A stretch of 64,000 nucleotides of DNA from Desulfobacca acetoxidans DSM 11109 (lineage in GTDB: Bacteria; Desulfobacterota; Desulfobaccia; Desulfobaccales; Desulfobaccaceae). The position numbers and the translations under genes were made by a program. The stretch covers positions 124,001 through 188,000 of the forward strand of contig NC_015388.1 of assembly GCF_000195295.1 (NCBI RefSeq), given 5' to 3'. Position 1 is the first letter of the stretch. Each line of letters opens with the position of its first letter. The notes beneath the pieces are model-generated. The model worked only from the letters and a program-made list of their open reading frames with translations, searched no databases and had not been told where the DNA came from. Of this stretch, positions 1 through 64,000 are shown in pieces.

Positions 1-1223
1 CGGCCTTTCACCTGACGCCCAACCAATTAAATGTGGGGAATATGCTCAATCAGATTGCCGACACTGCTACCGGCGACCTGGGGGTCGTGTTGACCAACTT
101 GGCGGAACTGCCTGACAATGCCGTGGGCAGCGCCTACCAGCAGATCACCCCGGACAAGGCCAGCACCCTGCCAGCACTAAGCCTGGCCGGCTCCATGATG
201 CAGGGGCAGTCGATAGCCAATCGCCTGAGCTACCAACGCTGGCGGCAGGGGGGCTCGCCCACCCTGGCTGGAGGACGTCCGGGCTCCTTTAACCTGTCAT
301 ACAACAATCTGGCCGGACTAATGCTGGCCTATAACAGCGCTGACCTCAGCGGGCTGATGAGCAGCTCCCGGATGCAGCCCGGATCCAGCGGCAATTGGGG
401 CTTCTTCACCGATTTTGTCTCCTCCTTTGGGAAACAGGACACCACCACTGACCAGATCGGCTATGATTTTTCCATCTTCGGCTTCACTACCGGGATCGAC
501 TACCGGTTCCGGGAAGATCTGGTCCTGGGCCTGGGAACGGGCTATTACCATACCGGGGCAACGTATAAGGGTTCCGGCGGCGACGCCGACATCAACAGCA
601 TCCCCTTCTATGCCTACGGGGCCTTTACCCCTGGTTCATTTTACGCTCAGGGGTATGTCGGCTACACCCTCAACCTTTATAGTATGAACCGGGATTTTGT
701 CTTCGGCGGCATTAACCGGCGGGCTACCAGTTCAGTCAATGGCAACCAGCTTAATGTTTCTCTCGAAACCGGCTATGATGTCAAACTGCCGTTTGCCACC
801 ATGACGCCGGCGGCCTCGTTATACTACTCCCAGGCCTGGGTGGACGGCTTCACCGAAACGGGCGCCGGGGCTTTGAATCTAAGCGTTGACTCCCAAAGTG
901 CCGATTCGCTTCAGACCGGGGTGGGGATGCGGCTGTCCCGCACCATCAAGACCAAGAAGGCCGTGGTGCTTCCCCAGGTCTATGCCTTCTATCAACATGA
1001 ATTTGCCAATGACAGTCGGGGATTAAACTCCCGCCTGGCCCAGACCGGCAATACCTTCCTCTTCCGGACCAATTCTCCCTCTCGGGATTTCGCCGTGCTG
1101 GGGGCCGGTCTGGCGGTGGGCTTGAAGAAGAACCTCACCCTGCAGGTCAATTACAACGCCGAAGTAGGCCGGGGAGACTACACCCCTCATGTCGTCAGCG
1201 CCGGCCTGCGTTTTGAATTTTAG
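1..1223 (+). CDS. Autotransporter beta-barrel domain protein, 5' end missing
   Basis: This is the C-terminal part of an outer-membrane autotransporter; the reading frame is open to the left edge, so the passenger domain lies outside the window. In-frame codons before the first possible GTG (position 33) already encode the motif LTPNQ followed by a short helix, typical of the passenger-barrel junction. From about residue 120 alternating amphipathic strands (GTGYYHTGATY, AQGYVGYTLN, LNVSLETGYDV) form the barrel, and the protein ends in LRFEF, a terminal aromatic as recognised by the BAM machinery. By family, the barrel anchors the passenger at the cell surface. The IS element begins only a few bases after the stop codon. 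The passenger function cannot be judged. Confidence 0.85.
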   Translation, partial: AFHLTPNQLNVGNMLNQIADTATGDLGVVLTNLAELPDNAVGSAYQQITPDKASTLPALSLAGSMMQGQSIANRLSYQRWRQGGSPTLAGGRPGSFNLSYNNLAGLMLAYNSADLSGLMSSSRMQPGSSGNWGFFTDFVSSFGKQDTTTDQIGYDFSIFGFTTGIDYRFREDLVLGLGTGYYHTGATYKGSGGDADINSIPFYAYGAFTPGSFYAQGYVGYTLNLYSMNRDFVFGGINRRATSSVNGNQLNVSLETGYDVKLPFATMTPAASLYYSQAWVDGFTETGAGALNLSVDSQSADSLQTGVGMRLSRTIKTKKAVVLPQVYAFYQHEFANDSRGLNSRLAQTGNTFLFRTNSPSRDFAVLGAGLAVGLKKNLTLQVNYNAEVGRGDYTPHVVSAGLRFEF

Positions 1224-1282
1224 AACAGACTCGTAAAGCCTGTTAAGAAAAATACAATATAATTAATTATATTATAGAGTTA

Positions 1283-1345
1283 TGCATGGAAAGCTGGTAT
1301 AATTGAGATGGTCGATCTTAATAAATACCAGGAGCTTTCCATGCA
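1283..1345 (+). promoter_or_regulatory. Hairpin covering the transposase ribosome-binding site and start codon
   Basis: TGCATGGAAAGCT at 1283-1295 is perfectly complementary to AGCTTTCCATGCA at 1333-1345, and GGTAT/ATACC (1296-1300/1325-1329) extends the stem across a 3-nt bulge. The right arm contains most of the Shine-Dalgarno AGGAG (1330-1334) and the ATG at 1341. A transcript entering from outside would fold and hide the start. This resembles the translational protection known for IS10 and IS50, though here it is inferred from sequence only. Confidence 0.6.
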
Positions 1346-2591
1346 AGAAAAAGATATCAAGCGGATCGTGATTAAGCAACTCAAGATCAAATTTCCTTAC
1401 TGGCGACGCCTTACCAAGAAACAGAAGAAAGCCTTGGTTGAAGAAGCGTTGCGCGATGTCATGGAAAATTACCAGCCAAGTCAAGCCATGCCTGTGTCGC
1501 TCCATGAGTTAACCAACACGCCGGTTCCCCCGGCAGGTATTATCCTATTGTCGGAGATGGGCAAATTTATCGAAAATCGTACTCGTGGCTTCTTGCCCTT
1601 TACCAAGCAGTATTCCCAACGATATCTCAATGATCGGGAACTCCGCCTGATTGACAGCCTGCTGGATGACCGGATACTCAACGACCTCCTGGCATGCCTG
1701 GGTTATACGCCGTCGATGCGGCAAATCTCCCCGGCTCACTTATTCCGGGCAGAACTCTTGAAAGCCTTACGGTATGCTGACCTGAGCTATCGGAAGTATT
1801 GCGATTTGCACGTCAACCGGTTAGAAAACAAATCCGTTCGCGCCTTTTTACATCTCCCCCTGCACAGGAAAATTATGGTGCATCACAGTCAATTGAGTCA
1901 ATTCCGGAGCACTTTGACCATAACCCACTTGGTCAATCTGATGGTTTACATCACCCACCTTTTGGTTAAAGAGATCAACCTACCGTATCCATTCCAGATT
2001 TGCGGGGTTGATTCTACTGATCTGGCCAGTTCGTGCTGTCCGGTGCCCTTAGCAACGCTCACCGTGGGTCAGAAGAAGGTCCGTATTTACAATGAACTCG
2101 ATGCCGATTGCGGCAAGCGACGGAAAAAGAGAAATAAATCAGTTCCCAGCCAGAAGGTCAAGACCCCAGAGCATGTAGACCCTGATCGGCGTCACGTCTT
2201 TATGGACGAATATTGTGAAACCCCCATGCGTTATCTGGGAACCACCGACACCGGGCACGAGTTTGGCTGTGACGCCCAGACTAACGAATGTTTTCGGGCT
2301 CCGCTTTGCCCCCAATGCCGAGAAATACCTTTTGATTCCGGACAATTTGGCCAACTTCCGGATATGTTAGAGGAAGTCGACAAAATCTGTAAGCTTCGCA
2401 AGAATATGGAAAGATCGTACAATCTGTTCAAGCATGTCGCTGGCTTAGAACGCTTACGTCTGAAATCGCAGCAGAGTGTGATGGCTGCCGTAACTTTTGC
2501 GCAATTGGCCACCGTACTCATGGAAATTGCCAGGCACCACCAATCGTCAGAAAAGGAGCATCGACCCAAGCAATTGCAGTTGGCGGCCTAA
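1341..2591 (+). CDS. Transposase of the insertion sequence
   Basis: This DDE-type transposase (416 aa from the ATG at 1341) should catalyse excision and insertion of the flanking element. The start at 1341 is preferred over an upstream GTG-type start at 1308 because AGGAG lies six bases before it. The N-terminal half (HLFRAELLKALRYADLSYRKYCDL) resembles the helical region of IS5/IS1182-like transposases. GVDSTDL in the middle is a candidate for the first catalytic Asp. RKNMERSYNLFKHVAGLERLRLKS near the C-terminus fits the helix with the catalytic Glu. The cysteines in CDAQTNECFRAPLCPQC may form a zinc site. The gene is intact, so the element may still be mobile. Family assignment remains open. 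Confidence 0.8.
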   Translation: MQEKDIKRIVIKQLKIKFPYWRRLTKKQKKALVEEALRDVMENYQPSQAMPVSLHELTNTPVPPAGIILLSEMGKFIENRTRGFLPFTKQYSQRYLNDRELRLIDSLLDDRILNDLLACLGYTPSMRQISPAHLFRAELLKALRYADLSYRKYCDLHVNRLENKSVRAFLHLPLHRKIMVHHSQLSQFRSTLTITHLVNLMVYITHLLVKEINLPYPFQICGVDSTDLASSCCPVPLATLTVGQKKVRIYNELDADCGKRRKKRNKSVPSQKVKTPEHVDPDRRHVFMDEYCETPMRYLGTTDTGHEFGCDAQTNECFRAPLCPQCREIPFDSGQFGQLPDMLEEVDKICKLRKNMERSYNLFKHVAGLERLRLKSQQSVMAAVTFAQLATVLMEIARHHQSSEKEHRPKQLQLAA

Positions 2592-2888
2592 TACGCCAAA
2601 CCAATCAAAATAAAGCATTCAAAAGAGCTGGCATGACCTCTTGGTGGAAACCTATATTCTTGGGCTTTGATAACCTGATAAAATAAGCCATGAAAAATTT
2701 AAGTCTGGGTTTTTTCATATCAAAAGATTGATGCCAACTCGTTGAGTTGCCAAAATTTGCTTTAAAAAACACGCCGCTCAATTTTGAACCTTATTTCTGG
2801 AGATTCTTTTTAACAGGCTTTACTAGAGGAATGTTGCGTTGTCATTTTGCCTTTTGCTAGGGGAATTTTAGATTATCAAAATTAGATC

Positions 2889-2917
2889 TTGACATCATCC
2901 GATGCCAATGCTATACA
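2889..2917 (+). promoter_or_regulatory. Strong sigma-70-type promoter ahead of the RiPP-like locus
   Basis: TTGACA at 2889-2894 is a perfect -35 box. After exactly 17 bp comes TATACA (2912-2917) as the -10 box. Transcription would start near 2924, producing the leader described next. It is the best promoter-like sequence upstream of the peptide/radical SAM cluster. Confidence 0.65.
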
Positions 2918-2923
2918 GTAGCC

Positions 2924-3076
2924 TGCAAAAAGCAATTTTTTACTCACTTCACCCGTACTGTTCCCAATGGTATGCTATGAAAGCGTTAGGGTGAAGGTGA
3001 TTTTTGGGGAAGGCTGGAAACTGGGGCCGCGAAGGTCTCTTCTCGGATTATTCCGAAGATCTTCGTGGCCTTTTTT
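2924..3076 (+). ncRNA. Short structured transcript or leader RNA ending at an intrinsic terminator
   Basis: Downstream of the promoter a first stem pairs CTTCACCC (2947-2954) with GGGTGAAG (2989-2996). A second, GC-rich stem from 3025 to 3070 is followed by six Ts. The region has no credible open reading frame. It would give an RNA of about 150 nt that could be a small RNA or, more likely given its position, an attenuated 5' leader of the downstream operon. I could not match it to a riboswitch class I know (no cobalamin, SAM, TPP or yybP-ykoY signature). Confidence 0.45.
3025..3076 (+). terminator. Rho-independent terminator in the leader
   Basis: GGCC at 3025-3028 pairs with GGCC at 3067-3070. 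The stem continues through CGAAG/CTTCG and an inner TCGGA/TCCGA helix, and is followed directly by TTTTTT (3071-3076). It lies about 350 bp upstream of the first radical SAM remnant. Confidence 0.7.
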
Positions 3077-3161
3077 ATTCGCGATTTTTTGAAAACGGAG
3101 GAACAAAGCAGGAATAACTCGGTCTCACCATTTATTGGAGCATTCGTATTAGGTTAGAGAT

Positions 3162-3244
3162 GGAAAGCAGCCTCCCCGCGGCCAACGGAATCGGCTGCCT
3201 TCCAAAGAGCCCCGCCTGTTCAAAGGTGTAAGCTCTTTGTTTTT
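3162..3244 (+). terminator. Second leader hairpin pair with terminator
   Basis: Two consecutive stem-loops occur. GGAAAGCAGCC (3162-3172) pairs with GGCTGCCTTCC (3193-3203). CAAAGAGC (3203-3210) pairs with GCTCTTTG (3232-3239), followed by TTTTTG. The second has the form of an intrinsic terminator. Because it follows another terminator and precedes the operon, an attenuation role is plausible. No gene is visible between 3077 and 3424. Confidence 0.55.
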
Positions 3245-3424
3245 GTATCCGATAGAGGTCCTGATGTCAAGTCCGCTCAAGGTCCGCCATCTGATTTTTG
3301 TCCATTTGTCCCGTCTTGTCTTTGCAAACTGCTGCTTTCGGCATGTTGATCAATGGATGATTATCGCCGGAATCCGAAAGGGGAGAGATCCGTTAGTTCG
3401 GATCAATTGTGGAAGAGGTTGCCC

Positions 3425-3999
3425 ATGTTGTTTCTTCCCGTCAATGTAACCCTTGAAGTGACAAATCAATGCAATCTGTCATGCAAACATTGTTTCAGAC
3501 ATTCGAGTTCCCGGATGAACGACGAGCTCTCTTCGGATGAGATTGAAGCTGTTCTGGATCAGCCGAATCGAAGATGAAAATATATTCCAATCCTCTGGGC
3601 TACTTGAACAGCCCTCTTTACGAGGAGATGAGAAACAAACAAATACGGCAGTGCTCCTGTGGGCGACACCTTTTGTTCATCAAGCCCAATGGCGCCTTGT
3701 CACCATGTGACTTCGATCTGTTTTCGGCGGGCAACGTGCGAGAACTGAAGATTGAGGAAGCATGGAGCAATGCTCCCGTTTTTCATACTTTCCGAAAGTT
3801 CGATCCGAGAGACCTCAAAGGAATCTGTGCGACATGTGAGATGAAAGAACCGTGCGGAGGCGGCTGTCGGGCCTTGGCCGTCATCCATTGCGGCGATTTT
3901 TACGGGGAAAATCCGATATACCCCCTTGTGAGCGCTGCCCGTGAAAAACTTGGCCAAGGAACAGTCATATCCGATAAACATGCACTACCGGGGGATTAA
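3425..3999 (+). pseudogene. Radical SAM/SPASM gene with a large internal deletion and frameshift
   Basis: The 5' piece starts at ATG 3425 after GGAAGAGG and encodes 50 residues including the [4Fe-4S] motif CNLSCKHC (Cys16, Cys20, Cys23). It ends at TGA 3575-3577. A second frame starting at ATG 3574 (ATGA overlap) runs to 3999 and carries a SPASM-like C-terminus with CSCG, SPCD, CATC and CGGGC. Compared with the two intact neighbours, roughly 165-170 residues of the radical SAM barrel are missing between the halves. A working enzyme is therefore unlikely. The alternative, that the 3' frame is a stand-alone SPASM-domain protein translationally coupled to a short peptide, cannot be excluded. Confidence 0.7.
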
Positions 4000-4159
4000 T
4001 GCATCGTATTATTCCTCTTATAGAATGAATACAATTTTTCTGTAAAGGAGGTGGATGGACATGCCGTATGTAAAACCGTCTATTAAAAGATATATGGCTC
4101 GTCCAGCTCACGGCAGCGCGTGTGGCCACTAATTGAATGATTACGCTCCCCCGGTAGTG
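3983..4159. repeat. 13-bp inverted repeat flanking the peptide gene
   Basis: CACTACCGGGGGA at 3983-3995 and its exact complement TCCCCCGGTAGTG at 4147-4159 are 151 bp apart and bracket the 23-codon peptide gene at 4061-4132. The left arm overlaps the last codons of the SPASM remnant. In RNA the arms could close a long stem that isolates the peptide cistron. In DNA they could be the ends of a small mobile or recombined segment. Confidence 0.7.
4061..4132 (+). CDS. Putative RiPP precursor peptide, 23 aa
   Basis: A short ORF preceded by an excellent Shine-Dalgarno (AAAGGAGGTG, 4044-4053) begins MPYVKPSIKRYM and ends RPAHGSACGH. A second in-frame ATG six bases upstream (4055) is too close to the Shine-Dalgarno to be preferred. 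Length and position, just before a PqqD-like protein and radical SAM/SPASM enzymes, match the PqqA arrangement. The C-terminal half holds one Cys, two His and Gly/Ser/Ala residues, suitable as a modified core and as metal ligands. The N-terminal half would be the recognition leader. There is no double-Gly cleavage motif. That it is translated and modified is inference. I do not know its family; Haft-type PqqD-linked peptide families such as geopeptide or mycofactocin should be compared. Confidence 0.7.
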   Translation: MPYVKPSIKRYMARPAHGSACGH

Positions 4160-4224
4160 AACTAAATGAATGCGCAGAGCAATCAGATGGATATATCCAT
4201 AGAAATCCTCAAAGGATTTATATC

Positions 4225-4506
4225 ATGATGACGGATTCATTATTTCGGTACGCCATAGATAACAGAAAAGATTTCAAAATCCGTGATGACGGCACCAACA
4301 TGTTCATTTACGAATACAAGAAGGGAATCATCACGGAATTGAATGAGACTGCTCGGTATGTATGGACCCTTATTGATGGAAATGAGACCCAAAACATCAG
4401 TGCCTTATATGCGGAGCGTTACGGTATCCTCATTGAGCATGCGGAAAAAGATGTTACCGAAGTGCTGGAAGCACTGGTGGACACCGGGATTCTTAAGCGC
4501 GTCTGA
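4225..4506 (+). CDS. PqqD-like peptide chaperone (RiPP recognition element)
   Basis: This 93-residue protein has the PqqD fold signature: a beta-rich N-terminus (DFKIRDDGTNMFIYEYKKGIITELNETARYVWTLIDG), then helices ending AEKDVTEVLEALVDTGILKRV. In PQQ and other RiPP pathways such proteins bind the precursor leader and hand it to the radical SAM enzyme. The start at 4225 has AAAGGA eight bases upstream; an ATG follows at 4228. The site lies in a small hairpin (AAATCC/GGATTT around 4205-4220), which may tune translation. It is the first intact protein after the peptide gene and is followed 12 bp later by the first intact radical SAM gene. Confidence 0.85.
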   Translation: MMTDSLFRYAIDNRKDFKIRDDGTNMFIYEYKKGIITELNETARYVWTLIDGNETQNISALYAERYGILIEHAEKDVTEVLEALVDTGILKRV

Positions 4507-4524
4507 ATTCAAGAGGAGATGACG

Positions 4525-5538
4525 GTGGCGTTTCAACTGCAATCCGTACACTTCATCATAACGAATCAATGCAATCTGAACTGTCTGCATTGTTTTGCGG
4601 ATTCCGGTGTGGCCGGATACGAGATGACAATGGATGAAATCCGTAAGGTACTGAGGGAACTAAGAGAACTTGGGGTCTTTCAGGTCCTGTTTACGGGTGG
4701 GGAACCCTTTTGCCGAAACGATTTCTTTGAGGTAATGGAAGACGCCGAAGCTATGGATTTCGCGATGGTGATTGAAACCAACGGCACATTGCTCGACGAG
4801 GAAAGGATACGGCGGCTGAAGAATTTCAGCATTGTATACGTGCAAATACCTTTCGAAGGGTTGGAAAATGTCAACGACACGATTCGCGGCGACGGGAATT
4901 TCAAATGTTCCCTGTCCGTTATCGAACAACTGACCAAAAACGATATCCCGGTGCGGGCACGGATCACCGCGACGAAAAAGTCGCTGAACGATTTGTACTC
5001 CCTGGTGAGCGTGTTGGTGCTCCTCGGCATATCTTCAGTGACCATCCGTGAGTTCGTCCCCCTGGGAAGAGGCGGGCAATTCGCGCATGAACTGCTTCTG
5101 GACACTCATGCAAAGGGCGAGTTCGCCAATATCATCGCTCGGATACGGTCGGAATTCGGTCCTTCTATGGACATCCAAGCGGCCGGAATCCACAACTATC
5201 TTGCGGGCAACGGATCATCCCCATGGGGGGGTGTCAAATATCGCAATTTGGCCATCCTGCCGGACGGTTGTGTGAATGTTTGTGAAATATTTCCCTTTTA
5301 TTGCGGCAACGTTCGTTTGCAGCCGCTTGCACACATTCTTGCAAACTCCCCCGTCATCAAATCATTCAGAGATTTCGACAGGAATCGGCTGACAGGCCAC
5401 TGCGCAGTCTGCTGCTTCAGGAACAAGTGTGACGGGTGTCGCTTGTTTTCATTCATGTTCAGAGGCGATATCTATACCGGAGATCCGCTTTGTTACTGGG
5501 CATGTGCGGAGAACGAGCCTAACTCTTTGGTCGTTTAG
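4525..5538 (+). CDS. Radical SAM/SPASM peptide maturase 1
   Basis: This enzyme (about 337 aa) has the radical SAM cluster motif CNLNCLHC near residues 16-23, the GGEP motif (FTGGEP) that binds SAM, and a C-terminal SPASM region rich in cysteines (CVNVC, YCGN, HCAVCCF, CDGCR, LCYWAC) expected to bind one or two auxiliary [4Fe-4S] clusters. SPASM enzymes typically install C-C, C-S or other crosslinks in RiPP precursors. GTG at 4525 is preferred because GAGGAG ends six bases before it; an ATG at 4519 abuts that site. It is paralogous to the next gene (shared ITNxCNLxCxHCF, GGEPF, IETN, FTPxGRG-like segments). It presumably acts on the 23-residue peptide delivered by the PqqD-like protein; the reaction is unknown. 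Confidence 0.88.
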   Translation: MAFQLQSVHFIITNQCNLNCLHCFADSGVAGYEMTMDEIRKVLRELRELGVFQVLFTGGEPFCRNDFFEVMEDAEAMDFAMVIETNGTLLDEERIRRLKNFSIVYVQIPFEGLENVNDTIRGDGNFKCSLSVIEQLTKNDIPVRARITATKKSLNDLYSLVSVLVLLGISSVTIREFVPLGRGGQFAHELLLDTHAKGEFANIIARIRSEFGPSMDIQAAGIHNYLAGNGSSPWGGVKYRNLAILPDGCVNVCEIFPFYCGNVRLQPLAHILANSPVIKSFRDFDRNRLTGHCAVCCFRNKCDGCRLFSFMFRGDIYTGDPLCYWACAENEPNSLVV

Positions 5539-5567
5539 ACCGGGTGGAGGAAAGGAAGACAGGAATC

Positions 5568-6602
5568 ATGGAGACAGTCCATATCAGTATCACGAATGCT
5601 TGTAATCTGAGATGTAAACATTGCTTTACTAACGCCGGAACTCCCACCCCAAATGAACTGACCCTCAACGAGTATGACGTTTTGTTTCGGGATCTTTACA
5701 AAATGGGAGTGTTCCAACTCGTCATAGCCGGGGGCGAACCTTTTATCAGGCCGGATGTATGGAAAATAATGGATTTGGCGGAAGCACTTGATTTCTGTTT
5801 ATTTATTGAGACCAATACAATGCTGCTCAGGGATGAAGACATAAAACGACTGAAGTCTTTTACCATAAGCCAGATGCACATTCCCCTGGAAGGAATGCGG
5901 GAGACGAACGACTACATACGAGGAAGGGAACATTTTGCTCACACTCTGGAAACGGTCCGCAAACTGAGTGCTGAAGACATCCCGGTGGAAATCCGAACAA
6001 CCGCCAGCAAAAGATCTATCGACGAATTGGAAGAGTTGGCGCTGCTGCTTGCGGACACGGGAGTAAATACCCTGTTTGTGAGCGAATTCACTCCGACGGG
6101 GCGCGGAATGAGCTATGCCCCGGAGCTATTGCTGGGTCTGGAACTGAAAAAAAAGCTCCACGACACCCTTGGCGAGCTTCGTTCAAAATACTACGACCGA
6201 ATTACAGTTGATGGCGATGCATGCGGATTCTTCGACGGTCACGAGAGACGGATGGGTTTCAGCAAAGACGAGAGATCGGCTTTCTGCGCCGCCATGAATG
6301 GGGAATCCTGTGTCATCCTGCCGAACGGAACGGTATCGCCGTGCGATCAATACGCCTTCCACGGAGGCAATATCCGTTTTCAGAGTATCCGTGAAATAAT
6401 AGAGAAATCTCCTGTCTTCAACTGGTTCCGAGAGTTTCCCCGGAGCGCCGTTTCAGGAACGTGCGGTGCCTGCAAGTTCAACGCACGTTGCGGTGGTTGC
6501 AGAATTTTCGCGTTTCTGTTCAACGGCGATATCTATTCGGAGGACCCCATGTGCTGGCGAGTCCTCGAAGCCCGCGGAACGGAAAGCCCGCTGTACGTTT
6601 GA
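5568..6602 (+). CDS. Radical SAM/SPASM peptide maturase 2
   Basis: This 344-residue paralogue of the preceding enzyme carries CNLRCKHC (Cys12, Cys16, Cys19), the SAM-binding GGEP and SEFTPTGRG. Its SPASM domain has FCAAMNGESC, SPCD, GTCGACKF and ARCGGCR. ATG 5568 is chosen because AAAGGAAG precedes it at a suitable distance; a GTG at 5544 overlaps the Shine-Dalgarno-like GGAGG. The stop of maturase 1 lies 29 bp upstream, so the two are probably co-transcribed. Two intact related maturases plus a third broken one suggest successive or site-specific modifications on one peptide, or redundancy after duplication. Function is inferred from family and context only. Confidence 0.88.
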   Translation: METVHISITNACNLRCKHCFTNAGTPTPNELTLNEYDVLFRDLYKMGVFQLVIAGGEPFIRPDVWKIMDLAEALDFCLFIETNTMLLRDEDIKRLKSFTISQMHIPLEGMRETNDYIRGREHFAHTLETVRKLSAEDIPVEIRTTASKRSIDELEELALLLADTGVNTLFVSEFTPTGRGMSYAPELLLGLELKKKLHDTLGELRSKYYDRITVDGDACGFFDGHERRMGFSKDERSAFCAAMNGESCVILPNGTVSPCDQYAFHGGNIRFQSIREIIEKSPVFNWFREFPRSAVSGTCGACKFNARCGGCRIFAFLFNGDIYSEDPMCWRVLEARGTESPLYV

Positions 6603-6639
6603 AGAGACTGATGCTTTCCACCCGGGGGCGGATATTCGG

Positions 6640-7893
6640 ATGACACAGAAAGAATCATCGGGTCTGAAGCTCGTTCTCCACAGGGATTTCGGCACCCTTC
6701 TGTTCGGACAGGTCGCTTCGAGAATCGGCAACGGTGTCAATTGGGTGGCGGTCATGTGGGTGGTTTACGAATCGACGGGGTCGCCTCTGAAGATGAGCCT
6801 GGTCGGAATCTGTCAGGTGGGACCTTTGATACTTCTGGGGCCGTTTCTGGGGGCTTATCTGGACCGTGCTGACCGAAAAACCGTCATGATCATCTGCGAC
6901 ATTGCATGCGCCTTATGTGTTGCGATGATTCCCCTGCTGGACCGACTCGGCGTTCTCACACTTTGGCTGGTGTACCTGCTGGTAGTGGCCAAGGCTTTGT
7001 TCGCAGAACTTTTCAGCATCGGAATCAACTCGGGTGTTCCCCTGATCGTGCCCAACAAAGACCTTCCTGCTGCCAATTCACTCTTGGCGGGTTCCGTGCA
7101 GACCGGACAACTCGTGGGCCCGGCGTTGGCCGCTTACCTCATGTCGGTATTCGGAGCACACCAGGTTCTTTATTTCGATTCAGCGACCTTTCTGATGTCC
7201 GGCGTCTGTGTCGGCCTAACGCGCATTCCCCGCGCAGACCGAAAATCCGAGACGGATAAGCGGATTTGGTCCGAAACATGGATAGGACTCGTCTTTTTGG
7301 TCAGGGGGGGGTCTGTGCTTCTTTATATCGTTGCGATGGTGGCTGCGGTCAATTTGTGTATTCCATCCCTGATGGTTCTAATACCGATCTATTCCGCCGA
7401 AATCCTGGGTGCCGGCAAAGAAGGCTTTGCCGTCATTTTTTCCGGGTGGGGCGCGGGAACGATGAGCGCTTTCCTATTCATAGCGTCGCACAGGGAGCGA
7501 TTCCGAGATTACCGTTGGATCACGCGGGCCTATATGCTTTCCGGTTCGTCCGTTGTCGTCCTCGGTCTGTGTGGCAACCTTTATCTTTCGATGCTTTCAT
7601 TTGCGCTCATGGGCTTTTGCATCGGCACTGCCGGTGTGCTTATTTCCACCCTCATTCAGCGCATAACCCCCCCACATATGCGCGGGCGTGTGTTCGCCAT
7701 GTACGGAATGGGAACGCACGCGACTATCCCGTTCGGCATGTTGGCTGCCGGAGCGCTCTGTAGTCATTACCGACCGGATTCGCTCATCGTTTGGGTGGGA
7801 CTTGCCCTATTGATAGCGGCACTGGCGGGTGCAATTTTCATGAATCCTCAACCGGAGCAGAATGAACTGCAACAATTGGAGAAGTCGTTATGA
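6640..7893 (+). CDS. MFS exporter (EntS/MFS_3-like)
   Basis: A 12-helix major facilitator of 417 aa. Conserved features include the loop 2-3 motif GAYLDRADRKT and a second-half counterpart ending MRGRVFAMYGMG. This subgroup (EntS-like, MFS_3) includes siderophore and drug exporters. The ATG at 6640 gives a normal N-terminus (MTQKESSGLKLVLHRDFG); the frame is open further upstream into the radical SAM gene, but that extension is not transporter-like. It overlaps the methyltransferase gene by 4 bp (ATGA), implying coupling. In context it most likely secretes the mature peptide product. Substrate specificity is not visible in the sequence. Confidence 0.85.
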   Translation: MTQKESSGLKLVLHRDFGTLLFGQVASRIGNGVNWVAVMWVVYESTGSPLKMSLVGICQVGPLILLGPFLGAYLDRADRKTVMIICDIACALCVAMIPLLDRLGVLTLWLVYLLVVAKALFAELFSIGINSGVPLIVPNKDLPAANSLLAGSVQTGQLVGPALAAYLMSVFGAHQVLYFDSATFLMSGVCVGLTRIPRADRKSETDKRIWSETWIGLVFLVRGGSVLLYIVAMVAAVNLCIPSLMVLIPIYSAEILGAGKEGFAVIFSGWGAGTMSAFLFIASHRERFRDYRWITRAYMLSGSSVVVLGLCGNLYLSMLSFALMGFCIGTAGVLISTLIQRITPPHMRGRVFAMYGMGTHATIPFGMLAAGALCSHYRPDSLIVWVGLALLIAALAGAIFMNPQPEQNELQQLEKSL

Positions 7894-8780
7894 ACGAAAA
7901 CGACGCCATCGCTCTCTATCGATCCCTGTGGATCGAATGCGTCGAAGCAACCCCGTATCACTATCTGTCCGAGAACACCATGGAACAAAGAAGAGTCAGG
8001 AATGCTCCAACCTATCATGCAAAAGCTTCTTCGTCTCCTCACGTTCTGGCTATGGTCGATGATCTTCTGAGGCGCACACAGACGCATGAATCGATCCGTT
8101 CGGTCTTGGAGATTGGCGCCGGAACCGGTGTGTTCACGATACCTCTGGCGAAGAGAGTGCCCAGAGTCACCGTGATCGATCCCTCGCCCGGAATGCTCGG
8201 AGTATTGCGACACAATTTGAAACTCGAAAATCTCTCCAACGTTGAAATTATCGAAGGTTCCTGGCCCCGAAGTTTTTCCGGCAAACGTTATGACCTCGTA
8301 CTGGCGGCGAACTGCCTGCTCGCTTTTTACGACCTGCATGAAGCATTGTCCCGAATGATTCAATCAGCGAATCGGGCCTTGTGTCTGATCAACCCGATGA
8401 CCCCACGACCGCGCCCCCATGATCCGGAATTCAGACAGCGTCTGAAGCAAATCGATCGTGGACCGGACACCGACAGCCTCCACCTTCTGCTGGGAATGCT
8501 CGGCACCGAGTCCGTCTACCCCCTGGTCCGCATCTTCAGCACCCCGTCCTGGAGCTATCCCGATGTGGGCAAGCTTCATGATCGTTGGGCAGAGGCATTG
8601 AACCTCGAATCGGAAGAAGAGCACGCCCAATTAAGATCGCTCCTGACCGAAAACATGCGGGAGAGCGAACAAGGATGGACCGTCCCCGGTATCTCTTTCC
8701 ACTTCCTCCTCTGGGCGGACCTCACCGTGAACGACAACGCTCAGCCACGGCGGAACAACGGAAAGCAAGGCGGACCTTAA
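7890..8780 (+). CDS. Class I SAM-dependent methyltransferase
   Basis: A 296-residue methyltransferase with the glycine-rich SAM-binding motif LEIGAGTG at residues 73-80, an acidic residue at the end of strand 2 (VTVIDPS) and post-motif YDLVLAANCLLAFYDL, all of the Rossmann-like class I fold. The N-terminal 60 residues and the C-terminal 100 residues, unlike common small methyltransferases, probably form the substrate cap. The 4-bp overlap with the exporter gene places it in the same transcript, so methylation of the modified peptide or an intermediate is the simplest role. An O- or N-methyl target cannot be predicted. Confidence 0.85.
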   Translation: MNENDAIALYRSLWIECVEATPYHYLSENTMEQRRVRNAPTYHAKASSSPHVLAMVDDLLRRTQTHESIRSVLEIGAGTGVFTIPLAKRVPRVTVIDPSPGMLGVLRHNLKLENLSNVEIIEGSWPRSFSGKRYDLVLAANCLLAFYDLHEALSRMIQSANRALCLINPMTPRPRPHDPEFRQRLKQIDRGPDTDSLHLLLGMLGTESVYPLVRIFSTPSWSYPDVGKLHDRWAEALNLESEEEHAQLRSLLTENMRESEQGWTVPGISFHFLLWADLTVNDNAQPRRNNGKQGGP

Positions 8781-8886
8781 TGCACGGAATCGAAATCGGT
8801 TTCGATGCAAGGGAAAGGGGGTGAGCAAAGGGGAGCGAAAGAGGCAACAAGGCGTACTTTTCAAAGCGGAAAGAGGTAGCCAGCGG

Positions 8887-8927
8887 CGCCAACCCATCAG
8901 ACTGCTTACGGGGGCTTTCGGTTGGCG
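8887..8927 (+). promoter_or_regulatory. Intercistronic hairpin between methyltransferase and receptor genes
   Basis: CGCCAACC (8887-8894) pairs perfectly with GGTTGGCG (8920-8927). No T-run follows, so it is not an obvious terminator. It lies in the 209-bp gap 8781-8989, which otherwise holds no gene, and may stabilise or process the mRNA upstream of the receptor cistron. Confidence 0.4.
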
Positions 8928-8989
8928 GTATTCGCACTGCCCAAATTCAGGGTTGCCAATTTCCAGTATACATTACGGAGGAGGGAGTA

Positions 8990-10975
8990 ATGGCACTTCG
9001 CTGTTTGTTAATGTTAATAGTATGGACTATTTGTATGATATCCGATTCCGTGTTCGCTGTTGAACACAAATTGGAACAAGTCATTATTACCACCGAGAGT
9101 TTGAAATTCAAGGAGGAAAAGGAAAAAGAACCGGCGATGATAAAGATTTTCACCAGTCAGGATATTGAAAAAATGAACCTCAAGGATGCATGGGATATTT
9201 TATATCATATCAGCGGCATCACTTTGATGAAATATACGGGTGGCGGAATCGGTCAAGCCCGCGTGGCGATACGGGGACAAATGCTTCATGCCGGCGCCAA
9301 TCACTTTGCCGTGTTTCTCGATGATGTTCCTTTAAACGAACCCGGCGGAGCAGGCCCTATTTTTGCCGGACAGGCCGACTTGAACAGCATTACTCCCGAG
9401 ATGATCGATTATGTTGAAGTCATCAAGGGACCGTTCGACATCGATGCGGGAGATTTCAATACGGCAGCTGTGATCAAATTCTACACCAAGAAGTACAGCA
9501 AGAAGTCTTCCATCACAGCAGAGGGTGGCAGTTATGGATACGCTCGTGGGCAAGCCAGTCTGAGTAATGAATTCCTCAGTAACTTTAAACACTTTACATC
9601 AATAGAATTCAAACGTCAGGACGGCTTCGCCGATAACACCGATATCGATTATTTCGTGAACGCCAATTCCAACATCACCTATGGCGATCTCAATGCAAAC
9701 CATACGACCCTGTCTCTGACAGCCTTCTCTTACGATGCCAAGGTCCCGACCGGCTTCGGCAAGGTATATTGGGATGGGGGAGCATGGAAACTGGCTCCCA
9801 ATGATTCGGACGGACGCACCAAGGACGAGGCGCGATTCGCCTTGAACAATGTCTGGATCATTTCACCGCAATGGAAGTGGACCAATCTGGCATGGGCCAG
9901 GTATTGGCAGGGCACGTGGTGGGAAGACACGCATCTTGTGTGGACCGGTTCCCAACAACGTGAACAGTACCAAAAACGCAACGACTTCGGTTACCGTTCT
10001 CACCTGGATTACGATACCGAAATCTGGGGACGGTATTTTCAGGCCATTGTCGGCTTCGATTTCCGAAAGGATTTCTACGATACGGATCAGTGGCGGACCG
10101 ACGGCCACCGGAACAGAGTAAACAAAACTCTGGGATTCGACGGCGATTACATTCAGGTTGCCAGCTATTTCAAGATGCAAATGGATATTGTGCCGTCCGT
10201 GCGGGCTTACGTGGGACTACGCTACGATCACATCAGATACGATGTTGACAGTGAGTTTTCGGACAATTTCAAAGTGGAGTCGAATCCTGTTTCTCCCAAA
10301 GGGGGAGTAACCTGGCAGGCTACGGAAAACATCAGCTTTTTCGTTCAGGCATCCAAAGGAACCCGGACCCCCGACCCTCAATACGCAAACGAGGACGGAG
10401 TCACCACATCGATCAACTATGAAATCGGCTCCAAGGGACATTTTCTGGGAGGGCGACTGAACTACATGATCAGCGGCTACTATACCCAGCTTAAGGACGT
10501 GAATGTCAGAGAGACCGCCTCGCAAAAATATCTTTTCACCGGAGATCAGAACGTGCCTGGCGTGGAGGTCGAGCTGTCGGCCAACGTGATCAAGCCCCTC
10601 ACCCTATGGGCAACCTTCGGTTACAACTGGGCCGAATGGGAAAACCCCAAAGATGTCGAAGGCAAAGGGATCGTAGGTGTAGACCCGTGGGATTTCAGTT
10701 TAGGCGCAGACTACGATTCCGGTTTCGGAATCAGAGGGCGCATCGAATACATTACGAACGGCAGGCAGTGGATGAACTCGAACTATGACCGCCGAGAACC
10801 AAAAACCTATCAGATCATCAACCTCCTCCTAATGTATAACCCGATGAAGAATTTGGAAATTTTCCTCAAAGCGAACAACCTGTTGGATGAACGGTATTGT
10901 ACGTGGCCTGCTTATGATTTCTACCGGCCCGAGCCGGGAATCAACTTCACGGGCGGATTGAAACTCAGTTTCTGA
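8990..10975 (+). CDS. TonB-dependent outer-membrane receptor
   Basis: A 661-residue outer-membrane transporter. A signal peptide of about 23 residues (LLMLIVWTICMISDSVFA) is followed by a TonB-box-like segment (LEQVIITTES). The plug domain follows (IFTSQDIEKMNLKDAWDILYHISGI to YVEVIKGPFDIDAGDF), then a 22-strand barrel ending LKLSF. The plug contains the usual VRIRGQ-like segment (VAIRGQMLHAGANHF) and the LDDVPLNEP turn. The Shine-Dalgarno GGAGGAGGG precedes the ATG. By family it imports a scarce large ligand such as a metal chelate, using TonB energy; tonB/exbBD are not in the window. Next to an exporter and an inner-membrane ABC importer, it is likely the re-uptake receptor for the metal-loaded peptide product. 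Confidence 0.9.
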   Translation: MALRCLLMLIVWTICMISDSVFAVEHKLEQVIITTESLKFKEEKEKEPAMIKIFTSQDIEKMNLKDAWDILYHISGITLMKYTGGGIGQARVAIRGQMLHAGANHFAVFLDDVPLNEPGGAGPIFAGQADLNSITPEMIDYVEVIKGPFDIDAGDFNTAAVIKFYTKKYSKKSSITAEGGSYGYARGQASLSNEFLSNFKHFTSIEFKRQDGFADNTDIDYFVNANSNITYGDLNANHTTLSLTAFSYDAKVPTGFGKVYWDGGAWKLAPNDSDGRTKDEARFALNNVWIISPQWKWTNLAWARYWQGTWWEDTHLVWTGSQQREQYQKRNDFGYRSHLDYDTEIWGRYFQAIVGFDFRKDFYDTDQWRTDGHRNRVNKTLGFDGDYIQVASYFKMQMDIVPSVRAYVGLRYDHIRYDVDSEFSDNFKVESNPVSPKGGVTWQATENISFFVQASKGTRTPDPQYANEDGVTTSINYEIGSKGHFLGGRLNYMISGYYTQLKDVNVRETASQKYLFTGDQNVPGVEVELSANVIKPLTLWATFGYNWAEWENPKDVEGKGIVGVDPWDFSLGADYDSGFGIRGRIEYITNGRQWMNSNYDRREPKTYQIINLLLMYNPMKNLEIFLKANNLLDERYCTWPAYDFYRPEPGINFTGGLKLSF

Positions 10976-11005
10976 ACATGGGCGAGGGGAAACGTTGCGA
11001 GGGAA

Positions 11006-11056
11006 AGGCGGAAGGATAACCTTACCCAAAGTTTCGGGAAGGGTTTCCTTCCGCCT
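11006..11056 (+). promoter_or_regulatory. Intercistronic stem-loop before the binding-protein gene
   Basis: AGGCGGAAGG (11006-11015) pairs perfectly with CCTTCCGCCT (11047-11056), with further AACC/GGTT and CCC/GGG pairing inside. It is not followed by a T-run, so a mRNA-stabilising or processing role between the receptor and the binding-protein genes is likelier than termination. Confidence 0.5.
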
Positions 11057-11110
11057 GCGCTCCGCGGCGTTTCACTCTTCCTGTCCCAAAATTTTCATGT
11101 GGAGAAACGG

Positions 11111-12745
11111 ATGCGAATTCCGGCATCTCATTCACTGAAGCGGTTATGGATTGTGCTGATCGCTTCAGCACTTGTCGCGACCGGTTGCGGCGATACGGCG
11201 GCCGATTCCGGTGAGTTGCGCACGTTGCGGATGGGAAGCTTCAGATCCGAAGTGAAACTTCTCAATCCCTGGGACGAAGGACTTTTCGTGAATATCCCGG
11301 CGTCCCTGATCCATTCCAAACTGGTTGAATACGCGCCCGATTACCGTATCGTACCGATGCTGGCCGAAAGCTGGGAGATTTCGGAAGGCGGCAAAGCCCT
11401 TACGTTCCACTTGAAACACGGCGTGCGATGGCATGACGATCTACCGGTCACCGCCATGGATGCAGCGTTCACTCTCGAATTCTATAAAAAGCATGAGCGA
11501 TGGTCGCAGTGGGCACAATACCTGGAGCGCGTCACTGTATGGGATACGCATACCTTCACCGTTCATCTTATGAAAGATGTGGGTTTTTTCCTGCTGCAAT
11601 CGTGGCTCCCGACCAGCACCGTCATCCTGCCCGAACACGTATGGAGAGATGTTGTCCGTCCGCGAGAGTATTCGGGAGCGAATGCATTGGTCGGCTGCGG
11701 TCCCTATCGGTTCGAGCACTACGACCCTGCGGCCCAGTCGCTGACGCTCACCGCAAATCCGCACTATTTCGGGGGACAGCCCGCAGCGGAACGGCTGATC
11801 TGGCGCCAGTTCAAATCCTTCGATTCCCTTTTGCTTTCGATGATCAAAGGGGACATCGACGGCCTGATGGAGTACTATAGTCCGTTTCCCTTGTCACGAC
11901 TCAGAGCGATAGAGGGGTCGCCCGTTGAGTTGCTTTCCACACCGGATATGGGAGTTCCTGCAGTCCTGTTTTTCAATCATCGCAAGTTTCCGATGAATGA
12001 TCTCAGATTTCGCGAGGCCGTGGCTTGCGCCGTGAACTACGAGGAAATTCTGCGGGTGGTTGCGGAGAACCGGGGGCAACCGCCCGTTCGTGGCTTTATG
12101 CCTCCTGCCTATCGCTATTTCAAACAGAGGCAGCAGCAGCTCGAACAGAACCTCGTCCGAGCCGCCGGTCTTCTCGATCAAACGGGCTTGGTCCGATCCA
12201 CCGAAGGCGTGCGCACAACGCCGGACGGAAAACCTTTGCGCTTGGATCTGCTGGTGCAGGGGGGATCACGGTATCCGCATCTCGTTCAGACTGCGAAACT
12301 GGTCGCCCGGCATCTGAGGGGAATCGGGATCGAGGCCACACCTGTCGTTTACGATTTCACCGTAGCAGATAGCAAACTTTTCGGTCTCAGGGATTACGAC
12401 ATCTGCGTGGGACGACTTTTGCCGCTGGATGTGATTGCAGGCTGCGGAACGTTAGTGCTTGCGGACTCCCCCGGCAACATGGGAACCTGCCGGGATGCTC
12501 GGTTGCTTGCTCTCACCGAAGCCTTTTACAGGGCCAAAGACGACGAACAAATGCGTCAGGCGGCTTGGGCGTTGCAGGAATACTACGCCTCTCAACTACC
12601 CGCTTTCGCCCTGTATCATGGGCAAGTTTACTATCCTTGCCGATCCGATCGGTTCGAGGGTTGGACAGTGATGAGCGGTGGGGTCGTCAATTCCCAGACA
12701 TGGTCAGGCATCCGGTTGAGAAATTCACAAAGTTCCGAGCCGTGA
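11111..12745 (+). CDS. Solute-binding lipoprotein of a NikA/DppA/OppA-type ABC importer
   Basis: This 544-residue family 5 extracellular solute-binding protein has a lipoprotein signal (LIASALVATGC, lipid on Cys about 24) and family blocks such as LNPWDEGLFVN, LAESWEISEGGKALTFHLKHGVRWHDDLPVTAMDAAFTLEF and GCGPYRFEHYDP. ATG 11111 has GGAG six bases before it; an upstream GTG at 11099 overlaps that site. Members bind peptides, nickel or nickel/cobalt/zinc chelates such as staphylopine (CntA). Here it would collect the ligand delivered to the periplasm by the TonB-dependent receptor and pass it to the permeases that follow. The stop overlaps the permease start by one base (TGATG). Confidence 0.88.
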   Translation: MRIPASHSLKRLWIVLIASALVATGCGDTAADSGELRTLRMGSFRSEVKLLNPWDEGLFVNIPASLIHSKLVEYAPDYRIVPMLAESWEISEGGKALTFHLKHGVRWHDDLPVTAMDAAFTLEFYKKHERWSQWAQYLERVTVWDTHTFTVHLMKDVGFFLLQSWLPTSTVILPEHVWRDVVRPREYSGANALVGCGPYRFEHYDPAAQSLTLTANPHYFGGQPAAERLIWRQFKSFDSLLLSMIKGDIDGLMEYYSPFPLSRLRAIEGSPVELLSTPDMGVPAVLFFNHRKFPMNDLRFREAVACAVNYEEILRVVAENRGQPPVRGFMPPAYRYFKQRQQQLEQNLVRAAGLLDQTGLVRSTEGVRTTPDGKPLRLDLLVQGGSRYPHLVQTAKLVARHLRGIGIEATPVVYDFTVADSKLFGLRDYDICVGRLLPLDVIAGCGTLVLADSPGNMGTCRDARLLALTEAFYRAKDDEQMRQAAWALQEYYASQLPAFALYHGQVYYPCRSDRFEGWTVMSGGVVNSQTWSGIRLRNSQSSEP

Positions 12746-13734
12746 TGTACGCGCACGCGACTGCCCGCATCCTTAAATACACAATGGCGGTGATCACCGT
12801 TGTCACCCTTCATTTCATTCTCATACGGATGATGCCAGGCGATCCGCTGGTGGGCCTGCTCGGGACGAGGAATTACTATTCCTTGCTTTCTCTCGATCCC
12901 GAAGCCTTAAAAGCGGCCGGAGCGGAATATGGGCTGGATCGACCGATTCATGTGCAATATGCAAAACATATGGGGCGACTGTTGCGGGGAGATCTCGGTC
13001 ACACCCCGTATTACGGCAAACCGGTGTTGGAAGTGATCCTGTTTCGAATGAAATGGACGCTGATTCTCCTTGTTCCGGCGGTGATTCTGTCGACAGTGTT
13101 GGGCGGATCGTTGGGGGCTCTGGCGGGGTGGGAGACGAACTCGAAGACGGACCGGCTGCTGACTGCAACATTCCTCTTCTTACAAGCGATGCCGGGATAT
13201 TGCATGGGTTTGATTCTCGTGCTGATCCTGTCGTTCCATGCCGGTTTATTTCCGCTGAGCGGAATGGCGGGAGAAGGCAGCGAGGGAGCCACACGGATCG
13301 GAGACCTGATTCGACACACAGTCCTTCCCATTGCCGCCCTTGTCTTGCATGGATCGGCGACGCCTTATATCGTCATGCGGAGTGTCGTGCGGCAAAGTGC
13401 GGGAGAAAACTACGTCTTGACAGCAATTGCCCTGGGGCTTACGGGACGCAGAGTACTTTTCCGGCATATCGTGCCGAACGTATTGCCCACGTTGATAACG
13501 ACAGTGGCTTTGGAATGCGGGCATATGGTCGGAGGTGTGCTGCTGGTGGAGACGGTTTTCTCTTGGCAAGGCATGGGTACGTTGATATACGACGCTGTGG
13601 TTTCGCGTGATTATCCCCTGTTGTCGGGCTGCCTGCTCTTTCTTACTATCGGAGTTATTGCGGCGAATGCATTAGCCGACCTAGCCTGTACGTTTATCGA
13701 CCCCAGAGTGCGGGATGGAATGAGTCATGGGTAG
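12745..13734 (+). CDS. ABC importer permease (DppB/NikB-like)
   Basis: A 329-residue inner-membrane permease of the DppB/OppB/NikB family. The first helix (ILKYTMAVITVVTLHFILIRMMPGDP) is the characteristic N-terminal signature. The EAA loop near NYVLTAIALGLTGRRVLFRHIVPNVLPTLIT would contact the ATPase. ATG 12745 overlaps the upstream stop by one base, and the 3' end overlaps the next gene by 8 bp, so the three are translationally coupled. It pairs with the permease half of the next protein to form the channel. Confidence 0.88.
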   Translation: MYAHATARILKYTMAVITVVTLHFILIRMMPGDPLVGLLGTRNYYSLLSLDPEALKAAGAEYGLDRPIHVQYAKHMGRLLRGDLGHTPYYGKPVLEVILFRMKWTLILLVPAVILSTVLGGSLGALAGWETNSKTDRLLTATFLFLQAMPGYCMGLILVLILSFHAGLFPLSGMAGEGSEGATRIGDLIRHTVLPIAALVLHGSATPYIVMRSVVRQSAGENYVLTAIALGLTGRRVLFRHIVPNVLPTLITTVALECGHMVGGVLLVETVFSWQGMGTLIYDAVVSRDYPLLSGCLLFLTIGVIAANALADLACTFIDPRVRDGMSHG

Positions 13735-15553
13735 ACACGGCATTTTCACGTTCGGTCATGTAGTCCTTCTATCCGTGATACTTTCCGTTCTGTCGGGTCC
13801 CGTGCTTGGACCGATCTTTTTCAATACGAGAGGAAGGCCCTTCCTGCCTCCGAATTTCAGTCACCCTTTGGGTGTCGACGAATTGGGGCGCGACGTGTTG
13901 ATTCTGCTCTTTGAAAGTGGGAAGTTTTCTCTTGCTGTAGGATTGGCAGCAGCTGTTCCTGCGACACTGTTCGGTGCCGTAGTCGGCATCGCATCGGGTT
14001 ATTTTCGCGGTCGAACCGACGCCGTATCGATAGTGCTCTGCGACGTTTTCTTGCTGATTCCGGGCTTGCCGCTCATGATCGTCGTTACTTCATATTTGAA
14101 ACCCGGCTTCCGAAGTATTGCACCGACTATTGCCGTGCTCAGCTGGGCCGGTACGGCACGGGTCGTGCGTGCGTCCGTGATGCAAGTGAGAGGAATGCCC
14201 TTCATCGTTGCCACCCGGGCTTTGGGAGTGTCCCATTTTCACATAATGCTCCGGCATGTCCTGCCCCATGTCCGTCAGCTGGTTCTGGCTAGGGGATGTC
14301 TGGCGGTATCCGGCGCCATGTTGGCCGAGGCCGGTCTGAGCTTCCTGGGACTGGGCGATCCCATCCGAAGCAGTTGGGGAACAATGCTTTATAATGCCTT
14401 TTCACATGGAGCAGTGGTGAACGGATTTTACTGGTTGTACCTGCCGCCGGTGTTTTGTATCTCTCTGACGGTGCTCGCCTTCACGCTTTCGGGGTTGGCT
14501 TTCGAACCTGCCGTGCCGCGCTCGGGCGCTTTCCGGGTAAGGATAAGATACGGCCGGGATTCAACCCCTTGCTCTGAGCTCACTGCGTCCCTGATCTGCA
14601 ACCAGACGGACACTCAAAATGTGATTCTTTCCGTTAGGAGTCTGACGGTGGAGTTTCCCGAATCGAACGACATGCACCGGTGTGTGCTGGATCACGTGGA
14701 CTTTTGCGTCAGAGAGCAAGAAAAGGTTGCACTGATCGGCGAGACCGGCAGCGGCAAGAGCCTGCTGCTTACAACATTGCTCCGGTTGCTGCCGGGAGAC
14801 GCCCGGGTTTCGGGGGAAATTCTTTTTCGGGGTCGGAACCTCCTGCAGCTTACAAACAAGCAGATGCGCGAACTGAGAAGGTATAGATTGGCTTACGTAC
14901 CTCAGACTGCCGGCAACGCCCTAAACCCCGTTCTCAGTATCGGCTTTCAGGTGGCCGAATCGATATGCTCAAACTGCCGGACGAGCAGGTCTTCCGCGTA
15001 TGCAAAGGCAAATGACTTTCTGCACCGGATGGGTATCCGGGAGGTCGATCTTAGGAGGCTCGATTATCCTCACCGATACAGTGGCGGCATGAAACAACGC
15101 GCCTTGTTGGCCATGGCGCTTGCTCGTGAAGCAGACCTGTTGTTGGTCGACGAACCGACCAAAGGACTGGATTACAAGGCGAAGAACGAGCTTTTGAATG
15201 TCCTCACGGAGTTCCGGGACGAGGCGATTCTGATGGTGACGCATGATTTATGGTTTGCAGAACGGTTCGCCGACCGTATAGCAGTGATGACCGGTTCGAC
15301 GGTCGTAGAAGAAGCCTCTCGGAAACATTTCTTTTCAAATCCTCTGCACCCTTATTCACAGGCATTGCTGGCCGCCCTGCCCTCCCGCGGCATGAAGGTT
15401 GCCCTCGCTCCGACTCCACGGAACGCTGACCGGCAAAAAACGGGATGCCCATTTCAGCGGGAATGCCGCCATGCAACCGGGCGTTGTCTTGAGCGTCCCC
15501 CTCTTTTCCTGCGCGACGGTTGCGTCGTGAGGTGCTGGCTTTATGCTTCTTGA
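13727..15553 (+). CDS. Fused ABC permease-ATPase (DppC-DppD / NikC-NikD)
   Basis: One 608-residue frame joins two subunits that are usually separate. Residues 1-265 are a DppC/NikC permease (LGVDELGRDVL start motif, EAA loop ATRALGVSHFHIMLRHVLP at 162-180). Residues about 298-608 are a DppD/NikD ATPase with Walker A GETGSGKS (338-345), signature YSGGMKQR (451-458), Walker B LLLVDEPT (471-478) and the H-loop VTHD. The C-terminal oligopeptide/dipeptide domain contains four or more cysteines (CPFQREC, GRCLERPP, C..C), as seen in NikD/OppD relatives that may hold an Fe-S cluster. The linker (266-297) shows no sequencing-type break. It overlaps both neighbours (8 and 11 bp). Confidence 0.88.
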   Translation: MGRHGIFTFGHVVLLSVILSVLSGPVLGPIFFNTRGRPFLPPNFSHPLGVDELGRDVLILLFESGKFSLAVGLAAAVPATLFGAVVGIASGYFRGRTDAVSIVLCDVFLLIPGLPLMIVVTSYLKPGFRSIAPTIAVLSWAGTARVVRASVMQVRGMPFIVATRALGVSHFHIMLRHVLPHVRQLVLARGCLAVSGAMLAEAGLSFLGLGDPIRSSWGTMLYNAFSHGAVVNGFYWLYLPPVFCISLTVLAFTLSGLAFEPAVPRSGAFRVRIRYGRDSTPCSELTASLICNQTDTQNVILSVRSLTVEFPESNDMHRCVLDHVDFCVREQEKVALIGETGSGKSLLLTTLLRLLPGDARVSGEILFRGRNLLQLTNKQMRELRRYRLAYVPQTAGNALNPVLSIGFQVAESICSNCRTSRSSAYAKANDFLHRMGIREVDLRRLDYPHRYSGGMKQRALLAMALAREADLLLVDEPTKGLDYKAKNELLNVLTEFRDEAILMVTHDLWFAERFADRIAVMTGSTVVEEASRKHFFSNPLHPYSQALLAALPSRGMKVALAPTPRNADRQKTGCPFQRECRHATGRCLERPPLFLRDGCVVRCWLYAS

Positions 15554-16235
15554 AGCCGTCGGATTGGCCAAAGCCTTCCGGATGGGCTTTTCCAGGAACC
15601 GTGTCAGGCAAGTGCTGAGAGGTATAAATCTCTGTCTGGAACGTGGTGAAACCCTCGGTATCGTGGGAGACAGTGGCTCAGGCAAGAGCACTCTCTGCCT
15701 TATCTTGGCGGGTCTGTCAAATCCCGATAGGGGATGTCTCATGCTCGGAGGAACGAATGTCCGGGGTATGCGCGGAAGTCAACGAATGCGATTCCATCGG
15801 CGGGTGCAGATACTCTTCCAGCATCCCGAAACCGTGTTCGATCCGCTCCGGACGCTTCGTTACAGCTTGATCGAACCCCTCCGCACACATGGGCTGCCGG
15901 TTTCGGAAGAGATCATCGCCTTACAGCTCCGTCGTGTCGGCCTCGACACTGCGGTCCTGTCTCGCCGTCCGGCACAACTCAGCGGGGGAGAACTCCAGCG
16001 GTTGGCCATAGCACGAGCGCTGGTTCTACAACCGGAAGTCATAATTTTAGATGAACCCACCAGCATGCTCGATGCGATCACTCAGGCACGCATCATGCGC
16101 TTACTGGAAGACATCCGAGAAGCAAACGACATCTCCTATCTGTTTGTCAGCCACGATCTCCCTCTGGTCCGGTTGTTCAGCGACAGGGTGTGCCTGCTGC
16201 AGGAAGGCACGCTCGAATCGTTTGAACTCCGGTAA
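15543..16235 (+). CDS. ABC importer ATPase (DppF/NikE-like)
   Basis: A 230-residue ATPase with Walker A GDSGSGKST (42-50), signature LSGGE (146-150), Walker B VIILDEPT and the H-loop SHDLPLVRLFSD. It lacks the long C-terminal oligopeptide domain, as is typical for NikE-type second ATPases. It overlaps the fusion gene by 11 bp and closes the operon. With the ATPase half of the fusion it would form the heterodimeric motor for the binding-protein-dependent importer. Confidence 0.88.
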   Translation: MLLEAVGLAKAFRMGFSRNRVRQVLRGINLCLERGETLGIVGDSGSGKSTLCLILAGLSNPDRGCLMLGGTNVRGMRGSQRMRFHRRVQILFQHPETVFDPLRTLRYSLIEPLRTHGLPVSEEIIALQLRRVGLDTAVLSRRPAQLSGGELQRLAIARALVLQPEVIILDEPTSMLDAITQARIMRLLEDIREANDISYLFVSHDLPLVRLFSDRVCLLQEGTLESFELR

Positions 16236-16665
16236 ACGAGACCACCGACCTCATTCCACCCTCCCCACCGACATCCAACGGCGGATGCCCGGCGGGCGTC
16301 CTCCGGGATACGGACCGCGCCAGTTCGTCCGAATCGTTGAGACGTAGGTGTCGGAAGAGTCTTCATTAAATACCCGCCAATACTATCGGCCACCCACGAA
16401 CCATGAAAATGGTTTACCGGCAGCACGAAGCACTTCAGTTGTTTGGGGCGAATACAAGATTCGCCCCAAGCAACTTCTCCTCTCATATCATGAACTAGCC
16501 AAATACTAAATATTCCTAACTAATATTTCACTTTCTTCTTTCAAGAATCGAATATTATTCAAATTAATTTGATTTAAGTTAAACACCAACCGGGGATGAA
16601 GAGCATTCTCCTATCCCGGCGGCATATTCGGATTGGGGTACCAATTTGTGTAAAGGAGGTGAGGC
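16236..16665. other. Intergenic region with short repeats, no gene seen
   Basis: No coding frame with a ribosome-binding site is visible. The stretch carries a GGGGCGAAT/ATTCGCCCC hairpin (16445-16467) without a clear T-run, and copies of short dispersed repeats. ACCATGAAAATGG (about 16398) and ACTTCAGTTGTTTGGGGCG (about 16432) recur in diverged form near 19750 and 42380-42540. AT-rich sequence from 16500 could hold the promoter of the phosphatase gene. Confidence 0.5.
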
Positions 16666-16722
16666 ATGGAAGTATTGAATAATCTGATTTCTTCAAGTGC
16701 CATGAATTATTTAACCATTTGA
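16666..16722 (+). CDS. Possible 18-aa leader peptide upstream of the phosphatase
   Basis: A very short frame starting MEVLNNLISSS and ending NYLTI has a consensus Shine-Dalgarno (AAAGGAGGTG) six bases before its ATG and ends 18 bp before the phosphatase ATG, which has its own AAGGAG. It may be a translated upstream ORF that couples or regulates expression. The stretch TGTAAAGGAGGTG also precedes the RiPP-like peptide gene at 4061. No family is recognised. Confidence 0.35.
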   Translation: MEVLNNLISSSAMNYLTI

Positions 16723-16740
16723 TTATCGAAGGAGAAGACC

Positions 16741-18183
16741 ATGAAGTTACGAAAGATAAGTCCCCGTCTTGCCGCTCTCCTGGCAGTCCTGATTTTATTG
16801 CTGGCCGGCAGCGCGGCCCAGGCGGAGACGGCTAAAAATGTCATTTTAATGATTTCTGACGGTTGGGGCTACAATCAGGTCAAGGCCACCGACTACTACA
16901 ACGGCTCAGCGGCGGTTTTTGAGAACTTCAGCGTGCAGTATGGCATGAGTACCTACTCCATGGGCAAGATGCCCAAGACCGGTTTTCTTCCTCCCGGCAC
17001 TCCCATCAGCCCGGTAGGTTATGATACCAACAAGGCCTGGAGCGACTTCAACTACGTCAAATCCGGCTATACGGATTCGGCTTCGGCAGCCACGGCTATG
17101 GCCACGGGCGTCAAGATCTTTGATAATGTCCTCAATATGGATGTCTATGGCAATAAATTAAAGACAATTACCGAGTATGCCGCCGAACAGGGGAAGGCCA
17201 CCGGCGTCGTCACCTCGGTGGAAATCAGTCACGCCACCCCGGCGGGGATGTATGCCCATAACGTTTCCCGCAACAATTTCACCGAACTGGCCAACGAAAT
17301 GCTGGCTGGTCCGTTAAACGTCATCATGGGAGCCGGTAATCCCCGGTATGACAACAATGGCAATTATCTCTTTACCCCTAATTCCTATAAATATGTCGGC
17401 GGCGAGGACACCTGGAATGACTTGAGAACCGGCAGTCACACCAACAATTGGTCCTTGATCGAATCCGAGACCGCTTTTGAAGCTCTCGCCAGTGCGTCAG
17501 CCACCCCAGAGCGCGTGGTCGGTGTGGCGGAAGTCTATGAAACCCTGCAACAGTCCCGGAAACCAGCGCCCGGACCTAATGTTCTGTTAGATCCCGACGA
17601 TGACACGCCACTGAATGATTCGGTGCCGAGCCTGGCGCTCATGACCAAAGGGGCCCTGAATGTGCTGGATAACGATCCTGACGGTTTCTTCCTTATGATT
17701 GAGGGCGGTGCGGTAGATTGGGCCAACCATGCCAACCAATTGGGCCGCCTGATCCAGGAGCAGAGCGATTTTAACGACTCAGTGCAAGTGGTTGTCGACT
17801 GGGTACTGGCGAACGGTGGTTGGGACGAGAACCTGCTGATTGTCACTGGCGACCATGAGTGCGGATACCTCTGGGGTCCGACACCGGGGGTCTTCAATGA
17901 AGTGGTAGATAATGGTGCCGGTAACCTGCCAGGGGCTTATTTCAATTCCGGCAGTCATACCAACAGCATCATTCCGCTTTATGCCGAAGGCGCCGGCTCC
18001 GAATTGTTTGCTGGCTACGCCGATGAGCTGGATCTGGTCCGGGGATCATATCTGGACAATACTGAATTGTTCCAGGTCATGAAGGCCCAGGTAGTCCCGA
18101 CGCCACTGCCAGGGACCGTCTGGCTGATGGGATTTGGCCTGAGTGGATTGATTGTCTCTGGCCTGCGGAGATGGCAAATCTAA
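16741..18183 (+). CDS. Alkaline phosphatase with PEP-CTERM-like tail
   Basis: This 480-residue exported alkaline phosphatase hydrolyses phosphomonoesters. A signal peptide (LLAVLILLLAGSAAQA) is followed by metal and catalytic motifs of the PhoA superfamily: ISDGWG (Asp ligand), TDSASAATAMATG (nucleophilic Ser), ISHATPAG, EGGAVDWANHAN (Asp/His ligands), TGDHECG and GSHTN. The C-terminus PLPGTVWLMGFGLSGLIVSGLRRW has the PEP-CTERM layout: a Pro-rich motif, one transmembrane helix and basic residues. That suggests exosortase-dependent sorting or anchoring, though the canonical PEP triplet is replaced by PLPG. AAGGAG lies seven bases before the ATG. It is followed by a bidirectional terminator. 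Confidence 0.9.
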   Translation: MKLRKISPRLAALLAVLILLLAGSAAQAETAKNVILMISDGWGYNQVKATDYYNGSAAVFENFSVQYGMSTYSMGKMPKTGFLPPGTPISPVGYDTNKAWSDFNYVKSGYTDSASAATAMATGVKIFDNVLNMDVYGNKLKTITEYAAEQGKATGVVTSVEISHATPAGMYAHNVSRNNFTELANEMLAGPLNVIMGAGNPRYDNNGNYLFTPNSYKYVGGEDTWNDLRTGSHTNNWSLIESETAFEALASASATPERVVGVAEVYETLQQSRKPAPGPNVLLDPDDDTPLNDSVPSLALMTKGALNVLDNDPDGFFLMIEGGAVDWANHANQLGRLIQEQSDFNDSVQVVVDWVLANGGWDENLLIVTGDHECGYLWGPTPGVFNEVVDNGAGNLPGAYFNSGSHTNSIIPLYAEGAGSELFAGYADELDLVRGSYLDNTELFQVMKAQVVPTPLPGTVWLMGFGLSGLIVSGLRRWQI

Positions 18184-18191
18184 TCATCACT

Positions 18192-18294
18192 TTTTGTATG
18201 AAAACAGTGAGCCGTGGGCGGGGAGCCGAAAATGCATGATTGTGAGCAGCTACCACGGTTCTATTTTCATATTTCGTCGTGATTTTCAAACATG
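18192..18294 (-). repeat. Dispersed repeat copy (reverse orientation)
   Basis: The right end (CTGTTTTCATACAA on the minus strand) and the left end (CATGTTT...CACGACGAAATATGAAAATAGAACCG on the minus strand, broken here) match the family best seen at 37704-37825. It lies between the phosphatase stop and the terminator. Confidence 0.65.
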
Positions 18295-18309
18295 ATGACT
18301 CTGTATGCA

Positions 18310-18343
18310 GACAGGACCAGGGAGGGACCTGTCTTTATTTTTT
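18310..18343. terminator. Terminator at a convergent gene junction
   Basis: GACAGG (18310-18315) pairs with CCTGTC (18328-18333), followed on the plus strand by TTTATTTTTT. It terminates the phosphatase transcript. The T-run includes the stop codon of the minus-strand rubredoxin-like gene. Confidence 0.65.
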
Positions 18344-18466
18344 GCTTTTATCAGGCGGTGGTGAGGTTTTGACCAGGCAGTTGGACTCGCCGCATTTCTG
18401 GCATTTTTTGGGTTTGCAACGGGTATCAACGGTAGCGCCGCATTTCTCGCACGTGAAGATTGCCAT
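18335..18466 (-). CDS. RCKP-type rubredoxin-like small zinc/iron protein
   Basis: This 43-residue protein contains FTCEKCG and then RCKPKKCQKCGESNC, the hallmark RCKP rubredoxin-like knuckle with two CxxC pairs for zinc or iron. The ATG at 18466 has GGAGGA seven to eight bases upstream and lies 24 bp after the hemW stop, so the two are probably co-transcribed. Its function is not established; relatives are widespread in Desulfobacterota. Confidence 0.75.
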   Translation of the reverse strand: MAIFTCEKCGATVDTRCKPKKCQKCGESNCLVKTSPPPDKSKK

Positions 18467-18490
18467 AACGTCCTCCAGATAATGCTCAAA

Positions 18491-19738
18491 TTAAAAACTT
18501 AAAAGCAAGGCCAGGCTGTCGGCCACCAGAAAACCCTGGCGGGTAGGGAGAACCCGCCCTTGATACACCCGCACCAGACCTGCCCGACAGAGTCCTGACA
18601 ACGCTTCTTCCGCCTCAAGAGAGGTGAAGAACGTTAGCAGGGCGCCATTTTTGGTTCTCAGTCCCAGGTAAATCGCCTCCAGACGCCGCTGCTCAACCGT
18701 TAACTCCTCCCTGCCATCCAGGGGGGGCTTCCCCGCTGCCAACGCCTGGCAATACTCTGCCACGGAACGATAATTCCAGAAACGCAGACGGCCGTCGAAG
18801 GAATGGGCCGCCGGGCCGAGTCCAAGGTAAGGGGTATGCCGCCAGTATTTGCTGTTATGGCGGGAGATACAGGGTTCATTCCGGGCAAAATTGGAGATTT
18901 CGTAATGTAGATAGCCTTGTTCTTCCAGATACTGCGAAGTAAGAAGAAAAAAATCCCTTTGTTGCTCTTCCGGCAATGGCTTTATGAGTCCTTGAGCCCG
19001 TTTGGCCGCCAAGGGCGTATTTTCCTCAATAGTCAACTGATAGCAGGAGAGATGTTCGGGCTGAAAGACCAGGATGCTGTCGAGCGTTGCCAGCCAGTTG
19101 TCTTTTGTCTGGCCTGGCAAGCCATACATGAGGTCAACCCCGAGGTTCTCGAACCCCGCCTCCCGGGCCAAAGACAGCGCCTGGCGGGCTTGGAGGGCGT
19201 CGTGCCGCCGACTCAGAAAACGCAGCTCGGCATCCAGGAGCGACTGCACTCCCAGGCTGAGGCGGTTGACTCCCAACCTGCCCCAGAGATGGAGTCTGTC
19301 TGCGGTCACATCATCGGGGTTGGCCTCGAGAGTAATTTCAGCGTCCTTAGTAAAAACGAAGCCCTGCCGGATGAGATCGAAGACCGTGCTTATCTCGTCT
19401 TGACCGAGACAACTCGGAGTGCCGCCCCCCAGATAGAAGGTATCGAACTGGCTGCAACCGAAGGCTCTGGCATCGTGTCCTGGTCCTACAGCAGGAAGGA
19501 TGTTGGTACCAGCCCTGCTCCGGCGCCAAACAGGTTTACGGTTGAGAAGATCAATCTCCTTTTCGAGGGCCTGCAGCCAGGCGAATACCAGCGAATCATC
19601 GGTAATCGAATAGAAATCGCAATAAGGACATTTTGTCTGACAAAAAGGAACATGGAGATAAAGGCCGGGAAGCTCCGGACGGATTACCGGAGGTTCAGAC
19701 ATTGGGTTTATGGAGCGCCGTATCTCACTCATTGCCAT
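18491..19738 (-). CDS. hemW: HemW-like radical SAM heme chaperone
   Basis: This 415-residue protein of the HemN/HemW family has YLHVPFCQTKCPYCDF (Cys33, Cys37, Cys40, radical SAM cluster), YLGGGTPS, EANPDD, RLSLGVQS and GVDLMYGLPGQT, followed by the HemN C-terminal domain. HemW is now seen as a heme chaperone and not a coproporphyrinogen oxidase; the short N-terminus agrees with that subgroup. It is somewhat longer than usual because of an insertion around residues 70-96 (RRSRAGTNILPAVGPGHDA). The start could also be Met13 (MSEPP). Confidence 0.85.
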   Translation of the reverse strand: MAMSEIRRSINPMSEPPVIRPELPGLYLHVPFCQTKCPYCDFYSITDDSLVFAWLQALEKEIDLLNRKPVWRRSRAGTNILPAVGPGHDARAFGCSQFDTFYLGGGTPSCLGQDEISTVFDLIRQGFVFTKDAEITLEANPDDVTADRLHLWGRLGVNRLSLGVQSLLDAELRFLSRRHDALQARQALSLAREAGFENLGVDLMYGLPGQTKDNWLATLDSILVFQPEHLSCYQLTIEENTPLAAKRAQGLIKPLPEEQQRDFFLLTSQYLEEQGYLHYEISNFARNEPCISRHNSKYWRHTPYLGLGPAAHSFDGRLRFWNYRSVAEYCQALAAGKPPLDGREELTVEQRRLEAIYLGLRTKNGALLTFFTSLEAEEALSGLCRAGLVRVYQGRVLPTRQGFLVADSLALLLSF

Positions 19739-19827
19739 TGCCTATCGGCCACCTGCAATCCATGAAAATCGCCTCTTGAGGGGGTAGGCTTTCTCTCCTT
19801 TATAGAATTTAATGTAGACCCTCGGCC

Positions 19828-20343
19828 CTATCTGGACCAATAGACGCGGACAAACTTATTCATATGGGACCAACGGAAATCCAGGTCTCCCTTATAAGCT
19901 CGGTAAACCGCTTTCCCCAGCCTCTGGGCCAGTTTTTCGGTGGTGGTCTCCACGATCAGCCGATCGCCATCTTCAGGGATTATCTGAATCACCCGATCCA
20001 GGGGGCTCTTCGTGGCCACCCGTTCAGCCTCGCGGTTCAGCAACATCAAGATTTCGTCTTTATGTTCCGCCAGAAACGCTCCTTCCAGAGTCAGGACGCC
20101 TTCGTAGTAATGGTCCTGCACCTTTTGGCAGCCCGGGCAGGTCACCCGATTGGTAGTTTCTTCCTGAAAATGCCGCCGGTAGAGCTCTTCATCGAAAAAC
20201 CAGCGTTTATTCTGATAAATTGCTTTGCAGGTAGTGCAGATGGCTATCGCCTGGCGGCCGCCCCAGGGGAGATAAGGGTCATCTACCTTGCCGAATTTTT
20301 TGCCTTTTTCTCCGCTCCATTTACGTTCTTTATATTTTTCCAT
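19828..20343 (-). CDS. BCAM0308-family zinc-binding protein
   Basis: A 171-residue protein beginning MEKYKERKWSGEKG, with DPYLPWGGRQAIAICTTCKAIYQNKRWFF and VTCPGCQKV: two CxxC pairs that form a zinc ribbon as in BCAM0308-family proteins. Start 20343 is chosen because AAGGAG lies seven bases before it; the frame is open 25 codons further upstream. The family function is unknown. A role in nucleic-acid or metal handling is possible but unsupported here. Confidence 0.75.
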   Translation of the reverse strand: MEKYKERKWSGEKGKKFGKVDDPYLPWGGRQAIAICTTCKAIYQNKRWFFDEELYRRHFQEETTNRVTCPGCQKVQDHYYEGVLTLEGAFLAEHKDEILMLLNREAERVATKSPLDRVIQIIPEDGDRLIVETTTEKLAQRLGKAVYRAYKGDLDFRWSHMNKFVRVYWSR

Positions 20344-20480
20344 GGGACGTCTCCTTGATCGGTTGATTTCCTTAACTACCTTTACATTAAAGGTATTGTT
20401 TCTGCTGTCCGGAATCAACCCGGAAAAAAACCTTTCGTTGATTTGTTGTGCAATTTATCATCAAGACACCTTTTTCCACT

Positions 20481-22562
20481 TTAATCCTTTGTCCTGGTAG
20501 CCAACAAATTATCCAATCCGCCGGCGCTGAACACCGGCGCCTGACAGGTCTGGCCGTGGCAGACAAAAGCGGTCGGCCTGCCGTCTATCCGATCATAATG
20601 CCGGGCCGCAGGGACAATTTCCAGGAGCGCCTCACAGCTCTCGGGGTCTTTGACTACCAGGCGGCGGTGAGGCAGATAATGACGGTATACCACCGCGAGC
20701 ATCTCCGCCAGCGCTGGCTCGGTGGGGTTTCCCACCAAGGTGATGGCGAGGGTTGGAGCCAGAAAATCTTCGGTAGCCGCGGCCAGATGCGACAATCCCC
20801 GCGGATTTTCCATCATCAAGGTCTGTAGCCGGGTCAGGGTTTCTTGGGCACGCAGGAAGTAATCCGGATTGTCGGTGAATCGGTGCAGTCGGATGAGATT
20901 GTGCACCATGACCGAGTTGCCCGACGGGATTGCCAGGTCAAAGAAATTTTTCGGCCGCACCAGAAGCTTTTCGTGGTCCACCGGCGTGGAAAAATACCCA
21001 CCCGCCTCCCGATCGTAGAAAGAGGTTTCGACTTCCTTACTCAATCGCACGGCGGCCGCGAGCCAGGCCGGAGAAAAGTCGGTCTCGTAAAGATCCAGCA
21101 AGGCGGCGATAAAAAAGGCAAAGTCGTCTAAAAAGGCGCTCCCCTGTCTATCCGTCGCTGCCCAGATCCTCAGCAGTCTCCCTGCTTGGGCCTCCCGGCC
21201 CAGGATAAACTGCGCCGCGGTGATTGCGGCCCCGCGGTAGGTTCGATTATCCAGGACCTGGCTACCGTATGCCAGGGCCGAAATCATCAGGGCGTTCCAG
21301 GCCGTGATGATTTTCTCATCCCGGTGTGGCCGCACCCGCTGTTCCCGCCCCTGCCATAACCGGCGCCGTGCCTCTGTTAGGACGTGGCGCATCTCATCCA
21401 TATTGAGAGAAAACTGCTCCGCCAACTGAGCTTCGTTCTGGGGCCGGTGCAGGACGCTGGCCCCGTGCTCGAAATTTCCCTCTTGAGTCACCCCGAAGGC
21501 CGCGCAGATCAGAGGCGCCCGCTGAGCACCCGCCACCTCAGCAATCTGCTCCGGCGTCCAGACAAAGAACCTGCCCTCAACCCCCTCGCTGTCCGCATCC
21601 TGGGCGGCATAGAAGACCCCTTCGGGTGCGGTCATCTCCGCCAGGACATAATCCAGGGTCTGCTGCGCCACCTGGGCCAGGAAGACGTCGCCAGTGATCT
21701 GGTAGGCCTCCAGATAACGCCGAGCCAACTGCGCATTATCATAAAGCATCTTCTCGAAATGCGGGATGAGCCAGACGTCATCGACGCTGTAACGGTGGAA
21801 CCCTCCCCGTAGCTGGTCGTAGAGACCGCCGCGAGCCATTTTCTGCAATGTTAGAGAGAGGCTCTGTAAAACCTTGGGCTGTCCGGTGCGATGGTAGTGA
21901 CAGGCCCAGAAGCCTAAGTCCTGGGACGGCGGGAACTTGGGTGCACCACGAAAACCGCCGTTTCCCTCGTCAAAGTCGGCTAGGTTGTGCTCAATCAGTT
22001 GATCTAGCGCCGCCAGGCTAGGCGCCTGGCCGGAAGCCGGCGTCAGGGCCAGAATCCGCATATTCTGTTCCAACGTCGCAATTACGTTATGTATGTTCGA
22101 TTTCTTATTTTTATAGGAGTCGTGCAAGGCCTGCAGGAGACGGGGAAATCCCGGCAGTCCACCCCGGTCGATCGGCGGAAAATAGGTCCCCCCATAAAAG
22201 GGTTTGAGCTCGGGAGTCAAAAAGACCGTTAGGGGCCAGCCACCCCGCCCGGTTATCATCTGCACGGCATGCATATAGATGTCGTCAAGATCCGGCCGTT
22301 CCTCCCGATCGACCTTGATGTTTATAAACCATTCGTTCATCAGCCTGGCAATCTCGGGGTCTTCGAAACATTCATGGGCCATAACATGACACCAATGACA
22401 GGTGGAGTAGCCGATACTCAGGAGGATAGGCCGGTCCTCGAGGTGGGCCTTCTCTAACGCCTCCGGCCCCCAAGGATGCCAGTCCACCAGATTATAAGCG
22501 TGTTGTCGGAGATACGGGCTGGTTTCATACAGCAGCCGATTTGGCCGGGCATTGGAGTGCAT
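20481..22562 (-). CDS. DUF255 thioredoxin-fold protein (YyaL/SPATA20-like)
   Basis: This 693-residue protein starts with NRLLYETSPYLRQHAYNLVDWHPWGPEAL and has a thioredoxin-like CHWC motif (Cys55, Cys58) in GYSTCHWCHVMAHECFEDPEIA, then an alpha/alpha barrel resembling N-acylglucosamine 2-epimerase. This is the complete architecture of the conserved YyaL family. Its biochemical role is not settled. Start 22562 has GAGAAAGG seven bases upstream; the in-frame ATG at 22583 overlaps the upstream stop (ATGA) and could also be used. Confidence 0.88.
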   Translation of the reverse strand: MHSNARPNRLLYETSPYLRQHAYNLVDWHPWGPEALEKAHLEDRPILLSIGYSTCHWCHVMAHECFEDPEIARLMNEWFINIKVDREERPDLDDIYMHAVQMITGRGGWPLTVFLTPELKPFYGGTYFPPIDRGGLPGFPRLLQALHDSYKNKKSNIHNVIATLEQNMRILALTPASGQAPSLAALDQLIEHNLADFDEGNGGFRGAPKFPPSQDLGFWACHYHRTGQPKVLQSLSLTLQKMARGGLYDQLRGGFHRYSVDDVWLIPHFEKMLYDNAQLARRYLEAYQITGDVFLAQVAQQTLDYVLAEMTAPEGVFYAAQDADSEGVEGRFFVWTPEQIAEVAGAQRAPLICAAFGVTQEGNFEHGASVLHRPQNEAQLAEQFSLNMDEMRHVLTEARRRLWQGREQRVRPHRDEKIITAWNALMISALAYGSQVLDNRTYRGAAITAAQFILGREAQAGRLLRIWAATDRQGSAFLDDFAFFIAALLDLYETDFSPAWLAAAVRLSKEVETSFYDREAGGYFSTPVDHEKLLVRPKNFFDLAIPSGNSVMVHNLIRLHRFTDNPDYFLRAQETLTRLQTLMMENPRGLSHLAAATEDFLAPTLAITLVGNPTEPALAEMLAVVYRHYLPHRRLVVKDPESCEALLEIVPAARHYDRIDGRPTAFVCHGQTCQAPVFSAGGLDNLLATRTKD

Positions 22563-22579
22563 AGAAAAACCTTTCTCCT

Positions 22580-23548
22580 TCATAAACTGAGTATTGCTTT
22601 CAATTCCTGCCGCTGGGATAGTTCCTGAAGATGGTGCAGCAGCCGTCTCAACTGCGCTTGATTCTGAAAACGCACTTCGAGGCGAAAGGAGGAGCTCTCG
22701 AAAGCCGGCGGCGGAATCAGGCGTACTTCGGGGTGATGATAGAGGCCGAGGGCCTTGAGATGATCATCGAATTGCTGCTGCGCCCGGCTGGCGCGGGGGA
22801 AGCACCATTGGCGGAATCTATGGATTATGCGGTTGATCTTCTCCGGTGCACTAAGAGAGGCATCCTGAAGAAGGCTCTGGAGTTCGGGGTGTTCAAGCCA
22901 GAAAGCCGGTGAACTGCCGTGGCGACGGCTCAAGGTCGTCAAAAATTCTACTATTTCGAGCTGGCTGCTGTGACTGAACGCGAGGCCATGCAACAGGGGC
23001 AATAAGGCGGCCCGATCCAAGGCGGTCCACTGGCTCAGCAGTGCCGCCGCCTCTACCACCAACCGGCGCTGAGCGACCAGATCCTGGTAGGCGGCCTCCA
23101 GAGATAGGAGTGAACGATATTTTCCCAAGTGCTTAGGGGAAGGCGGCAGACCCAACGGCGGCAGATAGATCCGGCAGACTGTGTCGGAATCGAAGTGCTG
23201 CAGCAGTCGGTCGATCATCCGGGCGGCCTCCAGGGGATTAAAACCGCGCCCCAGATAGTTGTCATGCAGGGAGGCCAGGAGGCACCGGACATCCGGCGTA
23301 TCGGCCGGCCAGACCAACGCCGGGAAAGTCGGCCAGCCCAATTCCGCCAGTACCATAACCCGCTGGTAACCGCAGATAATCTGTCTAGAACCGTTGGGGA
23401 GCTGGCGCAGGAGCGGCGGCGACAAGAGTCCCAGGGTCTGCAACGAGTCCCGCAGCGGCCGCAGATCGAAACCGCAACTTACCACAAAGGTATGATCGGT
23501 GCAATCTACTGAGTCGAGTTCGACAGTTTTCGGCTCGATATTAAACAT
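22580..23548 (-). CDS. ParB N-terminal domain-like protein
   Basis: This 322-residue protein has a ParB/sulfiredoxin-like N-terminal fold: LRPLRDSLQTLGLLSPPLLRQLPNGSRQIICGYQRV, with the GYQR in place of the usual GERR. It is followed by ASLHDNYLGRGFNPLEAARMI (ParB box-like helix) and a helical C-terminus. No Walker-type ParA partner is nearby, so it is probably not a chromosome-partition ParB. GTG 23560 would extend it by four residues, but ATG 23548 overlaps the MlaE-like stop and is a better coupled start. Confidence 0.7.
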   Translation of the reverse strand: MFNIEPKTVELDSVDCTDHTFVVSCGFDLRPLRDSLQTLGLLSPPLLRQLPNGSRQIICGYQRVMVLAELGWPTFPALVWPADTPDVRCLLASLHDNYLGRGFNPLEAARMIDRLLQHFDSDTVCRIYLPPLGLPPSPKHLGKYRSLLSLEAAYQDLVAQRRLVVEAAALLSQWTALDRAALLPLLHGLAFSHSSQLEIVEFLTTLSRRHGSSPAFWLEHPELQSLLQDASLSAPEKINRIIHRFRQWCFPRASRAQQQFDDHLKALGLYHHPEVRLIPPPAFESSSFRLEVRFQNQAQLRRLLHHLQELSQRQELKAILSL

Positions 23549-24365
23549 TGTACAAAACACTTAAAGCGGTGTTAATGAGGCCCAGAAAGAGGAGGCTGAT
23601 CACTGCGCCCCGGGAGGTTTGGGCGACAATGCTTTCCCAATGATCTGCTGTCTGCAGACCGTGATAAATCGCTACCACGCCGATAAACATCCCGAACAAT
23701 ACGACCTTGGCAAAGTTCAAAACCAGGTCTGGCCATCCCAGGGCGTTAACGAATGAGAGCCAGAAGACTCCCCAGTACATGTCGGCAAAAATCTGACTGA
23801 ACAGAAAACCGCCCCAGACGGCGCACACCACAAAGATAAAATACAAGGTAATCAGAGAAATGACCAACCCCCAAAAACGCGGCCCACCGATGACAATTTC
23901 CGGCTCCAGTCCCATCAGTTCCAAGGCCTCGATCTCGCGTTCCAGCACCATGCCGCCGATCTCGACGATCATCGCGGCACCGGAGCGCAGGAGGACAAGC
24001 AGGGCGGTCAGGACAGGACCCAACTCCCGAATGACAATGATCACCAACAAGTTGCCGACAAATTGTTCTCCCCCGATTTTCGCCAGTTGGGCCGAGGCAT
24101 AGACGATAATAGCCAGTCCGAGCAGCATGCCGGTAAGGGCCACGATTGGCCAGCCGCGGCCGCCGATGAGATAAATCTGCCGGGCAAACTCGCGCCGTAT
24201 CAGCCGGTATCTTGTCATGCCAACAAGGCCGAGGGTCAGCAACCGATAAAAAAGGCCAAAGATGTTGGCCAGGGATGCCAAACCGCCGATCGCGGCGGCC
24301 CCTAAGGCACCCAGAAAACGGAATTGGCCCCACGCCTTATTCAGATCCGGCTTCGGAAAGTTCAT
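23541..24365 (-). CDS. MlaE/YrbE-family ABC permease
   Basis: A 274-residue integral membrane protein with MlaE-family features: GLFYRLLTLGLVGMTRYRLIRREFARQIYLIGGRGWPIVALTGMLLGL, then VIRELGPVLTALLVLLRSGAAMIVEIGGMVLEREIEALELMGL. MlaE is the permease of intermembrane phospholipid transporters and normally neighbours MlaF (ATPase) and MlaD (MCE), neither of which is seen here. Start ATG 24365 lies inside the end of the upstream kinase-like gene; the frame is open to 24449. Confidence 0.8.
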   Translation of the reverse strand: MNFPKPDLNKAWGQFRFLGALGAAAIGGLASLANIFGLFYRLLTLGLVGMTRYRLIRREFARQIYLIGGRGWPIVALTGMLLGLAIIVYASAQLAKIGGEQFVGNLLVIIVIRELGPVLTALLVLLRSGAAMIVEIGGMVLEREIEALELMGLEPEIVIGGPRFWGLVISLITLYFIFVVCAVWGGFLFSQIFADMYWGVFWLSFVNALGWPDLVLNFAKVVLFGMFIGVVAIYHGLQTADHWESIVAQTSRGAVISLLFLGLINTALSVLYNV

Positions 24366-25878
24366 CGGTGGGGGGCCTGCTGTCAGGAACCTCCAGGCGT
24401 AGTTGCAAACCGCCCTGAGGTCCGGGTTGAATATCAAACCGCCCCCCATGCTGCCGCGCCACTGCCGCTGCCAGGAAGGGACCTAAAGGGGGAGGAGGAG
24501 TAGTCTGCGTCTGCAGCGGACGGAGAAGGCGAAAGATTTCCTCCTGGGAATAGTGTCGTCCGCCGAAACCTACTACCAAGCCAAATCCCCCGGCCGTTAG
24601 GGGCCAGGTATGCCAGCTCAGCTCCGCCAGCTCCGTTTTTTCCTGCAAGGCAAAATCTGCCAGAGACAAGATGGCCTGAACAAGATAGCCGGGGCAGCCG
24701 AACATGTTTGATAAAGGTTGATCTTCCCGGAGGCGAAGAGTCCCGGGCGGCAGGATGGCGGTCAACAGGGCGTTGATCTGCGTCGTTAAAGAGTGCAGGT
24801 CTATTTCTTGCCAGACCAGGGGCAGCGGTTGCAATAATCTGCTCCAGTCGGTAGCCCGGACGGCCATAACTCTGCCAGCCAGACGTCCTAGACTGGCCTG
24901 CCGCTCTGAAGCTATCAACTTTTCGCCCAGCGCCTGGATGACGTGCCCCAGATGCAGACAGAGAAATTGCACCTGTTCGTACTCGACAATATCATATGAT
25001 TTCTGTCTGGCCAGATACGTCAGCACCGAGCTGATGTCCGAGCCCTGGCTGTCCTGGAGAGCGGCATTGATCTTGCCGTAGCCGGTCAGAGGAGTCGCGG
25101 TTTTCTGGCTTAGCCAGTAGAATCCCGCCAGACCGATCGTTAAACTGAGAACGACGCTCACTCCCATAATCCAGGCCAGGGTCCACCGCAGGCGGGTATC
25201 CTCCTCATCGAGTAGAACCAGGAAGCGCCGCAGGGCATCGGTGTTAATCCCGACCTTGGCCACCCCCCAAAAGACTGCACCTTGATCTAGCAGGGGAATA
25301 TAAAAAGGAAAATACCGCAGCAGCATCTCACTTTCCGGTTTGGGACCGCGGTTGATTGATTCCAGGCGGTTTTTATCGACCCGCTGCTCGCGGTTGATGA
25401 TCTCGATTAACTCGCCTTCGGTTCCCATAAGGCTTTTTAAGGATTTCTGGGGACCCTGCTCCCATTCGGTCGACTGGATATCCGACAGGTAGTAGGAATA
25501 GGTGATATGCCGCCCGGTAGGATCAGAGGGACCATGGATGAGTTCAATGCCGCGAATGGCCTTGTTGAAAGTAACTTTTTCCCATAACAGTCGTTTGACG
25601 TGCTCGTCCAGGGGGCTCTGCTGCTGCGGCTGCACGTCAAGTAATTCCTTCAGATGGGAAAATTCGAAAACGAGGAGACGGGCGATGGTGTCGGCCTCGC
25701 GTTCGATCTCCACCCGGACGCTCTGAGTGGCCTGGTCCCACATGGAGTCCAGAGCCAGATGCAAAGAAAGGAAAAAGATGAAGAGCAGACAGAAGAGGGC
25801 CAGAATGAAGGTGAGGGCCTGACGCCAGAAGAGTCTGGTGGCCAAAATAGTTTTGCCAAAGGACGCGACACCGGACAT
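24337..25878 (-). CDS. Degenerate membrane sensor histidine-kinase-like protein
   Basis: This 513-residue protein has an N-terminal helix (LTFILALFCLLFIFFLSLHLAL), a long periplasmic sensor region, a second helix (WIMGVSVVLSLTIGLAGFYWL), a HAMP-like stretch, and a segment aligning with HisKA (ASERQASLGRLAGRVMAVRATDW). The phosphoacceptor His normally found after LAxGxAHE is absent. The ATPase-like C-terminal region keeps only weak traces (LGPFLAAAVARQHGGRFDIQ), with no clear N-box Asn. It is probably catalytically inactive as a kinase. The start follows the solute-binding gene by one base, so it is co-expressed with it. Confidence 0.7.
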   Translation of the reverse strand: MSGVASFGKTILATRLFWRQALTFILALFCLLFIFFLSLHLALDSMWDQATQSVRVEIEREADTIARLLVFEFSHLKELLDVQPQQQSPLDEHVKRLLWEKVTFNKAIRGIELIHGPSDPTGRHITYSYYLSDIQSTEWEQGPQKSLKSLMGTEGELIEIINREQRVDKNRLESINRGPKPESEMLLRYFPFYIPLLDQGAVFWGVAKVGINTDALRRFLVLLDEEDTRLRWTLAWIMGVSVVLSLTIGLAGFYWLSQKTATPLTGYGKINAALQDSQGSDISSVLTYLARQKSYDIVEYEQVQFLCLHLGHVIQALGEKLIASERQASLGRLAGRVMAVRATDWSRLLQPLPLVWQEIDLHSLTTQINALLTAILPPGTLRLREDQPLSNMFGCPGYLVQAILSLADFALQEKTELAELSWHTWPLTAGGFGLVVGFGGRHYSQEEIFRLLRPLQTQTTPPPPLGPFLAAAVARQHGGRFDIQPGPQGGLQLRLEVPDSRPPTDELSEAGSE

Positions 25879-25879
25879 A

Positions 25880-27211
25880 TCAATCCAGGGAGATATGCTG
25901 TTTCAACTCTTGGGCTGCGGCTTTAATGGCGGCGTCGGCCGCACTCCGGCCGGACAGCGCCGTTAGCAGGTATTTCTCCAGCGTATTATTAAAACGCCGA
26001 CTTTTGGGACGAGGTTGGAGGACAACTCCCGGATATGAAAAGATCGTATCAAATACTCGTAGCACTTCCGGGTTCCGGACCTGAGACAGGGCAGTCTGCA
26101 GGGAGGGAATCTGTCCCGAGTTCTCTGCCGCCAGTACCTGAATCCGGTCATTGACCACCATATTAATGAATTGTTTGGCGTCCTCCATAATGCCATACCT
26201 GGTGATGGCGAAGCGGTTTACCCCCCAGCCGAAGGAGCCGATATTGGAGAATCGTTTTGACTGCCCGGTCTGCGAGGGAATCGGTGCTACTCCGATCTGA
26301 TCCATGTTGGCAATAGCTGCCGTCCTCCGCCATTCCGGACGGTTCAGCATCTCTTTGAGATCATGCAGACGCGTGTTCCAATTAATCATAAACAGGGCTT
26401 CGCCCCGTAAAAAGGCCTGCCGTAGACTTTCGGGGGCTTCAAAATCCTTTAAGGCGGCCGGTCCCGGCGCCAGAGTTCCCTGCATGCTGCAGATCATGGC
26501 CAGAGCCGCCTCCGCTTTAGCTAACATATTTGGCTGGAAGAAGACGATATTTCCTTCTTCATCATATACTCTGCCCCCGAATCCCCAAAAGATCGGATAA
26601 AAATCATTGATAAAATTTGTGGCGTGAAAGATCAGACCGTATTTGAGAGATTTCTCCCGCGGCAAGATGTCCCGGCAGATGGCAACCAACTCATCCCAAT
26701 TCCGGGGCGGGGACTTGCCGTGACGCGTCAGGAGATCATGGCGGAAAAAGAGAATGTTGCCTTTGATGGAATTAGGCGCCGCCATTAATTCTTTGCCGCC
26801 CCCGCCGAAAGCCCCAAACCGTTTTACCGAAAAGGCTTCTGCCACCACCGGAACAAGTTTCTTAGCAGTAAAAACTCCTGTTTCCTCCAACTCATACAGC
26901 CAATGAGTTCCGGCATAGCGATGAACCCAAGGGGCATCTAACAGGAGCACGGTAGGAGCCGGGCTTTCGGTGGCCAACCCGAGAACAAACGGTTCAAAGG
27001 GAAGGAAGGCCCCTGGAATAAAGAGGCCTACCACCCGACGCCCGAATTGTGGTTTCCTGTTGGCGGCATCGCTCTGGTTGAGCTGTTCCAATAGCTCCTG
27101 CGTCTGGGCATCCAGGGTGTAGGTCAGGGCTTCGCCCGGCTCGGGAGGAGGAGCAGCACCGCAGCCCAGTAGTGCCATTCCTAATAGAGTGAACAGGACC
27201 CAACCGGCCAT
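25880..27211 (-). CDS. Family 1 extracellular solute-binding lipoprotein
   Basis: A 443-residue lipoprotein with signal MAGWVLFTLLGMALLGC and a maltose-binding-like fold. Characteristic family 1 blocks are NSIKGNILFFRHDLLTRHGKSPPRNWDELVAICRDIL, NFINDFYPIFWGFGGRVYDEEG and GEALFMINWNTRL. Such proteins bind sugars or polyols for an ABC importer, but no MalFG-type permease or MalK is adjacent. It could instead act as a ligand sensor for the kinase-like protein encoded immediately downstream. Confidence 0.8.
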   Translation of the reverse strand: MAGWVLFTLLGMALLGCGAAPPPEPGEALTYTLDAQTQELLEQLNQSDAANRKPQFGRRVVGLFIPGAFLPFEPFVLGLATESPAPTVLLLDAPWVHRYAGTHWLYELEETGVFTAKKLVPVVAEAFSVKRFGAFGGGGKELMAAPNSIKGNILFFRHDLLTRHGKSPPRNWDELVAICRDILPREKSLKYGLIFHATNFINDFYPIFWGFGGRVYDEEGNIVFFQPNMLAKAEAALAMICSMQGTLAPGPAALKDFEAPESLRQAFLRGEALFMINWNTRLHDLKEMLNRPEWRRTAAIANMDQIGVAPIPSQTGQSKRFSNIGSFGWGVNRFAITRYGIMEDAKQFINMVVNDRIQVLAAENSGQIPSLQTALSQVRNPEVLRVFDTIFSYPGVVLQPRPKSRRFNNTLEKYLLTALSGRSAADAAIKAAAQELKQHISLD

Positions 27212-27226
27212 TTTTCTGAATGCTCC

Positions 27227-28612
27227 TCAATTATAACCTGATCCTGCGTTATCCGATACAACCGGTTTGGTCGTTGAGGCGGCTCCCAGCCAAGGGGCCA
27301 GTTGACGCCAGTAGCGTTGTCGGTTCAAGAGTTTCAATATGATGAGGCATCCGAGCATTCCTAAACCCTCTCCGAGGAAAACCAGGCCATAGGCCGCCCC
27401 TAAATCCCCTGTAAATCGCATTGCCTGATCCAGGCAGAATCCTCCGGTTGTCTCTCCTACCGCCAGGGCCAGCCCCGAGACCAGATTCCACAGTCCCATG
27501 AAGACGCCGCTAAAGGCCGGGTGGGCCAGGCTCATGGTCAAAAAAGAGATGCCCGCGTTGAAAAAACCTTTGGACAGGCCCAAGAGCCATAATGCAGCTT
27601 CTACCTTCGGTCTGTCGGGCCACCAGGAACTTATCGCCAGGAGAATACATGCCGTCCCGCCGAGCCCGAGACTGAGAACCAGAAAGAGCTTGTTTCTCCA
27701 CCGCGGCCACTTTTTTTGCATCCAATAGGCACTCCCCATGCCTAACATTGCCCCCCAGGAGGTATAAATACCAAATTTAGCCGTTTCCCCTACCGGCAGC
27801 AGCAGCACCTCCCCGCCAAAAGGGGTCAGGATGAAGGTCTGTATTGCCAGAAAAAAGACGGTGGCCGCTAAAAAGACAAAGAAAAGCACTGCCTGGCTGC
27901 TCCGGCTTAGGCCTTGCAGGACAATCCCGACAGTGGCGCCCCTTTCTGTTGGCGGCGATACAGTAGCGGACTCAACCTCGACTCCCCTGACACTCCCTAG
28001 CACTATGGCCAGCGCCAGAATGGTGAAGAGCCAGAAAATGGCCTTCAATCGATAGATTTGACTCCCCGGCAGCAGGTAGTGAAAAAAAGCCGAGCCGATG
28101 ATAAATCCAGCCAGGGTGAGGAGCCAGACCAACGTCATGCCAGCTCCACGCTGGGCTTCGGGGAGCTCATCAACCAGCAGGGCATTGACCGCAGTAGCAG
28201 ACACCGTCAGGCCAACGCCAAACAGGGCAAAAAGCCCGGCTCCGAGCCAGAAACTTAAGGGGTGTTGCGGTTGGCTAGCAAAAAACATCCCCCAGGAGGG
28301 AAAGATCGGCATAATCGACGCACTCAACACCATACCGCCGATAATGAAAGGACCCCTCCTGCCGCCGCGCCGATAGTATCTGTCCGAAAAGTAACCGGCG
28401 ATTAATCCGCTGGGTGTGGCCAGATGCTGGAATGCAAAGATAAAGGTGACGAGCGTGGCCGGGGTCTGATACTCAACGATCAACACCCGGTTCAGTACGT
28501 TGGTCAGAAGCACCACCAAAAGCGAGGCGGCAAATCGCACCATCCCTAGTCTCAGGATAATTTTAGAATATCGGCTACTAGGCATCAAGAGTAAACTCGC
28601 AACCGGGAGCAT
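27227..28612 (-). CDS. MFS transporter, PucC-like subgroup
   Basis: This 461-residue 12-helix protein resembles the PucC/BCD branch: FAFQHLATPSGLIAGYFSDRYYRRGGRRGPFIIGG, GLTVSATAVNALLVDELPEAQRGAGMTLVWLL and LWNLVSGLALAVGETTGGFCLD. PucC proteins are linked to pigment complexes in phototrophs. Homologues in non-phototrophs have unknown substrates. The gene ends 15 bp before the binding-protein gene and probably begins that operon. Confidence 0.75.
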   Translation of the reverse strand: MLPVASLLLMPSSRYSKIILRLGMVRFAASLLVVLLTNVLNRVLIVEYQTPATLVTFIFAFQHLATPSGLIAGYFSDRYYRRGGRRGPFIIGGMVLSASIMPIFPSWGMFFASQPQHPLSFWLGAGLFALFGVGLTVSATAVNALLVDELPEAQRGAGMTLVWLLTLAGFIIGSAFFHYLLPGSQIYRLKAIFWLFTILALAIVLGSVRGVEVESATVSPPTERGATVGIVLQGLSRSSQAVLFFVFLAATVFFLAIQTFILTPFGGEVLLLPVGETAKFGIYTSWGAMLGMGSAYWMQKKWPRWRNKLFLVLSLGLGGTACILLAISSWWPDRPKVEAALWLLGLSKGFFNAGISFLTMSLAHPAFSGVFMGLWNLVSGLALAVGETTGGFCLDQAMRFTGDLGAAYGLVFLGEGLGMLGCLIILKLLNRQRYWRQLAPWLGAASTTKPVVSDNAGSGYN

Positions 28613-28699
28613 TGCAGGTGGTTAAATATCAGTGGTCAGTGGACGGTAATCAGCAAACTACAACCTCTTGAGCACTAACCGGAGGCTGCTGGCTACTCC

Positions 28700-29716
28700 T
28701 TAGAGCACCGAACGGTAGAGTAACATATAGGCCTCCACCATGGCATTCGAGGAGAAGCAATCAGCTACGTGCTGACGGCAGACATGTGGGTTCAACCCCG
28801 CCGTTAGTCGTATACCCTCCAGGAGCTCGGCAAAATCAGCCGCTATGAAGCCGGTTTCGCCATGGCGGACGACTTCCGGGGCTGCGCCTCGCCCATAGGC
28901 CACTACAGGCGTGCCGCAGGCCATGGCCTCTAACATCACCAGACCAAAGGCTTCCTCAACCTCCAGGGGGAGCAGTAGGGCCTGAGCCCGTCCTAGTAGT
29001 CTCAGTTTGTTGGCAAAATCAGCAGGGCCGACATAAATCACCCGGTCGCCGTCCAGGTGGGGAGCGATCTGCGACTCAAAATAGGGCTGATCGGGTGGGA
29101 AGACCGGACCGGCGCACAGCAGCCTCAGGTTCACCGTTTGGGCCACCCGGATGGCGGTATGTAGGCCTTTCTCCGGGTAGATGCGACCCAGAAAGAGGAG
29201 GTACTCTTCTTTGGGTTGTGGTTCCGGGTAGGCCGCCAGATCAAGGCCGTGCGGAATCAGATGCAGGCGCGGGTGGCCCTCCAGGCGCCTACGCTGGGAC
29301 TCACTTACCGCAACCAGATGCACGGCAGGAAAATGGAGGAGATAATCGCGTTTCATGGGCGTCACCGGTGTGTGTAGCGTTACTACCAATGGCGGCGCCT
29401 TTTCCCAGACCTGCCAAAAACCGGCGGCGTTTTCCAGATGTGAGTGGATAAGCGCTACCGGGTGGTGCTGCAACCACTGCCAGGCATGGGCTAGGTGCAG
29501 ATTTTCGGAAAACTTATCCGGGGGCCAGAAGGAAAGGGGATAGATGCCCTCTTTCGGGGCTGGCAGGGTTGAGTCGCCGGAGCAGAAGACCACTACCTCC
29601 AGACCGCGTTTTCGCAGGCCTCTAACCAGCAGGTCCACCATCAGTTCGGTGCCGCCGTAAGTCAATGGGGGGACGGGAATCCAGGGAGGAGCGATGTGGG
29701 CTAGAGGTGTGGTCAA
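28700..29716 (-). CDS. Family 4 glycosyltransferase
   Basis: A 338-residue GT-B enzyme. The N-terminus has the acceptor-side YGGTELMVDLLVRGLRKRG, followed by HSHLENAAG, HTPVTPMKRDYL and VSESQRRRL. The C-terminal nucleotide-sugar domain has FLGRIYPEKGLHTAI and EEAFGLVMLEAMACGTPVVAYGRGAAPEVV (the E-x7-E motif of GT4). It overlaps the upstream GpgS-like gene by 4 bp. The donor and acceptor are unknown; neighbours suggest a glycoside assembled by three transferases. Confidence 0.85.
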   Translation of the reverse strand: MTTPLAHIAPPWIPVPPLTYGGTELMVDLLVRGLRKRGLEVVVFCSGDSTLPAPKEGIYPLSFWPPDKFSENLHLAHAWQWLQHHPVALIHSHLENAAGFWQVWEKAPPLVVTLHTPVTPMKRDYLLHFPAVHLVAVSESQRRRLEGHPRLHLIPHGLDLAAYPEPQPKEEYLLFLGRIYPEKGLHTAIRVAQTVNLRLLCAGPVFPPDQPYFESQIAPHLDGDRVIYVGPADFANKLRLLGRAQALLLPLEVEEAFGLVMLEAMACGTPVVAYGRGAAPEVVRHGETGFIAADFAELLEGIRLTAGLNPHVCRQHVADCFSSNAMVEAYMLLYRSVL

Positions 29717-30834
29717 GAGTCATCCCCGCAATTTTGCGGGCCACGTTGGAAAACCCTATTGCCTGTCGGGTTCAAAACCGCAGCGATCTCCGGGAGGTCT
29801 CCGAGCGGGGGAAAGGTATGCTCTCCTAAGGCGACCTGCAGCCATTCAGGTGAGGCGGCCGGTCCCGATCCCATTGTAGGGATGGTCAGGTGCGGCGAGC
29901 CGGCAACCGTCTGCGACCAGGAGAGAAGGCCGTTTCGCCGGAGGACCTCAAATAACGTCAGAAAAACATTACCGGCCATCTGGTCCAGACCTGGCAGACT
30001 TCCACTTGAAACCAGGGGGGCGTGGCGGTGGTCCATCTGACCGACAAAAACCTGCGCCACCTGCTCCAGGGCGGGAATGTCCGGATGGAGCTGCACCTGT
30101 CGCAAAGCCAACGCCAGGAGGATCATGACCTCAACGCCGTAGCCGGCCTTGAATGGCACCGCAGTCCAGAACCTCAAAGTCCCGGCCATCTCGCCAGAGA
30201 GCAGATACACCAGGGTTTGCAACGGTTTTATGGCCGAATGGGGGATGGTGGCCAATAGCGATCTCAGAAAGGCGTTCAATCGTCCGCCCTGAGGCCGGAA
30301 ATAGACAATCTTGGCCGCTTCCACCTGCTTGAACCAAAGAATGGCGCCCACCGGTCCCGCCAGCCAGTGGGAACCGAAATAGGATGGGACGATATCCGCG
30401 TCAATGAATTGGATTATTGTTCGGTCATCGGTGACCTCCCCGGATTGTACCAGATGATAGAGCAGGGCGCGCATAACTGCACCCTTGCCCCGGATCTGGG
30501 GCGGTTGATCCGGAGATGGAAACTGACGGGCCTGAAAAAGCTTCAGCCAGGGCCGATGGCGGGTAAGTTCCAGCAGAGCGCCAGGCTCATCCCCCCCCAA
30601 GGCCAGCCAGCCCTGGTCAAAGAGGAGGGGGTGCAACGGCTCTAGCAGGACGCATAATTTTTCGAGGTTAGCCGCTTCCTGAGCCTCTTTGACCGGAAAG
30701 ACAACATGTATCGGGACGGATGCGGCCCGTTTCAGGGCGATGACCTCAGCCAACTCAAAGGCCTCGGCCTTTAGGAGCCCCAGGGGCGGAAAGGACGGTT
30801 CCCGACCAAGCCCCCGCGGATTAAGAAAAACCAT
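29713..30834 (-). CDS. Glucosyl-3-phosphoglycerate synthase-like glycosyltransferase
   Basis: This protein of about 373 residues starts MVFLNPRGLGREPSFPPLG. The central block IIQFIDADIVPSYFGSHWLAGPVGAIL (a DAD metal site) and the later GGRLNAF, KPLQTLVYLLSGEMAGTLRFWTAVPFKAGYGVEVMIL closely resemble the GGR...PLSGE-AG...PF-GYGVE pattern of GT81 glucosyl/mannosyl-3-phosphoglycerate synthases. Those enzymes make glucosylglycerate or methylglucose polysaccharide primers. The longer frame to 30921 overlaps the upstream gene and is less likely. No matching phosphatase (GpgP) is seen next to it. Confidence 0.65.
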   Translation of the reverse strand: MVFLNPRGLGREPSFPPLGLLKAEAFELAEVIALKRAASVPIHVVFPVKEAQEAANLEKLCVLLEPLHPLLFDQGWLALGGDEPGALLELTRHRPWLKLFQARQFPSPDQPPQIRGKGAVMRALLYHLVQSGEVTDDRTIIQFIDADIVPSYFGSHWLAGPVGAILWFKQVEAAKIVYFRPQGGRLNAFLRSLLATIPHSAIKPLQTLVYLLSGEMAGTLRFWTAVPFKAGYGVEVMILLALALRQVQLHPDIPALEQVAQVFVGQMDHRHAPLVSSGSLPGLDQMAGNVFLTLFEVLRRNGLLSWSQTVAGSPHLTIPTMGSGPAASPEWLQVALGEHTFPPLGDLPEIAAVLNPTGNRVFQRGPQNCGDDS

Positions 30835-30842
30835 CGGTTTGA

Positions 30843-32057
30843 TCAAACCTGACCCCAGATGGCGGCCAGGGCCGCTTCCCTGACCTCGGGCGCGGCCAGC
30901 CATGACTGAAGTCGACGCCAATGGAGGACAACGTCCAGATAGGTCTGAAAGACACTCCTGGCGGGCGGGGTCGTCTGCATGACTGCCAGGTTCAACAGCG
31001 TCTGACGGGCGTCTTCTTCCTCACCCGCCTCCAGGTATTCCAGCGCCAGGGCCGTATGAGCCCGATACGCCCGTAGCTCCAAATCTTCGGTCAAGAAATT
31101 GCCCGGATAGGGCATGAGTTCTTCCGGTGCAACCAGGGCCATACTAGGAGGCGATTCCTGCGAGAGGAGTTTTTGGCGGGTATACCAGAACCGGTTTAAA
31201 TCCTGCCGTAGTCGGAGCCAGCGCGGGTGGGGTTTGGCGGGAGGGTCATGCAGCACCCGGAGCTTATGGTCCAGGAAAAATGGCACCTGAAACATGCGGG
31301 CATTTATGACGTAATCCACGTCTTCCCCCCGGACAACGGCCGGATCAAAGGGCAGATACCGATACAGTGGAGCTCCTAAAACCATGTTGCCCCCCAAAGC
31401 CAACGGCGTCAACCGCAGGTTGGCATCGGGTGCCGCCAGCTCGCTCCAGGCCTGATTCATCCAACGTATCTTGGGCCACCAGAAGGACCAGGGGTCGGTT
31501 GGCTCGGCCGCCAGAATGCCGCCATCGGGATTTTCGTATAGCCCCCCCAAACCGAACTTTTCATAATCCTTCGCCAGCATCGTGTAGTCTTCCTCAATCC
31601 GGGCCAAATAATCCGATTGGACTAGCATCTCATCATCATCCAAACTGACCAACACCTCGGCAGTCAAAAGGTTGGCCAATACCAGTGTCAGATTGCGAAT
31701 GGAAGCATAGCCGGAGAGGGAAAGGAGGCCGCAGAAATCTCCGCAACCGCGACCGCGGCAGAAACTATGAAGTTTTTTGAGATGTGAGTAGGAAAACAGC
31801 AAAGGCTGGCAAGACAGAGGAAGGCTGGCTAATATACTGCAGAGGCGTTCCTCTACCGCCTCCGCCAGAGTCTCGGCGACGGCCGCGGCGACGATCACCA
31901 CCTGCATCTGCGGCCCGGAAAGGTCTCTAAGGCTATCTAAAAAACGCGCTAAAGTGCCAGGAGCATCCAACGGAGTGGGATGATCATAAATGACCTCCTC
32001 CTTCCCCACTCCCCCAGGATGGGTCCAGTATGTGGGTACTGCAAGACAAAAACGCAT
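30843..32057 (-). CDS. GT-A-fold glycosyltransferase (family 2-like)
   Basis: This 404-residue protein begins MRFCLAVPTYWTH and contains NLTLVLANLLTAEVLVSLDDDEMLV, a DDD metal/nucleotide site. The acceptor-side LGGNMVLGAPLYRYLPFDPAVVRGEDVDYVINARMF resembles GT2 ED motifs. The C-terminal 120 residues are helical. Its stop lies 9 bp before the GpgS-like start, and the GT4 gene follows, forming a three-gene transferase operon. Specific chemistry cannot be deduced. Confidence 0.7.
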   Translation of the reverse strand: MRFCLAVPTYWTHPGGVGKEEVIYDHPTPLDAPGTLARFLDSLRDLSGPQMQVVIVAAAVAETLAEAVEERLCSILASLPLSCQPLLFSYSHLKKLHSFCRGRGCGDFCGLLSLSGYASIRNLTLVLANLLTAEVLVSLDDDEMLVQSDYLARIEEDYTMLAKDYEKFGLGGLYENPDGGILAAEPTDPWSFWWPKIRWMNQAWSELAAPDANLRLTPLALGGNMVLGAPLYRYLPFDPAVVRGEDVDYVINARMFQVPFFLDHKLRVLHDPPAKPHPRWLRLRQDLNRFWYTRQKLLSQESPPSMALVAPEELMPYPGNFLTEDLELRAYRAHTALALEYLEAGEEEDARQTLLNLAVMQTTPPARSVFQTYLDVVLHWRRLQSWLAAPEVREAALAAIWGQV

Positions 32058-32157
32058 CGCGGGCTCAGATTACCTTGTCAAGAAAGCGCCGTCAAGGACT
32101 ATTCCCGACTTGAGACGATCATATCTTCAAGTCAACGTTAAATATTTAAAATACTTG

Positions 32158-32186
32158 TTGACATATTTTTGAACATATCATAAAAT
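32158..32186 (+). promoter_or_regulatory. Sigma-70-type promoter facing an apparently non-coding region
   Basis: TTGACA (32158-32163), 17 bp, then TAAAAT (32181-32186) form a near-consensus promoter on the plus strand. No plus-strand gene follows for about 1.6 kb, but the structured region at 32252-32356 does. Confidence 0.55.
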
Positions 32187-32192
32187 GAGCGG

Positions 32193-32356
32193 CAATTTGG
32201 GAATATTGTGAACAAGGATGTTTAATAATGTGAACAGCGCGATATTGAGTTGTCGGGCCTGGAATCTTGCCCACCTGGAGGCGATTACGTGGGATGATGG
32301 TAAGGTTGCCGTATTTCCAAGGAGGGAAGGCAGGCGGATCTGATGTCAGGCCCGAC
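32193..32356 (+). ncRNA. Candidate structured non-coding RNA
   Basis: GTCGGGCCTG (32252-32261) and CAGGCCCGAC (32347-32356) make a perfect 10-bp closing stem. Between them CTTGCC/GGCAGG, CCCAC/GTGGG and TTTCC/GGGAA pairs suggest a branched fold. A good promoter lies just upstream. I compared it mentally with SRP RNA, tmRNA, RNase P RNA and 6S RNA and found no confident match. The 3' end is not defined; 32357-32647 holds no recognised gene. Confidence 0.35.
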
Positions 32357-32647
32357 TTTGAGAGCAGCAATCAACCTCCATTCCTGGCAAGACTCGAAGT
32401 GGGCAACCGATAAGCCTGGTATATCTTCTGCTAGTACCATCGTCTCGGGTTAAGCGTTCCACAAGCAGCATTCCTGCACGGATGCCGGTTGCTGCGGGTG
32501 AGGCGCCGTACTTATTTTCAACATCTTACCCTTCCGGCCGCGGTCGAGCCGCCTGGTATCTCCCACCGATTAACCCACACCTGCAAAGCCGAGCTGCTGC
32601 CCCTTTCGGGTTGACGCCGGGGGCAATCTCACCGCCTCGTATCGTAG

Positions 32648-33076
32648 TTATTTCTGCTGACCGGCCTTTTTAAGGTTTTTAGCTTTCTTTTTCTGGGTTT
32701 TGGCCGCTGCCGGCTGATTGGCCGCCGCGGCCTTACTCTTTGAGATTTTATTGCCAGCAGATTTTGCGACTTGGATAGTCTTAACTTTTTTGCCGACCGG
32801 AACTTTCACCGCCTTGGGTTTGACCGGCGCCGCTTTGGCAACCGGGGTCTTTAGGGCAGTAGTTTTGGCTGCCGCAACGGGTTTGGGGCGCTTCACCTGC
32901 TCCGGCGGAAGGGCCTTGGGAGCAGGGGTCGCATGATTCTGGATAGGTTGGCCCACAGTGGCCTGCAGTTCAAGCGGTATCTCGGATGGCGGTGCAACCT
33001 CCTGTTGCGCCCGGGCCACTGCCGGAACGACCAAACTACCGATCATTAGGGCTATGAGGCAGAACTTTTTTTTCAC
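32648..33076 (-). CDS. Secreted Lys/Ala/Pro-rich low-complexity protein
   Basis: The GTG start at 33076 has GAGGGG six bases upstream and gives VKKKFCLIALMIGSLVVPAVARA, a signal peptide. The mature part (about 120 aa) is extremely basic, with AK/PK/KK tracts (KAAPVKPKAVKVPVGKKVKT, KTQKKKAKNLKKAGQQK), like histone H1-type or cell-envelope binding tails. No enzymatic motif is present. It could bind nucleic acid, polysaccharide or other anionic polymers outside the inner membrane, but that is conjecture. Confidence 0.65.
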   Translation of the reverse strand: MKKKFCLIALMIGSLVVPAVARAQQEVAPPSEIPLELQATVGQPIQNHATPAPKALPPEQVKRPKPVAAAKTTALKTPVAKAAPVKPKAVKVPVGKKVKTIQVAKSAGNKISKSKAAAANQPAAAKTQKKKAKNLKKAGQQK

Positions 33077-33270
33077 TAGACGCCCCTCGTTCACTTTCTG
33101 GCAGGCGGATAGCACTCTCCGATCAGCTTTCAGCAAAAACTACTGGGCAGGGCAACTATTTTAGGATCGAGCACGCTATGCTATGAATCGGCACGCTGTT
33201 ATCGGCAATCACGGCAACCGCGGCACGCTGCCAGATTTTGGGTGAGTTTCACGGGTAGATAGTTTTGATC

Positions 33271-33347
33271 TGGTGGCGGTGCAGGGATTTGAACCCCGGA
33301 CACTGCGGATATGAGCCGCATGCTCTGACCACCTGAGCTACACCGCC
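33271..33347 (-). tRNA. tRNA-Met (CAU anticodon)
   Basis: A complete cloverleaf on the minus strand: acceptor GGCGGTG/CACCGCC, D-arm GCTCAGGTGGTCAGAGC, anticodon arm TGCGG-CTCATAT-CCGCA with anticodon CAT, T-arm CGGGGTTCAAATCCCTG, discriminator A and encoded CCA. A 7-bp acceptor stem with a paired first base suggests elongator Met and not initiator; lysidine-modified Ile2 is less likely but not excluded. Confidence 0.92.
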
Positions 33348-33361
33348 ACATCAACTCTGTT

Positions 33362-33390
33362 ATATTGTACCGCACCAGGCAAGATGTCAA
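33362..33390 (-). promoter_or_regulatory. Promoter of the tRNA gene
   Basis: On the minus strand TTGACA (33390-33385) and CAATAT (33367-33362) are 17 bp apart. Transcription would start about 8 bp before the tRNA 5' end. The rest of 33391-33781 contains no gene that I can support. Confidence 0.5.
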
Positions 33391-33781
33391 TAAGAAAAGT
33401 AGCTGCAGCCGTTCCGCTTAAGAAATAAGGGACAGTAAACGTTAAGCTTTCTGCCGCTAGCGAGATAAAGTAGATCAAAAGGTCGTGAAATTGAAGAGAA
33501 AGCAGCATACCGGCGATGGATTATAAGGCTGTGGTGACTCCGACCTGACAGGCTTATCTCCATTATTACTACGGCGCCTGGTCTCGCAGTTTAGACAACC
33601 ATTTTTTTCGGACAATAAGTTGAAACAGTCTTATGGTATATTAATAGGCTGAGGTCTTTAGATTGAACCGCTGAAAAGTCAGGTGAGTGTACCCCCTCGT
33701 TCAATATCTACGGACATGACCTTCGACACGACCTTATCGAAAGACCTTGGACTTGATTTTTAGATGCTAAGGAGTTTTCTC

Positions 33782-35197
33782 ATGGAGATACCGGATAAAG
33801 ATACGCTTAAGCAGATCCAGGACCGGCTGAGCTTGACGCCCCGTCTGGTTTGGGACCATGTTGACGAGGTGGAGCGTCAGGCCCTGATGGCCTATGCCGA
33901 GGTGTATAAGGGGTTTTTAAACCAGGCCAAGACCGAGCGCGAGGCCGTCTTGGAGGTGCAGCGCCAGGTCCAGGAACGCGGGTTTATCGAATTGGCAAGC
34001 GGCCAGGCCGGGTCGAAGTTTTTCCTCAATTATCGGGGCAAGACCATCGCTCTGGCTGTTTTGGGGGAGCGGCCGGTGAGCCAGGGCTTGAGGATTGTGG
34101 CGGCCCACATCGATTCGCCGCGTCTTGATCTCAAACAGAACCCGTTGTACGAAGAAACTGATCTGGTTTATTTAAAAACCCATTACTATGGTGGCGTCAA
34201 AAAATACCAATGGCTGGCTCGTCCGCTGGCCCTGCACGGGGTCATTCTGAAGGAAAATGGCGAATCCGTAACCCTGCGTTTAGGAGAAGACCCGGACGAT
34301 CCGGTTTTTACGGTCTGCGATCTGCTGCCGCACCTGGCCCGCAAGGTGCAGATGGATAAAAAAGTTGATGAGGCCTTTATCGGCGAGAAGCTGAACTTAC
34401 TGGTAGGGTCTCTGCCCTTGGGGGACAAAGAGATAAAAGAAAGAACCAAATTACACCTGTTGCACCTGCTTTCGCAACGCTATGGGCTTACCGAAGAGGA
34501 TCTGTTCAGCGCCGAGCTTGAGGTGGTGCCTGCGGGGCCGGCGCGCGACATCGGTTGGGATCGCAGCCTATTGGGTGGCTATGGCCAGGATGATCGGGCC
34601 TGTGCCTTTGCCGCGGTGGCCGCGGCGTTAGACCTGACCGCCCCGTCTCATGCCTGTCTGGTGCTGTTAGTTGATAAAGAGGAGATTGGCAGTGCCGGCA
34701 ACACTTCGGCCCAGAGCATCCTGTTGGAGGAGATCGTGGCGCAGTTGTTGGCTCGGCAGGGAGAATCCACCGCCCTCCGCCGTCAGGCCCTGATGCAATC
34801 TCAGGCCATTTCGGCCGATGTGGCAGCGGCTTTTGATCCTGATTGGCCGGAAGTCTATGAGAAGCGAAATGCCGCCCGTTTAGGCTACGGCGTCTGTCTG
34901 ACCAAATACACCGGCCACGGAGGCAAGTACCAGGCCAATGACGCTCATGCCGAATACCTCAATCGGCTGCGCGGCATATTCCGAGAAAGCGGCGTCATCT
35001 GGCAGACCGGGGAGCTCGGCAAGATTGACGAAGGCGGCGGCGGCACCATTGCCAAATTTTTGGCCGCCTACGGTATGGACATTGTCGATTTAGGTCCGGC
35101 GCTGTTGTCGATGCATTCACCCTTTGAGGTAGCCTCCAAGGCCGATTTGTACATGACCTATAAGGCCATCCGCAGCTTTTTTAGCTGTGCTGCATGA
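33782..35197 (+). CDS. M18-family aminopeptidase
   Basis: This 471-residue dinuclear zinc aminopeptidase removes N-terminal (often acidic) residues from peptides in the cytosol. Metal and catalytic motifs of the family are present: AAHIDSPR (His about 109), GGYGQDDRACAF, LVDKEEIGSAGN and, near the C-terminus, LGPALLSMHSPFE (last metal His). The N-terminal TPRLVWDHVDEVERQALMAYAEVYKGFL replaces the usual F-x-P-F-H start. ATG 33782 has AAGGAG seven bases before it; the frame extends six codons upstream. Confidence 0.88.
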   Translation: MEIPDKDTLKQIQDRLSLTPRLVWDHVDEVERQALMAYAEVYKGFLNQAKTEREAVLEVQRQVQERGFIELASGQAGSKFFLNYRGKTIALAVLGERPVSQGLRIVAAHIDSPRLDLKQNPLYEETDLVYLKTHYYGGVKKYQWLARPLALHGVILKENGESVTLRLGEDPDDPVFTVCDLLPHLARKVQMDKKVDEAFIGEKLNLLVGSLPLGDKEIKERTKLHLLHLLSQRYGLTEEDLFSAELEVVPAGPARDIGWDRSLLGGYGQDDRACAFAAVAAALDLTAPSHACLVLLVDKEEIGSAGNTSAQSILLEEIVAQLLARQGESTALRRQALMQSQAISADVAAAFDPDWPEVYEKRNAARLGYGVCLTKYTGHGGKYQANDAHAEYLNRLRGIFRESGVIWQTGELGKIDEGGGGTIAKFLAAYGMDIVDLGPALLSMHSPFEVASKADLYMTYKAIRSFFSCAA

Positions 35198-35493
35198 TCG
35201 GTGATGAGGTCTATCCGGTGCAATCAGGACTAGCGAATGGGGTTATCAGGCTCCGGGGATGACGGGATATGCAATTTACCTTGCAGGATGTTTGAAAAAA
35301 AAGTAAATTCTACCAATAATGCAACTGCCCGCAGGAATGCCATGCAGCCAGGAGATGTTTCCAGTGCTGGTCGTTTTCTTGGTAGTGTTGCTTGGCATTG
35401 CGGTGTGCAGGAATCCGGTCCTTGGACGCTCTTCTTCCTCGGAAAGAGGCTCGAGATAAGGGGACCGACGAGCTTGGTTACCAGGAATCAAAC

Positions 35494-36117
35494 ATGAAGA
35501 GATTTTTCGAACGGGTCAAGACCCAAGGAGAAGCCCCACCGATTGCCTCCTTCGGCAATATGATGACCTTTTACAGCTTACTCTTTTTTCTGCTGGCGAT
35601 TCCCTTCGTCCTGATTGTCGGTCTGGTCTGGATTACCGGCGTCATCGGCTTCAGTGCCTGGATCACTGCCGCTTTTCTGGGTCTGGCGGGATTTTTTTCC
35701 TGGCGAATCTATCGCTGCTGGCAGAAGCTGAAATCCCGGCTGGCGGCACAGAGTTCTGAAGTTAGTGATATCGTTAAGGAAGCAGCTAAGTCCGGTAAAG
35801 ATATCGAAGTGACCCTGTTGAATGGACTGTTGAGCTTCCGTTATCAGGGAGGACGTTACCCGGCGCCTTTGCAGTTGGGAGCTCCGCCTCTGGCGCTGGA
35901 GGGACCTGCCAACCTCGACTTGGAGGCGATGGCGGCCGTGGCAGTTGAAGAGAGCTTGGGTTCACCGGGGAAACTACGGCAAGAAATCGAAGGTTTTTTG
36001 CGTCTGCGCGACTCCGGCGTCATCAGTCCGGAAGAATTTGAGACCATCAAAGGCAGGCTCTTACAGCGATTTGCAGAGAGATCGCCGGTGCCGGAGTTAG
36101 ATCAACCGGCCGGCTAG
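35494..36117 (+). CDS. Membrane protein with C-terminal SHOCT domain
   Basis: A 207-residue protein with two hydrophobic helices (TFYSLLFFLLAIPFVLIVGLVWITGV and FSAWITAAFLGLAGFFSW), a cytosolic coiled region, and near the C-terminus FLRLRDSGVISPEEFETIKGRLLQRF, a short SHOCT helix-hairpin commonly found at the ends of bacterial membrane proteins. ATG 35494 has AGGA seven bases upstream. Function unknown. It is convergent with the next gene, the stops being 2 bp apart. The preceding 35198-35493 contains no supported gene. Confidence 0.7.
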   Translation: MKRFFERVKTQGEAPPIASFGNMMTFYSLLFFLLAIPFVLIVGLVWITGVIGFSAWITAAFLGLAGFFSWRIYRCWQKLKSRLAAQSSEVSDIVKEAAKSGKDIEVTLLNGLLSFRYQGGRYPAPLQLGAPPLALEGPANLDLEAMAAVAVEESLGSPGKLRQEIEGFLRLRDSGVISPEEFETIKGRLLQRFAERSPVPELDQPAG

Positions 36118-36119
36118 AA

Positions 36120-36743
36120 TTATACTGCATTAAAGTCTGGGTCTGGTTCGGTCAAAACCTCATGGCTCAGGGCAAAGGCGGGGCCTTCGGTGACCGAAAC
36201 GCTGTCCCAGAAATCTCTTTTATAGCGGTAGTATTGGTGCAGGCGCTCCAGACCGTGAGCCAATTGTGCCTGAGAAACATCATTGATGTGCAAGATACCG
36301 CATTGCAGCAGGGCCAAAAAACTGGCCGGCAGATAGAACTTTTCCTTGCCGATTACGCTCTTCAGTTCCAACCGGTGGCTGCCATTTTTCTTGGCAAATA
36401 CCATGGCCTGGTAAACCCGCCGGCTCGGTATGGTGGGGTTAGGTTCATACCGCAGTTTTCCCAAGGGAATCTGCATCCTGCCAGAGGCGTGGGACAGACG
36501 TGCTGCAATCCGGGAGATAAAACCCATGAGTTCCCGAGCCACCCGGTTTTCGTTCAATTCTGCCAGTTCAAACATGATGCGGGCGTAGTAAAAGAGGATG
36601 AGCCTGATCCATTCCTCAACCCCGTTCTTTCCGGTCTTCCATTCTACCTGGGCAGATACCTGGTCATCCTCAAAAAAATTGATGAGCGCTACGCTTTGCA
36701 GGGTCTCACGGTCCCGATCGAAAAACCTAAAAAGTTTTTTCAT
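36120..36743 (-). CDS. Hypothetical protein, 207 aa
   Basis: A soluble protein beginning MKKLFRFFDRDRETLQSVALINFFEDD, with a helical centre (IRLILFYYARIMFELAELNENRVARELMGFISRIAARL) and a basic sheet region (KKNGSHRLELKSVIGKEKFYLPASFLALLQ). No signal peptide, membrane segment or known catalytic motif is visible. I do not recognise the family. A possible upstream cistron (36727-37002) overlaps its start by 17 bp. Confidence 0.6.
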   Translation of the reverse strand: MKKLFRFFDRDRETLQSVALINFFEDDQVSAQVEWKTGKNGVEEWIRLILFYYARIMFELAELNENRVARELMGFISRIAARLSHASGRMQIPLGKLRYEPNPTIPSRRVYQAMVFAKKNGSHRLELKSVIGKEKFYLPASFLALLQCGILHINDVSQAQLAHGLERLHQYYRYKRDFWDSVSVTEGPAFALSHEVLTEPDPDFNAV

Positions 36744-37002
36744 GCACCAGACTCATATCTGTAAAAATCGGAGCGTTAGCAACTATGCTGTGACCATCGG
36801 CCAGCGCGGTGGCCTTTTTAGGATAATCGCAGAGTAGCATATTTCTGCAGCAATACACTTTAGCAAGCGGAAGGATTCCGGCTGGAGTGCGGTCTGGGTC
36901 CAGCCCAATGGTTTTGGGATTTGCATACCGGATGTTTAGATATCTTCCTTGAGCTTTTAAAACTCGTTCTTCACGTCTACACGCTGACTTCGATTCAGGC
37001 AA
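36727..37002 (-). CDS. Uncertain ORF upstream of the hypothetical gene
   Basis: A 91-residue frame with a non-ATG start (TTG), starting MPESKSACRREERVLKAQGRYLNIRY. It is in the right orientation to precede the gene at 36743, but it has no clear Shine-Dalgarno. A plus-strand hairpin with T-run (36799-36819) lies inside it, which argues against coding. Outside it, 37003-37117 shows nothing notable. Confidence 0.2.
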   Translation of the reverse strand: MPESKSACRREERVLKAQGRYLNIRYANPKTIGLDPDRTPAGILPLAKVYCCRNMLLCDYPKKATALADGHSIVANAPIFTDMSLVHEKTF

Positions 37003-37117
37003 CTGCTGACATATCCTAGGTTATCGCAGCTAGAGGGAAAAGTCAACGCATCGGAGGCGCCTTACTCTGCGCTCTCACATATTTTCTGGCAACGCCGGTT
37101 TCGGTGATCTGGAAATA

Positions 37118-37528
37118 TTACTTGGACAACAGCCATACGGCCCCGGCTGCCAGGATGATTCCTGCCAGATGGCGCAGAGTAAGGCTTTCCTGCAAGAGGA
37201 TTGCTCCGAGAACTACAGTGATCAAGGGATATAAAGACGTCAGGGGTACGACAACGGTCGCCGGTCCCAGAGATAGGGCCTTGAGGAAAAAAAACAATGC
37301 CAGGCCACCGCTGAAACCGGCCGCGATGGCCGCCGCCAGTCCCGGTAGGGTCCAGGCAACTGGAGTGCGCAGAAGCCCCCAGATAAAAACCCCGACTATC
37401 AGGTAAACGAATAGCTCCACCCAAAAAATGGCCCAACAGGGGAGATGGGATGAGGCAATCTTATTAAAAATACCCCAAAATCCCCAAAATATCAGTGCCA
37501 GAACAGAATAGAACAACCAGCCGGTCAT
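37118..37528 (-). CDS. Half-size EamA/DMT-type transporter
   Basis: A 136-residue membrane protein with about five helices, equal to one EamA domain: VLALIFWGFWGIFNKIAS, LFVYLIVGVFIWGLL, LAAAIAAGFSGGLALFFFLKALSLGPATVVVPLTSLYPLITVVLGAILLQESLTLRHLAGIILAAGAVWLL. The second half carries the typical P-L-x-x-L-Y-P signature near the end. Half-size members work as dimers, like EmrE-type small transporters. The substrate is unknown. Confidence 0.8.
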   Translation of the reverse strand: MTGWLFYSVLALIFWGFWGIFNKIASSHLPCWAIFWVELFVYLIVGVFIWGLLRTPVAWTLPGLAAAIAAGFSGGLALFFFLKALSLGPATVVVPLTSLYPLITVVLGAILLQESLTLRHLAGIILAAGAVWLLSK

Positions 37529-37703
37529 AGCTTCCTCGCGGCGAATTATTTTTTATTCCCAAAGAGTTCCTGGAGGGTTGTCGAGTTGATTTTTCTATCG
37601 ATGAAAAGTATCATGAATATATCCTAAAGATCGGGTTTTGGCCAGAGACCAGGCGAAGGGTGCCAACTTAAAGCCGATCTCCGATTCGGGGATAAAACAG
37701 ATG

Positions 37704-37825
37704 CATACAAATTGTCATGTTCTGGAGATCACAACGAAGCATGAAAACAGAACCGCGGCGGCGGCTCACAATAATGCTTTTTCTGCTCACCGCGCACTGC
37801 CCGCTGCTCACTGTTTTTATATAAA
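37704..37825 (+). repeat. Dispersed repeat, full reference copy
   Basis: The left end ATACAAATTGTCATGTTCTG continues GGAGATCACAACGAAGCATG, then GAAAACAGAACCG. The right end is CACTGTTTTTATATAAA. The interior is GC-rich with short GCTCACnG iterations. It lies 70 bp upstream of the YbhB-like gene. The 37529-37895 gap contains no other feature. Confidence 0.75.
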
Positions 37826-37895
37826 GATCTTCGCTGTTTGGCTCGGTATCTGGTGTTTGTTATTCCTCTCAACGACTCCTAGAGAAGGAGACGCC

Positions 37896-38363
37896 ATGGA
37901 ACTGACCTCTACCGCCTTTGCCGATAAAGGTAAAATTCCGGTTGCCTACGTCATGCCCGGAGCAGGTGGAAAGAATATCTCCCTGCCCTTTAGCTGGAGT
38001 GAGGTCCCTCCGGGCGCCAAATCCCTGGCCCTGAGTATCATCGATCCACATCCGGTAGCCAACAACTGGGTTCATTGGCTGATCATCAATATTCCCTGTG
38101 AGGCTCAGGGGCTGTTGGAAGGGGCCTCGAGGAAGAACCTGCCAACCGGCGCCCGGGAGCTCCGTAATTCCTTCGGCGAGATCGGCTACGGCGGTCCGCA
38201 GCCGCCCAAAGGGACCGGCGACCATCCGTATGTCGCGACTCTCTATGCCTTAAATGTCAAGGAGTTGGATCTTCCGGGAAAACCATCTCTGGCCGCTTTT
38301 CAAAAAGCCCTGGAAGGCAAAATCCTGGCCACCGCGACGATCACCGGCTTTTACGGACGGTAG
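37896..38363 (+). CDS. YbhB/YbcL (PEBP)-family protein
   Basis: A 155-residue phosphatidylethanolamine-binding-like protein: LPFSWSEVPPGAKSLALSIIDPHPVANNWVHWLIINIP (the ligand-pocket D-P and HW-x-x-x-NIP motifs) and GYGGPQPPKGTGDHPYVATLYALN (the GPxPPxGxxHxY motif). Bacterial members have no settled function. ATG 37896 has AAGGAG seven bases upstream; the longer frame back to 37638 runs through a repeat element and is rejected. Confidence 0.88.
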   Translation: MELTSTAFADKGKIPVAYVMPGAGGKNISLPFSWSEVPPGAKSLALSIIDPHPVANNWVHWLIINIPCEAQGLLEGASRKNLPTGARELRNSFGEIGYGGPQPPKGTGDHPYVATLYALNVKELDLPGKPSLAAFQKALEGKILATATITGFYGR

Positions 38364-38556
38364 TCGAGGCACAGGCTATCTGTCAAACTACCGGAGCTCA
38401 CCCTCATCAGAATAATATCGACGTGTTGGGCTGGCGGCGTGTTTTAACTGATCATCAAGCACATGCTTGATAGTTGAGTGTCAGGTGCTGGGGCGAACCG
38501 GATTACCGGAGAATCCGGTTGACTCGGTCCTGGCGTCAGCAGCAGAGCAGGGTAAA

Positions 38557-39180
38557 ATGAGTCAAGACGATCCCCTTAACACCTACCGCCGGAAACGGGA
38601 TTTTGCTGCTACGGCGGAGCCGATGGGAGGAACACTGGATGCGGGAGAAGCGGCGCCCGTCTTTGTCATTCAAAAACACGCCGCGCGTCGGCTGCATTAC
38701 GATTTCCGCTTAGAAGTCGATGGCGTCCTCAAATCCTGGGCGGTGCCCAAAGGTCCCTCCACCAATCCCCAGGACAAACGGCTGGCGGCTCCCACCGAGG
38801 ACCATCCCCTGGAATATGCCACGTTTGAGGGAGTTATTCCTCCGGGACACTACGGCGCCGGTACCGTCCTGGTCTGGGATCTGGGAACCTACCGGAACCT
38901 CACCGAAAAAAAAGGCGAGGCCATTCCACTGCCCCAGGCATTGGAGCACGGTCATATTACCGTCTGGCTGGAGGGGAAAAAACTGCGCGGCGCCTACTCC
39001 TTGACGCGCTTCAAGAAAGGCCGGGATGAAAGCTGGCTGCTGGTGAAAAAGAACGACGCCGAAGCCGATGCCTCTCAGGATCTTCTCCTGACCCGGCCAG
39101 AGTCCGTTCTGAGCGGTCGGACTATTGAGGAAGTAGCGGCCGCGAATGAATTACTCTCCGAAGAATTATGTTCCAGGTGA
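38557..39180 (+). CDS. Stand-alone LigD-type 3'-phosphoesterase domain protein
   Basis: This 207-residue protein corresponds to the phosphoesterase module of LigD: FVIQKHAARRLHYDFRLEVDGVLKSWAVPKGPS (catalytic His and Asp/Arg motif), HPLEYATFEGVIPPGHYGAGTVLVWDLGTY and LTRFKKGRDESWLLVKKND. This module resects 3'-phosphate or 3'-ribonucleotide ends before ligation in bacterial NHEJ. No ligase, polymerase or Ku gene is in the window, so it may act alone or with distant partners. ATG 38557 is chosen over an upstream start at 38467 that reads through non-homologous sequence. Confidence 0.88.
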   Translation: MSQDDPLNTYRRKRDFAATAEPMGGTLDAGEAAPVFVIQKHAARRLHYDFRLEVDGVLKSWAVPKGPSTNPQDKRLAAPTEDHPLEYATFEGVIPPGHYGAGTVLVWDLGTYRNLTEKKGEAIPLPQALEHGHITVWLEGKKLRGAYSLTRFKKGRDESWLLVKKNDAEADASQDLLLTRPESVLSGRTIEEVAAANELLSEELCSR

Positions 39181-39256
39181 GATTTTCCACCTTAAATTAT
39201 TGACAACCTAAAAATATATAGATATAAATAACTGTTTCAATATTTCGGAGATAGTT

Positions 39257-39694
39257 ATGAAAACCTTTGTAGCGTGTGAAAAGGACATTGATAAAAAGTG
39301 GTATGTAGTGGACGCCAAAGATCAGGTCATCGGTCGATTGGCAACGCAGATCGCCATGATTCTGCGTGGAAAAACCAAGCCCATTTTTACCCCACATTGT
39401 GACACGGGCGATTTCGTTATTGTTGTTAACGCCGAGCAGGCCTTGTTTACCGGCAAAAAGCTGGACAAGAAGATTTATTATCGTCACAGCGGCTATATCG
39501 GCGGCTTGAAATCCACTACCGCCCGCCTGATGTTTCAAGCCAAGCCGACCGAGGTCCTGCGGCAGGCGGTACGGGGTATGTTGCCGAAGAACAGCCTGGG
39601 AAGGCGATTGTTGAAAAAATTGAAAATTTACACCGGCGGCGAGCATCCCCATCAGGCACAGAAACCGGAAATCTTAGCCCTGAAAACCAATTGA
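39257..39694 (+). CDS. rplM: Ribosomal protein L13
   Basis: A 145-residue L13 of normal length: [42 protein letters not shown] (N-terminal VIDA-x-G-x-x-LGRLA-like block), [13 protein letters not shown] and [35 protein letters not shown]. It is an early-assembly large-subunit protein. CGGAGA precedes the ATG. It is coupled to rpsI (TGATG junction), the standard gene order. Confidence 0.97.
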
Positions 39695-40101
39695 TGAGAG
39701 AGGATATGGCCCAGTCGAACAGCATTCACGCCGTGGGCAAGCGGAAAAACGCCATTGCCCGCATTTATCTGAAGCCCGGAACCGGTAAGATTATGGTCAA
39801 TGATCGGGAATTCGAGCATTATTTCCCGGTCGAGATTTCCCGGATGATCATCCGCCAGCCCCTGGAGTTGGTCAACGCCGGGGGAGATTTCGACATCTAC
39901 GTTAATGTTCAGGGGGGTGGCATGTTCGGCCAGGCTGGTGCTATCAAGCACGGAATCAGCAAGGCCTTGCTGTTGTTGAACAGTGATTTCCGCCCCATTT
40001 TGAAGAAAGCCGGTTTTTTGACCCGTGACGCCCGCATCAAAGAGCGGAAGAAGTATGGTCAGCGTGGGGCTCGGGCCAGATATCAGTATTCCAAACGTTA
40101 G
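39694..40101 (+). CDS. rpsI: Ribosomal protein S9
   Basis: A small-subunit protein of 131-135 residues, ending in the conserved RDARIKERKKYGQRGARARYQYSKR tail that reaches the tRNA anticodon. The core includes GKRKNAIARIYLKPGTGKIMVNDREFEHYFP and GGGMFGQAGAIKHGISKALL. ATG 39694 overlaps the rplM stop; ATG 39706 (MAQSNSIHAVGKR) would match the usual S9 N-terminus but has GAGAGGA only one base upstream. Either is possible. Confidence 0.96.
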   Translation: MREDMAQSNSIHAVGKRKNAIARIYLKPGTGKIMVNDREFEHYFPVEISRMIIRQPLELVNAGGDFDIYVNVQGGGMFGQAGAIKHGISKALLLLNSDFRPILKKAGFLTRDARIKERKKYGQRGARARYQYSKR

Positions 40102-40150
40102 GTCTCCTTATTCTCCAGCCTGGTAGTCGGCATGGGGCAGGTTTGGGGGC

Positions 40151-40266
40151 ATTTATATAAAAGCAGTGGGCAGTGGGCGGTGAGCAGAAAAAGCATTATT
40201 GCGTGCCGCTGCCACGGTTCTGTTTTCATGCTTCGTTGTGATCACCAGAACATACCAATTTGTAAA
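40151..40266 (-). repeat. Dispersed repeat copy (reverse orientation)
   Basis: Read on the minus strand, it starts ACAAATTGGTATGTTCTGG, continues CACAACGAAGCATGAAAACA and ends CACTGCTTTTATATAAA. It lies between rpsI and its terminator. Confidence 0.75.
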
Positions 40267-40271
40267 TAATC

Positions 40272-40309
40272 GGCCAGGGGCGAAGATCATGTTCCTGGCC
40301 TTTTTATTT
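40272..40309 (+). terminator. Terminator of the rplM-rpsI operon
   Basis: GGCCAGG (40272-40278) pairs perfectly with CCTGGCC (40294-40300), followed by TTTTTATTT. It is separated from the rpsI stop by the dispersed repeat. Confidence 0.8.
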
Positions 40310-40467
40310 GGGCGAGACTGCCTCGGCATATACGGTTGACGGCGACATTGTTGGTAGTAGAGTAAAGAATCCGAACCGATCCCGGTAAAAGGTTTTCTTC
40401 CGGGGGGAACATTTTGCAGTGATCGGGTACTATTTTCGGGGTAGGTCTGCAGGGCAGAGGAAAGCGC

Positions 40468-41505
40468 ATGGTTAGAGTTGCTATTATAGGGGGGTCGGGA
40501 TATACCGGCCTGGAGTTGATACGTCTGTTAGTCCGGCATCCTGGTGTTGACTTGACTGCCGTCACCTCCAGGGAATACAACGGCAAACCGGTCAGCCTGG
40601 CCTTTCCGGCCCTGGCCGGGGTCTGCCACCTGACGTTTTCTTGGCCTGATCCGGACAGGCTGGCGGGTGCGGCGGACCTGTTCTTCGTCGCCCTGCCCCA
40701 CAAAACTGCCATGGCGGTCATTCCTTCGCTGTTAGAGGCCGGCGGTAAGGTGGTGGACCTGAGTGCCGATTTCCGTTTTCGGGATCGGAAGGTCTATGAA
40801 GAGTGGTATCAGGAGCATACCGCTCCCGAGCTTTTAGCCGAAGCGGTCTATGGCCTGCCGGAATTGTACCGGGAAGAGATCAAGCGGGCGCGGTTGGTAG
40901 GAAACCCTGGCTGTTACCCCACCAGTGTTATTTTGGGGTTAGCCCCCCTCTTGCATGCCGGTCTGATTGAGTCCCAGGGAATTATTGCTGATTGTAAATC
41001 CGGGGCCAGCGGCGCCGGTCGGGGAGTTAGTTTAAGTACGCTTTACTGTGAGGTCAACGAAGGTTTTCGGGCCTATAAGATAGCCGAACATCGCCACACG
41101 CCCGAAATGGAACAGGAATTGGGCCGGCTGGCTGGATTGCCCCTGAAGATTACCTTCACCCCCCATCTGGTTCCAATGAACCGGGGAATTTTGGCTACCC
41201 TCTATACCGTCCTGCAGGGTCCTCTCGAGGAACAGGAGATTGCCGCCGTTTTTGAGCAGTTTTATCGGGGTGCGCCGTTTATCCGGCTCTGCCCGCCGGA
41301 GATTCTGCCCAACACTGCAGCAGTGCGGGGTTCGAACTACTGCGACCTGGCCTGGCGGTTGGATCAGCGGACCGGCCGTTTGATCGTCGTATCGGCCATC
41401 GATAACCTGACTCGGGGGGCCTCCGGCCAGGCGGTCCATAATATGAACCTGATGCTCGGGTTTCCCGAAACCCAGGGGCTCGAAGTAGTGCCGTTTCTGC
41501 CTTGA
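40468..41505 (+). CDS. argC: N-acetyl-gamma-glutamyl-phosphate reductase
   Basis: This 345-residue enzyme reduces N-acetylglutamyl phosphate to the semialdehyde with NADPH in arginine synthesis. It shows the NAD(P)-binding VAIIGGSGYTGLELIRLL, DLSADFRF, the catalytic-Cys motif GNPGCYPTSVILGLAPL and HRHTPEMEQEL, as in ArgC type 1. It overlaps truA by 4 bp (TTGA). Upstream sequence 40310-40467 holds no gene. Confidence 0.95.
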   Translation: MVRVAIIGGSGYTGLELIRLLVRHPGVDLTAVTSREYNGKPVSLAFPALAGVCHLTFSWPDPDRLAGAADLFFVALPHKTAMAVIPSLLEAGGKVVDLSADFRFRDRKVYEEWYQEHTAPELLAEAVYGLPELYREEIKRARLVGNPGCYPTSVILGLAPLLHAGLIESQGIIADCKSGASGAGRGVSLSTLYCEVNEGFRAYKIAEHRHTPEMEQELGRLAGLPLKITFTPHLVPMNRGILATLYTVLQGPLEEQEIAAVFEQFYRGAPFIRLCPPEILPNTAAVRGSNYCDLAWRLDQRTGRLIVVSAIDNLTRGASGQAVHNMNLMLGFPETQGLEVVPFLP

Positions 41506-42305
41506 AAGGCCTCCCCCTCCCAACGCCATCCGTCACTGCGCCGGTCTCCGGCCCCATCTCGCCTACTCGCACTATCTGTCTGACCTTGGAATATGACGGC
41601 ACCGCCTATCATGGCTGGCAGCGCCAGGCAAACGCCCTGACTATCCAGGAGGTAGTGGAAACCTGCCTGGCCCGGCTCACCGGCCAGGTTATCCGTCTGC
41701 ATAGCTCCGGCCGGACCGATGCCGGGGTACATGCCCTCGGACAGGTAGCCCATTTTCTCACCACCTCCAGCCTGCCGCTGTCGGCCTTCCGGGAGGGGCT
41801 GAACAGCCTGCTGCCCCGCGACCTGGCTATCCTAAAGGTTTGCGACGCGCCCGCAGGTTTTCACGCCCGCTACTCCGCCACGGCCAAGACCTATGAATAC
41901 CGCATCTTGAACCGGCCGGTGCGCTCGCCGGTGCATTGCAACTATTGCTGGTGGCTGGCCAGACCTCTCGACCAGGGTCTCCTCCGGCAGGCGGCGGGCT
42001 ATATTTTGGGGGAGCAGGATTTTGCCGCTTTTCAGGCCAGCGGCGGCTCCGTGAAAACAACGACAAGGAAAGTAATGGCTGCCTCCTGGGAAGAGAAGCC
42101 CGGCGGCTGGCGCATCTTTCAGATCACCGCCAACGGTTTTCTGCGCGGTATGGTGCGGGCGCTGGTAGGAACCATGGTAGAGGTGGGGTGGGGCAAACGT
42201 TCGCCGGGAGACCTGAAGCGCCTCCTGGCGGCGAGAGACCGTCGTCAGGCCGGTCCTACTGCTCCGGCGGCAGGGCTGTATCTGGTGGAGGTGAGGTATG
42301 ATTGA
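41502..42305 (+). CDS. truA: tRNA pseudouridine synthase A
   Basis: A 267-residue TruA isomerising U38-U40 in tRNA anticodon arms. The motif HSSGRTDAGVHALGQVAHF holds the catalytic Asp. CLTLEYDGTAYHGWQRQ and FQITANGFLRGMVRALVGTMVEVG are conserved ends. The start is a TTG overlapping the argC stop; no in-frame ATG lies before the conserved region, so a non-ATG start is required. The first 20 residues are poorly conserved. Confidence 0.93.
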   Translation: MKGLPLPTPSVTAPVSGPISPTRTICLTLEYDGTAYHGWQRQANALTIQEVVETCLARLTGQVIRLHSSGRTDAGVHALGQVAHFLTTSSLPLSAFREGLNSLLPRDLAILKVCDAPAGFHARYSATAKTYEYRILNRPVRSPVHCNYCWWLARPLDQGLLRQAAGYILGEQDFAAFQASGGSVKTTTRKVMAASWEEKPGGWRIFQITANGFLRGMVRALVGTMVEVGWGKRSPGDLKRLLAARDRRQAGPTAPAAGLYLVEVRYD

Positions 42306-42561
42306 TGTCGGCAACTTTACCACCTCCGCCAAGCAGAAGGATAAAAAGTGAAGGTCCTGATTTTCGTAACCTGCAAGTCACCCGCAATCCATGAAAATTG
42401 CTGTCGGACCATTCCAGAGAGCGGGATACGCTCCGCTTTTCCGCCCTACGACACTGCCACACCGGCAGGCTCGTCCGATAGGGGTGAATCTTGTATTCGC
42501 CCCACTTGCATTCGCCTCAAGCAACTGAAGTATTACGGAACTTGAAACCCAATTCTTCTTT
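42306..42561. other. Intergenic region with short dispersed repeats
   Basis: CACCCGCAATCCATGAAAAT (about 42378) recurs near 19750. On the minus strand ACTTCAGTTGCTTGAGGCGA (about 42530) matches 16432. A GGTGAATCTTGTATTCGCCCC segment is related to the hairpin at 16445. No gene is supported. Confidence 0.45.
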
Positions 42562-42691
42562 GAGACTCCTGCAAAATTCCCTTTTTTGCTTCCTTGTCAT
42601 TCTGAACGCAGCGAAGAATCTAACGTTTCTTGGAAGTTAAGATCCTTCACCTCGTTCAGGATGACAAAATCAGACTTTTTGCAAGAGGCCC
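42562..42691. repeat. MITE-like inverted-repeat element
   Basis: Outer ends GAGACTCCTGCAAAA (42562-42576) and TTTTTGCAAGAGGCCC (42676-42691) are imperfect inverted repeats. Inner TGTCATTCTGAAC (42595-42607) and GTTCAGGATGACA (42654-42666) form a second pair. The gap to the next ORF is short. It encodes nothing. Confidence 0.6.
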
Positions 42692-42761
42692 TTATTCGTT
42701 TGGTAATTTATTTGCTATTAAACCTGAGCAGTGATTAAATTAACAGGTAGAGAACTTACAC

Positions 42762-43565
42762 ATGCTATTTCGCATCCGAAAGATATATTGTGTGGTCCTA
42801 ATAATACTTGTTGTCATGCTGAGTTCTTCTATGAGGGGGGAAGCCATGTCACCGTTTCTGCGCATCAGGGTTGTCTTTGATAACGTTCAGTACTCCAAAC
42901 AACTCAATACCGCTTGGGGATTCTCATGTATAATTGAGGGAATGTCCAAGGTAATTCTTTTTGACACCGGAGCGGATGGGAATATCCTGTTAGGCAATAT
43001 GAGGAAGATCGGGTTTAATCCGCAAAAAGTGGATGCCGTTTTTCTTTCCCATGTCCATGGTGATCATATCGGGGGTCTCCAGGCCTTTTTGCAGCAGAAT
43101 CCCAAGGTCGTTGTCTATCTTCCGGCATCGTTCCCGGCGTCTGTGAAAGAGTCTATTACCGCTTTAGGGGGAGAGTTCCGGGAAGTTGCGGCGCCGCAGA
43201 AGGTTTTTGACCATGTTTATACCACAGGCGAGCTCGGTTCCTGGATCATAGAGCAGAGTTTGATCATTCAGACTCCCAAAGGTCTGGTCATTGTTACCGG
43301 CTGTGCCCATCCCGGGGTCGCCCAGATAGTGAGCCGAGTCAAGCAGTGGCTCAAGGAAGAGGTGTACGTACTGATGGGCGGTTTTCATCTTAAAGGGGAG
43401 TCTCCGAGCGAACTGCGGCGAATTGGGGCGGAACTGAAGGCATTGGGAGTGAAACGCGTTGCTCCCAGCCACTGCACCGGGGAAGAAGCCAGAGAATTGT
43501 TTCGGCAGTTGTGGGGACCTGATTTTATTGAGAGCGGGGTTGGCGCGGTCATAGAGATTCAGTAA
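42762..43565 (+). CDS. Exported metallo-beta-lactamase-fold hydrolase
   Basis: A 267-residue MBL-fold protein with the zinc motif LSHVHGDHIGG, ILFDTGADGNIL upstream and VTGCAHPG, GGFHL and SHCTGEEA downstream. This pattern is typical of the subfamily annotated as 7,8-dihydropterin-6-methyl-4-(ribofuranosyl)aminobenzene 5'-phosphate synthase. The N-terminus (KIYCVVLIILVVMLSSSM) looks like a signal or anchor, suggesting an extracytoplasmic location. An internal ATG (MSPFLRI) would give a cytosolic form. The substrate is unknown. Confidence 0.82.
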   Translation: MLFRIRKIYCVVLIILVVMLSSSMRGEAMSPFLRIRVVFDNVQYSKQLNTAWGFSCIIEGMSKVILFDTGADGNILLGNMRKIGFNPQKVDAVFLSHVHGDHIGGLQAFLQQNPKVVVYLPASFPASVKESITALGGEFREVAAPQKVFDHVYTTGELGSWIIEQSLIIQTPKGLVIVTGCAHPGVAQIVSRVKQWLKEEVYVLMGGFHLKGESPSELRRIGAELKALGVKRVAPSHCTGEEARELFRQLWGPDFIESGVGAVIEIQ

Positions 43566-43667
43566 GAGCAGGCTTCCGCGCCTACCCCGAAGCAATCAAA
43601 ACAGGGCAATCACGGGGTTTGTCCCGACGACTAGGACGATACCTAATCGTGGGCTTAGGAGGACGTG

Positions 43668-46600
43668 ATGAGAATTCCTCGAAACGCCCTGCCAGCGGGT
43701 TCTTGCGGATGGTGGGCAGTGATCTGGAGTGCCGGAGTGGTAGGGTTTGCCATCTCCGGTTTGGTGAGCTGGTTTTTTGAGGTGCAGTTTTGGGCCAGCG
43801 TTTTTCCAGATTACATTTCCATGGCCCCGAGCACTGCGGTCTCTTTTCTGCTTTTGGGCGTCCTGTTATTCCTCCGAACCTTAAAAGTGTTGCCGTCATG
43901 GATTGGTCTAGGGGCGGTGCTGGTCGCGGTTTATGGCCTGTTAAATTTTCTAGAGCTCTTCATCGGGGTAGATCTGAGCTTTGAGGAGGTTTTGTTTCCC
44001 GCCACCCGAAAGTTTGGGGAAGTGTTTACGAACCGCATGTCTCCGGTCAGCGGTCTTATCTTTTTTCTGGCAGGGATCAGCCTGCGACTCATTTGGGGGC
44101 GACAGGAGCAGAACATCGGCCGGAGCCTGGGTGGTTTTTTAGGTACCTTGGTGGCCTTTGCAGGTTTTACCGGGGTCGTGAGTTACCTCTTCGGCACCCC
44201 GCTGCTGTATGGCACTGACATTATCCCCATGCCCTTGAGTGTGTCATGCGCCTTCCTGCTGCTGGGTCTCGGATTAATGGTCGGAACCGGTCTTGAAGTC
44301 TGGCCGCTGCGGCTGTTGCTGGGATCATCCATCCGGGCCAGGCTACTGCGGGTTTTCCTCCCCTTAACGGTTGGAGCGGTTTTGTTGCAGGGCCTGTTGA
44401 ACGATCTTCTGCCCATGGTTTTTCATAACTATGCTTTGGGAACGGTCTTATTGGCCTTGTGCTTTGCCCTTATTACCGGAGGACTGGTGACCATCGCCGG
44501 ACAGAGTTTGGGCTCAACCCTGGACCTGGCTGAATCGGAGCGCAGGCGGGCAGAGGAAAAATTACACAAAAGTTACCGTGAATTGCAGGAGACTACCGGG
44601 CAGTTGGCCCAGTCCCGCAATATGCTGCATCTGATTATCGAGTCGGCGCCTGTCAGAGTCTTTTGGAAGGATAAAAATCTCCGTTACCTGGGCTGCAATA
44701 CCTTGTTCGCGCGTGATGCCGGTTTCAGTTACCCGCAACAGCTTCTGGGCAAAGACGACTTTGTGATGGGCTGGCGGGAGCAGGCGGAACTCTACCGGGC
44801 AGATGACCGCCAGGTCATGGAAACTCGCCATCCTAAAAAGGATATCATTGAGCCGCAGACTACCCCTACCGGGGAAAAGATCTGGCTGAGAACCAGTAAA
44901 GTCCCGCTGGCAACGGTTGACGGCGAGGTCTTGGGGGTGTTGGGAGTCTATGATGATATCACCGCCAGCAAGGAGGCGGAGCAGGCCCTGCGGGAGAGTG
45001 AAGAGAGACTGGCTGGTATTGTCCAGTCGGTTACGGATAACATGAGTATGATAGACCGGAATTACAATATCCTCTGGGCCAATGCGGTGGCCGAACGCCT
45101 CTTCGGACCCAACCTGGTGGGGCGAAAGTGCTACCAGTGCTATCGCCGACAGGATGAGCCCTGTGAACCCTGTGTGGTAGCTCAGGTTTTCCAGGATGGG
45201 CGGATACATGAGCAGTCTGCCCCGGTAATCACCATCGACGACCGGACAAGGTATTTCTGGTGCACCGCCAGTGTGGCAGGTCGACATGCGGATGGACGGC
45301 CTCAGGCAGTAGTAGAGGTCTCTCGGGACATTACTGAACGCATGCAGGCCGAGCAGGCCCTGGAGGAGGAAGCCATCCGGCGGCGCCTGCTGGTGGAAGA
45401 GTCCAGGGATGGGATCGTCGTCCTGGACCAAAACGGCCGGGTTTACGAAGCCAACCGACGCTATGCCGAGATGTTGGGATATTCCCCCGAAGAGGTTCGC
45501 CAGCTTTACATCTGGGATTGGGACGATCAATGGAGCCGGGAGGAGTTGTTGGAGCAGATCCGGTGCGTCGATGCGTCCGGCGATCACTTCGAGACCCGTC
45601 ACCGACGCAAAGACGGCACCCTGCTGGACGTCGAAATCAGTACCAACGGGGCCGTGATAGGCGGGCAGAAGTTGGTATTCTGCGTCTGCCGGGATATATC
45701 GCTCCGCAAGGCGGCCGAACAGGCGCTGCGGGAGAGTGAAGAAAAGTTCCGGTTGGTCTTTGAAAAGGCCCCTATCGGGATTATGCACTATGATCGAACG
45801 AGCACCGTTACTGAGTGTAATCAAAAGTTTGAGGAGATTATCGGCGCCTCCAAGGAGTATTTCATCGGTTTCAATATGATCCGGCAGTTGCGCGATGACA
45901 AGATGCGGCAGGCGGCGGCGGCCTCGCTCAGAGGCGAGGTGGGCTATTATGAAGACAACTATCTTTCGGTGACCGGCGGCAAGCTAACAACGGTAAGGGC
46001 GATTTTCCAGCCGATACTTTCTTCAGAGGGCAGTGTGCTAGGTGGTGTGGCAATCATGGAAGACATCACCGCACGTAAACAGGCGGAGGCGGCGCTGCAG
46101 GTCGCCCGGGAAAGTCTGGAATTGGCTCTCGAAGGCGCCGGCTTGGGAACCTGGGATTGGAACTGCCAGACCGAAGCAGTGACGTTCAACGAACGCTGGG
46201 CAGAGATGCTGGGCTATCGGCTGGAGGAGATCGAACCCCAGGTGAAATCCTGGGAGAAACTGGTCCATCCTGAAGACCTGCCTGTGGTTATGGAAGTGCT
46301 GAACGCCCACCGGGAGGGGAAGACCCCTTTTTATGAAGCCGAGTTTCGTATGCAGCATAAATCCGGATCTTGGGTCTGGATACTCGATAAAGGCAAGGTC
46401 ATTGAACGGGATGCCGAGGGGAGGCCAATGCGGGCCTGCGGCACCCATCTCGATATTACCGAACGCCGGAGAGCGCAGGAGGATCGGTTACGCTCCAGCA
46501 AATTGGAATCCCTGGCCACTCTGGCGGGCGGCATCGCCCACGACTTCAATAATATCCTCACCGCCATCCTGGGCAACATCAGCCTGGCCAAACTTGAACG

Positions 46601-47600
46601 GGACGAAGGCGAAAGGTTGACCGACGCCGAGAGGGCCTGTTTACAGGCCAAGGCCCTGGCACATCAACTCCTTACCTTTGCCAAAGGCGGCTCTCCGATA
46701 ATGGAACTGCTCTCGGTGGCCAATCTTATCAGAGAAACCGCATCTTTTGCCTGTCGCGGATCACAGGTGGTATGCGAATATGACCTGCCCGAAAACCTCT
46801 GGATGGTACACGCAGATGCTGGCCAACTCGGTCAAGTCTTTCAAAATCTGGTGATCAATGCCGTGCAAGCCATGCCCATGGGGGGAGCAGTAAAGATTTT
46901 GGGAGAAAATATCATAGTCGAAATTGGGTCCAACTTGCCTCTCAATCCCGGAAAATATGTTAAAATAACTGTTCAAGATCGAGGAATGGGTATACCCACA
47001 GAGTATCTCACCCGCATCTTCGACCCTTACTTCACCACCAAGCAGATGGGAAGCGGCCTGGGCCTGGCCACGGTCTATTCAATCATTAAGGCCCATAAAG
47101 GTCATATCGCCGTGGAGTCGACGCTGGGCCTCGGAACTGCTTTTGAGGTCTATCTCCCGGCGGTAACCGAAAAGATTGTCAAGCCGACCGAGGGCAACGG
47201 ACAGGTGGTCAAAGGTGAGGGCAGGATTCTGGTGATGGATGACGAGGAAATGGTGCGGGAGATTTTAGGCAAGATGTTGCACTATCTCGGATATCAGGCG
47301 GTGTTCGCCCGGGATGGCCAGGAAGCCATTGAACAGTTTGGCGCGGCCCAGCAATCCGGGGCGGCCTTCGATGCGGTGATATTGGACTTAACCATCCCCG
47401 GCGGCATGGGAGGAAAGGGTGCCATTAATGAGCTGCTGCGGCTAGATCCCCGCATAAAAGCTATAGTTTCCAGCGGCTATGCCGATGATCCGATCATGGC
47501 CAACTTCCGAGAATATGGGTTTAAGGGAGTTGTCACCAAGCCGTATCGCATTATAGAACTGAGCAAAGTACTGCAAGAGGTGGTTGGGAACAGGCAGTAA
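43668..47600 (+). CDS. Membrane hybrid sensor histidine kinase with five PAS domains and a receiver
   Basis: A 1310-residue kinase. About 215 N-terminal residues form seven or eight helices (WWAVIWSAGVVGFAISGLVSWFF, ... LLQGLLNDLLPMVF, ALCFALITGGLVTIAG). PAS/PAC repeats follow from about 310 to 935, each ending in a DIT-like motif. The second contains CYQCYRRQDEPCEPC, so it may bind a metal or sense redox. HisKA has phosphoacceptor His958 in GGIAHDFNN, then an HATPase domain with N-box NLVINAVQAM and G-boxes. The receiver holds Asp1240 in VILDLTIPG and the TKPY lysine. AGGAGG precedes ATG 43668. It probably phosphorelays internally to a partner not in the window. Confidence 0.92.
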   Translation: MRIPRNALPAGSCGWWAVIWSAGVVGFAISGLVSWFFEVQFWASVFPDYISMAPSTAVSFLLLGVLLFLRTLKVLPSWIGLGAVLVAVYGLLNFLELFIGVDLSFEEVLFPATRKFGEVFTNRMSPVSGLIFFLAGISLRLIWGRQEQNIGRSLGGFLGTLVAFAGFTGVVSYLFGTPLLYGTDIIPMPLSVSCAFLLLGLGLMVGTGLEVWPLRLLLGSSIRARLLRVFLPLTVGAVLLQGLLNDLLPMVFHNYALGTVLLALCFALITGGLVTIAGQSLGSTLDLAESERRRAEEKLHKSYRELQETTGQLAQSRNMLHLIIESAPVRVFWKDKNLRYLGCNTLFARDAGFSYPQQLLGKDDFVMGWREQAELYRADDRQVMETRHPKKDIIEPQTTPTGEKIWLRTSKVPLATVDGEVLGVLGVYDDITASKEAEQALRESEERLAGIVQSVTDNMSMIDRNYNILWANAVAERLFGPNLVGRKCYQCYRRQDEPCEPCVVAQVFQDGRIHEQSAPVITIDDRTRYFWCTASVAGRHADGRPQAVVEVSRDITERMQAEQALEEEAIRRRLLVEESRDGIVVLDQNGRVYEANRRYAEMLGYSPEEVRQLYIWDWDDQWSREELLEQIRCVDASGDHFETRHRRKDGTLLDVEISTNGAVIGGQKLVFCVCRDISLRKAAEQALRESEEKFRLVFEKAPIGIMHYDRTSTVTECNQKFEEIIGASKEYFIGFNMIRQLRDDKMRQAAAASLRGEVGYYEDNYLSVTGGKLTTVRAIFQPILSSEGSVLGGVAIMEDITARKQAEAALQVARESLELALEGAGLGTWDWNCQTEAVTFNERWAEMLGYRLEEIEPQVKSWEKLVHPEDLPVVMEVLNAHREGKTPFYEAEFRMQHKSGSWVWILDKGKVIERDAEGRPMRACGTHLDITERRRAQEDRLRSSKLESLATLAGGIAHDFNNILTAILGNISLAKLERDEGERLTDAERACLQAKALAHQLLTFAKGGSPIMELLSVANLIRETASFACRGSQVVCEYDLPENLWMVHADAGQLGQVFQNLVINAVQAMPMGGAVKILGENIIVEIGSNLPLNPGKYVKITVQDRGMGIPTEYLTRIFDPYFTTKQMGSGLGLATVYSIIKAHKGHIAVESTLGLGTAFEVYLPAVTEKIVKPTEGNGQVVKGEGRILVMDDEEMVREILGKMLHYLGYQAVFARDGQEAIEQFGAAQQSGAAFDAVILDLTIPGGMGGKGAINELLRLDPRIKAIVSSGYADDPIMANFREYGFKGVVTKPYRIIELSKVLQEVVGNRQ

Positions 47601-47708
47601 CCGCTGCCGCATGAGTTGCCGGAAGCAGGGCGCTGCAATAAAAGCAGAATGACACTGGATTCCCTTTTTGACGACCCGGGCCGAAGGGCCATCTAGAGGT
47701 ATGGATGC

Positions 47709-48704
47709 ATGAGACCACGAGGTGTATGGTTCGGCTGCATAGGTTTGTTACTGACGCTTGGTTTTCTGCCAGTTAACCCGGTTCTGTGCCAGGTGGCAAA
47801 GGTACGAGTGGTTGCCAGCATCGTGCCTTTAGCCGATTTTTGCCGTCAGATCGGCGGGGATCGGGTGGACGTGGAGGTATTCATTCCGCCCGGGGCCAGC
47901 CCGCATAGTTTTGAGCCTTCGCCCGGGGTCCTGGCAAATCTGGCGCAGGCCAAGGTCCTGGTGTACAATGGGGCCGGATTGGAACCCTGGGTCGACAGAT
48001 TTTTGGCTGCCCTCGGTGACCATAAACCAGCCCTGGTGGAGGCCGCCCAGGGGATTGAGCTCATACAGGAGGTTCCTAAACAACTTGCGGGTCTTGAGGT
48101 TGGCGAGACCGGACACCATCAATCCGGGGATTATGGGAAGGCCAAACAAGGAGTTAGGGAGAGCAATTCTCAGAGAACCTCACATGCGGCGGAGGTCGGT
48201 AATCCACATATCTGGCTCGATCCGATCCTGGTGCAGGACACCTGTCGGCGTATTGCCGCCATCCTGGCTCAGGTTGACCCACCTCATCGAACCTTTTACG
48301 AAGCGAATCTGAATCATTATGTAGCAGAGCTGGCGGCCCTGCATGAACGCATTGCCACCCGTACGGCCGCATTTCGCATCAAGGAATATATCGGTTTTCA
48401 TCCTTCGTTCTCCTATTTTGCCCGCCGTTACCAACTGCGGGAAGTGGGTGTGCTGGAGGCGGCTCCGGGTCGCGAGCCCACGCCGCGGGCCTTGGCTGGC
48501 ATCGTACAGGCCATCAAATGCTACGGTATTAGAGTTATTTTTTCCGAACCCCAGTTCAGTCCGCGCCTGGCCCAGGCGATTGCCAGGGATACCGGAGTCA
48601 AGGTTTTAATGCTGGACCCCATCGGGGGGCGTCTCCCGTACGGGGAAAATTATCTCAAGTTGATGCAATACAATCTCGAAACTATGGCCCAGGCCATGGA
48701 GTGA
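47709..48704 (+). CDS. Zinc/manganese ABC transporter binding protein
   Basis: A 331-residue ZnuA/TroA-type periplasmic binding protein. It has a signal peptide, then VVASIVPLADFCRQIGGDRVDVEVFIPPGASPHSFEPSP (first metal His), a His-containing variable loop (GHHQSG...SHAAEVGNPHIWLDP, second His), GFHPSFSYFARRY (third His) and FSEPQFSPRLAQAIARDTG. The loop length favours zinc. It is followed 6 bp later by the ATPase gene. No Zur box was noticed upstream. Confidence 0.9.
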   Translation: MRPRGVWFGCIGLLLTLGFLPVNPVLCQVAKVRVVASIVPLADFCRQIGGDRVDVEVFIPPGASPHSFEPSPGVLANLAQAKVLVYNGAGLEPWVDRFLAALGDHKPALVEAAQGIELIQEVPKQLAGLEVGETGHHQSGDYGKAKQGVRESNSQRTSHAAEVGNPHIWLDPILVQDTCRRIAAILAQVDPPHRTFYEANLNHYVAELAALHERIATRTAAFRIKEYIGFHPSFSYFARRYQLREVGVLEAAPGREPTPRALAGIVQAIKCYGIRVIFSEPQFSPRLAQAIARDTGVKVLMLDPIGGRLPYGENYLKLMQYNLETMAQAME

Positions 48705-48710
48705 GCTTCG

Positions 48711-49487
48711 ATGACCGAGGTTGCCATTCAGATCCGTGATCTCAGCGTGCGGTATAACCACCGTTTCATCCTGGAAGATATTTCCCTGGAGATCAAGACC
48801 GGCAGTTTTGTAGGGGTGTTGGGACCCAACGGGTCCGGCAAGAGTACGTTCATCAAGGTTATTTTAGGGTTGATCAAACCAACTACCGGAAAGGTTCTGG
48901 TTTTCGGTGAAACGCCGGATAGACTTCGCCGGAGCAAGCACCTGGTGGGGTATCTGCCGCAACGGCCGTTAAGCAATCCCACCTTTCCGGTGTCTGTGCT
49001 GGACGTGGTGTTGATGGGGCGCTATGGTCTGTTGGGTTTGGGCCGGCGGCCGGCCCGCCGCGATAAGGAGATTGCCCTGTCAATATTGGAGCAGGTGGGC
49101 ATGGCGTCTCGGGCCAATGCTGCCATCGGCGAGCTATCGGGGGGCGAACAACAGCGAGTGTTCATCGCCCGCGCCTTGAGCGTTGAGCCGAGCCTGCTGA
49201 TTTTGGACGAACCCACTATTTCGCTGGATGCCTGCGCCCAGGATGAACTCTATGACCTGATTCACCGTCTACAGGAGCAGATGGAGCTGACAGTAATTAT
49301 GGTGTCCCATGATATCGGTGTCGTCTCGGAACACGTCGGTGATATTATCTGTCTCAACCGACGCGTGTATGTGCACCAGCCGCCGCCGATCGGGCGTCTG
49401 GGGCTGGAGCAGACCTTTGGCTGCAGCGTGGAATATCTGTTTCATGGGGAGATCCCCCACCGGGTGGTAAGGGTGCACGATGAGTGA
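48711..49487 (+). CDS. Zinc/manganese ABC transporter ATPase
   Basis: A 258-residue ATPase with Walker A LGPNGSGKST, signature ELSGGEQQRVFIARAL, Walker B LLILDEPT and H-loop VSHDIGVVSEH, of the ZnuC/MntB family. It overlaps the permease gene by 8 bp and energises metal uptake with its neighbours. Confidence 0.92.
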   Translation: MTEVAIQIRDLSVRYNHRFILEDISLEIKTGSFVGVLGPNGSGKSTFIKVILGLIKPTTGKVLVFGETPDRLRRSKHLVGYLPQRPLSNPTFPVSVLDVVLMGRYGLLGLGRRPARRDKEIALSILEQVGMASRANAAIGELSGGEQQRVFIARALSVEPSLLILDEPTISLDACAQDELYDLIHRLQEQMELTVIMVSHDIGVVSEHVGDIICLNRRVYVHQPPPIGRLGLEQTFGCSVEYLFHGEIPHRVVRVHDE

Positions 49488-50295
49488 GATCCTGGGCCTG
49501 GGGTTTATGCACAATGCCCTGCTGGCCGGGCTGTTGGTGAGCCTCGTCTGCGGGATGTTGTCGGTCTTCATCGTCCTGCGGCGCATGGCCTTTGTAGGTG
49601 CCGGCATTTCCCATTCAGCATTCGGCGGCGTTGCCCTGGGCTTCCTGTTGCAAGTAGATCCCTTCTGGACCGGCTTGATCTTTGCCATTTTAGTGGCCTT
49701 TCTCATAGAGTGGGTCCAGAGTCGGGGGAAGATCGAGGAGGATACCGCCATCGGCATTTTCTTCGCCGCCGCGATGGCTCTCGGGGTAGTGTTCCTGCAC
49801 CTTTCCCGGACATATAACGTGGATGTCTTCGGCGTGCTGTTTGGCAATATCCTGTCCGTCGGTAGGACCCAACTCCACCAGGTGGCCGGCGTGGCTGCAG
49901 TTGTCCTGTTTTTTATCTGGTTTTTTTTCAAAGAATTGGTCTTCATCAGTTTTGATGAAGAAATGGCCTGGGTGTGCGGGGCTCCGGTCAAGGCCCTGCG
50001 CTACCTGTTTCTGGCGGCGCTGGCCTTGGTGATTATTGCCTCCATTTATCTGGTAGGGATTGTCCTCGTCTCGGCCTTATTGGTGATTCCGGCAGCGGTG
50101 GCTCGCAACTTGACGACCCAAATCCGCAGCATGATCCTGGTCTCGACCGGCACCGCCATCGGCTCTACCCTGGGGGGGCTGGGATTTTCCTACCTGATTG
50201 ATCTCCCTTCCGGAGCGACTATCGTCATCCTGCTGGCCGGACTTTTTCTGTTAACTACGGCTTGGAGCCGATACCGCCTGACCGGAACTGGATAA
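49480..50295 (+). CDS. Zinc/manganese ABC transporter permease
   Basis: A 271-residue ZnuB/MntC-type permease with about eight helices, including GFMHNALLAGLLVSLVCGMLSVFIVLRRMAFVGAGISHSAFGGVALGFLL and DVFGVLFGNILSV. LLVIPAAVARNLT is the cytoplasmic loop that contacts the ATPase. It completes the transporter. Confidence 0.9.
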   Translation: MSEILGLGFMHNALLAGLLVSLVCGMLSVFIVLRRMAFVGAGISHSAFGGVALGFLLQVDPFWTGLIFAILVAFLIEWVQSRGKIEEDTAIGIFFAAAMALGVVFLHLSRTYNVDVFGVLFGNILSVGRTQLHQVAGVAAVVLFFIWFFFKELVFISFDEEMAWVCGAPVKALRYLFLAALALVIIASIYLVGIVLVSALLVIPAAVARNLTTQIRSMILVSTGTAIGSTLGGLGFSYLIDLPSGATIVILLAGLFLLTTAWSRYRLTGTG

Positions 50296-50509
50296 ACGCC
50301 TATGTGAGGGTGAGAGTTGAAGGTTTATAATCAGGTAAAGGGAGAGGCGGTCCTCTGGTTTCTCAGCTCATCAGATCGAAAAATTTGTCGGCCCGCCGAA
50401 GTGGGTCTGTGAAGAAAAATTTATGTGGTTGCGGCAATCTGAAAAACCTTGGGAAACAGGAAAAAAATTGTCCTGGTAACTTCTCAGATTGTCCCGATGG
50501 AGCTCAAAA

Positions 50510-50554
50510 GGGGTGATTTAAGATGATTCCCAGGGGGGTGAATTAAGATGATCC
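50510..50554 (+). repeat. Tandem 20-bp imperfect direct repeat
   Basis: GGGGTGATTTAAGATGATTC at 50510 and GGGGTGAATTAAGATGATCC at 50535 are two close copies. With nearby AAATTG...CAGATTGTCCCGATGG they look like remnants of an IS end. No gene is seen in 50296-50591. Confidence 0.5.
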
Positions 50555-50591
50555 TTGAAAGTTCCTTAGATGGCCAGAAAACTCTTCATGC

Positions 50592-50912
50592 TCAGGCCGG
50601 TTGCAAATCTTCATTTAGTTTCTTTACCGGCTTGGCAAGCGTCGGTAAACTCTTAATTATTTCGCCAGATTTTTGTTTCGCAAGCCGCAACTCATAGAGC
50701 TTTTGAAGGTTCAGCCTGAATTCCGGACTGGTTCCGAAAAAATGCCATAGTCGCAAGGCCGTGTCCCCGGTTACAGCCCGCTGGCCGTTCAGGATTTCGG
50801 TTATGCGGTTTGTGGGCACATTAAGCTGGCGCGCCAATTCAGCCGCGCTCATGTCCAACTCTTCAAGTTGTTCAGCAAGATGTTCCCCGGGATGTATGGC
50901 ACTGCGTCCCAT
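50592..50912 (-). CDS. higA: HigA-family antitoxin / XRE regulator
   Basis: A 106-residue HTH protein: HPGEHLAEQLEELDMSAAELARQLNVPTNRITEILNGQRAVTGDTALRLWHFFGTSPEFRLNLQKLYELRLAKQ, the canonical HigA architecture. It normally represses the higBA operon and neutralises the HigB RNase. Here the toxin gene directly upstream is truncated (see the adjacent pseudogene), so HigA is an orphan. It is preceded by the RBS GAGGTG. Confidence 0.88.
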   Translation of the reverse strand: MGRSAIHPGEHLAEQLEELDMSAAELARQLNVPTNRITEILNGQRAVTGDTALRLWHFFGTSPEFRLNLQKLYELRLAKQKSGEIIKSLPTLAKPVKKLNEDLQPA

Positions 50913-50924
50913 AATTCACCTCAT

Positions 50925-50957
50925 TTAATGGTAATCGACGATTTCTACGTTTTTAAG
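50925..50957 (-). pseudogene. higB: C-terminal remnant of higB
   Basis: The last codons before higA read LKNVEIVDYH-stop on the minus strand, the typical end of HigB (…VEIVDYH). The body of the toxin is missing: from about 50958 rightward the sequence belongs to something else, with a stop codon in the same frame just upstream. The normal higB-higA spacing and RBS are kept. Confidence 0.65.
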
Positions 50958-50958
50958 A

Positions 50959-51071
50959 TGAACCTAGATGCCGGCTCTTTCAACCTGTTGGAGGATAAGC
51001 TGACCTCCAAGGAGGGGTTGAAGGCCTGCCAGGATTATGGCAAACTCATCTGCGAAAAAGTGAAAAGATAA
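50959..51071 (+). pseudogene. Possible 3' fragment of an unrelated gene
   Basis: A plus-strand frame from the junction reads MNLDAGSFNLLEDKLTSKEG and ends GKLICEKVKR-stop. It looks like the end of a soluble protein, with no RBS in front. I cannot name the parent gene. It would have lost its 5' part at the same junction that removed higB. Confidence 0.3.
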
Positions 51072-51105
51072 TACCTGGTTGTAATTCTGAGCGTCGGATC
51101 TTCTT

Positions 51106-51246
51106 CATACAATTTTGCATGTTCTGGTGAACACAACGAAACATGAAAGAATAATTGGTGGCATAGGCCTCCTGGCCTGTGCCTCGGCAATTAACTCATA
51201 GGGCGGGCCGCGCCCGCCGTCTTTAAGCGCTGTTTTTATGCAAAGG
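51106..51246 (+). repeat. Dispersed repeat copy with different interior
   Basis: The left end is CATACAATTTTGCATGTTCT followed by GGTGAACACAACGAAACATG and GAAAGAAT. The right end is GCGCTGTTTTTATGCAAAG. The interior (GGTGGCATAGGCCTCC... GGGCGGGCCGCGCCCGCC) differs from other copies. Its end lies about 80 bp before the zinc-ribbon gene. Confidence 0.6.
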
Positions 51247-51290
51247 GAAAAGACGGCGGCACGTACGTATGCCCGACTGACTATGTATGC

Positions 51291-51318
51291 TTGCCGCCGG
51301 TTGTTTTGGTGGTATAAT
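51291..51318 (+). promoter_or_regulatory. Promoter positioned for a leaderless mRNA
   Basis: TTGCCG (51291-51296), a 16-bp spacer and a perfect TATAAT (51313-51318) lie only six bases from the ATG at 51325. Transcription would then start at or within a base of the start codon. Confidence 0.45.
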
Positions 51319-51324
51319 AGCGTC

Positions 51325-51588
51325 ATGGAGTCATTTCGGCACAACCTCTCCCCGGTAGAAGTAAAAAAATTCCTCAAAACCGCTGCTGACCTGATTGAGA
51401 ACCTGGCCATGCGCTACGTCCATAAAATTAACACCGCATGTCCCCGCTGTGGCCAGCGGCAGCTCTGCTACGGCGCCGCGGTCAGTTATTTCAGCAGCAG
51501 CTTTGATAAGACCACTCACGAAATCATTGTCTGCCTGCACTGCGGCTATAGAGACCTGGTCACACTGACCACGTGTGAGCGATTATAG
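51325..51588 (+). CDS. Small zinc-ribbon protein, 87 aa
   Basis: The protein starts MESFRHNLSPVEVKKFLKTAADLIENLA and contains CPRCGQRQLC and, 30 residues later, CLHCGYRD, a four-cysteine zinc ribbon. No Shine-Dalgarno precedes ATG 51325, but a TATAAT box does (leaderless translation suspected). Function unknown. Confidence 0.6.
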   Translation: MESFRHNLSPVEVKKFLKTAADLIENLAMRYVHKINTACPRCGQRQLCYGAAVSYFSSSFDKTTHEIIVCLHCGYRDLVTLTTCERL

Positions 51589-51634
51589 GTTTGAACCTCC
51601 GTGCAGGTTCGATGATCGGCGTCGGGGCTCGGGG

Positions 51635-51949
51635 TTAGCGGTTTCTTTGCGGTCGGGTTTGCATCCCCGGTTGTTCCATGGTCCCTGAGGGATGCAAGAA
51701 TTCATCCTGAGTCAGGGCCCCGTCGCCATTTTTATCAAAAAACCGAAAATTCTCCTCACCTGCATATTTCTCTGGCCAGACGGACCTGTACTCTTCTTTA
51801 GTGACCTTACCGTCCTGGTTTTTATCCATAGCCTGAAACATCTTTCCCATATCCTGGCGGACTTGCATCGTCTGGGACCATCCTTGAACACTTCCGAAAA
51901 ATAAGGGCAGTAAGATTACCATCAAGACTATGGTTAGCCATTTAATCAT
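51635..51949 (-). CDS. Exported EF-hand calcium-binding protein
   Basis: A 104-residue protein with a signal peptide (WLTIVLMVILLPLFFGSVQG) and two EF-hand loops, DKNQDGKVTKEE (42-53) and DKNGDGALTQDE (72-83), separated by about 18 residues as in a paired EF-hand domain. It probably binds calcium in the periplasm. Partner unknown. Confidence 0.85.
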   Translation of the reverse strand: MIKWLTIVLMVILLPLFFGSVQGWSQTMQVRQDMGKMFQAMDKNQDGKVTKEEYRSVWPEKYAGEENFRFFDKNGDGALTQDEFLHPSGTMEQPGMQTRPQRNR

Positions 51950-52098
51950 TTGCGGTTGACCTCCGGTAACATTTTAGGTGTAAAGATTATAGCCCTCATT
52001 AATGAAAAATGACATACGAATTTTTCGGGAGACCTGCACATTTGCCTTCGGTTCTCCGTTGATCTCCGATAACCAATAATTTTCTTCCGGCGGAGTTT

Positions 52099-52116
52099 TT
52101 GTGATAATTATCACTT
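52099..52116 (+). promoter_or_regulatory. Rex-like (or CRP/FNR-type) operator upstream of nfnAB
   Basis: TTGTGATAATTATCACTT contains the perfect palindrome GTGATAATTATCAC. It matches the Rex consensus TTGTGA-N6-TCACAA except for the last two bases, and also fits a CRP/FNR half-site spacing. It is 124 bp before nfnA. Rex senses NADH/NAD+, which suits a transhydrogenase operon. Confidence 0.55.
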
Positions 52117-52239
52117 GCATCTTTTCCTCATAGCGTGATAGAAACCTAGATTAAAAGTGATATTAAGGGAGGTTTAGGTTTTAGGGCCTCCAGAGGCTTA
52201 TCGGATAAGGGTAATAATTATCAATCGAGGAGAGGATCT

Positions 52240-53088
52240 ATGTTTGAAATAGTGGAACGTCAGGAATTGGCCCAGGGGACTATTGTCAGCAACTGGATCA
52301 AGGCCCCCAAGATCGCCGTCAAGGCCAAGCCGGGGCAGTTTGTCATCCTGCGCGCCAACGAGACGGGGGAGCGCATCCCGCTGACCATGGCGGACACCGA
52401 CCCTGAGAAGGGTCTGATCAATGTCATCTATATGGTAGTGGGCAAGAGCACGGCGCTCTTTAAGACGCTGCAGGTGGGTGATTCCTACCGGGACGTCATC
52501 GGTCCGTTGGGTGCGGCCACCCATCTGGAGAAAGTAGGAAAAGTGGTATGCGTCGGCGGCGGCACCGGCATTGCCGTTCTGCACCCCATTACTCGGGGCC
52601 TGAAAAACATCGGCAACCACGTCTTCGCAGTCATCGGGTCACGGTCCAAGGATCTGCTCATCATGGAGGACCGCATGCGGGCCGCTTCCCATGAACTCTT
52701 GATCTGCACCGATGACGGAACCTATGGCCACCATGGATTCGTCACCGACAAACTAAAGGAAGTCCTCGAAAACAACAAAGACATCGGTTTGGCCGTCTGT
52801 ATCGGCCCGGTGCCCATGATGCGCGCCTGTTGCAATGTCACCAAGGGATTTAATGTCAAGACGCTGGTGAGCCTCAACCCCATTATGGTGGATGGCACCG
52901 GTATGTGCGGCTGCTGCCGGGTCAGGGTCGGCGGTGAGATGAAGTTCGCCTGCGTGGACGGCCCCGAATTTGACGGCCACCAGGTAGACTTTGATGAGCT
53001 CAATCTCCGGCTGCGGTCCTATCTGCCGGAAGAAAAACTTTCGTACGATATGTTTAAATCGGCCCACAAATGTTCTTGCGGCAGTTAA
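52240..53088 (+). CDS. nfnA: NfnAB transhydrogenase, FAD/[2Fe-2S] subunit
   Basis: This 282-residue subunit of NADH-dependent reduced ferredoxin:NADP+ oxidoreductase has the FAD-binding RIPLT (45-49), the NAD(H)-binding VCVGGGTG (103-110) and a C-terminal [2Fe-2S] ligand group (Cys223, Cys225/226, Cys238). The complex bifurcates electrons between NADH, ferredoxin and NADPH in many anaerobes. Homologues are also called sulfide dehydrogenase SudB. It is followed 40 bp later by nfnB, its obligatory partner. Confidence 0.9.
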   Translation: MFEIVERQELAQGTIVSNWIKAPKIAVKAKPGQFVILRANETGERIPLTMADTDPEKGLINVIYMVVGKSTALFKTLQVGDSYRDVIGPLGAATHLEKVGKVVCVGGGTGIAVLHPITRGLKNIGNHVFAVIGSRSKDLLIMEDRMRAASHELLICTDDGTYGHHGFVTDKLKEVLENNKDIGLAVCIGPVPMMRACCNVTKGFNVKTLVSLNPIMVDGTGMCGCCRVRVGGEMKFACVDGPEFDGHQVDFDELNLRLRSYLPEEKLSYDMFKSAHKCSCGS

Positions 53089-53128
53089 ATTAATCGGCAG
53101 CCAGCTCAGTTAATTGGAGGATAGAATC

Positions 53129-54553
53129 ATGGCAGAAGAAACCAAAGCTCCTGAAGCACCCAAGAAAGAAAAAATCCCCCGGCAACAGATGCCGGAGCAG
53201 CCCGCAGATGTACGGCGGCATAATTTTGATGAGGTTCCCCTCGGCTATACCCCGGAACAGGCCATGAAAGAGGCGTCGCGCTGCATCCAGTGCAAGGACC
53301 CCCGCTGTCGCCAAGGCTGTCCGGTTGAGGTCGATATCCCGGCCTTTATCAAGTGTATCAAAGAAGGTGATTTTGAAGGCGCCATCCGCAAGCTCTGGGA
53401 AAAGAACGCCCTGCCGGCTGTCTGCGGCCGGGTCTGTCCGCAAGAAGTGCAGTGTGAAGGACTATGCGTCTTGGGCAAGAAGGATCAGCCGGTGGCCATC
53501 GGCAACCTGGAGAAATTTGCCGCCGACTATCAGCGCAACCATGGCCGGGATGTCCTGCCCCCCAAAGCCGCCCCCACCGGTAAAAAGGTGGCCGTAGTCG
53601 GCTCCGGCCCCTCCGGTCTCACGGTAGCGGGTGACCTGATCCTGAAAGGCCACGATGTCACTATTTTCGAGGCCCTGCATGCTCCGGGCGGCGTTTTGAT
53701 CTACGGCATCCCTGAATTTAGGCTTCCCAAGGCCATTGTCGCCTCGGAATGCAGATACCTGGAGAGACTGGGTGTCAATTTTGAGGTCAATGCCGTCATC
53801 GGCCGCTCCGAGACCGTGGATGAGCTGCTGGAACGGTTTGACGTGGTATTCCTGGGAGTCGGCGCCGGGCTGCCGATGTTCTTGAAAGTACCCGGGGAGC
53901 ACTATATCGGGGTCTATTCCTCCAATGAGTATCTGACCCGCTCCAACCTGATGAAGGCGTACGACTTTCCCAACTATGACACCCCGTTGGTTCGGGGGAA
54001 GAGAGTGGCCACCTTCGGCGGTGGCAACGTGGCCATGGACTCCGCCCGTACTGCTCTGCGCATGGGCGCCGAAAAGTCGTATATCATCTACCGTCGTGGT
54101 CGGGAGGAACTGCCGGCCCGGAAAGAAGAAATCCACCACGCCGAACAGGAAGGGGTGGAATTCATGCTGCTCTCCGCACCGGTGCGGTTCACCGGGACTG
54201 ATGACGGCTTTCTCACCGGGGTGGAATGTCGGCGCATGGAACTGGGCGAACCCGATGCCTCCGGCCGCCGCCGCCCCATTGAAATAAAAGGTTCGGAATT
54301 TATGGTGGAGATCGATACTGCGGTCATCTCTATCGGTTCGAGCGCCAACCCGCTCCTGACCAAGAGCACGCCGGGTCTGGCTTTGAATAAGTGGGGCAAC
54401 ATCGTGGCAGACCCCAAAACCGGCAAGACCATGAAACCCCGGGTCTGGGCTGGCGGCGACATCGTTACCGGCGCCGCCACTGTCATCCTGGCCGCTGGCG
54501 CTGGCCGGGTAGCCTCCAACTCGATCCATGATTTCCTGACCTTCGGCTGGTAA
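53129..54553 (+). CDS. nfnB: NfnAB transhydrogenase, GltD-like FAD/[4Fe-4S] subunit
   Basis: A 474-residue subunit homologous to the GltD/NADPH-dependent glutamate synthase small chain. The N-terminal iron-sulfur region (CIQCKDPRCRQGCPVEVDIPAF and VCGRVCPQEVQCEGLC) holds two [4Fe-4S] clusters. GSGPSGLTVAGDL binds FAD and FGGGNVAMDSARTALRMG binds NADP(H). ATG 53129 has GGAGG upstream. It is followed by a terminator at 54577. Confidence 0.92.
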   Translation: MAEETKAPEAPKKEKIPRQQMPEQPADVRRHNFDEVPLGYTPEQAMKEASRCIQCKDPRCRQGCPVEVDIPAFIKCIKEGDFEGAIRKLWEKNALPAVCGRVCPQEVQCEGLCVLGKKDQPVAIGNLEKFAADYQRNHGRDVLPPKAAPTGKKVAVVGSGPSGLTVAGDLILKGHDVTIFEALHAPGGVLIYGIPEFRLPKAIVASECRYLERLGVNFEVNAVIGRSETVDELLERFDVVFLGVGAGLPMFLKVPGEHYIGVYSSNEYLTRSNLMKAYDFPNYDTPLVRGKRVATFGGGNVAMDSARTALRMGAEKSYIIYRRGREELPARKEEIHHAEQEGVEFMLLSAPVRFTGTDDGFLTGVECRRMELGEPDASGRRRPIEIKGSEFMVEIDTAVISIGSSANPLLTKSTPGLALNKWGNIVADPKTGKTMKPRVWAGGDIVTGAATVILAAGAGRVASNSIHDFLTFGW

Positions 54554-54576
54554 CCCGTCTGTCGAAGAGACCAAAA

Positions 54577-54613
54577 AGCCCTGGGGCTCTCTGAGCTCCA
54601 AGGCTGTTTCTTT
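54577..54613 (+). terminator. Terminator after nfnB
   Basis: AGCCCTGGGGCTC and GAGCTCCAAGGCT form a stem with two mismatches around a TCT loop, followed by GTTTCTTT. It is 24 bp after the nfnB stop. Confidence 0.65.
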
Positions 54614-54865
54614 GCATTGCCCTGATCAGGTTCATATCAGATAGAGGCAAGCCCCTGTGGTTGCCTCAGGGCAATTATTTCGGGGCAGGCACGAAGGCCG
54701 GTCTCCTCCTGGCAACCAAAATCCCCAAAAACAGAATGTGGGCGGGAAAGCGAAGCGCCTCCCGCCCTTCGCATTACTAAGAAACTACAGCGGTCAGTGG
54801 CCCGCGCCTCCTCCCGCCGCTGGAAAATGATTGTTGCACAGGTTGGGAGACCTAAGCTACCAGTC

Positions 54866-54900
54866 ATTCTTTCATATTTCGTTGTGTTCCTGAGAACTTG
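54866..54900 (-). repeat. Partial dispersed repeat copy (reverse orientation)
   Basis: On the minus strand AAGTTCTCAGGAACACAACG followed by AAATATGAAAGAATG corresponds to the left end of the family. The right end is not clear. The surrounding 54614-54990 gap holds no gene. Confidence 0.5.
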
Positions 54901-54990
54901 AGGACTTTTGATAATAAGTATGAAGCAATAACACCATATCTGCCAGGATCGGCAAGCTAACTCGCCGATCCCCGTACCTAAAAACAACGA

Positions 54991-55272
54991 TTATCTTTTA
55001 ATCCTTTTCAATTCAACCTGTACCCTGTTTTTTGCATTCGGACAGTCCCAAACCTGGATGTCGGGGTTCTCAAAGAGCGGGAATGTCCCACCAAATTGTA
55101 ATGTTGTCACCCAGTTAAACAGGTTGTGATAAAAGTAACCACAGAAATTGCCACATTGGTGCACCGACAGTTCAAATTCGTCGCCAACCTTCATGCCAAT
55201 GGTGCAATCATTTTGCATTCCAATTACCTTGGCTATCACCTGGTTGCCGATTTTGGGAAAAGTTACAGCCAT
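54991..55272 (-). CDS. TIGR04076-family protein
   Basis: A 93-residue protein with the family pattern: IAKVIGMQNDCTIGMKVGDEFELSVHQCGNFCGYFYHNLFNWVTTLQFGGTFP and a C-terminal CPNAKNRVQVELKRI. AGGAG precedes the ATG by about nine bases. The family is common in anaerobes and of unknown function. Three conserved Cys residues hint at metal or redox chemistry. Confidence 0.8.
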   Translation of the reverse strand: MAVTFPKIGNQVIAKVIGMQNDCTIGMKVGDEFELSVHQCGNFCGYFYHNLFNWVTTLQFGGTFPLFENPDIQVWDCPNAKNRVQVELKRIKR

Positions 55273-55746
55273 CTCATTTTTCTCCTATTTTTACAAAGAT
55301 TAACCCATCAATACCAACCAGTCATTTGACAGGTTGCATCGTGCGGCAAAACTCGCAACTTCTCAAGCGAATTTCCTGCCAATCGACACTCTTCTTCGGA
55401 ACCAAGATTGAGCGGTAGTCCTGGCCATTGTAACCCAAATACGGTCTGGGTAAACTTTCCCCCCGATTAATGCCGATTAGGTTCCGCTTTTTGAAGCCAA
55501 ACCGTCTTGCAATATGAACTATAGCACAAATCCCACCCAAAAAAAATTTTTTTCAATTTGCGAATACCATAAGTTTACTAATCAATGCTCTACCTCTGCA
55601 GAAAAGCATGGCTCCGCCTTGCAAAGGTTGAACCTGACCAGCCGGTTCAGCCAACTTGCGGCTGTATTGTCTCAAATACCAGGTATAACCGAAACTCTAA
55701 GCCCTGGTCAACAAAGGTAAATATGAAATAAGGGCCTGAACGTCTG
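55273..55746. other. Non-coding region
   Basis: No confident gene. A minus-strand frame at 55322-55540 lacks an ATG and an RBS. A long AAAAAAAATTTTTTT tract (about 55540) and AT-rich sequence may hold promoters. Confidence 0.4.
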
Positions 55747-55956
55747 TTAACACCGGCCTCGTACCTTTCGAGGAAACGGGGAAAGCAAAAAAGGACCGAA
55801 CCACTGCGGTGTTACATAACCGCAAAAAGGCGGCAGTGATCCAGGCTGCCATCCGGGAAACTCTGGCGTTTCAGCCTCTCCCGGGTTGCAGAGATTCCGA
55901 CCGAACTCGTCCGGAAAGTTCACGTCTTTCCTTCCGTCCAGGTAATAACGACCCAT
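55747..55956 (-). CDS. Uncertain small ORF, 69 aa
   Basis: The frame starts MGRYYLDGRKDVNFPDEFGR after AAAGGAAAGG, is rich in Gly/Pro/Phe, and contains two cysteines in the middle (RNLCNPG, PPFCGY). No homologue is recognised. It could equally be a structured non-coding stretch: its 3' part includes CCGCC/GGCGG-type inverted repeats. Reported for completeness only. Confidence 0.25.
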   Translation of the reverse strand: MGRYYLDGRKDVNFPDEFGRNLCNPGEAETPEFPGWQPGSLPPFCGYVTPQWFGPFLLSPFPRKVRGRC

Positions 55957-56223
55957 ACCTTTCCTTTCTAACGTGACTGTTCTACGTGTAAACCTGACAA
56001 CCTCACGTGCCCCCCTTTCGAGCGGTCGCACCTGCGGAAATGGGGAGGCTTAATTATATTGAATTCAACTTTTCTCTTTTCCCAACTTCTTAGATTGCAA
56101 TTATTGTTCCACCCATGGTTTGGCGTCATGCTTTGCTACTGCTGCTTTGGCCCTTACCCGAGAACTTCCTTTAGGCGCAGCAAGGAGAAATGGCGTTAGG
56201 AGGGCATTCAAATCAGTCCGTAC

Positions 56224-56252
56224 TTGACAGGACGTTCTAATTTTCCTACTCT
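56224..56252 (+). promoter_or_regulatory. Possible promoter of dnaJ-hspR-comEC
   Basis: TTGACA (56224-56229), 17 bp and TACTCT (56247-56252) precede dnaJ by about 60 bp. I did not find the HAIR operator (CTTGAGT-N7-ACTCAAG) that HspR usually uses. Confidence 0.4.
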
Positions 56253-56314
56253 ACATAATGAATTAGAACTGTTCCAAGGGTTCTGGTTCATATCTTCCCT
56301 GTTGGAGATTGCCG

Positions 56315-57364
56315 GTGCTTGAAAGGGATGCCTATGAAATCTTAGGGGTGGCGCGGGATGCCAGCGACGCCGAGATCAAAAAAGCCTACCGTAAATTAGC
56401 CCGTAAGTACCACCCAGACGTTAATCCGGACAATAAGGAAGCGGAAAAGAAGTTTAAAGAGATTTCCGCCGCCTATGACATCCTTGCCAACCCGGAGAAA
56501 CGGACGCAGTATGACCAGATGGGGGCGGCGGCCTACTATGCTACTCCAGAGGCCGCCCGCGGTTATGAAGAGGCCTTTACGGGCCGCGATTTCAGCGACA
56601 TCTTTCGGGACTTCTTCGGCGGGGGTGCGGCATATGGCGGACCGACGCCAGGGGAGGATCTGGCCTATGCACTCGAGATCGATTTTTTGGAGGCCGTCCG
56701 GGGCACCCACAAAACTATCACCCTGGAGAAGCAGATCATCTGCCCCGGATGCAAGGGATCGGGCTATGAATATGCCGGACAGGTCTGCCCGGCCTGTGGC
56801 GGTCGGGGGGTAGTGGAGAAGAAGGTCGACAACGTTCGTATGCTGATCAACTGTGCCGCCTGTCAGGGTACCGGCCGGACGGGTCAGCAGAGTTGCCGCC
56901 GATGCGGGGGACGGGGGGTGGTGCTAGGATCCGAGACCGTTGAGGTAAAGATACCTCCCGGCGTCGACCAGGGAACCAAGCTGCGGCTGGCTGGCAAAGG
57001 TAATCCCGGACTCAACGGCGGTCCGGCAGGCGATCTTTTCCTGATCATTTCTGTCCGGCCACATCCGCAATTCACCCGCCAGGGACGCGATATCTATTAT
57101 AAAACGACCCTATCCCTTTTTGACGCCGTCCTGGGGGGCAAGATCACCGTCCCGACCTTGGATAAAACGGTCTCCCTGACCATCCCGCCCGGCACCCAAA
57201 ACGGGCAGCGATTCCGGCTGAAAGGCAAAGGAGTTGGAACCGGTGGGGCCAGGACCGGGGATCAATACGTGGAGGTTCATGTGACCATCCCGAAGCAACT
57301 GAGCCCCAAAGCCAAGGAGCTTTTTCAATCCTTGAAAGACTCTCTTGCCGCTGAAGCCGGATAA
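56315..57364 (+). CDS. dnaJ: DnaJ co-chaperone
   Basis: This 349-residue DnaJ stimulates DnaK ATPase and delivers unfolded clients. The J domain has YHPDVNPDN (HPD motif) near residue 34. A short Gly/Phe region follows, then four CxxCxGxG zinc-finger repeats ([32 protein letters not shown]) and the C-terminal client domains. The GTG at 56315 has GGAGA six bases before it; TTG 56309 is too close to that site. hspR follows, as in many Desulfobacterota and actinobacteria. Confidence 0.92.
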
Positions 57365-57431
57365 TAGACATTGGTTAAAGGATTTTGGCTTAGGCTCATC
57401 AGAGACATCTTCCGACTAACCGGAGCGCCCT

Positions 57432-57767
57432 ATGCTTCAGACTGAAAAACGTTATTATTCACTCCAGATCGTCGCTACTACCTTAGGAGTGCATCCCCAG
57501 GCAATTCGCCTATATGAGCGGGAGGGGTTGATCTCATCGATGCGTTGTGGCAGCGAACGTTATTATACCATATCCCAGATTGAACGGTTGCGGGTGATTG
57601 TCCAACTACGCCAGGAACTGGGTGTTAATCTAGCCGGTATTGAGGTCATCTTACATATGCGGGACCGTCTCCAGACATTAAGTCAAAAGGCGGACACCTC
57701 TCCGGAGCCAGGCCCTGATTTCAAACCTCCTGCAAAGATAACGATTCCTATCCGCCACGAATCATGA
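57432..57767 (+). CDS. hspR: HspR-like MerR-family regulator
   Basis: A 111-residue MerR-type repressor: YYSLQIVATTLGVHPQAIRLYEREGLISSMR (HTH), YYTISQIERLRVIVQLRQELGVNLAGIEVILHMRDRL (dimer helix). Its place after dnaJ and its short length point to HspR, which represses dnaK/dnaJ/clpB operons. It overlaps comEC by 4 bp, an unusual coupling. Confidence 0.8.
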   Translation: MLQTEKRYYSLQIVATTLGVHPQAIRLYEREGLISSMRCGSERYYTISQIERLRVIVQLRQELGVNLAGIEVILHMRDRLQTLSQKADTSPEPGPDFKPPAKITIPIRHES

Positions 57768-60178
57768 TGCCAGGGGTGCTGTGGTCTCGCCCCCTGGCAT
57801 CCTTAACTCTGGCCCTGACTGCGGGCATCGCCTCTCCGGCGCTTGGTCTAACCCTGCCCAAGGTCTGGACGTCCACTCTAGTTGCCGCCCTGATCCTGCT
57901 TCTGGTCATCTGCTGCTGGCGCCGCCTGTCGGTCAGTGGAACAATCGGCCTGGCCTTGTTCTGGCTCCTGGGACAGGGGTTTTATCAGGCCGCCTTGGAA
58001 CCGGCCCACCCCCCCTGCCACGTCCGTTTCCTGCCACAGAACGTACCACTTACCATTATTGGCATAATGCAAAGTCAACCTGCCAAAGCCATTGAAGGTT
58101 ATCGGTTAGAATTGAAGGCTTCTTCCTGGTCGGCTGGCGGCGCTTGGCAGCCTGCCGAAGGGAAAATTTTGGTACAGGGTCTGACCGAGGCACCGGCCTT
58201 GGTCCCCGGAGCTCGGGTGGCCATGCGCCTCAGGCTCCGACCGGTGGAGGAGCTGTTAAACCCCGGCTCCAGCCGCCGGCGGGTAGCCTTGGCCCGGCAG
58301 GGGATTTTTACCAGCGCCAGCCTCTGCAATGATCTGCAGCCGGTTCGACTGGCGAGCCGCGCTTCGGTTTCCTGGTCAGTTTCCTGGCGGGAAGCGGCGC
58401 AAGCATATTGCCGAGGATTGCTGGATAAGCAGCCACAACCCGCCAGGGCGGTATATAAAGCTCTGCTCTTGGGAGACCAGAGTGAAATCAGCCGGCCACT
58501 GTGGCAGGCCTTGGGCCGCACCGGCACCAGCCACGTTATCTCGGTTTCCGGACTGCACCTCGGGTTAATCAGCGGTTTCTGCTTCTGCCTGATTTTCTGG
58601 CTGCTGCGGCGCTCCGCCTGGCTCTTACAGCACCTCAATGCCATCAAGTGGTCGGTGGCATTCTCTATTCCGCCGGTGCTAGTCTATGCCTGGCTGGCCG
58701 GATGGTCGGCGGCCACCCAGCGATCCGCCTTAATGATCGTGGCTTTCTTAATTTTACTGTTGTTGGACCGCCACCGTGACCTTTATAGTATCCTGGCCCT
58801 GGCCGCCTTCATTATTTTAATGACCTCGCCGCTACAGTTCTATTCCCTCTCCTTTCAACTCTCTTTCCTCTCGGTCTGGGGTCTAATCTATCTCTCCCCC
58901 AAGTTGCTGTGGCCATGGCAGAAGTTGATTGTGAACCGAGAGGAGCCGCCAACTATCATCAAAAAAATCATCTTGTGGAGTGGACGGGCTTTGTCAACCT
59001 CGGTAGCGGCAACCCTTGCGACTCTGCCGATTGTTGTTGCCTCTTTCCATCAGGCGCCAACCTATGGTATCGTGATCAACCTCCTGGCGATTCCTCTGAT
59101 CGGAGGAGTAGTCCTACCGCTCGGTTTTATTGCTCTCCTGACATCTTTTTTACCGCTTCCTTGCGCTGCGGGGATGCTGTGGTTGGGACGGTTCTTCCTG
59201 GAGACAACCCTAAGGGCGATTGAGTGGGCCTCCTCCTGGCCCGGAGTGGTACTGCCCCTGCCTTCGCCTACGCCTTGGCAGACCGCGGCCTATTTCCTGA
59301 CGTTGATCAGTCTGTTGGGACTTAAGCAGCAGCCTTGGCGATGGATCGGGACCTCCCTGGGAGTCTTGCTACTGACCGGCTCCTTGATTTGGACCAGCCT
59401 GTCAGATCTCAGGAAGCCCCACCTGGAAATTACGGCGTTGGACACTTACCGGGAAATAGCGGTGGCGGCAACCCTGCCGGGCGCGGTAGTGCTGGTAATT
59501 AATGCCGGGGAACCGGGCTTTCGGGATTATCCGGCCCGCTTTAATGCAGCGCTGCTTTCTTATCTCCACTGGCGCCAGATCAGGACAGTGGATTGCCTGG
59601 CGGCTCTGACGGTGACCAAAGAGAACGCTGGCACCTTGTTAGCGGTAGCCAAGGACTTCCAGGTGAAACAATTCTGGTATGGGGGTGGCCGTCCCCTTAT
59701 CCCGGATTTTTGGAAGCTGAAAAATAGATTGGGAGATGATCGGCGAGAGGTGCAAAACCTCTCTTTAAGACCTATGACTCTTGATATTGGTGGGGCTCAG
59801 GTTCAGACTAGTCAGCTTCGAGAGGACAACCAGATGCGACCGAATGGACCGGTATTGCTGCGTTTAGCATACCAGGGACACAACATCCTGGTGGCCCCGC
59901 CGCTGACCACTCAATGGCGGCAGCAATGCCCCTTGTCATGGTTGGTGGGAACGGATGTCTGGATTCTTCCCGGCTCTGAATTGCACCACGATTTTTGGCA
60001 AGACGGCCTGCTCCTCCTCCGTCCGAAGATCGTGGTGGCAACCGGACCGGAAACTGCGACTGCAGGTTTGGCGTCTTCTGGAATGCCCGGGGTACACACA
60101 TATGTTACCCGCCAAGGGGCGGTTACTCTTAGGATCGACTCTCAGGGGGTGAGGGTCGAGCAGTGGCGCCCGCAATAG
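57764..60178 (+). CDS. comEC: ComEC/Rec2-type DNA uptake channel
   Basis: An 804-residue inner-membrane protein with an N-terminal OB-like DUF4131 region, then the Competence helices: LLGDQSEISRPLWQALGRTGTSHVISVSGLHLGLISG and LSFQLSFLSVWGLIYL. By family it moves single-stranded DNA during transformation. The C-terminal third aligns with the MBL domain, but the HxHxDH nuclease motif and the usual DVGQGD are absent (LVINAGEPGFRDYP, YLHWRQIRTVDCLAALTVTKENAG instead). It may be a nuclease-dead variant. Confidence 0.85.
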   Translation: MMPGVLWSRPLASLTLALTAGIASPALGLTLPKVWTSTLVAALILLLVICCWRRLSVSGTIGLALFWLLGQGFYQAALEPAHPPCHVRFLPQNVPLTIIGIMQSQPAKAIEGYRLELKASSWSAGGAWQPAEGKILVQGLTEAPALVPGARVAMRLRLRPVEELLNPGSSRRRVALARQGIFTSASLCNDLQPVRLASRASVSWSVSWREAAQAYCRGLLDKQPQPARAVYKALLLGDQSEISRPLWQALGRTGTSHVISVSGLHLGLISGFCFCLIFWLLRRSAWLLQHLNAIKWSVAFSIPPVLVYAWLAGWSAATQRSALMIVAFLILLLLDRHRDLYSILALAAFIILMTSPLQFYSLSFQLSFLSVWGLIYLSPKLLWPWQKLIVNREEPPTIIKKIILWSGRALSTSVAATLATLPIVVASFHQAPTYGIVINLLAIPLIGGVVLPLGFIALLTSFLPLPCAAGMLWLGRFFLETTLRAIEWASSWPGVVLPLPSPTPWQTAAYFLTLISLLGLKQQPWRWIGTSLGVLLLTGSLIWTSLSDLRKPHLEITALDTYREIAVAATLPGAVVLVINAGEPGFRDYPARFNAALLSYLHWRQIRTVDCLAALTVTKENAGTLLAVAKDFQVKQFWYGGGRPLIPDFWKLKNRLGDDRREVQNLSLRPMTLDIGGAQVQTSQLREDNQMRPNGPVLLRLAYQGHNILVAPPLTTQWRQQCPLSWLVGTDVWILPGSELHHDFWQDGLLLLRPKIVVATGPETATAGLASSGMPGVHTYVTRQGAVTLRIDSQGVRVEQWRPQ

Positions 60179-60197
60179 CGGGTAAAGTGGGGCAGAA

Positions 60198-60362
60198 CTA
60201 ACTTTTCCGGGAGGTTTTGGTAATGCACGCGCTTAATAGTTGGGTGACGTCATCGGCACCGCAGTAAGGACAGACGATTTTGGCGGTTTCCCGTTCTCTG
60301 ATGCTCATAATGAGGGAGAATGCTTTACCGCATTTCTCACAGCGATACTCGTAGGTCGGCAT
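60198..60362 (-). CDS. FmdB-family zinc ribbon protein
   Basis: A 54-residue protein starting MPTYEYRCEKCGKAFSLIMS, then VCPYCGADDV: two CxxC pairs in the FmdB/CxxC_CxxC_SSSS form. GGAGG precedes ATG 60362. Relatives are putative regulators or small metal-binding proteins. Confidence 0.82.
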   Translation of the reverse strand: MPTYEYRCEKCGKAFSLIMSIRERETAKIVCPYCGADDVTQLLSACITKTSRKS

Positions 60363-60509
60363 AATCTTCCTCCTTCACCCGATGCATGATAAGCCGATAT
60401 TGTTTTAAAATGTATCGTCACCCTTAAATATAAATATTTATCGCCAGCCTGACAAGGGCCAAAAAGCCAGTAGGTTATTTTCTGAGCTGATAACGTGTGC
60501 GATAAGACG

Positions 60510-61856
60510 CTACTTCGGCTCCTGGGTTGGATTGCCGGGTTGGGGAGGCAGTTCGTTAATTCTGCCGAGGGCTCGAAGCATCTGGGCCTTTTGCACCTGG
60601 TGATCATAGACGGCGTTATTATAATTGACTCGGGTCTGGGTAAGCAGAGTCTGGGCATCAATGACTTCGGTGGCAGTGCCAACCTGTTCTTTGTAGCGTT
60701 CCTCGTTTAAACGCAGATTTTCCTCACCCTGTTTGACCGCTCCTTTGGTGACAGCAATACGTTCCGCAGTCTCCTTGAGCCCCAGATAGGCGTTTTGCAC
60801 TTCGAGTTTTACCTGCTCGCCAAGATCATTTTTTTGCACAATTAACTGATTCAGGCGCTCCTGGGCCTGAGCTACCTGGGCCTTGGTGTCAAAACCGGAG
60901 AAAATATTCCAGTTCAAGCCCAGAATGGCATACCATTGGGTATCGTGGAGAGAGAATTTATTCTGCTGGTAATACTGCCCGGCAGCGGCGTAAAACCGGG
61001 GAAAATGTCCGGACCGGGCTTCGGTAATGCCCTTTTCCCCCTGTTGCACCCGGCGGTCGGCGGCCTTCAGGTCACTGCGATTTTGCAGGGCCAACTGGGT
61101 GGCATCCTCCAGATTTACTCCCGGAACGGTAATGCCTGTCTCCTCTTTCAGGACGAGAGGGTTGTGAATGGGCAGACCGAGGAGCTTATTGAGCGATGAT
61201 TGCGTGTTAATTATGGCATTCTTAGCAATAATCAGTTTCTGTCGGGCATCGGCCAGGGCTACCTCAGCCTGCAAGACATCGTTATGGGTCACGATGCCGA
61301 ATTCATAGAGGTCCTTGGCAATCTTAAGGTGATTACTCAACTGCACGACCTCTTGCTCGGCAATGATCTTTAATTTTTCGGTGCGCAGGACCTGAAAGTA
61401 CATCTGCGCCACCAGGAAGAAGATGTCGTCTCTGGTGGTCTCGGTATCCAGGCGGGCGGCCTCCTTGCCCAAAACCGCTTTTTTATACCGCGATGGGGTG
61501 GCGCTGAAATCAAACAGCGTCTGTTCCGCCACGATATTGCTTTCCCAATAATTCCGATTTAAAAAGTAAAAAGGTTGGCTGCCCTGAAAGGTATATTTCC
61601 GTTGCATGTCATATTTCTGTTGGAAGGCGTCGGCTTTGATCTTTGGCAAAAAACCGGAGCGGGCGCGGACGCGCTCCTGTTCGGCAATCAGCTCCTGCAG
61701 ACGGCTTAACTTGAGGTTGGCATTTTCCTTCCAGGCCAATTGAAAGGCCTCCCCTAAAGTCAAGGGTTGGCCGCTGGCTGAAGAGCCATCGGCGCTCAGG
61801 GAAGCAGATGCGGTTATCAGACAACACAATATAAAAAAGATAAACAGGCGTCTCAT
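60510..61856 (-). CDS. TolC-family outer-membrane efflux protein
   Basis: A 448-residue protein with a signal peptide (LFIFFILCCLITASASLSA) and two OEP repeats: PLTLGEAFQLAWKENANLKL ... LKIAKDLYEFGIVTHNDVLQAEVALADAR and EDATQLALQNRSDLKAADRRV ... EERYKEQVGTATEVIDAQTLLTQTRVNYNNAVYDHQVQKAQMLRALG. It forms the trimeric exit duct of tripartite pumps or type I secretion. No pump genes are adjacent. ATG 61856 has AAGGG upstream. Confidence 0.9.
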   Translation of the reverse strand: MRRLFIFFILCCLITASASLSADGSSASGQPLTLGEAFQLAWKENANLKLSRLQELIAEQERVRARSGFLPKIKADAFQQKYDMQRKYTFQGSQPFYFLNRNYWESNIVAEQTLFDFSATPSRYKKAVLGKEAARLDTETTRDDIFFLVAQMYFQVLRTEKLKIIAEQEVVQLSNHLKIAKDLYEFGIVTHNDVLQAEVALADARQKLIIAKNAIINTQSSLNKLLGLPIHNPLVLKEETGITVPGVNLEDATQLALQNRSDLKAADRRVQQGEKGITEARSGHFPRFYAAAGQYYQQNKFSLHDTQWYAILGLNWNIFSGFDTKAQVAQAQERLNQLIVQKNDLGEQVKLEVQNAYLGLKETAERIAVTKGAVKQGEENLRLNEERYKEQVGTATEVIDAQTLLTQTRVNYNNAVYDHQVQKAQMLRALGRINELPPQPGNPTQEPK

Positions 61857-61930
61857 GAAAATCCCTTGCAATCACGGAAAAAAAGCTGAAAATCTCAGAA
61901 ATACTGTAATTAGCCGATTGGCTGTATGAT

Positions 61931-62040
61931 ATAAGTCCACATGTTCTCAAGAACACAACGAAGCATAAAAACAGAGGCGTAAAGGCGTAGTGGCGTAGTG
62001 GGCATTGCCCACCCTACAAATACATTCTGTTTTTATATAA
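61931..62040 (+). repeat. Dispersed repeat copy, variable interior
   Basis: A left end TATAAGTCCACATGTTCTCA, continuing AGAACACAACGAAGCATAAA and AACAGA, is followed by an interior GGCGTAAAGGCGTAGTGG... and the right end TCTGTTTTTATATAAG. It directly abuts the next copy. Confidence 0.7.
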
Positions 62041-62148
62041 GTCCACATGTTCTCAAGAACACAACGAAGCATAAAAACAGAATCGTGGCGGCTGCTCACA
62101 ATAATTTTTTTGCTGCTCACGGCTCACGGCTCACTGTTTTTATACAAG
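62041..62148 (+). repeat. Dispersed repeat copy, reference-type interior
   Basis: The same left end as the previous unit is identical over about 46 bp. The interior (ATCGTGGCGGCTGCTCACAA) resembles the copy at 37704. The right end is CTGTTTTTATACAAG. The region 62149-62527 after it has no supported gene. Confidence 0.75.
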
Positions 62149-62527
62149 GTGGTTTGTTTCCGATTACAGGAACATGGCAAAATCCAAAGATAGTTTTTTC
62201 ATGCTTTCGGGTGATTGTAAGTCATGAAAACTTGAATGAAATAAAGAGATCAGGAGTCAGGCAACCTCGTTGGCATACCTCCTCTTCATACCTGCCTCAA
62301 ACATTCAGACCATCATCGGTTTCGGGCAGGGTGATCCTATTTGTCATCGGGAGGCTGCGCTTATGGACTTATGAGTCATTACCATAGCGTAAATCTGGCT
62401 GTCAAGAGGAAATCCTTAATACGCTTGACAGACACGGTAAGATAATCGAAATTTACCGGTTGATGAAACGTTTCAGGGATCTCGTTGCCCGAAACGAACA
62501 CTGAATATGAAAGGTTTTGATTTAACA

Positions 62528-63217
62528 ATGAAATTAAGCATCGTTATTCCGGTCTATAATGAAAAAGCAACATTGGCAGAGATCGTCCGCCGGGTTCAGG
62601 CTACCCCCTATGAGAAGGAACTGATTATCGTGGACGATGCCTCCACCGACGGGTCGCGCGACATCTTACAGCAACTGGCTGTGGAGGCCGATAACATCCG
62701 GGCCTTTTACCATGACCGCAACCAGGGCAAGGGGGCGGCTCTGCGCACCGGTTTCAGTAAGGTTTCGGGAGATATTGTCATCATTCAGGATGCAGATCTA
62801 GAATATAACCCGATCGATTACCCGGAACTTCTGGCACCGATAGAAAAGGGACTGGCGGATGTGGTCTTCGGCAGTCGCCTGATCGGCGCTGCCCCCCACC
62901 GGGTCCTGTTCTTCTGGCATTATGTGGGCAACAAGGTAGTAACGACTATATCCAACATGATGACCAACCTCAATCTAACCGATATGGAAACCTGCTACAA
63001 GGTCTTTAAAGCTGAAATTATCAATGATATCAAGATAAGATCGGAAAGATTCGGGGTGGAGCCCGAGTTGACGGCCAAGATTGCCCGCAAACGCTGCCGG
63101 GTCTACGAAGTGCCCATCTCCTACGACGGCCGGGATTACAGCGAAGGTAAAAAGATCACCTGGCGAGATGGGATTGCGGCCCTATATTATATCATCCGTT
63201 TCCGATTCTGGGATTGA
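62528..63217 (+). CDS. Family 2 glycosyltransferase (dolichol-phosphate-mannose-synthase-like)
   Basis: A 229-residue GT-A enzyme: [50 protein letters not shown] and [23 protein letters not shown] (DxD metal site) are the hallmark of polyprenyl-phosphate sugar transferases. There is no C-terminal membrane helix pair. ATG 62528 follows AAAGG by twelve bases; an upstream ATG at 62507 adds seven residues. It is followed at once by two membrane-protein genes. Confidence 0.88.
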
Positions 63218-63218
63218 G

Positions 63219-63725
63219 GTGGCCGGCGCTGTGGCCTGGAAAAGGATATCGCTGTTTACCATCATCGTCTGGCTCTGGATCGGCCAATTGGGGTGGCTGG
63301 CCTGGCATTTCGCCCCGGAAGTAGCTGATCTAGCGGGTCGGTTGGCTACAGGTCGGGTAGGTGAGGCCATTCGGCAGGAGGACAATTCTTACCGGTGGTT
63401 CCAGGAACTGAAAAAAATCATACCACCTGAGGGGGCATATGGTTTTGTTGACTGCTATGAGGCCGGGATAGATATTCAGGCCCGTTATCATCTCTATCCT
63501 CGGCGGCTCGTACGCCTCAAACCCACCGTTACACCTTCCTTCCTGTATGAGCGGCTGCACTGGGCACAGGCCAATTTCCTCATCCTGCGGGAATGCAATC
63601 CGTCTCCATACTGGCGGTTCTTATCCAACCCCAAAGAGCCGGTTTTCCAACCTCTGCCGCAGTCCGGTGCCACGGCGGCGTTTACCGTAGACGCCCGGAG
63701 ATTAATCGGCGGTTTTTATGACTGA
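63219..63725 (+). CDS. Membrane-anchored hypothetical protein
   Basis: A protein of about 168 residues with one N-terminal helix (ISLFTIIVWLWIGQLGWLAWHFAP) and a soluble part (FQELKKIIPPEGAYGFVDCYEAGIDIQARYHLYPRRLVRLKP) resembling extracytoplasmic domains of glycosylation-linked membrane proteins. GTG 63219 begins two bases after the glycosyltransferase stop; GTG 63231 is an alternative. It overlaps the next gene by 8 bp. Confidence 0.6.
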   Translation: MAGAVAWKRISLFTIIVWLWIGQLGWLAWHFAPEVADLAGRLATGRVGEAIRQEDNSYRWFQELKKIIPPEGAYGFVDCYEAGIDIQARYHLYPRRLVRLKPTVTPSFLYERLHWAQANFLILRECNPSPYWRFLSNPKEPVFQPLPQSGATAAFTVDARRLIGGFYD

Positions 63726-64000
63726 AACTATGAGGCTAGTTTTAGGTACGGTGATCGGACTCAGCTCTCTGGAGATCGCCGGCTACACCCTGTTGGTATG
63801 GCTCCTGCCGCCCCGTTCTCTTTTTAATTCCCTGGAACGCCTCAGCCTGGCCTTTGGCTTGGGATGTTTGGGTCTCACCTGGTGGATGCTGTTGCTCTCC
63901 CTCATTCAGGTGCCTTTTTCCGTCGGTAAGATTGCCGGACCCTGGCTGGTACTGGCGGTACCGGCAGTCTATTGCGCCTGGCGCCGGGGCTGGGTCCAAG
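63718..64000 (+). CDS. Polytopic membrane protein, 3' end missing
   Basis: An open frame begins at ATG 63718 (MTETMRLVLGTVIGLSSLEIAGYTLLVWLLPP) and runs off the window with further hydrophobic segments (LSLAFGLGCLGLTWWMLLLSLIQ, LVLAVPAVYCAWRRG). Overlap with the previous gene supports it being real. It may be a glycosyltransferase 39- or ligase-type membrane protein. Too little is present to decide. Confidence 0.7.
   Translation, partial: MTETMRLVLGTVIGLSSLEIAGYTLLVWLLPPRSLFNSLERLSLAFGLGCLGLTWWMLLLSLIQVPFSVGKIAGPWLVLAVPAVYCAWRRGWVQ

Follow-up and report, generated by a model that had tools for sequence, protein, structure and literature searches.

What might one bacterial gene run make that joins a tiny peptide gene to radical SAM enzymes, an exporter and a complete importer? 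Such a run occupies positions 3425-16235 of a 64,000-nucleotide stretch of Desulfobacca acetoxidans DSM 11109 (contig NC_015388.1; hereafter the window). The original prediction, made from the sequence alone, had listed a 23-aa peptide ORF, a PqqD protein, two intact radical SAM/SPASM enzymes (rSAMs), an MFS protein, a methyltransferase, a TonB receptor and a binding-protein ABC importer, and had read them as a RiPP metallophore system. Pfam and NCBIfam profile matches bore out this gene list and added a third radical SAM gene that has lost its middle part. All cassette genes lie on the + strand in the order of Table 1.

Table 1 Features of the gene run and its upstream region in the window.
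Feature	Position	Strand	Evidence
Promoter-like site TTGACA-17-TATACA	2889..2917	+	read by eye; weak; unlisted by the consensus scan, whose pattern demands a final T
P1 hairpin of leader RNA, AUGCU-AUGAA-AGCGU	2972..2986	+	among the weaker P1 copies
Terminator-like hairpin of leader RNA, overlapping P2 (GGCC-GCGAA-GGUC)	3023..3077	+	computed hairpin
N-terminal end of a third radical SAM gene, decayed (rSAM-B type)	3425..3577	+	MLFLPVNVTLEVTNQCNLSCKHCF...; tblastn piece 46% identical
C-terminal SPASM end of the third radical SAM gene, decayed	3574..3999	+	PF13186 2.7e-11; 113 aa align with rSAM-B of L040 (45%) and L041 (43%)
Precursor peptide gene, MPYVKPSIKRYMARPAHGSACGH, 23 aa	4061..4132 (alternative start 4055)	+	ORF preceded by AAAGGAGG; homologues in other loci
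PqqD-like leader-binding protein (predicted)	4225..4506	+	PF05402 1.9e-12; orthologues in relatives
rSAM1, radical SAM/SPASM, type A	4519..5538	+	profile matches
rSAM2, radical SAM/SPASM, type A	5544..6602	+	profile matches
MFS exporter (predicted), EntS-like	6640..7893	+	EntS model 7.4e-29, below cutoff; MFS_1, MFS_3
Class I SAM methyltransferase	7890..8780	+	PF13649 2.7e-13; 30-41% local identity to cassette methyltransferases
TonB-dependent receptor	8990..10975	+	plug and barrel domains; siderophore-receptor model 8.9e-31, below cutoff
SBP_bac_5 substrate-binding lipoprotein, NikA-like	11099..12745	+	8e-57; NikA model 5.4e-26, below cutoff; lipobox LVATGC
Permease B (start approximate)	12745..13734	+	Opp2B nickel permease 1.4e-62, below cutoff
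Fused permease C and ATPase	13727..15553	+	BPD_transp_1 and ABC_tran
Second ATPase, NikE-like	15543..16235	+	NikE 1e-58, below cutoff

A conserved peptide family precedes PqqD

The search for conserved neighbourhoods and short ORFs proposed with the original prediction recovered a cassette conserved in Bacteria and Archaea, with relatives in Methanothrix-type archaea and Peptococcaceae-type Firmicutes. Among the matches listed, five loci, the window included, carry an intact PqqD gene, and in all five an ORF of 23-31 aa lies just upstream of it. The five peptides share the leader Y[VI]KPx[VI], and their tails carry His/Cys. A chance ORF is ruled out by the homologues at the same place in the four other loci and by the motif, which none of the other 24,640 short ORFs in the scan contained. 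Between the two closest peptide genes, 2, 4 and 16 differences fall on the first, second and third codon positions, respectively. Each of the five leaders also contains YxxPx-aliphatic, the signature that is read by PqqD-like B1 proteins in lasso peptides (PMC10368454). A short precursor gene beside a PqqD/RRE and a SPASM enzyme, conserved over five loci, assigns the cassette by gene content to the broad class of RRE-dependent radical SAM/SPASM RiPPs, with putative modification of the precursor. No dedicated leader protease was seen in the cassette, which counts against the metallophore reading.

Radical SAM enzymes and methyltransferase

In the window, both intact rSAMs are type A copies and share 39% identity. 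Two types occur in the relatives, and the conserved partner type, rSAM-B, has decayed in the window: the first two ORFs of the run are the two ends of a single rSAM gene whose middle has been deleted, which fits the intact partner type in the relatives. SkfB, PqqE, 5wgg and 5v1q were the PDB entries closest to the rSAM proteins, a result in favour of the metallophore reading. The methyltransferase model (pLDDT 60) matched N-, O- and C-methyltransferases equally. Neither the peptide nor the cassette occurred in further genomes whose rSAMs are tandem or high-scoring (L165-L168, L199-L203). Spread by plasmids was rejected, as plasmid matches were below 30% identity and the annotated ones were NirJ, MftC, TIGR04053 or plain radical SAM proteins; spread by phages was rejected as well, with only weak or short matches on viral contigs.

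The importer and its linkage to the peptide module

With one permease joined to one ATPase in a single gene, the importer comprises four genes. Permease B probably starts near 12745 and not at 12565, given that its family match sets in only at residue 68. Orthologues of the importer occur across the cassettes, and nickel transporters are its nearest families. The NikA, NikB, NikE and Cnt equivalogs are the closest named relatives of the window's importer, yet they score under cutoff; indeed every transporter match falls below its curated cutoff, and this counts against the metallophore reading, as does the MFS protein, whose window copy is not orthologous to those of the relatives. A comparison of the TonB receptor with PDB sequences gave no match at 1e-5. 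The model of the binding protein (pLDDT 63) matches the SBP fold, with AppA, opine binders, NikZ, NikA and CntA all within about 2.5 Z. This tie between peptide, opine and metal binders is a further point against the metallophore reading, and assigning a ligand from the structure was rejected, as the model ties many ligand classes.

Homologous loci without the peptide or without the importer would, according to the original prediction, have spoken against it. All five intact-PqqD loci have the peptide, and in four of them SBP_bac_5 genes lie within the cassette or next to it, with importers orthologous to that of the window; the exception, L039, situated on a 4.2-kb contig, carries a Peripla_BP_2 binding protein instead. 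A Firmicute locus, L290, has the importer, rSAM-B, the MFS protein and the methyltransferase, but within the 20 kb read it shows no PqqD/peptide module, which counts against the metallophore reading. This locus is also what lends some weight to the view that two independent modules are combined here, a RiPP pathway and, next to it, an importer of nickel, cobalt or tetrapyrroles for which the RiPP product is no substrate. CobN-like, ExbB-like and DUF2149 genes in the importer clusters of L041 and L290 might suit tetrapyrrole uptake, and in Methanothrix (L284) a further importer with a methyltransferase sits apart. Against this, the two modules co-occur in bacterial as well as archaeal loci, and in L040 and L041 their genes are intermingled; L290 itself retains rSAM-B, the MFS protein and the methyltransferase, and the same genome has a second SBP_5/rSAM/PqqD locus. 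We regard two independent modules as unlikely.

A leader RNA common to nickel/cobalt transporters

In D. acetoxidans and Firmicutes, the cassette units are preceded by a two-hairpin leader RNA. The same RNA occurs elsewhere ahead of nickel/cobalt ECF transporters (CbiM/CbiQ), TonB receptors and NikA-like SBP_bac_5 genes. Because it is common to nickel/cobalt transporters, a metal role of the cassette gains independent support, and the RNA probably controls expression of the cassette. The window copy lies about 1 kb before the peptide gene and its P1 is weak, both of which count against the metallophore reading. The leader RNA matched no family in Rfam 15 (threshold E = 5 for the window, E = 1 elsewhere). 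Targets of ANTAR antitermination consist of two hexaloops with A1 and G4 (PMC8934654). Many P1 loops fit this A1/G4 hexaloop; an ANTAR reading is not claimed here because the P2 loop has five bases.

The leader RNA also bears on the remaining explanations. Processing of the peptide to a small cofactor, redox-active or not, as for PQQ or mycofactocin, with the importer acting in salvage, would account for the PqqD protein, the SPASM enzyme and a peptide of similar size; trimming by peptidases would make a leader protease within the cassette unnecessary, and PQQ has its own TonB receptor. It fits poorly with a leader RNA shared with Ni/Co transport, a run that includes an MFS exporter and a Nik/Opp importer and has no dehydrogenase partner, and top PQQ and mycofactocin scores far under their cutoffs, and we consider it improbable. 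An exported antimicrobial or signalling peptide sensed via the Opp-like importer is more doubtful still: radical SAM RiPPs are often antimicrobial, and MFS export with SBP_bac_5 import fits known peptide signalling, but the run has neither an immunity nor a response-regulator gene, and a TonB receptor and a Ni/Co leader RNA would be unexpected.

Proposed pathway

Taken together, the metallophore reading was supported in part. In its favour are the peptide in all five intact-PqqD loci among the matches listed, the orthologous importer and the leader RNA common to nickel/cobalt transporters; against it stand L290 without a PqqD/peptide module and the window's intact rSAMs, which are both of one type. 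On the observed gene content, conserved peptide family, orthologous importer and shared leader RNA, we think it reasonably probable that these genes serve to make and take up a metallophore of ribosomal origin that is modified by radical SAM enzymes, has a re-import system of its own and most likely gathers nickel or cobalt. PqqD would bind the 23-aa peptide at its Y-[VI]-K-P-x-[VI] leader and pass it to the SPASM radical SAM enzymes, which would modify the His/Cys-bearing tail, and the methyltransferase may tailor the product further. The MFS protein would then export it; once loaded with metal, the product would be carried across the outer membrane by the TonB receptor and into the cell by the Nik/Opp-type importer, with expression probably governed by the leader RNA. 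Proposed here from the genes are how the peptide is modified, in what order the steps follow, that the product leaves the cell and binds metal, and which metal this is.

More tentatively, the cassette may represent a radical-SAM-made RiPP nickelophore (or cobaltophore) spread across Bacteria and methanogenic Archaea, which in bacteria is placed under an undescribed two-hairpin attenuator RNA that marks a broader nickel/cobalt uptake group across Desulfobacterota and Firmicutes. To our knowledge, no radical-SAM RiPP metallophore has been described, and MNIO enzymes make all the RiPP metallophores familiar to us, of which the best known are for copper. Literature searches for radical SAM RiPP metallophores and nickelophore RiPPs, and for a conserved RNA motif of nickel transporters, gave nothing fitting, with most subscription papers outside their range. 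If correct, a radical-SAM-made nickel/cobalt peptide metallophore in acetate-using anaerobes would bring in new chemistry together with a new ecological currency. A sulfate reducer carries the cassette, as do methanogens of a type that is its rival for acetate in sludge, and methanogens depend on nickel enzymes. The leader RNA offers a handle for finding the remaining metal-uptake genes and is a candidate metal sensor.

Comparison with known systems

PQQ (PqqA/PqqD/PqqE) and mycofactocin (MftA/MftB/MftC) resemble the cassette in the tiny precursor, the PqqD-like protein and the SPASM radical SAM enzyme, whereas the cassette adds a methyltransferase, an exporter, a dedicated importer and, in the relatives, two rSAM types. 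Both were rejected as identities: the window's rSAMs reach 104 and 95 bits against PqqE (cutoff 381) and 117 and 135 bits against MftC (cutoff 265), and its PqqD scores 21 (cutoff 46). SynChlorMet (ScmD/E/F) and GeoRSP likewise combine PqqD with SPASM enzymes in anaerobes; they were rejected at 18-19 bits for PqqD (cutoffs 100) and 67-117 bits for the rSAMs (cutoff 400), as were the heme d1 rSAM families, with scores far under cutoffs. Lasso peptides share the YxxPx-aliphatic leader and a PqqD-like protein, and a lasso PqqD model is the best NCBIfam match of the window's PqqD, below cutoff. In place of the lasso cyclase and B2 protease, however, the cassette has radical SAM enzymes, and neither a B2 protease nor an asparagine-synthetase-like cyclase was found by Pfam among the genes of 3425-16235.

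Staphylopine/pseudopaline (Cnt) and NikABCDE are alike in MFS export and re-import by a NikA/CntA-type ABC system, and Gram-negative versions use a TonB receptor. The Cnt opine is made by nicotianamine-synthase-like and dehydrogenase enzymes, whereas the cassette uses a ribosomal peptide. Methanobactin, which is served by a TonB receptor and a binding protein, is a ribosomal peptide metallophore, as the cassette's product would be, judged from its genes. The same likeness holds for the MNIO thiooxazole peptide metallophores that have been described (PMC13097082). Methanobactin and these metallophores rely on MNIO enzymes, with copper as the metal of methanobactin, whereas the cassette has radical SAM enzymes in a nickel/cobalt context.

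A candidate RiPP metallophore cassette in Desulfobacca acetoxidans

D. acetoxidans is a sulfate reducer that oxidises acetate and was obtained from anaerobic sludge; the chromosome of strain DSM 11109 comprises 3,282,536 bp (PMC3156406), and the window covers its positions 124001-188000. The original prediction listed the genes of a candidate ribosomally encoded, radical-SAM (rSAM)-modified, methylated metallophore system, all of which are present in the run at 2889-16235. Downstream of the rSAM pair, an EntS-like MFS, a class I methyltransferase, a TonB receptor and a binding-protein-dependent importer follow in this order, and one permease and one ATPase of the importer are fused. The most economical reading is an rSAM RiPP metallophore, for nickel or cobalt, that is taken back up by a dedicated system. 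Immediately 5' of the cassette lies a 427-aa ORF (1308-2591) for which neither Pfam nor NCBIfam gave a match at E 0.001. Elsewhere in the window (47709-50295), a ZnuA-type binding protein, an ATPase and an ABC-3 permease form an ordinary zinc or manganese importer.

Features of the cassette, its relatives and the leader RNA
Feature	Location	Description
Leader RNA	window 2972-3077	P1 at 2972-2986
Terminator-like element	window 3023-3077	overlaps P2
Third rSAM gene, two ends only	window 3425-3577 and 3574-3999	upstream of peptide; middle missing
Precursor peptide ORF	window 4061-4132	encodes MPYVKPSIKRYMARPAHGSACGH, preceded by AAAGGAGG
PqqD	window 4225-4506	followed by two SPASM rSAM proteins
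rSAM1	window 4519-5538	
rSAM2	window 5544-6602	
Further leader RNA sites	L308:825; L309:837; L310:779; L319-L347	
Element copy, D. acetoxidans		5' of CbiM-CbiQ-type ECF transporter
Element copy, D. acetoxidans		5' of TonB receptor/DUF4198/TP_methylase operon
Element copy, D. acetoxidans		5' of apparent broken TonB receptor
Related locus	L039	4.2-kb contig binned as Bacteroidales
Related locus	L040	Methanosaeta MAG
Related locus	L041	Peptococcaceae MAG
Related locus	L042	Methanothrix MAG

A conserved short ORF precedes PqqD

At each of the five loci where PqqD is intact, a short ORF with a ribosome-binding-site-like sequence lies directly 5' of it, encoding MPYVKPSIKRYMARPAHGSACGH in the window and MEKYVKPEVKTTYIVGSVHTLCVSVR, MEKYVKPEIKMSYIVGSVHTLCVNVK, MMRGYIKPVVRIRRVACTPHTLGVSR and MDKKYIKPSVTDISSAAKFGCTISHGHSGGF in the others. 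The pattern M-x(1-3)-Y-[VI]-K-P-x-[VI], derived from these same five peptides, had no further match when 24,640 short ORFs from 2.9 Mb of sequence were scanned, a result that speaks to specificity and not to discovery. Every peptide tail contains at least one His and at least one Cys. Between the two most similar peptide genes, 2 differences fall on first, 4 on second and 16 on third codon positions, the pattern expected of a coding sequence under selection. Judged by sequence, this ORF is a real peptide gene.

The cassette is sparsely distributed

Relatives were sought with an alignment of the two window rSAM enzymes in a set that represents each species by one genome; at least four loci (L039-L042) stood out as clearly closer, at 33-40% identity. 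Their neighbourhoods repeat PqqD, rSAM and MFS, and sufficiently long contigs add a second rSAM, the methyltransferase, SBP_bac_5 and Nik/Opp permeases and ATPases. Peripla_BP_2 binding proteins are a further component of L039 and L040. In L042, a single rSAM was seen and SBP_bac_5 is encoded in the opposite orientation. The L039 rSAM is 64% identical to that of Methanosaeta and both loci have the same dockerin-type binding proteins, so the Bacteroidales-labelled contig may be mis-binned archaeal DNA. One archaeal match inspected among those at 33-39% identity (longer ORFs), L168, was not a cassette. At least two further partial cassettes occur in Firmicutes: PqqD is truncated at its start in L289, and no PqqD, peptide or rSAM-A was found within the 20 kb read of L290.

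Across a whole-genome sample of Desulfobacterota, the window enzymes scored 526 and 493 bits, compared with 276 for the next genome, a sharp gap. A search of three same-genus genomes found no cassette. This sparse, patchy distribution makes spread by horizontal transfer likely.

The Methanosaeta contig (L284) carries an extra SBP_bac_5/permease/methyltransferase set near the cassette (9840-18075, minus strand) and more Peripla_BP_2-like ORFs close to it. Inside the Firmicute cassettes, a CobN-like short protein is encoded with ExbB-like and DUF2149 genes (L041:1458-4925; L290:14949-17332, minus strand), which may have a role in metal release or energised uptake.

Maturation enzymes and transporters

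rSAM1 and rSAM2 are 39% identical. The relatives have two enzyme types, A (L039, L040:10004, L041:9986) and B (L040:7240, L041:5146, L042:2715). The two intact window enzymes obtain their best scores with type A, and the remnant aligns with type B over 113 aa; the D. acetoxidans set thus seems to comprise a type-A pair, with type B lost. rSAM1 retains CNLNCLHC and six SPASM-region cysteines; it lacks two found in rSAM2 and most relatives and may thus bind fewer clusters. Profile comparison placed SkfB, PqqE, 5wgg and 5v1q among the solved relatives.

Identity to the counterparts in the related cassettes is 46-50% for window permease B, 49% for permease C and 32-33% for the binding protein, which reaches 22-26% with other Opp-type proteins from the same loci; the permeases, too, are closer to their cassette counterparts than to other Opp-type proteins there. 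The MFS showed no similarity to those of the relatives at E 1e-4. Binding protein, permease B and second ATPase matched nickel families best, all below curated cutoffs, and we therefore withhold a function by name. The modelled binding protein (pLDDT 63) matches AppA, NikZ, NikA, CntA and opine binders with scores no more than about 2.5 Z units apart, so many ligand classes fit and none is singled out. Instead of one metallophore cassette, the genes could form two modules that work independently; they might also serve a cofactor pathway or produce a signal.

A leader RNA opens cassette and metal-related units

Comparison of upstream regions revealed a terminator-like element, CCRCGAAGGY...TTCGYGGnnTTTT, which opens units of the Firmicute cassettes and is also present in the window; D. 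acetoxidans has three further copies. A stricter pattern occurred in 34 of 148 Desulfobacterota genomes (the host and its relatives), the reversed pattern in none. By Pfam, proteins tested 3' of the element belonged to CbiM, CbiQ, DUF4198, TonB receptors, SBP_bac_5, TP_methylase, CbiK and DUF3842. At L313 and L315, the leader RNA is followed by a DUF3842 gene and, farther 3', by a cobalamin riboswitch. The window copy, about 1 kb 5' of the peptide, is among the weaker ones; between it and the decayed rSAM gene are more strong stem-loops and then a T run (3150-3262).

The leader RNA contains two hairpins. P2 (GCC-ACGAA-GGC) has a stem overlapping that of the terminator, and its outer pair is G-C in 30, A-U in 8 and G-U in 4 of 42 sequences. 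The loop of P1, upstream of P2, ends in GAA in 29 of 42; any other trinucleotide reached at most 11, and the next most frequent ones come from these loops read with an offset. When 17 sequences were aligned, 92% of cells paired, with both-side changes at six of nine pairs. No Rfam family matched. By analogy to ANTAR antitermination, something holding P1 and P2 would block terminator formation, which is a likely logic of this RNA. In these bacteria, nikMQO with nikK and nikL have been named nickel transporters and NikR their regulator; in that account of nikMQO and NikR, such an RNA goes unmentioned (PMC545781).

Related RiPP systems

The Firmicute genome G971 contains a second RiPP-like locus, which follows the same principle with its genes arranged differently (L317:1109-8486, minus strand): leader RNA, SBP_bac_5, a 38-codon peptide ORF with Cys/His (VEWRLELEEFNFAGCMHNHNSGVSGAMTQVEMSDPEED), rSAM/SPASM, PqqD, rSAM/SPASM and an ABC-2 exporter.

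In lasso peptides, the Tyr, Pro and Leu of the leader motif YxxPxL are needed for recognition by PqqD-like B1 proteins (PMC10368454). The leader of the cassette peptide matches this rule, a likeness of motif at the sequence level.
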